64,000 nt of DNA from Bugula neritina (Eukaryota > Bryozoa > Gymnolaemata > Cheilostomatida > Bugulidae), in NCBI GenBank assembly GCA_964035545.1, contig OZ037767.1, forward strand, positions 16,115,498 to 16,179,497, given 5' to 3'. This document shows positions 1 to 64,000 of the stretch, piece after piece. Position numbers and translations under genes: made by a program. Below the pieces are notes generated by a model, which had not been told where the DNA came from, searched no databases, and saw only the letters and a list, made by a program, of their open reading frames with translations. Numbering within the stretch: position 1 is the first letter of the stretch; every line of letters begins with the position of its first letter.

Positions 1-325
1 TACTGGTAATATAAACATCTAGTAGTAATATAAACATATACTAGTAATATAAACATATACTGGTAATATAAACATATAGTAGTAATATAAACATATACTG
101 GTAATATAAACATATACTAGTAATATAACCATACTAGTAGTAATATAAACATATAGTAGTAATATAAACATATACTGGTAATATAAACATATAGTAGTAA
201 TATAAACATATACTAGTAATATAAACATATACTGGTAATATAAACATATAGTAGTAATATAAACATATAGTAGTAATATAAACATATACTGGTAACATAA
301 ACATATACTAGTAATAAAAACATAC
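1..325. repeat. 19-bp minisatellite in a BUB1-like intron
   Basis: Tandem copies of a unit close to actagtaatataaacatat run from the window edge to the exon at 326. The array lies in the intron downstream (minus strand) of the glycine-loop exon. A shorter array of the same unit sits in the equivalent intron of the second copy at 47141-47286, so it predates that duplication. Confidence 0.9.
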
Positions 326-3300
326 CCAAGCTGGTGGATCTGTCGGCAGAAGTGACGATAGCCTTGTAGGCAACGGCGAAACCCCCAACACCTACAAACA
401 CCGTGACAAGTAAATATCATATCCTGGTCTAGTCATGTGTATCTTTAGTCTACCTGCACAGAGAGCACCTGCACACAGAGAGAGCACCTACACAGAAAGA
501 GCACCTGCACACAGAGAGCACCTGCACAGAGAACACCTGCAAACAGAGAGAGCACCTGCACACAGAGAGAGCACCTGCACACAGAGCACCTGCACACACA
601 GAGAGCACCTGCACACAGAGAGAGCACCTGCACAGAGAGAGCACCTGCACAGAGAGAGCACAGAAAGAGCACCTGCTGAAGAACTCACCCAGCTTAGACA
701 CCAGCTTTACTGTGAGATTTGACACAGTCACCTGACTGCCAACTTTCAATTTGGGCATTGAATCTTTCCTGACTTCTACGTTCTCATATGACGTGATGTC
801 AACCTATGATACGTAGAGTATAGTATCATAGTATTAGAATATATAGTATCATAGTATTAGAGTATATAGTATCATAGTATTAGAGTATATAGTATCATAG
901 TATTAGAATATATAGTATCATAGTATTAGAGTATATAGTATCATAGTATTAGAATATATAGTATCATAGTATTAGAATATATAGTATCATAGTATTATAA
1001 TATATAGTATCATAGTATTAGAGTATATAGTATCATAGTATTAGAGTATATAGTAACATAGTATTAGAATATATAGTATCATAGTATTAGAATATATAGT
1101 ATCATAGTATTAGAGTATATAGTATCATAGTATTAGAGTATAGAGTATCATAGTATTAGAATATATAGTATCATAGTATTATAATATATAGTATCATAGT
1201 ATTAGAGTATAGAGTATCATAGTATTAGAATATATAGTATCATAGTATTATAATATATAGTATCATAGTATTAGAATATAGAGTATCATAGTATTAGAAT
1301 ATATAGTATCATAGTATTAGAATATATAGTATCATAGTATTAGAGTATATAGTATCATAGTATTAGAGTATAGAGTATCATAGTATTAGAATATATAGTA
1401 TCATAGTATTATAATATATAGTATCATAGTATTAGAATATATAGTATCATAGTATTAGAATATATAGTATCATAGTATTATAATATATAGTATCATAGTA
1501 TTAGAGTATATAGTATCATAGTATTAGAGTATATAGTATCATAGTATTAGAATATATAGTATCATAGTATTAGAATATATAGTATCATAGTATTAGAGTA
1601 TATAGTATCATAGTATTAGAGTATAGAGTATCATAGTATTAGAATATATAGTATCATAGTATTATAATATATAGTATCATAGTATTAGAGTATATAGTAT
1701 CATAGTATTAGAATATATAGTATCATAGTATTAGAATATAGAGTATCATAGTATTAGAGTATATAGTATCATAGTATTAGAATATATAGTATCAGAGTAT
1801 TAGAGTATATAGTATCATAGTATTAGAGTATATAGTATTATAGTATTAGAATATATAGTATCATAGTATTAGAATATATAGTATCATAGTATTAGAATAT
1901 ATAGTATCATAGTATTAGAGTATATAGTATCATAGTATTAGAATATATAGTATCATAGTATTAGAATATATAGTATCATAGTATTAGAGTATATAGTATC
2001 ATAGTATTAGAATATAGAGTATCATAGTATTAGAGTATATAGTATCATAGTATTAGAATATAGAGTATCATAGTATTAGAAATAGAGTATCATAGTATTA
2101 GAGTATATAGTATCATAGTATTAGAATATATAGTATCATAGTATTAGAATACACAGTATCATAGTATTAGAATATATAGTATCATAGTATTAGAATATAT
2201 AGTATCATAGTATTAGAATATAGTATCATAGTATTAGAGTATATAGTATCATAGTATTAGAGTATATAGTATCATAGTATTAGAATATATAGTATCATAG
2301 TATTAGAATATATAGTATCATAGTATTAGAATATATAGTATCATAGTATTAGAATATAGAGTATCATAGTATTAGAATATATAGTATCATAGTATTAGAA
2401 TATAGAGTATCATAGTATTAGAATATATAGTATCATAGTATTAGAGTATATAGTATCATAGTATTAGAATATATAGTATCATAGTATTAGAGTATATAGT
2501 ATCATAGTATTAGAATATATAGTATCATAGTATTAGAGTATATAGTATCATAGTATTAGAGTATATAGTATCATAGTATTAGAATATATAGTATCATAGT
2601 ATTATAATATATAGTATCATAGTATTAGAGTATATAGTATCATAGTATTAGAATATATAGTATCATAGTATTAGATTATATAGTATCATAGTATTAGAGT
2701 ATATAGTATCATAGTATTAGAGTATATAGTATCATAGTATTAGAATATAGAGTATCATAGTATTAGAATATAGAGTATCATAGTATTAGAATATATAGTA
2801 TCATAGTATTAGAGTATATAGTATCATAGTATTAGAGTATATAGTATCATAGTATTAGAGTATAGAGTATCATAGTATTAGAATATATAGTATCATAGTA
2901 TTAGAGTATATAGTATCATAGTATTAGAGTATATAGTATCATAGTATTAGAATATATAGTATCATAGTATTAGAATATATAGTATCATAGTATTAGAGTA
3001 TATAGTATCATAGTATTAGAATATATAGAGTATCATAGTATTAGAGTATATAGTATCATAGTATTAGAATATATAGTATCATAGTATTAGAATATATAGT
3101 ATCATAGTATTAGAGTATATAGTATCATAGTATTAGAGTATAGAGTATCATAGTATTAGAATATATAGTATCATAGTATTATAATATATAGTATCATAGT
3201 ATTAGAGTATATAGTATCATAGTATTAGAATATATAGTATCATAGTATTAGAATATAGAGTATCATAGTATTAGAGTATATAGTATCATAGTATTAGAAT

Positions 3301-6300
3301 ATATAGTATCATAGTATTAGAGTATATAGTATCATAGTATTAGAATATAGAGTATCATAGTATTAGAGTATATAGTATCATAGTATTAGAATATAGAGTA
3401 TCATAGTATTAGAAATAGAGTATCATAGTATTAGAGTATATAGTATCATAGTATTAGAATATATAGTATCATAGTATTAGAATACACAGTATCATAGTAT
3501 TAGAATATATAGTATCATAGTATTAGAATATATAGTATCATAGTATTAGAATATAGTATCATAGTATTAGAGTATATAGTATCATAGTATTAGAGTATAT
3601 AGTATCATAGTATTAGAATATATAGTATCATAGTATTAGAATATATAGTATCATAGTATTAGAATATATAGTATCATAGTATTAGAATATAGAGTATCAT
3701 AGTATTAGAATATATAGTATCATAGTATTAGAATATAGAGTATCATAGTATTAGAATATATAGTATCATAGTATTAGAGTATATAGTATCATAGTATTAG
3801 AATATATAGTATCATAGTATTAGAGTATATAGTATCATAGTATTAGAATATATAGTATCATAGTATTAGAGTATATAGTATCATAGTATTAGAGTATATA
3901 GTATCATAGTATTAGAATATATAGTATCATAGTATTATAATATATAGTATCATAGTATTAGAGTATATAGTATCATAGTATTAGAATATATAGTATCATA
4001 GTATTAGATTATATAGTATCATAGTATTAGAGTATATAGTATCATAGTATTAGAGTATATAGTATCATAGTATTAGAATATAGAGTATCATAGTATTAGA
4101 ATATAGAGTATCATAGTATTAGAATATATAGTATCATAGTATTAGAGTATATAGTATCATAGTATTAGAGTATATAGTATCATAGTATTAGAGTATAGAG
4201 TATCATAGTATTAGAATATATAGTATCATAGTATTAGAGTATATAGTATCATAGTATTAGAGTATATAGTATCATAGTATTAGAATATATAGTATCATAG
4301 TATTAGAATATATAGTATCATAGTATTAGAGTATATAGTATCATAGTATTAGAATATATAGAGTATCATAGTATTAGAGTATATAGTATCATAGTATTAG
4401 AATATATAGTATCATAGTATTAGAATATATAGTATCATAGTATTAGAATATATAGTATCATAGTATTAGAGTATATAGTATCATAGTATTAGAATATATA
4501 GTATCATAGTATTAGAGTATATAGTATCATAGTATTAGAGTATATAGTATCATAGTATTAGAGTATATAGTATCATAGTATTAGAGTATATAGTATCATA
4601 GTATTAGAATATATAGTATCATAGTATTAGAATATATAGTATCATAGTATTAGAGTATATAGTATCATAGTATTAGAGTATATAGTATCATAGTATTAGA
4701 ATATAGAGTATCATAGTATTAGAATATAGAGTATCATAGTATTAGAGTATATAGTATCATAGTATTAGAATATATAGTATCATAGTATTAGAATATATAG
4801 TATCATAGTATTAGAATATATAGTATCATAGTATTAGAGTATAGAGTATCATAGTATTAGAATATATAGTATCATAGTATTAGAATATATAGTATCATAG
4901 TATTAGAATACATAGTATCATAGTATTAGAATATAGAGTATCATAGTATTAGAATATCCACTAGAGTTGCCCCACCTTTCTCAACACCTTGGCCTGCAAA
5001 CTCTCAGAGAAAGGGTTGCTGGGATCGATGAAGACAGTAGTGTTCAGCATAGCCTCGGTGAGCTCCGTGGGTTGATAGAACGTCGTATCCACCACTGGCG
5101 TCATTCTCTGTAACATCAGATCTGATTTCACCATGTCATCCACTCCAGCCGCCATCTCCCCGCTCTCTTCTCTCACGATGTCTAAATCACAACACTCATT
5201 AGTTACTATAGCTCTCCATCAGGCAGCAAAGATATGTAAACCAAGGCAATGGAAGTCAACTTCACCACTAACCAGTAGGTATAAACTAGAAACTCACCCA
5301 AATGGTGTTCACCCTGTTCGTCGGCAGCACACACAGCTGCGGCAGCGACAGACGTCTGCTGCCCGTCAACCGATGTCAGGTGCTCAGTTGGCTGACAATC
5401 ACTGCACGATCAGAGAAAACTCGAGTAGTCGCGGAGCTTGTGGCACTTTTACTGCTTCCTGTTGTGTTACGACTACTTCCTGTGAGACTACGAGTGCTGC
5501 TGGTGGCGTACGTCTCGTGACTATGTTCAGAGATGGCGCTGAGTAACAAAACAAGTATAGTAATAAGAATAGCACACAGCAGACTAAGAATAGCACACAG
5601 TAGACTAAGAATAGCACATAAAAGACTAAGAATAGCACATAGTAGACTAAGAATAGCACACAGTAGACTAAGAATAGCACACAGTAGACTAAGAATAGCA
5701 CACAGTAGACTAAGAATAGCACACAGTAGACTAAGAATAGCACACAGTAAACTAAGAATAGCACACAGTAGACTAAGAATAGCACACAGTAGACTAAGAA
5801 TAGCACACAGTAGACTAAGAATAGCAGATAGTAAACTAAGAATAGCACACAATAGACTAAGAATAGCACACAGTAGACCAAGAATAGCACACAGTAGACT
5901 AAGAATAGCACACAGTAGACTAAGAATAGCACACAGTAGACTAAGAATAGCACACAGTAAACTAAGAATAGCACACAGTAGACTAAGAATAGCACACAGT
6001 AGACCAAGAATAGCACACAGTAGACTAAGAATAGCAGACAGTAGACTAAGCATAGCAGACAGTAGACTAAGAATAGCACACAGTAGACTAAGAATAGCAC
6101 ACAGTAGACGCTGACCTGAGATGCTGAGTCATGGCAAAGTCTACGGATGGTCTGGCTGCCGAAGTGCACTTAGGAGCAGCTGCCGTGTTCTTTATTGAGC
6201 TGACTTCAAATTCCGACAGCGGTGCGGCATCAGAGTTAAACGGAGTGGAGGCCAGTCGGGCTTGCTGGGAGAAGTTGAACTCTGTGTGACACTCGGTCAC

Positions 6301-8964
6301 CTCCCTGCAAGAAATGGCAGGCGTGAAGAAAACAGCACGCTGTCGACAGCACACACACAGCAGCCTCCAGAAATCTGCTGAGTTAGTGTCTTTTAATATC
6401 CAATACTGGGTGGCTTGAAGAAAAATATTATTGCCATATAGACTGGCTGAACGCCAAAAAAAGAGAGAACATTTAGAGAGAAAAAGAACATGGTTTATTT
6501 GGTGCTCAAAGCTACTGGCTTACTGCAACACTTCTCAGTAACCTCAATTAGTATATAACAAGCCAACTCACAAAAATTGACTTTAAAAAAAAAATTTTTA
6601 GCTTATGCTTTTACAAAATAACTTGAATGTTCTAATTTAAGTGAAAAGCAGAGACGGCTGGATTAGCTTCAACTCTCTGTGCTAGTCAATGCAAGAGTGA
6701 ACATGTGGTGGAGATAACATACTGTTGCAAAGTATCCGTGCTTTGTGGTGGGATTCTTGCAGGCAGATTCTCCTAAAACAGAAGGGAAATGAAGCTTTAG
6801 TTCTGTGGACTTATCTGTTGAGATGAATCATTACGAAACTCAATCTAAACCTTGACTTACAATATAAACTGCATCAGCCTAACAAGCACATGCTTATATT
6901 ATACTTCTACAGACTAACATTAATCCAATATGAAAGAGTGTCTCAGGATAGCTGGCAGTGTCAAGTGTGACAGGTGTGTCAAGTGTGACAGGTGTGTCAA
7001 GTGTAACAGGTGCGTCAAATGTAACAGGTGTTTAAAGTGTAACAGGTGTGTCAAGTATAACAGATGTCTAAAGTGTGTCAGGGGTGGCAGGTGTGTCAGG
7101 GGTGGCAAGTGTGTCAAGCACAGCATGTGACATGTGAGTAAACTGTGTCAAATGCATCAGATGTGGCAAGTGTTTTAAGTTTAGCAGGGGTGGCAGATGC
7201 GGCAGTGACACACAACAGCCTGTACCTTATCAGAGTAGACTGAGAACGCTGAATGTCGTCCAATGCTGACTTTTGGTGAATGCTGCTCAACATCAAGTGA
7301 CGTCTGCTGCGCGGAGGCTGCCTCTACCTGTTGACATCCATGTGAGGGAGAAACAAATCTCTCGAGAGGCGCAATACCCGTATTCGGCTCATCAATATAA
7401 ACTTTGAAGTTAGAAGGTTTGAGGCTTGCGCTAACAGGTTCTTGGTCATCAACATAAACCTGGAAGTTTGATAGCTTTTGAATGGCATTTGCAGGTTCTT
7501 GGAGTTTTTGGTCATCAACATAAACCTGAAAGTTTGATGGCTTTTGAATGGCAGCTGCAGGTTCTTGGAGTCCTGAGTCATCAACATAAACCTGGAAGTT
7601 TGATGGCTTTTGAATGGCAGCAGTAGTTTGCTGCTCGACATCAGCCCTTGCCAAAGCAGATAACCTACAGAGAGTATAAAACAGCTGAGAGAAGGAGACG
7701 CAAAGCCTTTCGAGTTTAAACACAAAGTTCAGTCAATCAACTCCAGTATTTGAGGAGTCAGACAATGACACAGACTAGAGCTAATGCGTCACACACAGCC
7801 GGGGTGTCACACATTACTCGGGGAGGGGGGCACACATTGCTAATGTGTCACACATAGCCCAGGTGTCACACATTACTAAGGTGTCACACATTGCTAGAGT
7901 GTCACACATTGCTAGAATGTCACACATTGCTAGAATGTCACACATTGCTAGAGTGTCACACATTGCTAGGAGGGTGTCACACATTGCTAGGATGTCACAC
8001 ATTACTAGAGTGTCACACGTTGCTAGGGTGTCACACTTTACTAAAGGGTCACACATTACTAATGTGTCACACATTGCGGGGGTGTCACATCTCATTAGCC
8101 TGTGTCTAACTCTCGGGAAGAACTCACCTAGTTGATGGTATTCTATCTATTTGAGAGTTCTGATTGGATGCACTGAATGTTTGGTTGTACAAGTCGTTCA
8201 TCAGCCTGTCACAGTCTTGGGTCATTCCAAAAGGTGACATCTACAGCAGACAAAACACAAAAGTAAAATCTGCAGCAAACAAGGTGTCAGCATTGTCTCA
8301 GCTTTTTAGCAGCATCAACTAACTACAAGTCTTGCCCAACTTGAACATAGTGACAACCAGGCTCTGCACCAATATGCAACGGGGGGGGGGGGGAGGGGGG
8401 GCTGAGCAAGCTCACCTTGATGAAGGACTTCTTGGCACAAGATGTGTCTGGTGTGCGGTGTCTCTTTGAGCTCCTTACAAACGACACAGACTTGGGATCA
8501 GGAGTCCTGCAACAGAAAACATGTGTGAAACCAGACGTGAGAGCTAACTGTGAAGAGAGTAACTGAAGGTTGCTGACTAAACTTCCACGTACTTGTCATC
8601 CATCTGCTGAGAATGTGCCTCCTTGTTAGAGCCAGAGCAAGAGAGCTTGGTGTCAGTGGTGGATCCAGAGAGCTCAGGGCCAGTGGTGGATCCAGAGAAC
8701 TTAGGACCAGTGGTGGACCCAGAGAACTTAGGACCAGTGGTAGATCCAGAGAGCTCAGGGCCAGTGGTGGATCCAGAGAGCCGGTGGCCAGTAGTGGATC
8801 CAGAGAGACTGTGGTCAGTGGTGGATCCAGAGATCCTGTGGTCAGTGGTGGATCCAGATGGCTTATCACTATAGAGTGCTGCCTGAGCTTTAATGGTTTC
8901 TTCCAGTATTTGTTTCACTGTTTTAAATCTCAGTTCTACCACCTCATCTCTAAAAGACTTCATA
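326..8964 (-). CDS. BUB1/BUBR1-like spindle checkpoint kinase, partial (middle exons)
   Basis: Minus-strand exons, all joined in phase unless noted: 8964-8593, 8506-8419, 8240-8128, 7664-7226, 6772-6723, 6304-6116, 5538-5512 (tiny, tentative), 5401-5298, 5181-4976, about 782-689 (start tentative), 391-326. The last exon holds a glycine-rich loop (GVGGFAVAYKA). The one before has MPKL, placed as in human BUBR1 just ahead of the kinase domain. Exon 7664-7226 carries repeated FQVYVD, FKVYID and FSVYSD motifs fitting the ABBA consensus Fx[ILV][FYH]x[DE] that binds CDC20. Exon 8964-8593 encodes eight SGSTT 9-residue repeats. BUB1/BUBR1 proteins act at kinetochores in the spindle assembly checkpoint. 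The N-terminal TPR region was not found to the right, and the rest of the kinase lies beyond position 1. Family assignment is good; BUB1 versus BUBR1 is undecided. Confidence 0.78.
435..672. repeat. Intronic minisatellite, cacctgcacacagagag-type unit
   Basis: Imperfect tandem repeat of 14-20 bp (gagcacctgcacacagaga and shorter forms) in the BUB1-like intron between the exons at about 782-689 and 391-326. Open frames across it are repeat artefacts. Confidence 0.9.
810..4955. repeat. 23-bp minisatellite, about 180 copies, with higher-order repeat
   Basis: Unit tatagtatcatagtattaga plus gta (23 bp), with A/G and other variants, fills one BUB1-like intron. Rare variants recur at a fixed distance: acacag at 2151 and 3484, ttagatt at 2671 and 4004, and an agaaatagag variant near 2080 and 3413. 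The shift is about 1333 bp, close to 58 units, so part of the array has been duplicated as a higher-order block. Confidence 0.95.
5545..6112. repeat. 21-bp intronic minisatellite
   Basis: About 27 copies of a 21-bp unit (agcacacagtagactaagaa plus t) fill the intron between BUB1-like exons 6304-6116 and 5538-5512. Because 21 is a multiple of three, long artefactual open frames arise on both strands. Confidence 0.95.
6305..6950. other. Unique intronic stretch around a 50-nt exon
   Basis: Apart from the BUB1-like exon at 6772-6723, this is AT-rich unique intron. The 50-nt exon has a ttttag acceptor and a gtatgt donor, and its phases fit both neighbours. No other gene is seen. Confidence 0.6.
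6950..7195. repeat. 18-bp intronic minisatellite
   Basis: Units of the type tcaagtgtgacaggtgtg, about 12 copies and degenerating to the right, in the BUB1-like intron between exons 7664-7226 and 6772-6723. Confidence 0.9.
7785..8090. repeat. 18-bp intronic minisatellite
   Basis: About 16 copies of gtcacacattgctagagt and variants in the BUB1-like intron between exons 8240-8128 and 7664-7226. Confidence 0.92.
8381..8402. repeat. Poly-G tract
   Basis: A run of about 13 G, one A and 8 G immediately precedes the donor side of BUB1-like exon 8506-8419 on the plus strand. It reads as a pyrimidine tract on the coding strand and could form a G-quadruplex. Confidence 0.85.
8616..8870 (-). repeat. Coding 27-bp minisatellite (SGSTT repeats)
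   Basis: Eight 9-residue repeats starting SGSTT lie inside BUB1-like exon 8964-8593. The 27-bp period preserves the frame, so this array adds a low-complexity linker rather than breaking the gene. Confidence 0.85.
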
Positions 8965-9059
8965 CTACAAATAAAACATGTGACACACAACGGATAATAC
9001 GGCACGATACAATTACAGCAATTTATCACACTGGCCCCACTTCCCTGCAATCATTAAAT

Positions 9060-9352
9060 TGACCAGCACTTTGTAGAAGCCAGGAGTAAACAACTGCTAA
9101 CTCGGATATAAAAATAATAATCAATCATCAACCAATAAATGTGTCAGCTAGTAAATGTGTCAGCTAGTAAATGTTTCAACAAGTGAATGTGTCAGCTAGT
9201 AAATAAATCGGCTAAGTAACATCCCAATAACTTTGCTATATAAAAAGGTAAGCAACACATCACTTGGAATCATTGATGAGCAAAACAGTTGATAGAGTCA
9301 ACAGCATAATAACAATGAAATGGAGAATTCAGACCCAAGTGGTGAAAGGAAC
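9060..9352. other. Intergenic; short 15-16 bp repeats
   Basis: AT-rich. About five degenerate copies of gtgtcagctagtaaat occur at 9140-9215. No BUB1-like upstream exon is recognised here. Confidence 0.5.
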
Positions 9353-9799
9353 GTGTTTTACAAGAAGCATTACTGCAACTGGATGTGTTCCTCTCAACTA
9401 TATTACTATGATTGAACAGCCCAGGCCAGCTAGAGGTCAAAGAGTAGCCTCAACTCATAGTGTTCAGACTATAAGCAACACAACTCACTAAGTGTCCATC
9501 TCTGCACTGAGCTGTGAGCTGAGTTTCTCCTGCACCGAGGTCAGGTGCTGGACAGCCTCAAGTGTTGCTATATTATGTTAACAAAATTCAATTCATGTTT
9601 CTGTATTTTTATGTGTGAAATTATCATATTAATGGTGTAAGTGTGTGATAGTTGAATTATAATATACAGAAGTTCAAAGTGTACATCTTGTCTAAAAGTC
9701 AAACTGCTGTGTTTTATATGCTTTATGTGCTTTATATGCCTTCAAGTTGAAATGTTTGTTAAGTTTGCAAGTAATTTTTGGATATTTCAATATACCTGA

Positions 9800-10450
9800 G
9801 CTATTTTCTCTGCATTTAAACTTGAAGTTCTAACACATGCCAATATAAAAACAGCTCACAACATTTAGTACTGAGTGATTTCAATTACAAATTGTTAAAA
9901 GCATCATTATATTCTGTTTGCCTAAATAGTTATAATTCTCCTACTTTAGCCACAGTTTAAGTAGTTCAAACACTTTCGCCGCCTACTTTCTTTTAGGAAA
10001 ACAATTTCCATTATTTCAGCATCAGCTTTCAGTAATATATAATCAGTGAAATTTTCAGCTAAACAAATTAGTCTAGTTAATCTTGCAAGCCAAAAGAAAG
10101 AAAGTGTAGCAATAATTCCGTACCATAATTATTATGTAATAAGATCCACTTTCAGAAGACTCACACCCTTGAAAAGCTGTATAATTACTGACCAATCAGA
10201 GAGGATTAAAATTTGAGAAACTCAGAAAGCCAAAAATCAAAGGCTGTAGTTAAAGAATTACATAATAGAGTAGCTGTCATCAGCTGGTAATTACATTCCA
10301 GTTGTGGGTAATTACTGTACTTGCATGTGAGCTGTATATCCTATGGAATCAGTCTAACTTATACTAAATTTGATCCAGTAAATTTGTTTTTAAAGTTTAA
10401 GTCGCTTTTGCCATCAAAGAATAATGCACCAACTATTTTTAGTTATAGCA
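9800..10450. repeat. Diverged direct repeat flanking the small gene (left)
   Basis: Shares ordered sequence with 13300-13780. Both contain ttgaaaagctgta, then tgagaaactcagaaag, then cataatagagtagctg at matching spacing. The pair brackets the three-exon gene and is also present in copy 2 at 52-56 kb, so it predates the block duplication. Confidence 0.7.
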
Positions 10451-11275
10451 AATGAATTCCTGCAAGACTTTATTCTCTCAACGATCTTTTTTAGCTTTTA
10501 TTTGTCAGGTTGAAACTTTGGAAATGTTATTGTAAAAGTCTTACACCTATTTGCAAATTTCCAAGTTTTATTTTAAAGAAAACATGCATGGCTATAAAAT
10601 ATTATTAATGGCAATATGTGGCACACCATAAAATATTCATTATATAGTCGGACTGATCAAAGCATACCTTAATTCCAAAACAATTTGTTTTTCAATAATA
10701 TAATATATACTATATACATATAAAGCATGTATTTTATGACCATCATTTTAGTCTTCTTGCATATTGTGGCTTCATATATAACTATGAAACTTGAACTGTT
10801 ATAAATATTTTTGTTTGCTGCAAGAAGCATCAAATAAATCAAGTAATTTTCATGTTAATTATTTGCACTGCTTTACTTTCTTTCTACCTTTCTTTAAATA
10901 GAAATATCAGCACCTTTAATAAATATGATGTTTTATTTTACTCTAAATAGTTACTTTACTAATGGCAGTGGGAGACAAAATAACCAACCAGAGTTATTAT
11001 ATAAATTACTAAAATATAGTTCATTATGGTTTCAGCTGGAATCTTGAACTTTTTCTCTAAAATGCTTGGATAAGACTATTTGCATATTCAAAGGTTCCTC
11101 ATCACCACTTGGAGTTTGGTTTTATAAAATATTATAAGAAGTTGGCCTAAGTTTATATAATAACCAATCACATGCATCCGTTACTGCATTTGCTCAACCT
11201 GGTTACTTCTGACGTAAAGGGCTCGTCCCAGGAGGTAGGGTTCTTCCCAGAGTAGTTGACCTAGTATTATGTTGA

Positions 11276-11313
11276 CCAATCAAATTCGAACACATCCGAT
11301 TGTAACTATAAAT
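11276..11313 (+). promoter_or_regulatory. CCAAT box plus TATA box, small-gene copy 1
   Basis: CCAAT at 11276 and TATAAAT at 11307 lie 31 bp apart, with the TATA box 86 bp before the ATG. The same pair with the same 31-bp spacing occurs at 47619/47650 and 54011/54042 in the other copies. Confidence 0.7.
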
Positions 11314-11392
11314 ACAGCAGTGTGTTCTGTTAAGGTTCAGTCTATACAACTTATCTGTGTAACACATCTGAATCTGAACTCTATTCCCCACA

Positions 11393-12348
11393 ATGAGTAG
11401 CAACAGCACATTTGGTGAGTGGCTATGCATACAGTACTTGGATTTTTCTAATTTATCAGGCAGCATTAAAGAGAATATTCTATCTTGAAATTTGGGAACT
11501 AAATTATATCTGAGATTAATTAAAAACATTTTCATCATTATAGTTAGGAACACTTTTTTATGTTTTCCTGGTTTTAAAATGTAACTATTATTAGGTTTTA
11601 AGTAACTTTAGTTTAGCTTGCAGAGCCTTTAAAACTTATTCTAATCTGATTCTAATCTACAATCTAGTAATACTGCAAATTGATTGTAATATCACAGCTA
11701 ACTCTTTCGGTACAAAGAATTTGTTTAAATTAAAAATACTTGCTTAGTACTAAATTGCAGTGCAATACAATAGTGTAATATGTAGCGGAGTACAAAATAG
11801 GATGCATGAAATTGCATAATACTATATTTTAATTTTAGACATTAAAAAACTCCCTCCAAAGAAGAGATACACGTTAGTATGGAGGAATTTTAACATTCTT
11901 CCACCCGCACACATAGCAAGACAATATGTGGAGATAATCCAACCAGAACCATACTATGATTATAATGAGTAAGTACTGCTTTACTGCTGAGTCTTTTTGT
12001 TGCAACCGAAATTCTTAGTCGAACTGCTCTCTGATTACCAGATGAAATTTCTCCATATTGATATTTCTAGCCTAGATCTGTCAGGTTTGTGTTTGCAGGG
12101 CTTAAATTAACAATAAAGGCATATATTTAGATATAGAAATATTCTATGCAATCAGTAGTTCTATTAGATGATGATGTAATTCTAAACTTTGACTGGCAGA
12201 AGAGAAACTGTTATGAGTCTTCATATTAATATCTGAATAACTATTATTTCATTATACTTTTAGAAAGATGACAAGTAACCTCCAAGATGGTGGACTACAT
12301 ACATATTATGTGATAAACTCTGATACTCAGGTGAAAAGGGAGAGCTGA
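11393..12348 (+). CDS. Small three-exon gene, copy 1 (78 aa, unknown family)
   Basis: Exons 11393-11414, 11839-11968 and 12264-12348 sum to 237 nt, and all junctions agree in phase (donors gtgagt and gtaagt, acceptors ttttag and cttttag). The product starts MSSNSTF, then a lysine-rich KKLPPKKRYTLVW segment, an EIIQPEPYYDYNE acidic/tyrosine segment, and ends TQVKRES. There is no signal peptide or transmembrane segment. Against copy 2 I count three amino-acid changes (S5N, N to Y, Y to F in exon 3) and about six silent ones, while introns have small indels. That pattern suggests the protein is kept. Copy 1 has lost the AATAAA seen about 195 bp after the stop in copy 2. Family not recognised, and no function is assigned. 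Confidence 0.72.
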
Positions 12349-13920
12349 ATCTGCCACATGCTGAGGAATTGAATTACTCAGTTTTCTGTATTTTATTAAC
12401 TGATCTACACAAGTTTCTTCAAGTGTAAAGTTAGCTGAAATGTCAAACCAGCATGTCAACATGATATTTTTATTTATATAAATATATAATTACATAATAT
12501 TGTATACAAATATATAATGTACTATATTTTATTTTATTGTATACTATTCGAACTATTAACCTTATTTTATTATCTTGTATGCCAGGCGGGCTGAAATATA
12601 AATGTGACATTAATATATGTGCTTACAAATATATTTTATTTCATCTAATATTAGATTGTAATTTTTATTTCCTGCCAAACAAGCAACTTACGAAAAATTT
12701 GAGTGAAAAAATAAGAGCTAAAAGTCTATTTCTGTAGTAGATTACATAACATTTTAAAGACTGCTGCTTTAACCATATGTAGTAACTGCTTTGAATTCAG
12801 CAGCCATCAGTCTGTATATATATCTAGTGTTAGCGAAGAATATTTTTAATTTGCATTTATTATTATTTTAACACACCCAGCTAAGACTTTCTCTACATTT
12901 AACTGTGAAATTATAATTGCAGAATCAACACATGCCAATAGTAGTTATAACTGATAGTTATATTCAATATTTTATATTTTGCTTGCTTAAATAATTATAA
13001 AGCACTTCTTAGGCCAATAATTTTTTACTGGTTTTATTCAGCAGCAATCAGTCTGTATATCTGGTGCTACCGAATATTTTTAATATGTATTTATTATTAG
13101 TTTAACACACCCATTCAACTGTGAAATTATAATTGCAAAATCAACACATGCCAATAGTAGTTATAACCACTAGTTATATTCAATATTTTATATTTTGTTT
13201 GCTTAAATTATTATAAAGCTATTCTTTATAGGCCAGTAAATTTTTATTGGATTTATTCAGCTTTAACAGTACAAAAACCATATTTTGTCACTTATGCTGC
13301 CTATTTCTCTTCTAATAAACAAAAGTTTTGATTATTTTGGCATGGGCATGTTTCTTCAATGTTAAAGGTCTTTCAGGTAAAAGAAATTTAAGAGTTCAAC
13401 AGTTTAATTTATTTGCAGGCCAATGAATGAAAATTTCGTAATTACGTATCATAATTATTATGTAATAAAATATGCTCTCAAGAGACTCACATCTTTGAAA
13501 AGCTGTATGATTGCTGGCCAATCTGTGAGGAATAAAAATTGAGAAACTCAGAAAGCTGAAAGTTAAAGCCTGTAAATACAAAGTTACATAATAGAGTAGC
13601 TGGCATTATAGCTGGTAATTACAGTCAGCTTGGTAAGTGCTGTGCATGTGAGCTATGAAATCTGCTCTACTTATACTGAATTTAGTCTCTTGAAATAGTT
13701 TTCAGAGTTTAGGCTGTTTTCAACACAAAGAATAATGTATTAACCAATCTTAACAGTGTGATGGCTGCAGCAAAAGTCATCAGCTGAAACCATCATATTA
13801 ATAATTGAATTGCTCCTTGCTTTATACATGCATAATATAATTATTATGTAATCTTCTATTTAATCAAATATAACAGAACAAATATAGACTTGTATTGTAT
13901 ATTATGTCTATCATATATGA
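12349..13920. other. AT-rich downstream region with a 240-bp tandem duplication
   Basis: No gene seen. Units 12795-13035 and 13036-13262 are diverged tandem copies (both begin ttcagcagc); copy 2 of the block has a single unit. The right member of the flanking direct repeat lies at 13300-13780. Confidence 0.7.
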
Positions 13921-14146
13921 GGTGCGTTTTTAGAAAGGGGGAATTTAATAGTAAGCTTTATGGAAGGGGAGATGACGGTATGACAAAGGCTTGGCATCAC
14001 TGGGCTAGATGAACCATAAGAACTCTACCCTAGCATCACATCTCTTTGCCATCTTGATCTCAACTTGCCAGTTGGGAAAGTTCAGGACTGACCAGAGACT
14101 CAATGATGTCCTTGAAGATGCTAGTGCTAAAAAGCCCACTTTATAT
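13921..14146. repeat. Interspersed repeat, interrupted by the Gypsy element
   Basis: Nearly identical to 21056-21284 (gaggtgcgtttttagaaagg through cccactttatat). Its first 90 bp or so also match 56430-56508. The Gypsy element at 14147 interrupts it. In the 21 kb copy the sequence runs on from tttatat into gtagtaaa, which shows the uninterrupted state. Confidence 0.85.
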
Positions 14147-14491
14147 TGTAATGGGATTACGTAGTCTAATAATGGATTCGTCCCCTCCTGTATGGGAATA
14201 CTTATAACTATGTTCTACTATCCAATCAGAAGGACCGGAAGGCAAGGTTCCGGTCAAGTGACTGTTCGCGGGTTAGCTAGCAGAAACCATGTGTTGTTGA
14301 GAGCAGGGGCTCGTAGTAGTAACATGTGTTTATAATTGATTGATGTATTGTGGTTTTGATGTAATGTTATAATTATGTTTATCGAGTTAAATAAAGGTTA
14401 TCGTACGCAAGCTCTGTTAGTAGTTGCAAGTTAAATTGAAACTAAATACGCAGGCAATCCACGCTTGATAATTGTGCTAAAACTCACAACA
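14147..14491 (+). repeat. 5' LTR
   Basis: 345 bp, starts TGTAATGGG, ends CACAACA. Contains AATAAA near its 3' part (taaataaagg). Paired with 19107-19449. Confidence 0.92.
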
Positions 14492-14492
14492 G

Positions 14493-14510
14493 TGGTGGCA
14501 GCGGTGGGAT
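14493..14510 (+). promoter_or_regulatory. Primer binding site, tRNA-Leu type
   Basis: One base after the LTR comes TGGTGGCAGCGGTGGGAT, complementary to CCA plus the 3' end of animal tRNA-Leu (AAG/TAG), which ends ATCCCACCGCTGCCA. The same site is used by the 25-32 kb element. Confidence 0.85.
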
Positions 14511-14526
14511 CTTCGCGTATTTCAAG

Positions 14527-15456
14527 ATGACAGAAAGAGGCACAGAGCTACCCCTTCGGAGGAATGAAGGTGAGGAAGATAACAATGCTATACCTATAGA
14601 ACCAGAAGTGCGAGTATATAGGGAATGTTACGAAGAGAAGTACCGGCTGAGGGTACCCACCTTCTCAGGTGAAGAGCCGGTGGAGCAATTCGTTCAGGAA
14701 TTCCAAGATGTAATGGAAGTTGCACAATGGCCACCTAGAATAGCATTGCTCAAGCTCAGAATGGCGCTGTCAGACAAAGCCAAGCCATACGGAGTGGGAC
14801 CAGACATTGACGGCATCTTTGCTTCCCTGCGGGCCCGTTTTGGTATCTCCGCTGTAGATGCGCGGGCCCGTCTCCAAAGACTGCGGCGTGATCCTCACAC
14901 GCCGCTACAAGAGCACGCTACCACGGTAATGAGGCTGGTGCAGATCGCGTTCCGCGATCTGCCGCAAGTAAACCGTGAGAGGTATACCTATGATGCCTTC
15001 GTGCAGTCCATCAACGACTTGGGACTCTATCACCAACTCTTGGCGAGGGGAGTCACCACGGTTGAAGGTGCGCTGGCAGAAGGGGAGGCTTACCTCCTGG
15101 CCAGCCAGCTGCACCGGAGCCGTGTGACTTCTCGTCAGGTGGACATGGAGCCCTCCGCTGCTCCTACCGCTTCTCACGCGGAAACTCCAGCGGTAGCCAA
15201 GGTGACGCAGATGACGGTGGCATCACAGGTCGCACAAATGACCGACATGCTAGCCGAACTAGCCTCCGCCTTGGAAAGCCAGCTAGGCATCACCAGTGAG
15301 CTTGACGGGCCACCGGTGCAGTCGCCTGGTAGAGGACACCCCTCCTGCTGGGGGTGCGGAAGACCAGGACACTTCCAGAAACACTGTCCCCGACTTCAAC
15401 CAGGGTTAAACTACGACGGCCCGCGGATGCCCCCACATCCGGCGGGCAGCCGTTAA
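14527..15456 (+). CDS. Gypsy gag polyprotein
   Basis: 309 aa. The capsid-like region (YRLRVPTFSGEEPVEQFV... through RARFGISAVDARARLQRLRR) resembles Ty3/Gypsy Gag, and a CX2CX4HX4C zinc knuckle (CWGCGRPGHFQKHC) lies near the C terminus. It forms the particle and packages element RNA. The frame overlaps the protease frame at 15354-15456, so expression of the latter would need frameshifting. Alignment with the gag at 31378-32196 is clear through the capsid. The ATG follows the primer site by about 16 bp. The frame is complete. Confidence 0.9.
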   Translation: MTERGTELPLRRNEGEEDNNAIPIEPEVRVYRECYEEKYRLRVPTFSGEEPVEQFVQEFQDVMEVAQWPPRIALLKLRMALSDKAKPYGVGPDIDGIFASLRARFGISAVDARARLQRLRRDPHTPLQEHATTVMRLVQIAFRDLPQVNRERYTYDAFVQSINDLGLYHQLLARGVTTVEGALAEGEAYLLASQLHRSRVTSRQVDMEPSAAPTASHAETPAVAKVTQMTVASQVAQMTDMLAELASALESQLGITSELDGPPVQSPGRGHPSCWGCGRPGHFQKHCPRLQPGLNYDGPRMPPHPAGSR

Positions 15457-16310
15457 AACCCCAAGGGAGGACACAGTGGCGTCCGCCACGCCGGACACCC
15501 GTCCGGGACCTCGCGGAACGGCCACCAGGACGGCAAGCAGGCTGTACAAGCCGCTCGCCGCCGGTGTTCTCAATGCCACCCCGCAACAGGTTTGACAAAC
15601 AACGGACCGCAGAGTCTGCGAGGAAAGGTGCCCAAACGCCGCAAGGCGCGGCACCACCCCCTCGACAGCTGGTCCCGAGTCGTCGTCAAGCACCTAACCC
15701 CTCCGCCAAGGCGAGGGAGATGAGGTCACCCAAGATACCACTACATCCCCACGAGAGCAGCCTGTTTCTACTAGGACAGATAGCCGGCAAACCTGCCAGA
15801 TATCTGTTGGAAACGGGCTGTACCACCAACCTCCTGGGTCGTCGATTCTTTGACACACTCAGTGCTCCGATCCGAAGCAGGTTGGAACCGTATGAAGGCG
15901 ATCATGGCACCCTGGCAGACGGGTCGTGCATTCCCTTCTACGGTATCATTGAACTCCCTGGGAGCGTCTGTAACCAGACCATCCAGGAGAGGCTCATAGT
16001 AGGACAACTCCAGGAGGACGCCATCCTTGGGATGCCATTCTTACAACGACACGGATGTCGCATTGATTTTGGTAAATCTGCGATGATTATGGGCGGCAGG
16101 GAGCTCGCATGTGTCGATAAGTTTGGCCATCCCCTAACGGGAGAAGAGCCGGTAGTACGTACCTGTACTATGCCTGGCCACTCCCGGGGCACCGTCCACC
16201 GCAAGATAGACGGTGGCCGTACCTCCAAGCCGGGAGCTGTAGAGAGCGCGCACCCGAAAGTCCCACCTGTCCGCAGCTCTAACCAGCTGACACGGAAAGG
16301 AAAGACCTAG
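15354..16310 (+). CDS. Gypsy protease frame, active-site Asp replaced by Glu
   Basis: Open frame overlapping the end of gag. The retropepsin-like region spans roughly residues 130-260: LLETGCTTNLL, then EPYEGDHGTLADGS, then DAILGMPFLQRHGC. The paired element has LLDTGC, so the catalytic aspartate of the D(T/S)G motif is Glu here and proteolysis is doubtful. The ATG at 15354 lies inside gag and is probably not used; a frameshift from gag is the usual route. The frame ends at TAG 16308-16310, and the next frame continues in the same register from 16311. Confidence 0.8.
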   Translation: MRKTRTLPETLSPTSTRVKLRRPADAPTSGGQPLKPQGRTQWRPPRRTPVRDLAERPPGRQAGCTSRSPPVFSMPPRNRFDKQRTAESARKGAQTPQGAAPPPRQLVPSRRQAPNPSAKAREMRSPKIPLHPHESSLFLLGQIAGKPARYLLETGCTTNLLGRRFFDTLSAPIRSRLEPYEGDHGTLADGSCIPFYGIIELPGSVCNQTIQERLIVGQLQEDAILGMPFLQRHGCRIDFGKSAMIMGGRELACVDKFGHPLTGEEPVVRTCTMPGHSRGTVHRKIDGGRTSKPGAVESAHPKVPPVRSSNQLTRKGKT

Positions 16311-17768
16311 GTGCCATGCCTCCATTCCCCCTCAGAACCAGTGAGCCTACCACCCACCTTTCCACCAAGCTGTACTCCTTCTGTTCAAGAAGATAACAGC
16401 AGGCCATCGCGGGAAACCGCGATTAAAAGTCCTCTAGAGAACCCGCCCTTCGGGCGAAGGACTGCCTCACCCCACAGCCAGGAGACCCGTGGGAGAACAT
16501 CAGACGGTTGCGTGGATGACACACAGCGCCCAGAGACGGCCACGTCACTACACAAAACCGAGGCTACACTTCACCTTGGATATCCTGACATGCCCCCAGA
16601 AGTGGCACAGGACCCCCACGCCGAAGCCGTCTCAACCGATGGCGTCAAGGAGCTAGGACACCTCCAGGAACATATTCCGGGGGTGGTAGCCGACGTCTAT
16701 CGAATGAAACGGAAAGGGCGACGACCCAGTGACAGACAACGGAAGCAGGGCTGCGCTGAGTGGCAGCTGTACTGCCGACGTTGGAACGCACTGCGGATCG
16801 GGCCGGATGGTCTACTGACTATATCTTTGGCCGATAACCACCACCAGCCAGACCAGGAGAGGACCCTCTGTCCTGCCGCCATCCGCCAAGAGTTGATAGA
16901 AGAGGTACACCAACAAGCTCACGGGGGAGCCCAACAGGTGTTCACCGAACTACAACTCTGGTGGTATTGGCCTCACATGGAGCGTGACGTACGACGCAGA
17001 GTTGGGCAGTGCGGAGTCTGCCGGGTCAGTAAGCACGGCCCCCCTACTGACGAGGTAGGGCGGCGAAGGCAAAGTGCAGAAAGACCCGGGCAGACGGAGA
17101 CTGCTAACCTGGTCGACAAACCACCTAGGATGCAACCCAAAGCAGTGGCGAGGCAGGAAAAGCCACACCCGTTCAGGGAAGTGCGCTCACCGCCGTTAGC
17201 GTGCAAGCCGCCACCGCCACTTCCTAGGTCAGGAACCGACCTGGAAGTGCAAAAACCCCCCAAGGGAGGGGCTCCGTGCGGAGGTACTGGGAAAGCTCCA
17301 TTTGTCACAAATTGGCTGGAAGCACCACCTGTGAGACGTGACCGTCCACGGGTGCGTAAACCACCATGGCTGGAGACAACACTTCCCCAGGCTCCGAACG
17401 GAGATGCTAGGAAAGCTCCATTTGTCACAAACTGGCTGGAAGCACCACCCAAGAGACGTGACCGTCCACGGGTGCGTAAACCGCCTTGGTTAGTGACGAC
17501 ACCTTGGAAACGGTGTCCTAAGCCAGGCCCCGCGTATCGCAAGGACTTACCACGTCCCGTTCAGGGCGCGGTCAAACGTCCGTCGAGACGCCGTCAGGGG
17601 AAGAGAGCAGAGCGTGGGAGTTGTGAGCACCACGAAAATATCAACTTTTGCCTCGGCGGAAATTCAAATAAGATTCATACGCCGGAGGTAATAAATCATA
17701 GTCACGTTTCACAATCACGCTGCTCGCTCTTTCACCACATTAATACAGCTTTGAGTAGACGTAAGTAG
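16311..17768 (+). CDS. Integrase HHCC region fused to basic proline-rich repeats
   Basis: Continues in the same register after the TAG at 16308. Residues about 120-250 match the integrase upstream region and its HHCC zinc module (HQQAHGG... then CGVCRVSKHG) of the 27-29 kb element. Homology stops just after the position of the first catalytic aspartate block (DLVGP in the paired element, NLVDK here). RT, RNase H and the DDE core are deleted. What follows is new: a basic, proline-rich tail with a segment containing APFVTNWLEAPP and RRDRPRVRKPPW repeated twice about 120 bp apart (17290 and 17410). It cannot integrate DNA by itself. A nucleic-acid-binding role for the tail is only a guess. Confidence 0.75.
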   Translation: MPCLHSPSEPVSLPPTFPPSCTPSVQEDNSRPSRETAIKSPLENPPFGRRTASPHSQETRGRTSDGCVDDTQRPETATSLHKTEATLHLGYPDMPPEVAQDPHAEAVSTDGVKELGHLQEHIPGVVADVYRMKRKGRRPSDRQRKQGCAEWQLYCRRWNALRIGPDGLLTISLADNHHQPDQERTLCPAAIRQELIEEVHQQAHGGAQQVFTELQLWWYWPHMERDVRRRVGQCGVCRVSKHGPPTDEVGRRRQSAERPGQTETANLVDKPPRMQPKAVARQEKPHPFREVRSPPLACKPPPPLPRSGTDLEVQKPPKGGAPCGGTGKAPFVTNWLEAPPVRRDRPRVRKPPWLETTLPQAPNGDARKAPFVTNWLEAPPKRRDRPRVRKPPWLVTTPWKRCPKPGPAYRKDLPRPVQGAVKRPSRRRQGKRAERGSCEHHENINFCLGGNSNKIHTPEVINHSHVSQSRCSLFHHINTALSRRK

Positions 17769-18212
17769 AATTCATAAACATACCACTCTCATCCACAATG
17801 GCTTGCCAAGAATCGAGGGGTGAGTTAGTTATGTTTTTGGTACAAGGGCTAAACTGTATTAATCAGCTTAACTATAATAGAGTAAGCTGGAGACTCGATA
17901 ATGATTTTTAGTGGTGAGAATTCACATTGACTCTAAGACTGAACAGTCTGTTACAGCAGTGTGTGTTTTCGATCAACTATTCATTAACTGAGTCTCACGA
18001 GTGTCTAATTGAGTCAAGTACCCACCAGGCGTTATACGCCGGTTGTACTCACAAATACCCTCTTACACTGTTATACTCTTGCAGATCACACTCGATCGAC
18101 CAACTCTGGGTCACAGGATCTACACTCTCTCTCCTCTTTGGATAACGGACCGGAAATGGACAACGGACTGCCCGCGGTGCTGCGTCGAAGACACAGATGG
18201 GTGTCACGATGA

Positions 18213-18530
18213 ACGGAGCGGCAGATTGAAGAAGCCTGGGGACCGAGTAGGTCACAACACACCTGCCACGTGTGTTACAAAGAGCTTCCCTCACACCAAG
18301 GACTACGGCCGCATGTGAATGCACACTTCCTGCTACGGTTCTGTCCGTGTGGATTTCACGACGTGTACCCATACCCTGTCCTGGCTCACATGATGGACTG
18401 TTTCGCGGGCGAGGGCTATGTAGTAGATGGGGACAACTACGACCAATACCTAGAAGCGGTCAAACCAGTGGTTAAGAAGGCTTTAACCTGGGCCGCATTA
18501 TCCTCCGGATTTTATACATTGCTAACATAG
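18213..18530 (+). CDS. Accessory two-zinc-finger open frame in the Gypsy element
   Basis: Open frame of about 105 codons between the integrase remnant and the 3' LTR, without an ATG before the fingers. The first finger is CX2CX12HX3H (CHVCYKEL...HVNAH). The second is CXCX12HX3C (CPCGFHD...HMMDC). The spacing fits classical C2H2 and C2HC zinc fingers, so nucleic-acid or protein binding is likely. The position downstream of pol is where LTR elements place extra genes. Lack of an ATG means splicing, frameshifting or decay. I do not recognise the protein. Confidence 0.5.
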   Translation, partial: TERQIEEAWGPSRSQHTCHVCYKELPSHQGLRPHVNAHFLLRFCPCGFHDVYPYPVLAHMMDCFAGEGYVVDGDNYDQYLEAVKPVVKKALTWAALSSGFYTLLT

Positions 18531-18550
18531 CCGCCCGTCAGAAGTCCCCT

Positions 18551-18829
18551 ATGGTGAAAACGGTCGCTGCAATCATACCGCGGCTAGACAATACCTCGAT
18601 GGAAGCATCAGACTCTCCAGAAGAAGCGACGCCAACCCCAACCAGGCCTACCTAGCTAGCAACCGTCGAAGAAAGACTCCTGCGGCTGCAGGATGAATTC
18701 ACCCAGTTGGCTCCCGACTTACTCAGTACCACAATGGGCCTTAGTGAATTGAAGGGCTCAGTGGGACGCCTAAAGCGTAGGCTACGTGCACGGCAGGCAC
18801 GACACCGGATCGAATCTCTACAAAAGTAG
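18551..18829 (+). pseudogene. Accessory frame with a coiled-coil-like basic end, one stop
   Basis: ATG at 18551 opens 91 codons broken by one TAG at 18653. After the stop comes a heptad-like, charged helix (EERLLRLQDEF, then LKRRLRARQARHR). It lies in a different register from the zinc-finger frame just upstream. The two could be the halves of one decayed accessory protein, which is inference only. Confidence 0.4.
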
Positions 18830-19106
18830 GAGCTGACAGTTGACAATTCCACCCCGCATGTTCCCGGGGTACTACATTGTGATTATGCATATGCTCGACT
18901 GCTAATGACCTACGATCCAGGACTCTCTCTTTATAGCTGGCCAGTTGTGCGCTGGCCATCCGTTATCTTACTATGTGTTTATATATGTCATACATTTGAT
19001 ATTTCTTTTCTTTCTCTTTGTGGGTTTTCTTTACTTATGTTATTTTTGCATTATTATACTATTTCTGTTTTTATCAGAAATTATGGCTTTCTGCTGGTGG
19101 GGGCGG

Positions 19107-19449
19107 TGTAATGGGATTACGTAGCATAATAATGCATTTGTCTCCTCCTGTTTGGGAATACTTATAACTATGTTTTACTATCCAATCAAAAGGACCGGAA
19201 GACAAGGTTCCGGTCAAGTGACTGTTCGCGGGTTAGCTAGCAGAAACCATGTGTGTTGAGAGCAGGGGCTCGTAGTAGTAAGACGTGTTATAATCGATTG
19301 ATGTATTGTGGTTTTGACATACTGTTATAATTATGTTTATCGAAATAAATAAAGGTTATCGTACGCAAGCTCTGTTAGTAGTTGCTAGTTAAATTGAAAC
19401 TAAATACGCAGGCAATCCACGCTTGATAATTGTGCTAAAACTCACAACA
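19107..19449 (+). repeat. 3' LTR
   Basis: 343 bp. Preceded by a purine/G-rich tract (ggtgggggcggtg) that can serve as polypurine tract. Followed by the ATAT target duplication and AT satellite. Confidence 0.9.
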
Positions 19450-21050
<1,601 letters not shown>

Positions 21051-21055
21051 TATAC

Positions 21056-21284
21056 GAGGTGCGTTTTTGGAAAGGGGCAATCTAATAGTAAGCATTATGG
21101 AAGGGGAGATGACGGTATGACAAAGGCTTGGTATCACTGGGCTAGATGAACCATAAGAACTCTACCCTAGCATCACATCTCTTTGCCATCTTGATCTCAA
21201 CTTGCCAGTTGAGAAAGTTCAGGACTGACCAGAGATTCAATGATGTCCCTGAAGATGCTAGTGCTAAAAAGCCCACTTTATATG
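21056..21284. repeat. Interspersed repeat, uninterrupted copy
   Basis: Second copy of 13921-14146. It runs through tttatat into gtagtaaa and so gives the empty site for the Gypsy insertion. An open frame of 70 codons here is shared with neither coding evidence nor splice sites. Confidence 0.85.
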
Positions 21285-21614
21285 TAGTAAAAAAATATTA
21301 CTCAATAGAAGTACAAACAAATAAAATGCAAGTGGTGGCTGACACTGAAGGTTACTAATAAGAGGCAAATTTCTTGTAAAGATTCTGCTACTACAATGGA
21401 AATTGATGTTATCAGTATATTTGTAATTTGAACATATACATGATCAAAATTAAACATTTTCAAAGCGAAAACAGCTGTCAATTTATTTTTGTTCTGGGAA
21501 TGCTTTGGCTTACAGAAAAGTTTGTTGTATTTAAGATGGTTAGTAATTATGATCTTACAAAATAGCGGCAAATATAAATAAAATCATTTATATTGTTATG
21601 AAATGAGCAGCGCT
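21285..21614. other. AT-rich, no gene seen
   Basis: Unique AT-rich sequence between the interspersed repeat and the MITE. No convincing exon on either strand. Confidence 0.5.
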
Positions 21615-21617
21615 TTA

Positions 21618-22302
21618 CCCCCTGTTCACACATTGCCGCACCGTACGCCGCAACAGCAAATATCCGCCATCTTTGTTAACATCCGAGCTGAATCGTACCC
21701 CGGTATACGCTGCGGCGTCGATCAAGCAGTGCTTGATTCAAAAAATCACGGCGGGCTCCTATTGGGTAGAGTTGATCTGGCACTAAAATTTAAAGAACAT
21801 TTTCGCGAGTTTATTTTAATCGCTTATTTTTGATTTAATTTAACTAATTCAAAAGTTTTAAAAGATTACAAAATCTTTATCCGGCTTGTTTGAATTAAAC
21901 TCAGCTTAAAAATCTAGCTTTCGCTAATCACAAAAGCATGCAAACAAAAAACTTAAAATGATTTGGACGGCTTAAATATTCGTTATTTAAATTAGTTTGC
22001 ACAATTATCTTAAAAACGAATATATTTAAAAGAAAGATTCTTTTTATGTAATTGCTTTTATTTAATAAATAGCATTTATATAACATCTTTTGATGAAGAA
22101 TGTTGCGAATAATTTGTAAATAATATCCAAAAGCGTACAAGTCACCGCAGACTAGAGTTAGTTTTATTATGATTGGTCACAGCTCATCCACATGCGTTGT
22201 ACTTTTACGTCAATGTGTGAACGCCCGTTGACAAAATGTAACAGTGGCACCATTTTGTTTGTTCTGTTACGGCGTACGGTGCGGCAATGTGTGAACAGGG
22301 GG
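21618..22302. mobile_element. PIF/Harbinger-like MITE, 685 bp
   Basis: Inverted ends CCCCCTGTTCACACATTGCC... about 34 bp long, flanked on both sides by TTA (21615-21617 and 22303-22305), the 3-bp target duplication typical of PIF/Harbinger. The related locus at 56525-56560 has the same flanks with a single TTA at 56538-56540 and no element. No transposase is encoded. Confidence 0.85.
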
Positions 22303-22305
22303 TTA

Positions 22306-22600
22306 GCGTCGGTACCGTATAATTATTGTTTACATCTCGTAACTAAGTAGCTAGCCGCCACAATTAACGATCCTTGACTCCGTCGCTAAAAAGTTTCATT
22401 TAATTTATTCAAAATACGTTTCCGTAATTTTTCGCTGCGCGAATGAAAACTCTATTTGCATGCAAATCAAGCAACATAATATTATTATTATTTTTCTCTC
22501 CTTACTATTATAGAGCCGACCTTTGTAGTTGAGTGACGCGTAATAATCCTTCTGCGCATAGAACTTCCCCGTCATTGTTGGTTTTATTTTGCTTTTCTCC
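22306..22600. repeat. Older repeat carrying both DNA-element insertions
   Basis: Matches 56541-56660 (tgtttacatctcgtaactaa, then agctagccgccacaatta). Its continuation after the hAT-like element at 24594-24720 matches 56670-56770. The MITE and the hAT-like element therefore both landed in a copy of the repeat seen uninterrupted at 56.5 kb. Confidence 0.75.
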
Positions 22601-22608
22601 GTTACTAG

Positions 22609-24585
<1,977 letters not shown>

Positions 24586-24593
24586 GTTACTAG

Positions 24594-25141
24594 TTGCGAA
24601 GTGTCCGACCAGTTTACTGACTGATACTAGACACTATAGACTCCCGTGAGGTGAAAACAGTCTGAGTCATATCATCATTTCTCAAATTAATCAGGTACTT
24701 TATTACTTACTATCCATAAGCATTAGATTTAATATTGCAATTGGTTTTATTACCATGTCCCGTGTCCGCTATCACTCAGCTATGACTATCATCATCATGA
24801 TCATGAGATGAGTGATCATCCTAAATTTATTTATAGTCATAAATGATAATCATAATGATAATCTACCTTACTCAATTTAAATATTAGAATATCTTACCAC
24901 TGGCACTAGTCAGTTATTAATCTCAATGCATGGTAATCCGAATCGCTACATGTTATCATAATGATAATATTAATATTAATAGCAACGGCATGACAAATAG
25001 GATCAACCTGAAAGGATTTTTGCTTAGAGTTTATTATAAATATAGCCAAACATTATTCAGGCTAGCTCTAAAAGTAAAAACATAGCTGCAGCTATTGTAA
25101 CCATCAACCAACTAAAAGTTAACCCACAGTCAACATAATAT
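24594..25141. other. No gene seen; older repeat and ATCATGAT-rich sequence
   Basis: The left half matches 56670-56800. The rest is AT-rich with small palindromes near 24780-24860. No gene. Confidence 0.5.
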
Positions 25142-25547
25142 TGTAGTGAATTTTGCCAGTTCACTATTATTATGTGTGGGTCTACTTAATCAAAGCCACT
25201 GCACCAGGTTGTTTACGATAAGATACTTTATTATTTACACGAATACAAGAAGGTTATTTACTGCTAGCATGAATAGAAAACGATTACATAATTAGTGAGC
25301 TTTAATACACAACTACTCTAAATGAAGTCCCAAGCTGCTCTGCCGGCTAGCTACTCAGCGCACTGCAACTACGAGTAGCTAGCTCCACCTGCTATCAATT
25401 AGTGTGACTGTCCTGATTGGTGGTTACTAGTGGTGCCACTGCTGTCCACAGCTACAATCCGACAGTGTCGAACTCACAAGATAATAAACAATATAAAGTG
25501 AACCTTTTCGATTACTACAATAATAATTGCACCACTAAAATCTATCA
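25142..25547 (-). repeat. 3' LTR (minus-strand element)
   Basis: 406 bp, TGTAGTG to CTATCA on the plus strand. Two differences from 32252-32657. Confidence 0.93.
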
Positions 25548-26813
25548 TACTCGCCACACCTATCGAAAAGTACACTCTACGATTGATGCACATAATCTCA
25601 AAAAAATAAAAGGAAATAAAAGTAAAATAAAACAAAATATCAAAACAACCAGGAATGAGAGAACACAAAATATGTATTCAAAATGATGTCCATGTTGTAA
25701 CACGATCGATCCGGGTCAGTCACAGGGTAGGGGGGGGGTCTCTCACCAAATGATGTAGGGTAGCATGAACTTAGTGAGAAGGAGATGTACTGCTTCACAC
25801 TCGTCTAGTCGAAGCCAAGCGATGGGGGCCGAGAAGTCTCCAGAAGAATCAAGCGTGGCAAAGGAGTCTCTCCCAAAGGGGGGAGAGAAGGAAAAGGGGG
25901 TTGGAGAGTACGAAGGAATCTCCCCAAAGGGGGGGAGATGGAGGGGGGTTGACTGGTCTCTTCACTACCAACGTCTACCTCGTCGCCGTCGAATTCCCAA
26001 AAGGAGGAAAGGAAAGACTCCTTCTTCTTAACTTCTATTTTTACTTTTTAACTTCATGCAGGAATCTTTAATATTACTTCTTCTGCTTATTATTATTTTA
26101 TACGGTTTTATTATTAGGATGTAGCCACAGGAGAGAAAAGAGAGGAACTACTCTGTCTATACCGGAACGTGATCACCAGAGGAGGAGAGGGAAGAACTAC
26201 GTGTCAGTTGTCTCTGGCACTTCTGTTATGACGGCCATCAGTACTGCTGTCATGTCGCTACAAGAATCCAGTCAAGCAGCCAGCATCTAGCCAAAAGTTG
26301 AGATGAATGATGTGACTGCGCTATGCCATGAGAAGGAATTTGGCCCCGCCATTCCAGTCTCACCTGCAACAGAATGCCAGCGACTGTTGAAGGGGTTTGC
26401 ACCTGTCAGTACGACAACTCGATTGAGTCTCGCAATCACTAACCACTGATTAATAATTAAATCATGTGGTCGACCGCCCCACTCAAGTCGTCAGTGAATC
26501 ACCTGACTTGGGAAATCAACTTTATCGTTATGATAAAGCGAGACTGATTTAGGCTACCAGCTTGAATTCTACTTAAGTAATAGAATTATACTAGTAGACT
26601 TACCATAAGACAGCCCTGACTTTAGTCTGCTGCCCACTTAGGCTACGTAGTGCGCCAGCCTGCCAAGTACGTGCGTGCACGTTGGCAGTTGAATCAGAAA
26701 AGAACGCTTTCCGCAGTGAAAGTGATTGTATAATACCCCTTTCACTAGCGAGCTGACTTCGCTCTTTTCTCACCCCCGGTGGTGTTTTGTGTCACACCAC
26801 TGGGGTAGGCAAC
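25548..26813 (-). other. 3' untranslated part of the young Gypsy element
   Basis: Between the pol tail and the 3' LTR. Holds C-rich/G-rich repeats near 25880-25940 (cccaaagggggg). I see no convincing accessory gene; the short plus-strand frame at 25765-26031 has no support. Confidence 0.55.
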
Positions 26814-27215
26814 TCACAATTGCGTCTCCTTATACCTTGGAAACGCAACTCTCAATTGCTCGTCCCCCCAGATTTCTTTTATGATAGCTGATGGATGTTT
26901 TTCCACTGCATCACACAAGAAATCTTTTAAATAAGATGGAGGCGTCCTAGTGCGTTGCCTACGCTCCAACTGCACTGGGGAATTTGCTACGACTGGTGAC
27001 TCTTCCACCACGGGTGGTGTCGCCAGTACGGGGGGGTCCACCAGTACGGGTGGTCCTCCCCCAGCTGCGTCTTCCTCATGATTTTGAGGAATTTCCATCT
27101 CATCCGGGACGATGGGCCTGTCAACCGGCTCCACAGGTGGTGGGGCCGGCTCTGACAGGTCTTCAGGTGTGTCGACCTCCTCTTCCTGGGGTGGAGGAGG
27201 CTGGGGCTGGTCGGC
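26814..27215 (-). pseudogene. Pol C-terminal tail beyond an in-frame stop
   Basis: The register of the integrase frame continues after the TAG at 27216-27218 through a proline/glutamate-rich segment to a typical Gypsy C-terminal end with TRTPPSYLKDF. It is read only if the stop is bypassed. Confidence 0.7.
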
Positions 27216-29735
27216 CTACGCATCAGCCGCCCCGTCCTGGTCTGGCAGTATCTCCTCGATCTCTCGATACGCCATGGGTCGCCCCCTCATAGGAGGGCGC
27301 CTAGCTGGCTCTAAGAGAGGAGGTGCTTGACCTGCCGCATCAGGACTTGCCCAGTGAGGTTTCAGCCGTGCCTCGTTCTGGATCGACACTTGTCCAGACC
27401 GTTCCACTTTGTATGTATGGTTTGGCATTACCTCAATTACGCAGTAGGGACCTACGAACTTCGGCTGCAACTTGGCTGCCTGTCCGCGCCTGCGGCGATG
27501 ACTGGTCATCCAGACCCAGTCCCCCACCTTGTATAAAGGTGGGTCGTCAGAGTCACTACTCCTGACCTGCCACTGCTGCTCACGTAGCACCTCGTGAGCC
27601 GTCCCCATGCGTTTTACGAGCTTGTCCACGTAGTCGTGGACATTGCTCTCGGGAGCCGGAACGTGATAGGTTACGTGCTCAGGAACCCTTGTTTCTCTCT
27701 CCAGCATGAGAAAATTAGGGGTCTCCAGTGTACTGGAGTGAGGGGTACTACGGTATGCTCGCATGATCTGCGGCAACACCAAGTCCCACTCTTCCTGGCT
27801 CCTACCGATAAGCAGGCTTCTCAGAGAGTCCCCTAGCATTCGGTTGTTCTGCTCCACAACCCCGTTCCCTTGCGGGTGATACGGGGTCGTCCGACTCTGG
27901 TTTACCCCCCACACTTTACAGAGATCGCTCATAAGTTGCGACTGAAACTGGGCGCCTTGGTCAGAGTGTATCTGCTCCGGCAAGCCGAAATAGCAGAACA
28001 CCTGCTGATCCAAGGCTCTGGCCACCGAGGGGGCCGACGCATCTGGAATAGCCAGTGCATCAGCCCACCGCGTGAAATGGTCAGTTAATACCAGTATCCA
28101 GTTATTACCTCTCGCTGTTGTGGGCATGGGGCCTACCAGATCGACAGCAACCACCTGCCACGGACGACCGGCATGGAGGCGACGCCTCCCTGCGGTCTCA
28201 GTGGGGCGGCCATGCTTGCTAGCTTGGCACACCTCGCACTTCCGCACCCTGAGTCGGACATCCCGGGTCATACCAGGCCAAAACCACTGGAGTTGAAGAC
28301 ACCTGATCACCCGGCTAGCTCCTGCGTGAGCTTGCTTATGGGTGTCCCAGATCAACTTCCGCCTCAGAGCTGACGGGCAGACTACCCTCTCTCGTTCACT
28401 GCGATTGGTGCCGGCTGCCAACGTGATCGTTAGCAGCCCATCGCTGTTGAACCTGAGGGAGTCCCAGCGGTCACAGAAGTACTTAAACTCAGTACTCTTC
28501 ACTCGCTGTTCGGCCTCACTCGGCCGCCGTCCCTCCTTCTTGGCCCGGACTAGGTCAGCTACCACTCCTGGTAGCGTAGACTGGAGCCGACATAGCTCCC
28601 TGACGTTCCGAAGCAACGTGGGGTTTGCGTGAAGGTTGTTAACAGCTTTGTTGGGCGATTCGGACAGGAGTTGCCCTTCTTCCCAGCTGTACACACCCGC
28701 TTTCCCCAACTGCGCTTCGACGTCCGAGCGAGGGGGTCCACCATCCCTGCGCTCGATATTCTGGCATTGCTTACACCCATCTGCCTGGCGGCGGCTGAGT
28801 CCATCTGCATTACCGGGTCGATGCTCGATCCGATAAGAAAACTCTGCCAGGATCTCTAGCCAGCGCGCCACTTGGCTTGATGGTTCTGCCCGTCGACACA
28901 GCCATATCAGGGACGCATGATCCGTCCGAAGCCGGAATGTGCGCCCATATAGATATGGTCTAAAGTGTTTGACCGCCTTGACTACTGCCAAGAGTTCCCT
29001 CCTGGTTGTACAGTAGTTCTTCTCAGGCGCCGACAGGGCCTTGCTATAGTAAGCCACCACCACCTCTCGACCATCTTGGACTTGCGACAGCACAGCCCCC
29101 ACATTATGGTTACTGGCATCAGTATCCAAAATGTACTCCTTCGCAGGGTCAGGATGCGCCAAGATGGGTGCTTCCACCAGGCGATCCTTCAGGTGGTCAA
29201 ATGCCTTCTGCTCAGCCTGCGTCCACTGCCATCGCACCCCCTTTGCGGTCAGCCGATTTAACGGCTGTGCAATTCCGGCGAAGTCTGGTATGTACTGACG
29301 ATAGTACCCTACCAGTCCCAGGAACGCCCGCAATTCAGAGAGGTCGACAGGAACGGCCCAGTCCCTCACAGCCCGTACCTTCTCGGGGTTGGTGGCGACC
29401 CCGTCTCGACCAACTACATGGCCCAGGTACTTGACCTCGCGTTGCAGTAATGCACACTTCGAGGGCTTTAGCCTCAGGCTAGCAGCTCGAAGTCTGTCCA
29501 ACACCTCCCTGAGTCGACTGACATGTGTGTCGAAGTCGGGGGAGATGACGATGACATCATCGAGATAGATGAGCAAGGTCTTCCAGTGCAGTCCACTCAG
29601 GACCTGCTCCATGAGTCGCTGGAAGGTGGCTGGTGCGGATGTAAGTCCGAATGGCAACACCTTCCATTTCCAGAGCACATCCCGCGTTATAAACGCGGCC
29701 TTGTCCTGTGCTTCAGGACTCAGGGGCACCTGCCA
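27216..29735 (-). pseudogene. Gypsy pol: RT catalytic part, RNase H, integrase
   Basis: About 840 codons, in the same register as the preceding frame but separated from it by TAA at 29736-29738. It contains RT motifs (LPFGLTSAPATFQRLM, YLDDVIV), RNase H (DTDASNHNVGAVLSQ), an integrase HHCC module (HKQAHAG... CEVCQASKHG), the DDE core (VDLVGP..., HSDQG, then E in NGVVEQNNRML) and a GPY/F-like module (FVGPYCVIEV). All catalytic residues I can see are present. The stop just before the frame would truncate translation within RT. Cytoplasmic particle and nuclear integration functions are known for the family. Confidence 0.88.
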
Positions 29736-31061
29736 TTACCCGCTTAGCAAGTCCAACGTGCTGAAGAACTTGCTACCAGCTAAGGCATCGAGCGACTCAT
29801 CGATCCTCGGGAGAGGGTAAGCGTCCTGGATGGTCACGCTGTTCAGCCTGCAATAGTCAACGCAAAACCTCCAGCTACCATCCTTTTTCCGAACCAGGAC
29901 GACTGGAGAACTCCAGGCCCCATGGCCTGGCTCAATCAGGTCCCGGTTCAGAAGGTCTTGCACCTGACGGCTCACTTCTCTCTCTTTCTCAGGACCTAAC
30001 CGGCGGGTCGGCTGCCGAATCGGCGCCGTCCCCGCCGCCAGGGGTATCTCATGACAGACAGTCTTAGTCAGACCCATGTCATGGTCGCCGCAACTAAACA
30101 CGTCCTTGTACTCAGAGAGTAGCCGCGCCATCACCAGGCGTTCTCGCTTGCTCCCACAGCCATCACAGGCATCCTCGTACAACTCTGCTACGTGTTCAGG
30201 CACCGGCCCCCTGCCGTCTCTAGTGGGTACTCCCCGGGCGTCGTCCGCTGTTTCCAGCGCGGGCCCTACATCCTCCTCTTGCACGGAGTGGAACTTCCCT
30301 ACTAGAGACCCAGCCGGTAATTCTACCGGCTCCGTGAAAGGGTTTACGCACTGGACCAGGAACTCACCCCGCTCATCCAGTCTATTCAGACTGTTAGCGA
30401 GCTGGACGCCCCCCAGTGCACCTTCCACCACTCCGAGCTCGGAGATTTCCCTACAGTTCACTCTGCAGCGAACTGTAGCCCGGGAGCGCCCAGGTACAGT
30501 ACAGCGCTGTACCACCTGCACTCCCCCCACCAAGGGTCGGCCAAATCGGTCGACACAGGCCAGCTCACGCCCCGCCATCACTACTGCCGACTTGCTAAAG
30601 TCTATGTAGCACCTGTGTCGTTTCAGAAATGGCATGCCCAAGATGGCATCCTCCTTGAGTTGACTGACGATGAAGGTCTCACTGATCATCTGATCACGGA
30701 CTCTACCAGTCAACTGGATTACCCCATAGAAAGGAATACACGACCCGTCCGCCAACGTGCCGTGCTCCCCTTCATATGGTTCTAGGCTAGCCCTGTCCTT
30801 GGCACTGAGAGTGTCGAAGAGACGTCGACTCAGTAGAATTGTGGTGCACCCAGTATCCAACAGGAATGTGGCAGCTTTATCAGCAATTTTGCCGGGGAGG
30901 AAATAGCTGCTTCCATATGGCTGAGCGCTCACTGAGCGATTTGTCTCTTGAGGCGACACCTCATGTGCATGGAGTTGGGGATGCACCTGTGCTTTTCGGT
31001 TGCGAGGGGGTCGTCGACGTTGCATGGGCGGGCAGGGTACGTCTCGGTCTCGCTCACACAC
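29736..31061 (-). pseudogene. Gypsy protease and N-terminal RT
   Basis: Protease motif LLDTGCTTILL with HGTLADGS and DAILGMPFLKRH, followed by the RT start (WSSPVVLVRKKDGSWRFCVD, then PLPRIDESLDAL). The frame ends at TAA 29736-29738, at the place where the family normally has an aromatic residue in the conserved block after LDL. One substitution explains the stop. Compared with the element at 14147, the protease aspartate is intact here. Confidence 0.88.
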
Positions 31062-31377
31062 GGGCGGCCGAGTGAATTCTCAGACTGATGCTCGTGTGGG
31101 CAACCGAGGAAAATCCCTGTTGTGCTCCGATTCGTCGTTCACTCCCTCATCAAGCAAACCTTCAAAGCGGTTTTTGAGTGCCCAAGCCGGAGGTATTGGT
31201 GGGCCTTGCGGCCGACTCACTCTCCTTGGGGCTTGCCACTCTGGCGAAGGCGGCCTCCTCACCCGGTGGGGTGGGGGCCGTAGCCTCTGCCTTGGGGGGT
31301 TAAACTGGGGCCCACGGTAGGCGGAAGTTACCGTGGGCCGTCGCTGTTTAACCGCCTCCCACTGCCGCGGGGGCAAC

Positions 31378-32196
31378 TTAGAGGAAGTGCCCACCACTAC
31401 CACAGCCCCAGCATACAGGGCCGCGCCTGTCGTCGACAGCTACCGACGACCTCTTGGGTCTCTCGGCTGTCGCCTGCTGGCGCAGTTGCCTGATCTCGGC
31501 TAGCAGTTCTCGAATCAAGCTCGTGGTTGAGCTAGATTCGTCTGCTGCTGCCGCTGCGACCTGTACATCTGTCTTCGCTGGCGACGTCGACACGTCGTCT
31601 GCCCCGACCTGCTGTACTGTCGCACCAGGTCGACTTGCACTGTCCGCTTGGAAATAGGCATTCCCAAGCCTTAGAGCTCTCTCCATAGTCTCAACTTCGG
31701 CCACCAGCAGATGCTGTTTCAGACCGAGGTTGTTAATAGACTGGAGGAATGCATCCAGTGCTAGGCTCTGTCGACTGTCGGCAGGCAAGTCACTGTAAGC
31801 AACTTGTGCCAGTCGTTCGACTACGGTAGCGTGCTCTCGCAGATTGGTCTTAGGATTTCTCCTAAAACTCTGCAGTTGCACGCGAGCATCTCGAGCGGTT
31901 AATCCAAACCTAGCTCGTAGTGCTTCAAATATGTCACCAACATTCTGGCTTATCCCATAGGGTTTAGCCGGCCCTGTCAGACACAACCGCAGCTGGATCA
32001 GAGTAACCCTGTTCGGCCATCCGCAGATGTCCGCCACATCACTAAACTCAGTGATGAATTGCTCCACATCTTCTTCTCCTGAGAAGATGGGAGCCCGCAA
32101 GTGGTACCTGTCCATAGGCAGCGCTGGGCCGCTTATGTGATCCTCCTCTATTGCTGCTGGCTCCTGTCGGGGCGCGTCGACGACTTCGTCGGCCAT
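31378..32196 (-). pseudogene. Gypsy gag, frame lost in the zinc knuckle
   Basis: 272 codons. The capsid region (YHLRAPIFSGEEDVEQFI through LRARFGLTARDARVQL) aligns with the gag at 14527. It ends at CWGCGSGGHFL and a stop, before the last cysteine of the CCHC knuckle. The relic at 63.4 kb reads on through GHLLRSC, and comparison suggests a 1-nt deletion here. The downstream linker is open in another register at 31080-31403. Confidence 0.82.
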
Positions 32197-32231
32197 CTTA
32201 CTCCCTGGCTAGGGGCATTCGTATTAAGTGG

Positions 32232-32250
32232 AATCCCACCGCTGCCACCA
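32232..32250 (-). promoter_or_regulatory. Primer binding site, tRNA-Leu type
   Basis: In element sense TGGTGGCAGCGGTGGGATT, one base after the 5' LTR. Complementary to the 3' end of tRNA-Leu (AAG/TAG) plus CCA. Confidence 0.85.
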
Positions 32251-32251
32251 G

Positions 32252-32657
32252 TGTAGTGAATTTTGCCAGTTCACTATTATTATGTGTGGGTCTACTTAAT
32301 CAAAGCCACTGCACCAGGTTGTTTACGATAAGATACTTTATTATTTACACGAATACAAGAAGGTTATTTACTGCTAGCATGAATAGAAAACGATTACATA
32401 ATTAGTGAGCTTTAATACACAACTACTCTAAATGAAGTCCCAAGCTGCTCTGCCGGCTAGCTACTCAGCGCACTGCAACTACGAGTAGCTAGCTCCACCT
32501 GCTATCAATTAGTGTGACTGTCCTGATTGGTGGTTACTAGTGGTGCCACTGCTGTCCATAGCTACAATCCGACAGTGTCGAACTCACAAGATAATAAACA
32601 ATATAAAGTGAACCTTTTCGATTACTACAATAATAATTGCACTACTAAAATCTATCA
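32252..32657 (-). repeat. 5' LTR (minus-strand element)
   Basis: 406 bp, two differences from 25142-25547. Confidence 0.93.
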
Positions 32658-32663
32658 CAATAT

Positions 32664-33505
32664 GAATGAATAGCCATCAAAATAATATGAATATGAATAT
32701 AGTTCTAAGCTCTGCATGAACAAACAAGGAAATATTATGATTAAATCTAAATAAAATCTGGGTTCTTGACACTCAAACTTCTAAATGAGAAAATTGAATG
32801 ACTTGCCTCTGACACGATAAGATAAGATAATATGTCTGGACTAAACTGTGCATCTTAACAGCTTTATGTTCTCCAAATTGTTAATACAAAAAACTGGATA
32901 GCCAGAAGCTATATTCACATTGATATTTGTAAGAACCCCTTTGGAATGAATGCAATTGACTTCGAATTGACTTCGATGGTTAGTGATGATTGAAATAAAT
33001 TGCAAGACAATAATTGGCTAGATATGGGTGTAGAAGCTGCCAACTCATGAAATAACTACACCTGACCTAACTGAAGCACCAACATGTTAAATTAGTATGT
33101 TTCACATCACCATAGTTTCTATTAGATGATTAGAATAGAAAGCTAGCAGCTGATGGCAGTTTTCCTGGCTGATGGAAGGGTGGGTCTAAGTAAAATTTTT
33201 AATTAATGCATCACCAACACTGCAGAAATGTTAGAATGAGTTTTGTCATTTAGATTATTAACAAAACAAAGTATTTTCAACACCCAGCACAAAATATTTG
33301 ATGAAACTATGTTTTCTCACACTACTATGGTTCCCTCCTGTTTAGTGTCTTGCTCATGTTATACACTCCTTGCTATGGAATAGTTCAAAGTACACACTGG
33401 GAAAGAACAAAGTCTACCCTATGCTCAGGTGTGGACTCTTTCCCAGTAGTGTATCAAAATGCTCAGTTAGAAACAAATTATTATGGTGAGTTCTGGTGTA
33501 GTGTA
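32664..33505. other. Upstream region of the TRIM-like gene; no gene seen
   Basis: AT-rich. From about 33506 the sequence matches 58440 onward. A ttttacag at 33533-33540 just before the first coding exon could be the acceptor of a 5' UTR intron. Confidence 0.5.
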
Positions 33506-33563
33506 GAATATTATGCTAAGAGCATGTGTATCTTTTACAGAATCTCCTTATCATATAACCAAG

Positions 33564-36500
33564 ATGGCAGAATCCAGAGTTGTGAAAAAAAGACTAAACA
33601 ACTCGTATCGCTGTGGGTACTGCTCGCAGTACTTCAACAAACTTGAAGACCCCAGAACTCTGCCCTGTCTGCATGTGTACTGCATGCGATGTTTGAAGAC
33701 TGACATCGGTGGTAGGAAGGATCATATCAGATGTGCTTATTGTAGGTGAGTTACAGTAAATAACACAATATATCATGTCATAGACTTGCATATAATTTTC
33801 TCACTATCATCTAGGAGTTGTCTGATCTGTGTCTATGAAAAGCTAACAATACTGTATATTCTATGTGAACTCTGGTTAAAAACTTGTGGATAATGAATGT
33901 ATTTTTGCTAATTATTTAAATCCAATTTAAATGCTCTCACTTTTTGTACCTTCTACCCTCTATAATTTTATATAATAGAGTTTTGTTAATCATTGTAATT
34001 GAAGTCAAAGTTTTGGCATCTGAAAAGGTGTCTATTATTAAGTACTTTGCTTAGTAATTAACAATAAGTTCTCACTTTTATTAGCAGACAAAGTTTTAGC
34101 GAACAGTCTTTTTCTACTTCTCAGATATATCTAGTGTCTTTTCATGGATCGATCGATCTGAGACAGTGATTGTGTGATAGCCTGTGGTCTATATAATGAA
34201 TGTGTGTTGATGAGTGATAAGTATCTATTTGAGTATTTGTCAAGGACATAGCTGTGTGTGTGGATGGAGTATTTCATTACTTGAGACATCATATTATATC
34301 ATACTTCCTGGTATACTAAACAGAGATAACACACTGATTAATATATTGTAGGAAAGATCACTATGACATAACAGACCCCACTACTCTACCTGTCGCAAAG
34401 CATGGAGACGTGCTGGAATATAAATCTCCACCCAAACCTGCACCCATGCCTTGCGATGTTTGTAAAGATGGAACAGAAGCTGCCACATTCTGTGTCGACA
34501 GTCAAAAGAGGTTGTGTCAGCAGCATCAAGAAGTGAGTCTTTCTTATATCATGTCTCAAGATTGGTTACTAAACCAGTTCTGGTTTGTGTGTAGAATATC
34601 ATTGAAAGGAAATGTTGAGTCTGTGTGACTTTTTATACTAAACACACAGTTTCACAGTGCAGTGAGTCAACTATGACAGACTTGTTGGTGAAAATACAAC
34701 CAACTAAACTGTTGACCTTTATTATACAGACTCATAGAGAGCTGATGGGAGATAGACATCAGTTTATTGACATTGAGGTCTACAGAGCTTCTCCCCAAAG
34801 ATATACTATAACTGAATGTGAACATCATAAACAGGAACAGCTGACAGAAGTGTGTTCCAAGTGTCACCAGATATTCTGTATGAGATGTGATATGAGGACT
34901 GGCTGTAAGGATAAGACAGGTATTTACTTGCTGTTTCTATTTTTGTAGAAAGAAACTGGGAAATATTACACGAACCTGTTATTGATTATTTTATCATTAA
35001 AATAAGTTATGTAACAGCAAAAGAGGCCGTAGGTTTTTCAGACTGAGTTGATATGAATATTGAAACGAGATCTTGTGAAAAAAATTAAAAAAGACACGCT
35101 AACGGCTAGAGGTGTTTGTCAGCATATTACGGTTTGTGTGAGACAGAAGTGGATAGTGCAGGAGTTTATATTCTCACTGTTATGTTGAATATTCAGTATA
35201 TTTCATGCTTCAAGTGTCTGTTTCCTTGATAAGATGGTATAGACATAGCTTTAACTCACCGGTGTCCCACCTTTTTCAAACCATTCCGCCTTTTTATAAG
35301 TGTTTTCTATGAAGTTTCCCCCTTTTAAAAAACACTATTTTATATTTATAAAGAAAATCTGGGACAGGTTCTTTTCCCTAATAATTCTTTGAGTGTAAGA
35401 AAAGTCACTTAGTTTTTGACATGGACCAGTGTCTGCAACAACTTCAGTTGTTAGCTTTGAAAGCATTGATACTGCTATTAAAAGCTGTGAGTTGATGATT
35501 ATACTCATTCATTTTAGATTCAGATTTTTTAGTGGAGCAAATATATCTACTAGGTATTCAGTACATCATTTATAGAGATCAGTTCGGTACTGGCTGCAAA
35601 AAATTTCCTGTTGTTTTTTGCTTTAAAGAAACTTTTTAACCTCCATTCGTAGCAGGAGGGGTAGCAGCTAGGGTAGAGTGAATATTAGACACATGGATGT
35701 AGAAGTAAACTTAGATTATAGAGTGTAGTGTGGATAAATAAGTGAACTACATAAAACGGAGGTTTTATAGTTATACATATACATGTAACTTAGAATACAA
35801 GGGAAGCGCTTAAAAAGCTGGAAAAAGCTGTGTGAATTTTTTAAAAAGCAAAACCCCTTTTAAGCCCAAATTCTACGCAAGGAGGAGCTCCCCTAAGGTT
35901 GGAGCCACTGCTTTAAATTTTTTAACTACATTATTCCAAGTGCAGTGAATAATGAGCTAACCATGTGACATCTTTCTAGAATGTCCCTTTGTGTAAATTA
36001 GTGCTAGAGAAAGGTCAGCTATGATCAACTCAGATAGCAATACTTGAGACAGAGTCCAACTGTTTAGTAATTACATAGTATGTGTATAGTGATACATCAT
36101 CTACCTGTAGTCGCAGATAGTAGGTGTACAATATCATATCTAAAAGTATATTACTTTTATTAATAGTGTGGTTTTATGTATACAGAAGAGACAGTAGCAT
36201 TCCATGACTTGGCATCTTTGAGTGATTTGTCTTGTGAGTTACGAGAAAGTCTGACTGGTGGAATCGAGACTCTGTCTGAGAAAGTTGCAGAGTTGAATGA
36301 CATCTCAAAGGATGCTTGGAAAGAACTGAGTAAAATAGAAGATGAAGTGAAGAAGATGGTTGCCAGAGTAAACGCTGTAGCTGATGCTCAGGTATGCTGA
36401 CATATGGTGATGTCATCTAATGTATTTCTGTTTGTCTGAAATTAGGTTTTGCATTTGGTCTTTCAGTTGTAATCAGAAATGAATTTCATTTGTCATTCAA

Positions 36501-39500
36501 ATTAACTGGCCATTAAAGCATTATCATTCTGTGTGCAGGTAGCAGTAGTAATTCATCACATGTAAGCCTAGGGCTACACGGTGCGTATTTTCGCATGCGA
36601 AAGTTGAAATCACAAGTAGCAAAGGTGTCCACTGTACGCGTTGAGAAAACATTCGCACTTGTCGCTCAGCATTCTCAACGCAAGTGCGAATCGTCTCTGT
36701 CGTCGTCACTTAATTGGCTGGTAGTTATTCAGCAGCCCAATTTCTTTATTTTAGTGCTACATTCCAGTACATTGCGTTTTATTAAAAGCGAGTGCGATTT
36801 AAAAATGAAAGCTTCATTTATCACGCACCACTGACGCTACAGTGGACACCTTTGCTACTTGTGATTTAATTTTCGCATGCGAAAATACGCACCGTGTGGC
36901 CCTAGGCTTACTCAGTGCAGAGGAACCTGCATGTCAATACAGATGACTCAATCATCCTTCTGCAACTGTCAATCAATCACTCAGAGAGAGGTTGGCTGTG
37001 TGAGTGATTGACAGGTGTCAGCAGGAGGAGACTAGTCACGTGATTTACTAGCCCTCTGCTGTGTATAATGAAGTGTCACATGACTGAGTCATTGTATTCT
37101 TAGTGGGTGGTTTGTCACTTTCATTTCAAGTGTAGAGGTTGTGAGGTTCAGAGGTGGTTATCCTGTGTTACTATTTATTAGATAGAAAAGATTAGAAAGA
37201 GAGCTACAAACCTGAGGCTAGAAATATATGGATATTTGAAGAGCTGCACACAGATAGTGGATAATTATAGAATAGAGCTGGCCTTGAGTAAGACAATGGA
37301 CAGACAGTCTCTGCTGGACACAGTACAACATGCAGTTGATAAGTTCAATGATGCAGGGATTGTGAGAGACTACAAAGAGATGAGTGGGAAGATGGAAAAG
37401 GCTACAGATCTTGGTGTAATAGAGAAGTGTGTACTTCCAGACAGCATCTTGGTACCAACATGTAGGTGGAGTCTATAAATAGTAACACCAACTATAAATA
37501 ACTTTCTGCTTGTAATCAGTTAAATTGCTTTCATTGAATATTTAAATAGGAGAATAAAGAGAAGCCTCTGATAATTCGAAAAGTTGATGGAATTTATTTA
37601 TTAGAGAATTGAGTTTTGTTCTACTTTCACATTATGAGACATCTCTGCAGTGTTTCAGAGTTTATGATGTATGAGTGAGTTGCTAAAGTGTGTTATGCTG
37701 ACTACGTGCTGTAGGTATTACCAAAATATTCTCACTTAGACCTGTGCATTACGCAGCAACTTGTAGTAACTACAGACTGCTTGTATTTAAAATATCTTTT
37801 CATTTCAAGTTTGAAAAGCTGTTCCCCACCTCCTCAGGTGATGAGATTCTCAAGTTATAGAATTGTTCTTTTGTTGTTGCAGACAGTGAAGACAGTCTGG
37901 GACTGAAGCTGCTGCAGCCACCATCTTTTCTACAGTTTGATGGACTTCCTGTACGTGGAACGTGTTACACAGTAAACATCTCAGCTGATGGACATGTGTT
38001 GTGTCGGATACCAGTAGGTGTAGAAATAAGAAATAGAGACTCTCTGAATACTATAATCAGCTCGGTGAAGGACACCGACACTACAGAGTGGAGGGAGATA
38101 ATCCAACCTGAAGGGGTGATGGTTGGCAGCTGGTATAACAAAAAGGAGAAAACAGCTGAAGTCTCACTTCTTGATCCGAACTCCTTCAAAAAGTCTCGCT
38201 CTGTCTACAAGCTGTCAGTAGATGTACCCTTTTACTGTAGAATTGCTCAGCACCACTCACTGCTCTATATTGTAGACAGGAGAGAGATTCAGCTGGTAGT
38301 CTGTAATCTAGTTGACAATAAAATACAGAACTTCCCACTTCCTGAGATAGATTACCCTGTACCTGTATGCATCCTCCCAGACTCAACTCTCCTCATAGGA
38401 GACTTTGCTGAAGATGGTAAAGTGAGAAGGTATAAAGCGGAGAACACAACTCTCACTCTAATGTGGGAGTTCCCTCACATCTCATATCCATCTGGTATTT
38501 CCTTTGATCCAACATCTGAACTGATTCACATCTGTACATGGAGAGGACCTCTCCTCATCTTCTCACTTGAAGGTAAATACTGTGTTTATTATAGTAAGGT
38601 TAGTTATTTTATATATAATTATGCTGTAGTAAATAATATATTTTATTAATTAACAGTAAACAAATGCTACTCATAAGATATAATATCGTTAGTATTTATC
38701 AAGTCAGTGATGTTACTTTTAGCTAAAAGTTATGTAATAAAGACTGTAACATGCTGATAGTAGATGTTACATTCTTCATCACATGACTTGTAGCTAATAA
38801 TATTATTAGTGAATAATATTGTCTCCCTACAATAAGTTTATTTCCAGCTGCAGTAACATGCAGGATGTAAGCACAGGTAAAAGTGTATATTATACTGTAT
38901 AGGTTTAAGGTGTACTCTGTGTAGTGTGCAGTGAGCTCTTAGTAAACTCTCTATGTGATAATGGTGGAGTAGCTGCAGTAGTAGTTAGAAATAGACTTGC
39001 ATGTGAGTGTGTTCTTGCTAAAGACCGCAGGCTAAGTTTGTGGGTCAAGGTCAATACATTAGTATAATGAGACACTATTTTCTGCTCTGTTTGAATATTT
39101 ACTCCATGCATATAACCTGCTTAGCTCTATCTTTAGAGGAAGTCTGTCTGTTTCTCTTAAAGAATTCCTGACACACTTTACTTATATAGCATGAAAATAT
39201 TCATCTATGTCTTAGCTATCATTTTAATACTCTTTTGGGGTTTCAGGTCTAAACAATTTTGTTTTATAACAGTTTTAGTGCATGCATGTCCAAAAAACTT
39301 CGAGAATTGTTTTCGCCCTTCTGTGACGTATTACACCGCAGTTGCGAGAAATAGATGGAAACGCCGCCTGTAAGACATTCGGAAAATAAGTATAGGCTAT
39401 ATTTTCCGTTGCATGTAACCTTAGTTTTAGCATTTTTAATTTATCGGACGTCTGTCTAGCCCCCAATTAGTGTTTTTTTGTGGAATTTAGGTTTTATTTC

Positions 39501-42500
39501 ATAAACAAATTTCGCGGCAATAAAATATACATAGCTACCAACTTACCGTGTCCGAGTCTGTGCAGTGTAATTGTGATAAAGATAAACCTAATACAGAAAT
39601 AACATAAATACGATATCAATATGAACATATCTGGCTCTGACGAAGAATACTTAGAGCACAGTGAGAATCGCAATGAGTATGACTATGACAATCACACTCA
39701 CGCTGTCACTGAGATTTCTGAAGTAATGGGCTATCAGTTTGAGCCGTTTACGTATCAAGATGAAAATGGAGATGATAGTCATGACAAGGATTTTACTGTT
39801 ACTGATGAGCAACAGGTGATAATATTTATAATTTTACAGTATCAGTACGATTTAATTTTATAAACTATAGTGTTACTAATACCGTAATACTTATACTAAT
39901 ACTAATAGTAATACTTTAACTTTAAGTTATAAGTATAAGCTAGTATAACTATAAGTTATAAATTATTATAATTATAATATTTCATTTTCATTTTGTAATT
40001 GTAAATCCAATGCTCAATGCCAATGCTCGTATTGATCCTGGCTTAATTAGTTAATATAGCTGAGTTTTGTGCTACTAAAGCTTTAGAGCAAGCATGATAT
40101 CAAATTACAAGCTAAATATTTGATGATTGCTATCGGTTTATATAATATTATTAATAATAAAGTGATAATCATTAAATTTAATGATTACAAATTCCAGTCA
40201 AGTAATTAAATATTTGATCAATACTAATTTTGTTATTACTACTACCAATACAGGTATTAGTATTAATTATTTGTAGTTAGATTTACCTGATAATTTAAGT
40301 CAAGGGAAAGACTGTATTTTTATAAATGCATAATAATGATAATTATTATTCACTTTTATTGTAATTGTGGTTATACCGATCCTTAACAAAATAAGTTAAT
40401 CACATACATAATCATGTCAAACTTGCATTCACGATGATAGCATTTAGTATTTTATTTCTAAGCCCCCTATTTCTCTGAATTTCTGCTTTTATAGTATAAC
40501 ATATAGTACTAACAACAATAAAATGTTTTAAAATTTCTGAAAATTAGTTTATTTCATAGCAAAAATTATGAGTTTGTTTTAATATAAAAAATCTAATTAA
40601 TTTTCAACTATAAATATAAAAATAGTTTGAACAGTAATGCAAACTTGGAATATTTTAAAACCCATGATTTTAAAGTATTTTCAAACTTCAGCCTCATTGG
40701 ACTCAATTTTCAATACAAAGAAAAATACAGGAAACAAATTTAGACACAGTAATTCATGGACTTAATGTGGATGATACTGGTAATAACGTTTTTAGAAAAG
40801 CTTGTTTGTTTTGTAGAAAAATATAAGGCCAGCCACGGAGTGGTGCACTTGCCACCGCTGCCAAAATCAGCCTACAGTGGAACAGTCTGTTTGTTGCCGT
40901 GATCATGCTGCAAACCTTCGATTAGATAGCAGCATGGAATGTATAACACAGCACCCGGGAGTACAGCAATTGACGCAACCAGCTGTATTAGAAGTTGCAT
41001 ACAGCGGCTACCTGAGATATCATGGTTAGTCAATTGCTACTGTAGATCAGTAACTGTCATTGTTAGTTTTTCTAGATAGTCTTACTTGATTATTTAGCCA
41101 ATCATTTATTTTGGTAGATGATTTGTTTGATGAGAAGGCCCATTCTCTCAACACTAAAAAAAGGTTCTGCAGCTACCGGTTTTTGGTGTTCTGGCTGTTT
41201 CCAGATATTAAAAAAGGTGAGAGACGCCCTCTACCAGCTTGCTTATATGATTGGGTGCAAGCTACATTCCTCCCAACTGGTGATGAGGAAGAATTTGCTG
41301 AATGGATGTTCAGCAAATTCGTGTACAATGAAGATTTATGAACATTAACACTCTGGTGATTTTTAGTAGCAGTCAGTTGCTACTGCCTCTTGTAGTGTGT
41401 ACAGCTTACTATGAGAATAAACCTCATTATTTGCAATCTCCCTGACCTTTGAAATTAATTTACCGTTGAGTTTGAGTTGCAATAATGGTGAATATACTTC
41501 AATATGGTGACTATTTTTGCGCTGAACTTTTCAAGTGACTCTAAGATCATATTCTACAATGCTTGAATTTTGATTCAACAAATAGAATTTACTTCACTAC
41601 TTAGTTATGTAGAGCAATCAGGTATTGCAATATTCCTAGTACACTAGAATATCTAATGCAATGTAATATAATATAATATAACAATATTGTTTTTATGAAA
41701 CTTTGTGACATAGTATAACTTTTTACATATTTTTACCAATATATTGTTTTATTTATTGCTATTTATTGTTTTCACATTGCTATTTATGGCTCTAATAAAG
41801 TACCAACAAAACCAAACATGCAGCTGCTCTACAGTGAAAACGAATATTTACATTTCAATGGAAACTGAGACTACAAGTAGATATATTGTCCAAATTTATT
41901 TTTGACACACCTTGAGGTGGAAAATTAAAAATAGTATTTCCATTACACAAAAATATTTGTTTTTTTTTTGTTGCATTAGAACATGCATTTTAAATAAAAA
42001 TAAATATGGAGAAAAGCTATGAATTCAGTTTTTGAGCTAAGTGAACAATACTATTTCGCCATATTTCTATATACCAGCATTGAACAGCTTTGCTTCTAAT
42101 CTTTTTCTGCATCCTTTTAGGTGTTTGTACATATTTATTGTGTCCTATTCCTTTCTGTAGGCCCTTCTTTTCTGGCTTAAGATTGAGAGCTGGTTTTTTA
42201 GTTTGACTTGGCAAAGGTCTAAAATATTATTATATATGAAGGTAAATGGAAAAGTATTATTGAAACAGCTGCAGAAAATCTCAATTGCTGTCTATATCAT
42301 ATTTCAATTTTATTGCTCAAGATCGCATTTTCAATATTATAATCCTTACAGAAAACCAGGGTCTGATCTTTTTAACCAGCGAGCTTCTTTAGGTGTGATA
42401 GTGGCCGCCTGCTGACTTTGTTTCCGAGGAGTTAATGGAGTGCATCCAGTTGCACCCTCAGTTTCCACTAAATGAATAGTTGGGACTGCTGTTTTCTCTA

Positions 42501-44184
42501 AATGCAATCTAAAGAGTAAATCAAAGACAATGAATTTTTATTCTTTCAATAAGCTAAGTGAACAATATTTACCATTAATTTTTACTGGTATTGATGATGG
42601 GCACCATTACCAGTATCATACTCATAGCATGAGTATCAGTGCGTATGAATCATAATATTAATGGTATGTATCCAAGTGACTATGACACATTCTGATAATC
42701 ATAAGTCTTTCATATTATCGCCATTATAAATGAATTTCCTTACAATAATGGTTATCGTGTAAATCATAAATGCAAACTTGTACTTGCAAGTTTATGTCAT
42801 AGTCACATGAAATTGAATCAACACGGTCATGACAATCCTATTGACTTATACCAACTTGTAGTAATACTTAATAGTTATAGCTATACTTATTGTTGAAAAT
42901 CAACATTAAAAAAACTATCATTATCGTCTAATTTTATCACAATCACTAAGTCAGTATCACTATGAGTTTGAGTGAGTTATTCACTTACATGTTAATGAGT
43001 TTTGCTTTATACCTGCCCATATTTGTAAATTGTTCATCACCAAAATGCTGAAAACACAAACGAGAGTTGTTATCAGGCAGAAAGTTTTTTCTTTTCGTAT
43101 TGACAAACTTGGTCCATTTTTCACCACACACACTCACAGTATCAGCAGGCCATTTAAACATGGGTTTTTCCTTGTACGAACACATTGCAGCTTCACACAC
43201 TCTTCTTTTGCATTTGCCTTTAGAACTTGAAGCCATTCGTGTAGTCATGTCGACAGTAAGTGCAAGTGTAACTAGTAATATAGGTAATAAGTTTGTTCAT
43301 TAGAGTCCAATGGCAATATGAATATGAAATCGAATTTATATAGATAGCGAGCGACTACTACTAGTAGTAGTGTAGTAGTAGTACTACTAGGCACAGGTTA
43401 TATTGGTAATATCCGGTTACGGTAATGATAATCTATTTGGAAGCGTAATAAGTTACATAATTGAATATGCAATTATTTGTAATGTTTTATAGAAAAGTTT
43501 GCCACTCGTTGGATTTAGCTAATTTCTTTTAACAATATCGTGTTATCACCGTACTTAGCCACCCGTTCTAATTACATCGTGAGGGTGAGGCTATTTCATT
43601 TTTCCGATGTTCAAAATTTCTAACGGAAGTAACTTTAGCTTCTAATATCAATAATAAAATGGTATCATTTGTTTTTTTCATTGAGCATTAGTTGTACTCT
43701 GTGTTTTAAAATTTATGTCAGTATAGTGATTTATCTGTGTGTTGCAGTGGCTAAAAATAACACGCTGCGAAAGTATGCAATTATTACTATTAGTTATATA
43801 GTAACTAGGACTCGAAGCAGACCGGAAACCGGTGTAATACGTGTGCACTGAGAGCTTAGAAATCCGAAAGTTTTTTGGACATGCATGCACTAAAGTTGTT
43901 ATAAAATGAAATAGTATAGCCATCCACCCTTAAAGGGATGCTTAATTGATAGCTAAGATATAGATGAATATTTTCATGCTATATAAGTAAAGTGTGTCAG
44001 GGATTCTTTAATACACACCAACTGATACAATATGATGCTATTATTTACAGGTCAACTGGTGCTTACAGTTCCCAGAGAAAGTCTTGGTGTGAGTGGCTGG
44101 GTGCTGGACATTGCTGTGTATAACAGAGACACAGTGTTTCTAGCAAGTGGAGACGGACTGAGGAGATGCACAATAAAATACTAA
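33564..44184 (+). CDS. TRIM-like RING/B-box/coiled-coil/beta-propeller protein (620 aa)
   Basis: Seven exons in phase: 33564-33745, 34352-34532, 34730-34919, 36186-36391, 37182-37461, 37883-38572, 44051-44184 (1863 nt). A RING finger occupies residues 17-60 (C17, C20, C35, H37, C40, C43, C57, C60). B-box 1 (CDVCKDG...CVDSQKRLCQQH) is in exon 2, B-box 2 (CEHHKQE...CSKCHQIFCMRC) in exon 3, and coiled-coil helices in exons 4-5. An NHL-like propeller region follows (ILPDSTLLIGDF, then FPHISYPSGISFD). Family members are E3 ubiquitin ligases, some of them RNA-binding or translational regulators; the target here is unknown. Intron 4 contains a MITE and intron 6 a 4.85 kb transposon. The ATG follows ataaccaag. 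AATAAA lies near 44477. The reading frame is intact. Confidence 0.88.
34920..36185 (+). other. TRIM-like intron 3, no further feature
   Basis: 1.27 kb intron between exons 3 and 4. No repeat or exon recognised. Confidence 0.5.
36565..36908. mobile_element. 344-bp MITE with TA flanks in TRIM-like intron 4
   Basis: Inverted ends AGCCTAGGGCTACACGGTGC... of about 75 bp, including a TTTTCGCATGCGAAA palindrome, are flanked by TA on both sides. The inner part has a further inverted pair (cgcacttg / caagtgcg). No coding capacity. TA duplication suggests a Tc1/mariner-type origin, but termini alone do not settle the superfamily. Confidence 0.75.
39161..39345. repeat. Left terminal inverted repeat
   Basis: Pairs with about 43800-44007, with mismatches and small indels. 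Confidence 0.75.
39621..41341 (+). CDS. P2X7 C-terminal (ballast) domain-like protein, 208 aa
   Basis: Exons 39621-39815, 40817-41024 and 41118-41341, all in phase (627 nt). An acidic N-terminal 65 residues includes YQFEPF. The rest matches the zinc-coordinating cysteine domain of the mammalian P2X7 receptor tail: WC-T-CHRC (C75, C77, C80), VCCRDH (C91, C92), ECITQHPG (C107), FCSYRFLVFW (C152) and LPACLYDW (C176), then a TF motif. No transmembrane segments or P2X channel core are present, so it is not a receptor. Stand-alone domains of this kind occur in invertebrates. It lies inside the TTAA element, convergent with the THAP gene. Role unknown; zinc binding is likely. Confidence 0.8.
42017..43248 (-). 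CDS. Small THAP-domain protein, 206 aa
   Basis: Minus-strand exons 43248-42989, 42508-42350 and 42218-42017, in phase (621 nt). THAP signature: C18-X4-C23, P34, W45, then C65FQH68F, and AVPTI at the domain end in exon 2. THAP domains are C2CH zinc-dependent DNA-binding modules, often found in transposases (P element, Kolobok) or domesticated from them. The remainder is lysine-rich (KKPALNLKPEKKG, QKKIRSKAV) and ends WYIEIWRN...KLNS. No DDE catalytic region is seen. In this element it is a candidate terminal-repeat-binding protein, which is inference. Confidence 0.82.
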
Positions 44185-44930
44185 ACTTATCAGCTACAGT
44201 TTACTAATAATCAGCTCAGTGAGGTACTGAGAGAGAAAATGGATAATATTTGTCATCAGCATAATTATATTCATTACAATTCAATACACACACTAATGAT
44301 AGTGTCAGGTATATTATATCGTGTGTTTCATTTACACTGTAATTATACTTTTTTATATTATTATATATTCAACAGAACTAGCACTGCTTATATGCATTAT
44401 TATATGTTAATTGTCATGAATTGTAGTTATTTAAGATATTTGACTGTATAAAATATGTGTTGCTATTTTACTATCTAATAAAGGTTATTTGTTAGTGAAA
44501 AGATATTTTGTTTTCATGCCTCATATTAGCTTTAATTCAAGTTGAGTTTGGTTACTAAGGAATAATCTTTACTGGAGCAGTAACTGTAAATGACTCATCT
44601 GTGGGAGAATGCATTCACTGAATTGACATGCAGGTGAAAGTAACTCCAACATGACTGTAGGCAAGTTTTTCCAAACATATATAAAATACATTTTATTGCT
44701 GTGTATACAACAGCATTGAGTAGCCAATCAAATTGCTTCTTGCCATGCATTCAGGAAGCTGATAAATAATATATAAGGCAATCAACTAGATATAAACACT
44801 TTGGTACTCTACACATGAGCTGTCTGTAATGCAGTTGCTTTGTAAAATGTATTTCATTTGATAAGTTCAATTCAACTGGTTGCAGTTTAATTATGACATG
44901 TTCCCTATTCACCTGGTAGAAATACTGTTC
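44185..44930 (+). other. TRIM-like 3' UTR and downstream, duplicated at 60504-61240
   Basis: AATAAA in taataaagg near 44477. Similarity to the second copy ends shortly after gaaatactg near 44925. Confidence 0.7.
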
Positions 44931-45254
44931 ATATCTGTACTAACACTATCAAGAACAAGCATGAGGAATCCAAAGTTTTTACATAATATTTATTTACATG
45001 ATGGGAAAAGAAGTTTACATTTCAGCGCATCTGTTTCAGCAACATCTCAAGTAGATATCAGCGTATTGACAGGCAAAGAAATCAAGTTGCTATGTTGACC
45101 ACCAAACAAATCCCATACATAAGATAATGAGCCAACTCTCACACAATGTCATATAATAGTATATGATATAAATAATAAGCAATGCAATAATGGAGAAGGT
45201 AAAACAATATTTACAACAAGGTACAGCAATAGGTAGGATGAAATATAGATTGTG

Positions 45255-45385
45255 ATGTATTATAAAGTGTATTAGCTACAGCCATTAATGTTAATAGGTC
45301 ATTTTATAGATACTCTGAAATTTAATTTATTGGCTTTCTATCTTATTGATGGTTGAATGTTCCGGAAAATGTTATCTGCAGCAAA
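45255..45385. repeat. Dispersed repeat fragment
   Basis: Matches 62505-62630 (ggctttctatcttattgatg and flanks). Its left edge, aaagtgtattagctacag, also occurs at 52073. It abuts the 3' end of the BUB1-like copy here and the Gypsy relic at 62.6 kb. Confidence 0.75.
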
Positions 45386-45874
45386 TATATTACCATACAA
45401 GTTGAAGAAAGAATATCTGCAGCAAAATCTCATTTCATGATGGAGTTTATTCGTTTATACTCCTTGTTATACTCTTTCATGTTAAACTCAGCCTCAAACC
45501 TTTCCCTCCATTCGCACACAGAAGGTATCCTTGTATATTCTGGAGAGGAGAAAACTCCATATAATAATTTCATTATTCTCGTTACTCCAAATAGTATAAC
45601 AGCAATATGAATACATGTGATGCAGCTCCTCGCCATCAAACTTATTATTAAAACATAAACTGCTGGTTATAGAACAATTCCTAATACCAGTGAGAAAACT
45701 TGTGCCAGCTACAAGCCTACCTGTGCAAATTGAACATGGCTGGTTGGGTTGCCAAAGCTGGCCGTTGTATGTGACAAGCATGTAGTTTTGGAAGAGTAGA
45801 GTGTACACCGTGCCCAGTATTCCAAACAGATCCGTCTGAAATATGCATGATACTGCTGGGAATACAGTGTCAGT

Positions 45875-46020
45875 AATACAGTAATACTAGCTGAGTAATA
45901 CAGTAATACTAGCTGAGTAATACAGTAATACTAATTGAGTAATACAGTAATACTAACTGAGTAAAACAGTAATACTAGGTAAGTAATACAGTAGTACTAT
46001 AGCTGAGTAATACGAGACAG
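45875..46020. repeat. 22-bp intronic minisatellite
   Basis: About six copies of agctgagtaatacagtaata plus ct in the intron of the BUB1-like copy. Confidence 0.88.
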
Positions 46021-46182
46021 TACCTGGTAAGTCCAGGGTCTCTGTGTCTTCATCTCGATGCACATGAACCCTTCGGTCTCGTTCCTCGAATAAACTTAGA
46101 CATGTCAATACCTCTGCCAAAGTCTATCAGCTTTATGCTGGATGAGGAGAACGGCTTTTCGGGAAAAACTTCGGGACTACAC

Positions 46183-46622
46183 GGGGTAGAGTATACAGTG
46201 TAGAGTATACAGAGTAGAGTATACAGAGTAGAGTATACAGTGTATACAGAGTGTATACAGTGTGTATACAGTGTGTACAGAGTGTACAGAGTGTACAGAG
46301 TGTACAGAGTGTACAGAGTGTACAGAGTGTACAGAGTGTACAGAGTGTACAGAGTGTACAGAGTGTACAGAGTGTACAGAGTGTACAGAGTGTACAGAGT
46401 GTACAGAGTGTACAGAGTGTACAGAGTGTACAGAGTGTACAGAGTGTACAGAGTGTACAGAGTGTACAGAGTGTACAGAGTGTACAGAGTGTACAGAGTA
46501 GAGTATACAGAGTAGAGTATACAGAGTATACAGAGTAGAGTATACAGAGTAGAGTATACAGAGTAGAGTATACAGAGTAGAGTATACAGAGTAGAGTATA
46601 CAGAGTAGAGTATACAGAGTAT
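46183..46622. repeat. 9-bp (gtgtacaga) minisatellite with flanking 14-bp units
   Basis: About 25 copies of gtgtacaga (46270-46498) flanked by gtagagtatacaga units fill the kinase intron. All long frames across it on both strands are repeat artefacts. Confidence 0.95.
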
Positions 46623-47140
46623 AACGACACTTACAACCCACAGAAGAGGATGTTGTCTGGCTTGATGTCTCCATGAATTATCTTACAGCGATGCATGACC
46701 TCTACAGCATGCAGTAGCTCGATGGTGACGTACATGACTAACGACTCCGGCATCTGTAAACAGTAGACGTAGACATGACTGAGCAGTGAGCAAAGTACAG
46801 TGCAACTCATGAACTGAACAGCCAATGAGAATACAGACACACGCCAAACAGCCAATAAGAACGCAGCTTACTTTACAAGAGTTGGCCTTCATGCCGTTGA
46901 CGAGGTTGAGAAGAGAGCCGAGGGGCACCAGTTCGTTGACCATGAGGGATCCGTCGGAGAAGAAGACGGAGTGGGTGATGTCCATCAGCTTGCTGCCGAT
47001 ATCTCTCTCGATGTCTTCGTCCATGTAGAATACTCGCTGCCGCAACTCCTTGCAGATGTACAGCTCCCACGGGCAGCTCGGCTTCTGTGCCTTCACACAC
47101 ACATCGTCACTCTCGGAGTAAGCCTGGAGACTTTACCTGC

Positions 47141-47286
47141 ATAGAGAGACATACTAGTGTAATATAAACATATTCTGGTAATATAAACATAGACTAGTAA
47201 TATATACATATACTAGTAATATAAACATATACTAGCAATGTAAACATATACTAGTAATATAAACATATACTAGTCATATAAACATA
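47141..47286. repeat. 19-bp minisatellite, same family as 1-325
   Basis: About seven copies of actagtaatataaacatat in the intron equivalent to that at 1-325. Confidence 0.9.
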
Positions 47287-47382
47287 CCCAAGCTGGTGGA
47301 TCTGTCGGCAGAAGTGTCGATAGCCTTGTAGGCAATGGCGAAACCCCCAACACCTACAAACACCGTGACAAGTAAATATGAA

Positions 47383-47912
47383 ATCTTGAACTTTTCTCCA
47401 AATGTTTGGATAAGAATATTTGCATATTCAAAGGTTTTTCATCACCACTTGGAGTTTTGTTTTAATATAAAATGTCCCAAGTAGTTGGCCTAGGTTTATA
47501 TATTAACCAATCACATGCATCCGTTACTGCATTTGCTCAACCTAGTTCCTTCTGAGGTAAAGGGCTTTATCCAGGAGGTAGGGTTCTTCCAAGGGTAGTT
47601 GACCTAGTTTTATGTTGACCAATCAAATTCGAACACATTTGATTGTGACTATAAATACAGCAGTGTGATCTGTTAAGATTCAGTCTACAACTTATCTGTG
47701 TAACACATCTGAATCTGAACTCTATTCTCCACAATGAGCAGCAACAACACATTTGGTGAGTGACTATGCATACAATACTTGTATTTATATAATTTAAAAG
47801 AATATTCTATCTTGAAATTTTGCAACTAAATTATATCAAAGAGTAAATAAAAACATTCTCATCATTATAGTTTAAAAATCTTTTTTAATGTTTTTCTATT
47901 TTTAAAATGTAA
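47383..47912. repeat. Segmental duplication block, partial copy 3
   Basis: Matches 11030-11582 and 53768-54320: upstream region, CCAAT/TATA boxes, exon 1 and part of intron 1 of the small gene. The left edge joins the BUB1-like intron; the right edge joins the INSM-like exon region. Confidence 0.9.
47619..47656 (+). promoter_or_regulatory. CCAAT and TATA boxes, copy 3
   Basis: CCAAT at 47619 and TATAAAT at 47650, 84 bp before the ATG at 47734. Same spacing as copies 1 and 2. Confidence 0.7.
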
Positions 47913-49663
47913 CTATCACTAAAGTCACAAAGTCCCATAACTCTACACCAGATGTTAAATGTAGCTCAGAACTCTGTGGAGATATTGACTCGATGTAAGT
48001 GTTACTAGTTATTTGCTTCTATTTTACTTTCAGAAAAAACTGTTGGAAATTCAAATTTTTCACTGATCAAAAAAGAATTATTGCTTATAGAAAAGTTATC
48101 GTATACGATTTCAACTTTTCTGTACTACATTTTGACTTTCAACGTAATTTCTTTCAAGAATTAGATTGGATGCTTGCTATTATTATTATTATTGAACTAT
48201 TTTTGGAAAAAATAATATTTAATTACAAAAAATAATAAAATATTTGTAAGCGTTTTGTCTATTATAGGTTATCTGCAGACGCATGATGATATAAATAAAT
48301 GAGTCGACTACAGCAAATCAATCTAGCTTTGCCGGCTAAAGTTTTGTAAGCTATGCCTGCATTGGGCTGTTATTTTACCTGCATGCAGGCACAATGTAGT
48401 AGTTATCATTTTACTTGCTGCATATGGCTCAATGTTGGGCTATTTTTTACCAGCAGGTATAACAATGTTGGGCTATTACTTTACCTGCAAATATAACAAT
48501 GTTTAAGCTACCTATTATTTTACCTGCAGGTACAATGTCATAGACTATTATTCTATCTGCAGGTACAATGTCATAGACTATTATTTTACCTGCAGTTACA
48601 ATGTCATAGACTATTATTCTATCTGCAGGTATAATGTGCTGGACAAATCGGAAGAATCTAAGAGGAAGTTGACGAACATCAAGAACGTAATAGGAGACTA
48701 TATCTGTAGGCTGTGTGACACCAAGTATGCATGTGTGTATGACCTGGCTGAACACAGATGTCCGAGCATCATCTACATAGAGTACAAGTGTCCTGAGTGC
48801 TCAAAAGGTTAGAGATCATGTAGTGTTAAGTTCACCCACTAGCAGTTGTAGTGCAAAGGTTAGGGCACTTGCTTGGAAGCTGGCGGTCTGCGGTTCAAAT
48901 CCTAGTGGGGGCAAAAAGGTTAATAGGTAAAAGTCTGATTAAACTAAAATGAACAAATTTTCCCATGTAACAAATAAACTTTTATACTTTTTGTTCAATA
49001 TTCAACTGAATTAAATAACGTAACACAGCTATAGACCTGGGTAAATGACATGTAAAATGCAGTAAATAACAATAATTGGTAACAGGCAGCAAAAATTCTT
49101 ATGCTGCTGCCAATGTTTAAGAACTGTTTAACTTTTAGAAGTATAACTATAGTTAGTCATACCAGGTTATGACATATTAATTGAATAAATATTTTTTTCT
49201 CCTAAATTACCAGTAAACTATAAAAATAAGAATAGATAAATTTATAAAATACAAAGTATTGAAAAAGCATATTAAAAACTTATTTACTAAAACTTTTGGC
49301 GACCAAAATTTTAATAAGCTAATACATATAACTATAGGTTTACTTTTTAGTAAATAGAAAAATTTAAATTATGTCTTTTATATTTTAATACATTTATATT
49401 ATTTATATTATATTACAAATTATTATATAATCAATATCTTTGTATCATGTTATTTAAATATTTTATCTGTTGACTTTAATCTTTCAGTGTTCAACTGCCC
49501 AGCCAACTTGGCATCCCACAGACGTTGGCACAAACCTAAACCTGCAGCAGACTCTCAACCAAACACTTCAAAACACAGAGAGAAGACAACTACTAAACAA
49601 ATAGTTATTGCAGCTCCGAAGCGAATACCAAACTCTGGAAGGATAACTTCTCATAATGACTAA
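47734..49663 (+). CDS. Chimeric gene: small-gene exon 1 joined to INSM-like zinc fingers (148 aa)
   Basis: Exons 47734-47755, 47925-47994, 48629-48807 and 49488-49663 sum to 447 nt with all phases matching. Exon 1 (MSSNNTF) and the promoter come from the small-gene family. Exons 3-4 encode YICRLCDTKYACVYDLAEHRC and [23 protein letters not shown], the first C2H2 fingers typical of INSM/Nerfin proteins, followed by HKPKP. INSM proteins are nuclear repressors of neuroendocrine differentiation with an N-terminal SNAG motif and more fingers. Here both the SNAG motif and the later fingers are absent, and the tail is lysine-rich. AATAAA is at 49948. The acceptor before 47925 (actaaag) is weak, so the join of exon 1 is inferred from phase. 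The INSM-like fingers themselves are secure. Confidence 0.68.
48460..48628 (+). repeat. 34-bp tandem repeat containing splice-acceptor copies
   Basis: About five copies of a unit with tattattttacctgcagg then tacaatgtcatagac. The final unit runs into the true acceptor atctgcag of exon 48629-48807, so each unit carries an acceptor-like pyrimidine/CAG string. Confidence 0.8.
48836..48920 (+). repeat. tRNA-like SINE head
   Basis: Shows a box-A-like gtagtgcaaaggtta, a box-B-like cggttcaaatcc, and end pairing cccacta/tagtggg. The T-stem does not pair well, so a tRNA-derived SINE head is more likely than a functional tRNA. It lies in the last intron of the INSM-like gene. Confidence 0.5.
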
Positions 49664-52114
49664 GTTAAAACAGTGTGAACAGCTTGTGAGGCTTCCTTTG
49701 CTGAATTCTTTCATTCATAGTAAAATATTTTGAAGAACAAACCCCCCCATCTACTTTCTTACTTTGTGGTTACTTATTTATAGTATTTATTAGAGAACTT
49801 TACAGCCAAAGGCTTTGTGCAATCCTATGAGTATAAATATTGTTTTAGATTTTAGTGTTTTTATAGTATAATTATATTATATATTGTTTCCTATTCATGA
49901 TTTAATCTAAGTTATTTATGATGTTGTCCACCATTTGAATTCCGTCCAATAAAGCTCTAATTGTCAAGTACATGTGTATACACAACTTGCTTCAAATGGA
50001 GTGGAATAAAAGTGAAAGATGAAAGTCTCTACAGTATATATAAGTTACATAATTCTAAATTTCCAGTACTAAAGCATTTAGACTAGGATGCAGCTAACTC
50101 GAACAAAAAATAGCTATTTCTGTAAGTTTCAAGGACTAAAGTATTAGAGTTATCTTCCCAGAAAACTATAAGCCTAAAGTTTTTACTTTATAAATAAGAA
50201 TTTTTGGAAATTGAAAGATTATTTTTACTATAAACTTTGTTTATCGTAAGCTTCTGCCTTTACATATTTAAAAGTATTTGGAATCACTTTCGAATTTTAA
50301 AATTCTGACAATATTAAAAAAATAAAAGATTTTAATCTTTACGGTATATATGAGTATAGAGGCAGTTTGCTTATTAATGTTTTAAACACTGTCATAGTAT
50401 TTCTTCCTTGTAATTTTGAAATTTTCTACAGTTGCATTAAAAGTTACAAATTTTAGTTATAAGGATAATATAAAAGCAGCATTTCCCTTTGCTTACAAAG
50501 CTTTACAACTAAACTGTAGCTAACACTTGCAGTGGAATTATTTCCCAGTTAGATCAAACGCCTGAAATAGAATTTGTTGTTTGTTTGCAGAAACCGAGAA
50601 ATTAAATTCATTTTTCTGTTGAATTTACCATCTGAACATATTTGCTAAAAAAAACTCCGAGTTGGAAGAAAAATAGAACCATTTGCTTACTTGAAATTTT
50701 GAAAACTACATAATATAATATAATATAAATTATATAATATATAAAATATAGTACGATATAAATATAGTCAACTTGAGAAAATAGTTTATAGATATTTAGG
50801 CTATATAACAAGCTTTGTACTCTCCATCAAGCTTTTCTTATAAAGCTCATATATATAGGTACTGCTTCAAGCTATGGAAACAGCCATGACTAGCTAAAAA
50901 CTATAATATTCTGATTATAATTTCTATAAATAGAAAGATTAGATGTCCAGTTATTAGTAAGATTTGACTGGGGTATGGCTAGTCATTGCAGTGAAGCTAG
51001 CTATAGGGATAATTATATTAATATTCTGCATGATACTTTATATACTGCATGAAAATACTAATATGTTATAATGACAGTTATAATCTTTCTGTTTATCATT
51101 TCTATTATTTTGCTGATAAACCTAAATTTTTATGAGAATTCTTTTCAAAATGATTATTTTTATTACCTTAATTTTTAAGTTAAAGTTTTTTCAAAGTGAA
51201 AATGCAAGTTTAAGATTATTTAATTAATGCAGTTCATTATTTTACTGATAATTCAAAGCTTCTATAATAGAATATAATTCGAACAGTTTACTTACCCTAT
51301 TGCATTACAGTAGATTATAGCATAAGTTTTTAAAAATTTGCAATTTATGATATTTTTAATGATTTCTATTTTATTGAAATTATTCCAATATGGTGTATTA
51401 TAAGAAAATTATTTCGATTAAACCAACACAAAAAATCTATAAAAATTACATTTACCTTCTTTGTTGTAGAACTACGGTAAAAATCTATTATCCCAAGGTG
51501 TGGTGATTCATCACAATACTATGCATTAATTATACCAATTGCAGCCCTCTCACAAATATATTATTTTCTTCTTGTTTCTTTTCTGGAATGTTGTAGAAGT
51601 TATCTTTTCTCGAGGAATTGTCTTCACCTGGTAAGCATAGTTGCTAGCAAGGAATAATTTTATCATTCTACAAGATCTTTTAATTTGAAATTGCAACTGA
51701 TTAACAGTTTGGTTTACTGTTGATTATAAGATTTTATGGCAGCTCAAATTCAAACAGCTTACGTGCACTATTTTATTACCTTTTTTTTCTAAAGAAAACT
51801 CTGTTTATAAAAAAATATAACTTATAAAAATTTTAAAAAATTATTTTTTAATGGCTTTTACTAAAATTAAAATTAAAACAATATTTTTTTGGATTAAGGT
51901 ATTAAAATTTGTTCAACTAAAACAAAAGTAAAATTTATGAACTGTATTAAACATTTGACTGGTTTTGTTGTAGAGTTACAGTATAACTCTGGAGAGAATT
52001 TAAAAAAGCTACAGAAATTAAAATTCTAGTACATCTGTGACAAGAAAGTGGGTTTGGTCTTCCTCCACAACAAAGTGTATTAGCTACAGGCAAAGTGATG
52101 TTTATAACAATATA
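49664..52114. other. AT-rich intergenic region
   Basis: AATAAA at 49948-49953 likely ends the INSM-like transcript. The stretch 51961-52100 (gttgtagagttacagtataa and gtttggtcttcctccacaac) recurs at 62334-62520. No gene seen. Confidence 0.6.
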
Positions 52115-54010
52115 AGTGTTTTACAAAAAGCATTACTGCAACTGGATGTGTTCCTCTCAACTAATACTATGATTGAACAGCCCAGGTCATCTAGAGGTCA
52201 AAGAGTAGCCTCAGCTCATAGTGTTCAGACTGCAAGCAGCACAACTCACTAAGTGTCCATCTCTGCACTGAGCTGTGAGCTGAGTTTCTCCTGCACCGAG
52301 GTCAGGTGCTGAACAGCCTCAAGTGTTGCTATATTATGTTAACAAAATTCAATTCATATTTCTGTATTTTTATGTGTGAAATTATCATATGAATGGTGTA
52401 AATGTGTAATAGTTGAATTATATACAGAAGTTCAAAGTGTGCATTTTTTCTAACCATCAAACTGCCAAGTTTTATATGCTTTCAAGTTGAAATGTTTAGG
52501 TTTGCAAGTTGTTTTTGGTACCTATTTTGATACCTGAGCTATTTTCTCTACATTGAAATTTGAAATTCTAACACATGCCAATATAAAAACAGCTCGCAAC
52601 ATTTAGTGCCGAGTGACTTCAATTACAAATTGTTAAAAGCATATATATATTCTTTTGCTTAAATAGTTAGAATTCTTCTACTCTAGCCGCAGTTTAAGTA
52701 GTTCAAACACTTTCACCGCCTACTTTCTTTCAGGCAAAAAATTTCCATTATTTCAGCCTCAGCTTTCAATAATATATAATCAGTGAAATTTTTAGCTAAA
52801 CAAATTAGTCTAGTTAATCTTGCAAGTCAAAAAAAGAAGGTTTAGCATTTATTCTGTACCATAATAATTACGTAACAAGATCCACTTTTAAAAGACTCAC
52901 ACCTTTGAAAAGCTGTATATAATTACTGACCAATCAGAGAGGATTAAAATTTGAGAAACTCAGAAAGCCAAAAATCAAAGGCTGTAGTTAAAGAATTACA
53001 TAATAGAGTAGCTGTCATCAGCTGGTAATACAGTCAGTTTTGGGAAATTATTGTATTTGCATGTGAGCTGTATATCCAATGAAATCAGTCTAACTTATAC
53101 TAAATTTGATCCAGTAAATTTATTTTTAAAGTTTAGGTCACTTTTACCATCAAAGAATAATGAACCAACCATTCTTAATTATAGCAAATGAATTCCTGCA
53201 AGACTTTATTCTTTCAACCATCATTTTTAGCTCTGATTTGTCAGTTTTAATTTTTGGAATTGTAATTGTACAAGTTTTACATCTATTTTCAAACTTCCAA
53301 GTTTTATTTGAGAGAAAATATGGTTATAGAATACTATTAATAAAAATATGTTATACACACCATAAAACATACATTATACATAGTTGAACTGCTCAAAGCA
53401 TACTTCAATTGAAAAACAATTTGTTTTTTAATAATATAACATATACTATATACATATAAAGCATGGATTTTATGATCATCATTTTAGTCTTCTTTCATAT
53501 TGTGGCTTCATATATAACTATAAAACTTGAACTGTTAATGTGTTTGTTTGCTGCAAAAAGCATCAAATAAATCCAGTAATTTCCATGTTAATTATTTGCA
53601 CTGCTTTATTTCCTTTCTGCCTTTCTTTAAATAGAAATGGCAGCACTTTTAATAAATAGGATGTTTTATTTTACTCTAAATAGTTACTTTACTAATGGCA
53701 GTGGGAGACAAAATTAACCAACCACAGTCATTATATAAATTACTAAAACATAATAGTTCATTATGGTTTCAGCTAAAATCTTGAACTTTTTCTCTAAAAT
53801 GCTTGGATAAGACTAATTGCACATTCAAACGTTCTTCATCACCACTTGGAGTTTGGTTTTACATAATATTATAAGTAGTTGGCCTAAGTTTATGTATTAA
53901 CCAACCACATGCATTCGTTACTGCATTTGTTCAACCTGGTTACTTCTGAAATAGGGCTCTTCTCAGGAGGTAGGGTTCTTTCAAGAGTAGTTGACCTAGT
54001 TTTACGTTGA

Positions 54011-54048
54011 CCAATCAAATTCAAACACATTCGATTGTGACTATAAAT
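54011..54048 (+). promoter_or_regulatory. CCAAT and TATA boxes, copy 2
   Basis: CCAAT at 54011, TATAAAT at 54042, ATG at 54126. Confidence 0.7.
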
Positions 54049-54125
54049 ACAGCAGTGTGCTCTGTTAAGGTTCAGTCTACAACTTATCTGTGTAATACAT
54101 CTGAATCTGAACTTCATTCTACACA

Positions 54126-55078
54126 ATGAGTAGCAACAACACATTTGGTGAGTGACTATGCATACAGTACTTGTATTTTTATAATTTAATAAGCAACATT
54201 AAAGAGAATATTCTATCTTGAAATTTTGGAACTAAATTATGTCTGTGAATAATTAAAAACATTTTCATCATTATAGTTGGAAAATCTTTTTTAATGTTTT
54301 TCTATTTTTAAAATGTAACTATTAATAAGTTTTACGTAACTTTAGTTTAGCTTGCACAGCCTCTAAAACTTATTCTAATCTGATTCTAATCTACAAACTA
54401 GTAATACTGCAAATTGATTGTAATATCACAGCTAACTCTTTCGGTACAAATTATTTGTTTAAATTAAAACTACTTGCTTGGTACTAAATTGCAGTGCAAT
54501 TCAATAGTATATTACATAGTGGAGTACAAAATAGGATGTATAAAATTGCATAACACTTTACTTTAATTTCAGACATTAAAAAACTCCCTCCAAAAAAGCG
54601 ATACACGTTAGTATGGAGGAATTTTAACATTCTTCCACCTGCACACATAGCAAGACAATATGTGGAGATAATCCAACCAGAACCATACTATGATTATAAT
54701 GAGTAAGTACTGCTTTACTGCTCAGTCTTTCTGTTGTAACCAAAATTCTTAGTCGAACTGCTCTCTGATTACCAGGTAAACTTTCTCCATATAATTATTT
54801 ATAGTCTAGATCTGTCAGGTTTGTGTTTGCAAAGTTTAAATTAACAATAAAGGCATATATGTAGATATAGAAATATTCCATGCATTCAGTAGTTTTGATG
54901 ATGATGTAATTCTAAACTTTGTTTGACAGAAGAGAAACTGTTATGAGTCTTCATAATAATATCTGAATAACTATTATTTTATTATACTTTTAGAAAGATG
55001 ACAAGTTACCTCCAAGATGGTGGACTGCATACATATTTTGTAATAAACTCTGATACTCAGGTGAAAAGAGAGAGCTGA
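54126..55078 (+). CDS. Small three-exon gene, copy 2 (78 aa, unknown family)
   Basis: Exons 54126-54147, 54573-54702 and 54994-55078 sum to 237 nt, with the same splice phases as copy 1. Exon 2 protein is identical to copy 1 despite three silent changes. Exon 3 has N to Y and Y to F changes. AATAAA is at 55274-55279, 195 bp after the stop. The short, basic, non-secreted-looking product has no recognised domain. Confidence 0.74.
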
Positions 55079-56508
55079 ATCTGCCACATGCTGAGGAATT
55101 GAATTACTCAGTTTTCTGTATTTTATTAACTGATCTAAACAAGTTTCCTCACGTGTAAAGTTACCTGAAATGTCAAACAAGCATGTCAACATAATATTTA
55201 TATAACTTTGTAACTATATATAATAATGTATAATAATATATACTATATTCTATTTTATTGTATTATTTGAACTAATAAAGCTATTTTATTATCTTGTATA
55301 CCAGGTGTGCTGCAATATAAATATATGACTTAAATAGATGTGCTTACAAATATATTTTATTTCATATAATAATAAATCGCAATCCTTATGTTGCCTACAA
55401 GTCCAAAACACAGAAAATTTGAGTGAAACTATAAAAAAAGAGCTAAAAATCTAATGCTGTAGTAGATTACATGACAGTTGTATGACTGCTGCTTTAACCA
55501 TATGTAGTAACTGCTTTGAATTCAGCAGCCATCAGTCTGTATAACTAGTGTTAGTGAAGAATATTTTTAATTTGCATGTATTTTTATTTTAACACACCCA
55601 GCTAAGACTTTCTCTACATTTAACTGTGAAATTATAATTGCAGAATCAACACATGCCAATAGTAGTTATAACCACTAGTTATATTTAATATTTATATTTT
55701 GGTTGCTTAAATAATTATAACGCAATTCTCACGCTAGTAAATTTTTACTGGTTTTATTCAGCTTTAACAGTACAAAAACCATATTTTGTCACTTATGCTG
55801 CCTATTTCTCTCCTAATGAACAAAAGTTATGATTATTTCGCATGGGCATGTTTCTTCAATGTTAAAGGTCTTTCAGGTAAAAGAAATTTAAGAGTTCAAT
55901 AGTTTAATTTATTTACAGGCCAATGAATGAAAATTTCGTAATTACGTATCATTATTATTATGTTATAAAATCTACTCTCAAGAGACTCACATCTTTGAAA
56001 AGCTGTATGATTGCTGGCCAATCTGTGAGGATTAAAAATTGAGAAACTCAGAAAGCTAAAAATTAAAGCCTGTAAATATAAAGTTGCATAATAGAGTAGC
56101 TGCCTGGCATTAGCTGGCAATTACAGTCAGTTTTGGCAAATGCTGTGCATGTGAGCTATGAAATCTGCTCTACTTATACTGAACTTGGTTTGGTAAAATA
56201 GTTTTCAGAGTTTAGGTTGTTTTCAACACAAAGAATAATTCACTAACCAATCTTAAGCAGTATGATGGCTGCAGCAAAAGTCATCAGCTGAAGCCATCAT
56301 ATTAATAATTTAATTATTGCTCCTTGCTTTATACATGCATAATATAATTATTATATAATCTTATATTTAATCAAATATAACAAAACAAATATAGACTTGT
56401 ATTGTATATTATGTCTATGATATATATAAATTGCGTTTTTAGAAAGGGGGAATTTAATAGTAAACATCTATGGAAGGGGAGTTGATGGTATGACAAAGGT
56501 TTGGAATC

Positions 56509-57430
56509 GTTTAAGTTCTTATGGAATGAGCTGCACTTTAGCGTAGGTAACTTATAACTATTGTTTACATCTCGTAACTAAGTAGCTAGCCGCCACAATT
56601 AGCGATCCCTGACTCCGGCGCCAAAGGTTTCATTTGATTTAGTCAATGGCCGTTTCCGTAGTTACCAGGTTACCAAGTGGCCGGCCAGTTTACAGACCGA
56701 TACTATAATAATAGAAATAAAAATATACTCTCGTGTAGTTTGAGTAATATCATTATTTCTCAAATTAATATGGTACTTTACCCTGTTTACTGTCTATTTA
56801 CATTATATTTATACTTACTCTTAGTCTTACTCTAACAATAACAGTAACGACTAACTCTTACTCTTAGTGAATTACTATCACTCTGTAACACACTAATACT
56901 AATAGTATTAGTAATACTAATACAGTAATAGTAATACTAATACTAATACTAATACTAATAGTAATAGTATTTGCTATTTAGTATTTAAGCGTGTCATTCT
57001 TTAAATTAAAATCATTATAATATTATTTAAAATTAAATAGTTGGTAATCTTTAACTTCAAATGTATAACAATAAATTATTGTTATAAACTCAAAGTTGAA
57101 GATTACCATATTAATCAAATGATATAAATTATTGAATATTCTATTATATTTATTATTATATTACTTATTCAAAAAGTTATTGTTATAATAAACTTAATGA
57201 TTTTAATTGACTTCAAGTTTAGGGTCAAGTTTTAATAATGGAAAATTGATCTACTACTAGTACTAGTACAAATTTTTAGATTCATGTTACACTTACTCAA
57301 TTTGAATATCAAAATATCTTACCCATGGTACTAGTCAGTTAATAATCACAATGAATAGTAATCACTGCATGCAATCACTATTTACAATCTTTCACCTTGC
57401 AAAGTCTTCTCACTATATTATCATGATGTA
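56509..57430. repeat. Older interspersed repeat, uninterrupted copy; then AT-rich
   Basis: 56509-56800 matches the pieces at 21590-21617, 22306-22600 and 24594-24720 and supplies empty sites for the MITE and the hAT-like element. A short (actaat)n tract lies at 56880-56985. No gene. Confidence 0.7.
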
Positions 57431-57439
57431 TTCAATCGC

Positions 57440-58110
57440 TGTATGGTTTAATCCGCTTTTGTATGTATATAGATCTTCTCATCAGTTTTGGTAAGGAAAG
57501 TATTACCTAGCGCCAAATCACTGCTTCTTGTATAATCTAGTATTTTCTCTCCATCATCATTCCTGACTTACCTTTATGCCATCTCTCAAAGCCCTCCAGT
57601 CTAACTGTTCAGTCATGTCCATTCCGGTCTCCTGCAAATATCAGTTGTTCTGATGCCGGGGTGCGTGTAATGGTTCCTTACAGTTGGTTCCAGAATCGCT
57701 GCTCCTCCTGCTCTTTGCAACCCTGTCATGCAGGGCGCATATACGGTCACTATGTTGTATGTCTTCTCAGGTGTTATTAATTTCATTGCCATTATTCTTT
57801 CAGATGCTCTCTTAGTTGCTATTACTTTGTCTTGCCACTCCTCACTAAGGCATATTGCAACTCCATTTCTCGGTCTTCTACCTCCACTATAGTATAGTTT
57901 ATAAACATCTCCGATGTTTCTTGTTTTTCCTCCCTCTTGTCCTTCCTCCATCACGTTTCCTTTAAGCATACTATGGGTATTTTTCTTTTATTCATCTTGT
58001 CTGTTACCTCTCTACTTATTTTTTGTTAGGGTGCCTATATTAAGGGATGTCGACCTCAACTTTGTTTGCCTCTCTCGTTTTCTTTTCACAGCGTCAATGC
58101 ATAAGTGCCA
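57440..58110 (-). pseudogene. Decayed LINE (non-LTR) endonuclease fragment
   Basis: On the minus strand, pieces in shifting registers read like the EEP/APE endonuclease of LINE ORF2: SLNIGTLT, then GDVYKLYYSGGRRPRNGVAI, IVTVYAP, FWNQL, LIFAGDRNGH, GEKILDYTRSSDLALGNTF. Several stops and frameshifts. No RT domain or 3' end is present. Confidence 0.75.
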
Positions 58111-58505
58111 TTGCGCATCGCTTCCGGGATATGCTCTAGTGTTAGCTGTCTATATTCTGATTGCCTCTGGCATAATTGTTTGTGGGGCATGTTTTATTAA
58201 GGACTGGATGCTCTTCCTGATGTCCACCCTCTGTGTTCACCTGAGCTCGTGACCGGCTGTTTGCTCCCCTGGTTTGCTGAGCATTCAGGAAACATTCTGA
58301 CTATCATGTATACCAATGTTATTAACTGCCTTTGTTTAACATTATTCTTCATGTCTTTATATGTATAGTTGGTTGTTGATGGTCTGGTTAAGACCTAGAA
58401 CCTAATAGGTCAGTCTTTGGTTGGGAAAGTGAAGGACAAACCTTCACAGATGTAGGTTAAATATTATGCGTATCTTTTACAGGATTTCCTTATCATATAA
58501 CCAAG

Positions 58506-60503
58506 ATGGCAGAATCCAGAGTTGTGAAAAAAAGACTAAACAACTCGTATCGCTGTGGGTACTGCTCACAGTACTTCAACAAACTTGAAGACCCCAGAAC
58601 TCTGCCCTGTCTGCATGTGTACTGCATGCGATGTTTGAAGACTGACATCGGTGGTAGGAAGGATCATATTAGATGTGCCTATTGTAGGTGAGTTACAGTA
58701 CATAACACAATATATCATGTCATAGGCTTGCATATGATTTTCTCACTATCATCTAGGAGTTGTCTGATCTGTGTCTATGGAAAGCTAACAATACTGTATA
58801 TTCTATGTGAACTCTGGTTAAAAACTTGTGGATAATGAATGTATTTTTGCTAATTATTTAAATCCAATTTAAATGCTCTCACTTTTTGTACCTTCTACCC
58901 TCTATAATTTTATATAATAGAGTTTTGTTAATCATTGTAATTGAAGTCAAAGTTTTGGCATCTGAAAAAGTGTCTATTATTAAGTACTTTGCTTAGTAAT
59001 TAACAATAAGTTCTCACTTTTATTAGCAGACAAAGTTTTAGCGAACAGTCTTTTTCTACTTCGCAGATATATCTGGTGTCTTTTCATGGATCGATCGATC
59101 TCAGACAGTGATTGTGTAATAGCCTGTGGTCTATATAATGAATGTGTGTTGATGAGTGATGAGTATCTATTTGAGTATTTGTCAAGGACATAGCTGTGTG
59201 TGTGGATGGAGTATTTCATTACTTGTCACATCATATTATATTAGACTTCCTGGTATAGTAAACAGAGATAACACACTGATTAATATATTGTAGGAAAGAT
59301 CACTATGACATAACAGACCCCACTACTCTACCTGTCGCAAAGCATGGAGATCCCTTGGAATATAAATCTCCACCCAAACCTGCACCCATGCCTTGCGATG
59401 TTTGTAAAGATGGAACGGAAGCTGCCACGTTCTGTGTAGAGAGTCAAAAGAAGTTGTGTCAGCAGCATCAACAAGTGAGTCTTTCTTATATCATTCCTCA
59501 AGATTGGTTACTAAACCAGTTCTGGTTTGTGTGTAGAATATTATTGAAAAGAAATGTTGAGTCTGTGTGACTTTTTATACTAAACACGCAATTTCACAGT
59601 GCAGTGAGTCAACAATGACAGACTTGTTGGTGAAAATACAACCAACTAAACTGTTGACCTTTATTATACAGAATCACAGAGTAAAAGTGTAGATTATATT
59701 GTATAGGTTTAAGGTGTACTCTGTGTAGTGTGCAGTGAGCTCTTAGTAAACTTTCCATTCAGTCTTCTATTTCAAGGGTTCACGTGGTAGTGTAGAGGAT
59801 AGGGACTCCACACTGCCAAGTGCTGCAAGGGGTTCAAACCCACCCATCAGCATGTATACTTAGTATACTATGGAAGTGTTTTACAGTAATTTTAGAGGTG
59901 CTCAACCTAACAACTGTACAAACTGCCAGCTACACATAAGTTGAGTTGTAGTTTGACTTCAGTCTAGTGCTATATTGTTTGGGTCATCAGATAATTTAAA
60001 GATAAATAGTTTGAGACTTTTTGTCTACCATTACTGAGACTATTGTAACTTGATGATGGCTGGTAAAGTAGTGTTTGCTGGTGGGACTCATGTGGCTGTC
60101 GTTGGTTCTTGTCAAGTATTTAATATGTGATAATGTTGGAGTAGCTGCACTAGTATTAGAAATAGACATGTGGGTGTGTTCTTGCTAAAAGCCACAGGCT
60201 AAGTTTGTGGGTCAAGGTCAATACAGTAGTATAATGAGACACTATTTTCTGCTCTGTTTGAATATTTACTTCATGCATATAACCTGCTTAGTTGCATCTT
60301 TACAGGAAGTCTGTCTGTTTCTCTCAATGCACACCAACTGATACAATATGATGTTATTATTTACAGGTAAACTGGTGCTTACAGTTCCCAGTGAAAGTTT
60401 TGGTGTGAGTAGTGACTGGGTGTGGGACATTGCTGTGTATAACAGAGACACAGTGTTTCTAGCATGTGATGGTAGTCTGAGGAGATACACAATAAAATAC
60501 TAA
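58506..60503 (+). pseudogene. Second TRIM-like copy with middle exons deleted
   Basis: Exons 58506-58687 (RING) and 59294-59474 (B-box 1) are almost identical to the first copy and intact. At 59672 only 10 nt of exon 3 remain before the sequence jumps to what is intron 6 in the first copy (38878 on), so B-box 2, the coiled coil and the propeller exon are deleted. Reading on from exon 2 reaches TAG after six codons (about 127 aa). The last exon 60367-60503 survives with one extra codon but is out of phase with exon 2. It could still make a RING/B-box-1 fragment. Confidence 0.85.
59757..60124 (+). mobile_element. tRNA-derived SINE insertion, about 370 bp
   Basis: Present in this TRIM-like copy and absent at 38940-38955 in the first copy, where aaactctc runs directly into tatgtgata. 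The 5' part has box A-like gtggtagtgtagagg and box B ggttcaaaccc at 59782-59850. The flanking duplication is not clear. Confidence 0.65.
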
Positions 60504-61240
60504 ACTTATCAGCTACAGTTTACTAATAATCAGCTCAGTGAGGTACTGAGAGATAAAATGGATAATATTTGTCATCAACATAATTATATTCATTACAATT
60601 CAATACACACACTCATGATAGTGTCAGGTATATTATATTGTGTGTGCCATTTAGGCTGTAATTATACTTCAGTATATTCAACAGAACTTTCACTGCTTAT
60701 ATGCATTATTATATAGTAATTGTCATGAATTGTAGTTATTTAAGATATTTGACTGTATAAAATATGTGTTGCTATTTTACTATCTAATAAAGTTTATTTG
60801 TTAGTGAGAAGATAATATTCCGTTTTCATGCCTCATTAGCTTTAATTCAAGTTGAGTTTGGTTACTAAAAAATAATCTTCACTGGAGCAGTAACTGTAAA
60901 TGACTCCTCTGTGGGAGAATGCATTCACTGAATTGACATGCAGGTGCAAGTAACTCCAACATGACTGTAGGCAAGTTTTTCCAAACATATATAAAATACA
61001 TTCCACTGCTGTGTACACAACAGCATTGAGGAGCCAATCAAATTGTTTCTTGTCATGCATTCAGGAAGCTGATAAATAATATATAAGGCAGTCAACTAGA
61101 TATAAACACTTTGGTACTCTACACATGAGCTGTCTGTAATGCAGTCGCTTTGTAAAATGTGTGTCATTTGAAAAGTTTAGCTAATTGGTTGCAGTTTAAT
61201 TATGATGTGTTGCCCCATTCACCTGGTAGAAATACTATGT
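60504..61240 (+). other. 3' flank of the TRIM-like copy
   Basis: Counterpart of 44185-44930, with AATAAA near 60785. No separate gene. Confidence 0.65.
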
Positions 61241-62640
61241 GTACTGACAGAGGACAACTCCTAAGCATGTATAAAGGCATCCTTTTAGTAAACAAGATAT
61301 CGCAATGCTACCGTCTGTCTGGACAGTTGTGTTCTTGTGAAACAGCTTAGAGCTCTTGTGTAAATTTAAACTAGTTCCAAAAAGATGATGGTAACATTTA
61401 CGTGTAAACTCATTTCTTTTAGGTATAGGCATTATATTAGGGAATTTTACTGATGTGTTTGTAATACTTTTACCTGCAGGGCTGATTACATTATAAATTG
61501 TTTGATCTCATCCTGGAGTTTTGTCCCCAAATAGTTTCAGTAAGCGTACGCTCAAGCTTAAAATTTTTAAAAACCTGTCCCGGGAGCGACATGCTTACAC
61601 GTGTGCGGGTGTATGTGTATAACTTATATAGAACTCTACATTTTCAAATGCAAATGCATTATTAGGCCATTAATCAGATACAGGCATCATCTGGTCATGT
61701 AGAGTCCAGCCAATCAGAACTGTGCAAAGTCTGTAGTGCTTTGAAGCTAACCAATTGCCAAAAACAATCAGCTTATTCACCACTATATCAATAAAAAGCC
61801 ACTAAGTGTGTTTTGCCAAAACAGATGTCAATTTCCACCAGGGTCCTTTTTTATACTTGCATTTTTGATTTGCGTGTTTTGAGCACTTAATTTAAACATT
61901 TTGAAAAATTAACTGGTGATTCATAAATTTAAGATATGAAATAAAATAATGCATGTAATGAAGTTTGCACAGCTATTTCCTAGAAGCATGCATTTTGCAT
62001 TTGAATTTGCAGAAATTTATATAAGTTAATCTAGTGGTGAGAATTTTAGAGTTGGGACAAGGTAGTAAATGTACCAAATTTACATGATCTATTGTGATAT
62101 AATTAATAAAATATATAAACGAATCTGAGTTGGAATTAATTTAAAGAGGCCCAGGTTAGTTTTGTTTTTCAGTATTTGTCATAATTTACAGCTTTCGTTA
62201 GGTATGTTTGATCTATTCCAACTATAATAACATGTTTATAGGAGTTTAACATTTTTTGGAATGCTAGTGCGGTCAGCGTGATAAAATCACTTTATAATAT
62301 AGGTTTCTCATGAAATTCTATTCCGACTTGTTTGTTGTAGAGTTACAGTATAACTTTGGGAGCATTCAGAAAAGCTACAGAGATTTTTTTCGCAACATCA
62401 TATATTAAAATTCTAAAAAATAAAGTTGGTGAAGGAGAACCTAAAAAAGTGCCATTTTCTAGTACATGTGGCTGGAAAATAAGTTTGGTCTTCCTCCACA
62501 ACAAAGTGTATTAGCTACAGCCATTGATGTTAATAAGTCATATTATAGACACTTTGCAATTTAATTTATTGGCTTTCTATCTTATTGATGGTCGAATGTT
62601 CAAGAAAATGTTATCTGCAGCACAAGCAAGCTCACGCCCG
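61241..62640. other. Intergenic with dispersed repeat fragments
   Basis: No gene seen. 62334-62520 and 62505-62630 match fragments at 51961-52100 and 45255-45385. Confidence 0.6.
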
Positions 62641-63990
62641 GCCAACATTGCCGCCAACTTATTAAAGTCAATGTGGCACTTGTGTCGCTGCAGGAATAAC
62701 ATTCCCAAGATGGCATCCTGCTTAAGCTGACTGACGATGAGGGTCTCACTGATCATCTGATCACGGACTCTACCAGTCAGCTCTATCACTACACGAACCC
62801 GTCCGCCAACGTGCCGTGTTCCCCTTCATATGGCTCCAGGTTCGCCCTATCTCCGGCATGGAGTGTGTCGAAAAGACACCGGCTCAGAAGATTTGTGGTG
62901 CACCCAGTATCCAACAGCTAGAAAGTTGCAGCTTTGCCGGCAAGTTTACTGAGCAGGAAATAACTGCTTCCATATGGCTGAGTGCTCACTGAGCGGTTCA
63001 TCCCCAGAGGTGACACCTTATGTGCATGAAGTCAGGGATGCACCTGCGCTTTCCGGTTGCGAGGGGGTCGGCGACGTTCAGTGGGCAACCGAGTGACATC
63101 TCGGCCTTGCTTGCACGGCCGAGTGAAAGCTTGGCCCTGCTCACGCGTGAGCAGCCGAAGGAAATCTCGGTCTTGCCCCCACTCTTCGTACGCCCCCTTA
63201 TCAGGCAGCCCTTCAAAGCGGTTTTTGAGTGGCCAAGTGGGGATTTTAGCAAACATTGCGGTCTGCTAACTCTCCGTGGGACTTGACACTCTGATGAAAG
63301 CGGCCTCATCACTCGATTGAGCTTGAGCCTTGGTCGTGGCCTTGGTCTCAGAGGGTTAAACCGAGGCCCACGGTTGGCGAAGTCTACCGTGGGCCATTGT
63401 CGTTTAACTGTTTCCTCCCACCGTGGAGGCAGCTCCTCAAGAGGTGCCCACCACTACCACAACCCCAACACACAGGAGTTCGCCTGCCGACGGCAGTTGT
63501 CGGCGACCTAGCTGGTTGCTCAACTGCTGACTGTCGGCGGAGATGCCTGTTTTCGGCCAGCAGCTCCTGAACCAGGCTCGTCGTTAAGCCTGTCGGCTTG
63601 TCGGCTGCCGCCGTGGCCACGTGGCCAACATAGCCGATGACGGCAATACGCTGTCGTCGGCTTCTACTTGCTGTACAGTCGCCCCAGGCCGGCACGTAAT
63701 GTCAGCCTGGAAATATGCATACCCAGGCCGAAGAGCCCGCTTCATCGTCTTAACTTCGTCTACCACCAAATGCCTTTTTAAGCCCATGTTGTTGATAGAC
63801 TGGAGGAAGACATCTAGTGCCAAACTCTGTCGACCTTCTGCAGGCAAGTCGCCATAAGCAACCGTTCTACCACGTTTGCGGAAGGTCTCAAGGAAGTCTT
63901 CAGATCTCTCCTAACACAGGATAGTTAAGGGCAACCTTTTAGCTGCAACTGCCTTGCTGAGGTTTGCATTGTAATCATATAAGAATTCAG
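62640..63990 (-). pseudogene. Decayed Gypsy gag-protease relic
   Basis: Minus-strand fragments align to the 25-32 kb element. They comprise a gag capsid end (ALDVFLQSINNMGLKRHL), an intact CCHC knuckle (CWGCGSGGHLLRSC), a linker, a protease with LLDTGC near 62925, and DAILGMLFLQRHKC near 62690. Stops and shifts separate the pieces. No LTR, RT or integrase is attached. The relic ends at the dispersed repeat at 62630. Confidence 0.82.
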
Positions 63991-64000
63991 TACCAGTAAA

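Follow-up and report, generated by a model that had tools for sequence, protein, structure and literature searches.

A putative internally deleted Kol0-type Kolobok element of Bugula neritina that retains KolX and THAP exons

The window analysed here, a 64,000-nucleotide stretch of the Bugula neritina genome, harbours a 4,847 bp Kolobok element (39161-44007) between two TTAA tetranucleotides, which is very probably, taking the explanation developed below as a whole, a non-autonomous and internally deleted element of the Kol0 type. New here is the repeated deletion of the catalytic core in copies that spare the THAP exons and KolX, a P2X7-ballast-like gene, i.e. a pattern resembling the KP derivatives of the P element.

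Ends, target sites and genes of the element

Both TTAA target-site duplications claimed in an earlier note on this DNA (39157..39160 and 44008..44011, neither assigned to a strand) were read directly, the left one being further supported by an empty paralogous site: when joined, the flanks of the element align at 91 % identity with positions 60124-60917 of the window, where a TCAA (60324..60327, likewise without strand) is found and the insert is absent, as had been proposed for a near-empty site around 60325. The left terminal inverted repeat, recovered by a repeat finder and by end comparison, lies on the plus strand (39161..39300) and begins 5'-AGAATTCC, and the right one (43868..44007) begins 5'-AGAATCCC on the minus strand. 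They share 84 % identity across 140 bp, and a match of the right end to the left ends of most of the other copies extends over 178-181 bp at about 80-82 % identity; the inverted ends described previously, at a length of about 185 bp, are thus confirmed. No Rfam match was found in the window at gathering scores.

Searches of the assembly gave at least 41 matches for each element end, these counts being lower bounds because scoring covered 40 of the 291 candidates for one end and 40 of the 219 for the other. Among the copies fetched, 26 have two ends, the one in the window counted, and every one of them is flanked by TTAA at both ends and carries 5'-AG...CT-3' termini, in line with the 4 bp TTAA duplication and the 5'-RR/YY-3' termini of Kolobok elements; a lack of further copies with matching ends and TTAA flanks, which by the earlier note would have refuted its interpretation, is thus not seen. 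Two of the copies, L022 and L023, are identical across 4,540 bp and their 300 bp flanks lack BLAST similarity to each other, indicating recent movement.

The two convergent, open three-exon genes seen earlier were likewise recovered, with spliced frames of 208 aa and 206 aa at the predicted junctions. KolX, on the plus strand, comprises exon 1 (39621..39815; ATG and GT donor, open when spliced), exon 2 (40817..41024; AG/GT borders, with the WCTCHRC, VCC and ECIT cysteine clusters) and exon 3 (41118..41341, to the stop; containing FCSYR and LPACLYD), separated by GT/AG introns. Since an intron splits the P2RX7_C domain, the spliced proteins were searched: KolX matches Pfam P2RX7_C with E 9.8e-13 and 48.9 bits (cut-off 23.5), whereas the unspliced single exons stay below the Pfam cut-offs (17.2 bits for P2RX7_C, 22.4 bits for THAP). 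The cysteine clusters of the P2X7 zinc domain are all present and in order, confirming what had been read from the letters and agreeing with the Kol0 group, and residues 68-188 align to residues 470-584 of the P2X7 chain 6u9v (E 0.013). P2RX7_C is the only domain that Pfam reports in the 208 aa protein; a P2X channel domain was not found. Genome-wide, Pfam P2RX7_C gave three matches, every one below the cut-off, and a search of 5.8 billion proteins returned for KolX one match among 24 candidates (68 % identity over 38 %).

The THAP gene, on the minus strand, consists of exon 1 (42989..43248, with the C2CH signature), exon 2 (42350..42508, with the AVPTIHL box) and exon 3 (42017..42218, to the stop), which joined as 43248-42989, 42508-42350 and 42218-42017 give the predicted open frame of 206 aa. 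This protein matches Pfam THAP (E 1.6e-6, 29.2 bits, cut-off 23.9) up to residue 99, and exon 1 matches the THAP1 structure 2ko0 (E 2.8e-4). The complete C2CH signature claimed before was found by pattern, and the P, W and F residues and the AVPTIHL box of the THAP family were recognized by eye. Thus both profiles that the earlier note had singled out, for the P2X7 C-terminal domain and for THAP, score above their cut-offs on the spliced proteins. Exon 3 shows 85-97 % amino-acid identity among other copies, and for the THAP protein the same protein search returned one match among 65 candidates, from Bugula neritina itself (85 % over 19 % of the query).

The lost DDE core

A DDE transposase with a C/DxxH motif, as expected of Kolobok elements, is absent from the window copy, which is therefore non-autonomous. 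Comparison with the longer copy L024, whose ends are as in the window copy, places an internal deletion junction with a 7 bp overlap at 41603..41609 (no strand assigned), where around 2.55 kb present in L024, including DDE exons, is missing. By eye, L024 carries LTTDRH, DTWH, NH..YW and TSELESFH on the strand of the THAP gene, i.e. the second-D, DTWH and E motifs are present and the first-D exon is missing; its DDE exons reach 18.0 bits against Pfam MULE, below the cut-off of 27.6. Through a putative splice to THAP exon 3, these exons would continue the THAP gene.

The full set of DDE motifs was seen only at a sister locus (L059, C6), where GDGRCDSPGH, LTTDRH, FDTWHI, TSELEAFH, the THAP exon (27.4 bits, cut-off 23.9) and a match to the Mutator-like transposase profile PF20700 (34.8 bits, cut-off 26.5) occupy one strand and the KolX exons the opposite one. 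The C6 end, TTAA|AC, is at odds with the 5'-RR rule and has no significant likeness to the window ends (best E 0.15). In both L024 and L059, DDE exons lie further along the strand that carries the THAP exons. The THAP gene of the window, with exon 1 as its 5' exon, therefore most probably represents the 5' portion of a gene for a THAP-DDE transposase. Of the earlier proposal of a non-autonomous or two-component TTAA element, the non-autonomous Kolobok part is thus retained and the two-component part given up.

Within the family, the DDE core has been lost through no fewer than five central deletions whose breakpoints are mutually incompatible; the THAP exons were kept each time, KolX being spared as well except for around its last dozen codons in L033. 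Classes A-G all lack L024 positions 3130-4037, which hold the DDE motifs, and all keep the THAP exons, and each of the classes A, C, D, E and F retains sequence absent from the others. Class A does not form a single clade in a tree of the 20 aligned copies: L024 and the members of classes B-G sit among the A copies, which points to recombination between copies or to a more tangled history.

The earlier note suggested looking for an autonomous relative with a DDE transposase; a complete transposase of the window element's family was not found in the assembly, L024 itself lacking the first-D exon, and the source of the transposition activity is therefore unseen. Several long copies considered as autonomous candidates, i.e. 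L037/L038 (12.3 kb), L039/L040 (12.6 kb) and L041 (8.0 kb), yielded no family DDE exon, their length being due to nested frames that by eye resemble Ty3/Gypsy gag-pol. Five loci with pattern-found ends (L054-L058) share end similarity only, and the 9.7 kb fetched for them contain no inverted counterpart to the first 700 bases.

We propose that the parent element possessed two convergent genes, KolX on the plus strand and a multi-exon THAP-DDE transposase on the minus strand. A central deletion with the 7 bp junction overlap would have taken the DDE exons from the window copy and left KolX together with the 5'-terminal transposase exons, whose translation as far as the exon 3 stop would give the 206 aa THAP-only protein. 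The element may have been cut and pasted in trans by the full-length transposase of an unseen copy, with the deletions probably arising from incomplete repair of excision gaps. KolX would be an accessory protein of Kol0 transposition, and the THAP-only protein, if made, may bind the element ends and could, solely by analogy with KP, damp transposition.

Alternative explanations and selection on the two genes

A TTAA element that captured unrelated host P2X7-like and THAP genes and now spreads them as cargo, as the earlier note had suggested for the P2X7-ballast domain, would account for a window copy that holds two short intact genes but lacks DDE. However, the sister locus has KolX and THAP in the same arrangement together with DDE motifs, L024 carries its DDE exons at the deletion point, and KolX is, according to the available text of PMC9587614, a standard Kol0 protein; L024 and C6 thus largely refute host cargo, leaving it very improbable. 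Even less credible is a piggyBac-type element with a KolX-like gene. The TTAA duplication is common to piggyBac, and some piggyBac families are described as carrying a C-terminal KolX relative (PMC9587614, available text), but the termini of the window family are 5'-AG...CT-3' and the KolX cysteines present here are reportedly mostly missing from piggyBac versions (same text). Moreover, Pfam searches with both spliced proteins and with eight exons from relatives returned no piggyBac profile, and those exons that did match a transposase pointed to Mutator-like profiles or, weakly, to MULE and ISL3.

More serious, if still unlikely, is the possibility that deletion derivatives were amplified because KolX and the THAP-only protein help in cis, so that their retention was selected. 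The at least five incompatible deletions spare both genes (product 7e-5 if such deletions were placed uniformly on L024), and both coding parts are kept in 21 of the 26 two-ended copies, counting the slightly trimmed KolX of L033 and including two classes of seven copies each, while L041-L044, which have lost most of both genes, are each single. Over 20 aligned copies, non-synonymous changes are also fewer than synonymous and non-coding ones (p 4e-4 for singletons, 0.0045 for shared changes). Yet with the two genes pooled no significant constraint is seen inside class A (p 0.11 for singletons, 0.33 for shared) or class B (p 1 and 0.45), i.e. no significant selection on the pooled genes was found after deletion. 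In only 6 of the 20 copies are both frames open and the splice sites sound, incomplete gap repair would take out the middle regardless, and at other places the genome contains many repeated short matches to KolX exon 3 that lack intact genes, most of them with an in-frame stop. Weak odds attach to the broader idea that the two proteins form a retained module regulating or assisting transposition, a Kolobok counterpart of the KP system; if it were true, free-standing KolX/THAP modules would lend themselves naturally to co-option by hosts.

Known systems and the P2X7 tail

As an internally deleted Kolobok, the window element shares with Kol0 (Kolobok-1_XT) the TTAA duplication, the 5'-RR...YY-3' termini, the zinc cysteines of KolX and DDE exons in its relatives, KolX being a normal component of Kol0 elements (available text of PMC9587614). 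It differs in that the DDE core is lost in the window copy and that the two-ended family copies found in the assembly are all deleted, most of them with KolX and THAP exons. The AG termini, TTAA, and a THAP domain with C2CH, PWF residues and an AVPTIF-type box are also found in Xenopus XKol, there with the THAP domain in the transposase; these transposase genes and their domestication are the subject of PMC6004289, and the available part of that paper contains no mention of THAP-only derivatives. As in the P element, internally deleted copies encode short proteins, the predicted 206 aa here comparing with the 207 aa of KP, and a truncated 66-kDa P protein that retains the THAP domain represses (PMC7776569, available part). 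Unlike the P element, the present family belongs to another superfamily with another target site and carries KolX as a second gene, repression having been demonstrated for P only.

The zinc-coordinating cysteine domain P2RX7_C is shared with the P2X7 ballast and nanor (PMC7016195, in the part available), KolX differing as a transposon gene without the P2X channel domain. The same part describes an Ixodes protein with P2RX7_C behind an N-terminal domain printed 'TAHP', and the term 'transpos' is absent from that paper. That KolX gave rise to the P2X7 tail is a proposal of 2022 (PMC9587614, as far as its available text goes); the bearing on the origin of the tail envisaged in the earlier note, and with it the link between such transposons and the P2X7 tail, is already in print. 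The available literature cited here holds no statement on the role of KolX in transposition.

Our data support the published view of the P2X7 tail as KolX in another genome and show that young copies which moved recently still carry KolX after losing their catalytic core. With its identical copies and its several classes of deletion, the family lends itself to studies of what KolX does in transposition.

The element, its insertion site and its copies

The element at window 39161-44007 is 4,847 bp long with TTAA at each side. Its own inverted ends extend over 140 bp (84% identity), and when its right end is set against the left ends of the other copies, most comparisons give 178-181 bp (around 80-82% identity). 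The site without the insert is found in the window itself, in a 91%-identical paralogous stretch with TCAA at 60324-60327, and the simplest reading would be that the duplication of the flanking gene predates the insertion. Elsewhere in the window, the retrotransposon frames at 14446-17768 and 27216-32208, Ty3/Gypsy-like by eye, resemble those nested in the fetched stretches L037-L041, and the long open frames at 5376-6169 and 46050-46682 are composed of short tandem repeats and are unlikely to be genes.

Each end has at least 41 matches in the 215.8-Mb genome (40 of 291 candidates scored for the left end, 40 of 219 for the right end). All 26 two-ended copies fetched, i.e. L017-L036, L037/L038, L039/L040 and L041-L044, including the window copy, have TTAA followed by AGAA at the left border and TTCT followed by TTAA at the right border. 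Eleven single-end stretches were fetched besides (L045-L050 and L054-L058); among the nine ends seen at the right place (L045, L046, L048, L050 and L054-L058), TTAA was present in eight and absent from L057. The 20 aligned copies (L017-L036) show a mean identity of 98.2% (minimum 95.1%). No difference separates L022 from L023 over 4,540 bp, although their 300-bp flanks share no BLAST similarity, and L025-L027 show 99.93-99.98% pairwise identity; the movement is thus recent.

Two coding parts and the missing transposase core

The P2X7-ballast-like gene on the + strand, KolX, encodes 208 aa with a Pfam P2RX7_C score of 48.9 bits. Among P2X7 structures, 6u9v is matched weakly in its ballast region (E 0.013), in an alignment that does not superpose all cysteine clusters. 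The THAP gene on the - strand scores 29.2 bits against Pfam THAP, and its protein matches the THAP1 structure 2ko0 (E 2.8e-4). KolX is open in 12 of the 20 copies, including L020 with a broken donor, the THAP gene in 11, and both are open with sound splice sites in six. Among the first 37 residues of the annotated bryozoan protein EB796_012895 (Bugula neritina), 33 are identical to the window THAP exon; none of the 42 matches of a host protein of the window came from the record that holds it. The likeness may reflect a related organism, horizontal transfer or contamination.

In Kol0 Kolobok elements KolX is the second protein according to PMC9587614, where its likeness to the P2X7 ballast is reported and the origin of P2X7 is stated to be a fusion with KolX. 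An Ixodes protein in PMC7016195 has the ballast domain joined to an N-terminal domain printed 'TAHP'.

L024, a longer relative with the same ends (7,419 bp), carries an extra 2.55 kb where the window copy shows a junction (41603-41609). On the THAP strand this segment holds an acidic stretch, CNVCGGEA, LTTDRH, FDTWHI, NHMYW and TSELESFH; L024 lacks the exon that would hold the first catalytic D. Searching the genome with the C-terminal exon gave eight matches in total: the exon is intact only in L024, is fragmented with stops at C5:7800592-7800877, and otherwise matches more distant relatives. The first-D exon of a sister Kolobok locus (C6:5893690-5900770; L059, L060 and L063) gave three matches, none at loci known to belong to the window element family. 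At this sister locus, one strand carries THAP together with D, D, DxxH and E motifs and a match to a Mutator-like transposase profile, and the opposite strand carries KolX. The transposase motifs of both were recognised by eye after descriptions in PMC9587614 and PMC6004289, and the exons of L024 itself fell below every Pfam cut-off (MULE, 18.0 bits vs a cut-off of 27.6).

The right-hand region of the sister locus matches at least 39 other places (79-85% identity; 40 of 120 candidates scored), several of which sit within 2-4 kb of KolX exon-3 matches, so that there seems to be another non-autonomous family, larger than the first. Six KolX exon-3-like matches arrayed in tandem at around 1-kb spacing in C6:12940873-12946174 (L051-L053) are possibly tandem elements or co-opted genes.

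Repeated central deletions and their probable cause

Deletion classes were defined by breakpoints against L024. Of the 20 aligned copies, seven belong to class A (L024 2474-5030), as does L037/L038, seven to class B (2423-5270), and one apiece to classes C (2294-4877), D (2265-4687 with 4906-5171), E (2614-5114), F (2167-4621) and G (2228-5088); L039 has an F-like deletion (2201-4634). Because each of five classes (A, C, D, E and F) retains sequence missing from the others, at least five origins are independent, a count based on breakpoints alone; classes B and G could be secondary. In a tree of the 20 copies class A is not one clade, and L024 and the other classes are nested among the A copies, which means that either copies have recombined or the history is more tangled than a single deletion per lineage.

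Every class has lost the DDE motifs and retained the THAP exons; the end of KolX (stop near L024 2204) is retained in all but class F, which lacks approximately the last dozen codons. Both coding parts are retained in 21 of the 26 two-ended copies (19 of L017-L036, L037/L038 and L039/L040), the rest being the long L024 and L041-L044, which lack most of both. With deletions uniform along L024, p = 7e-5 for all five falling between the genes, a value tied to a reference that lacks one exon and whose length may differ from that of the true parent.

Selection was assessed by comparing non-synonymous with synonymous plus non-coding changes, both genes pooled over the 20 copies. Non-synonymous changes were fewer among singletons (56 on 998 sites vs 0.0904 per site, p 4e-4) and shared changes (12 on 998 vs 0.0272, p 0.0045), a pooled result that alignment noise in non-coding columns may favour. 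The signal resides in the six copies outside classes A and B (p 6.5e-4 for singletons; 0.036 for shared changes); constraint was not significant in class A alone (p 0.11; 0.33) or class B alone (p 1; 0.45), and was absent from KolX singletons taken alone (ratio 1.01). Between the sister-family loci on C6 and C5, where DDE motifs or matches persist, KolX is strongly constrained (exons 2 and 3: dN 0.025, dS 0.37). Incomplete gap repair from both ends yields central deletions without selection, and is the likelier cause of those found here.

A parallel is offered by the P element, where small non-autonomous copies have the capacity to encode repressors, among them the 207-aa KP protein (PMC7776569). 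No report of THAP-only Kolobok derivatives was found in the limited collection of literature searched. That the window element is of an ordinary kind is well supported; its one uncommon feature is that young copies repeatedly lose the catalytic core and keep both other coding parts.
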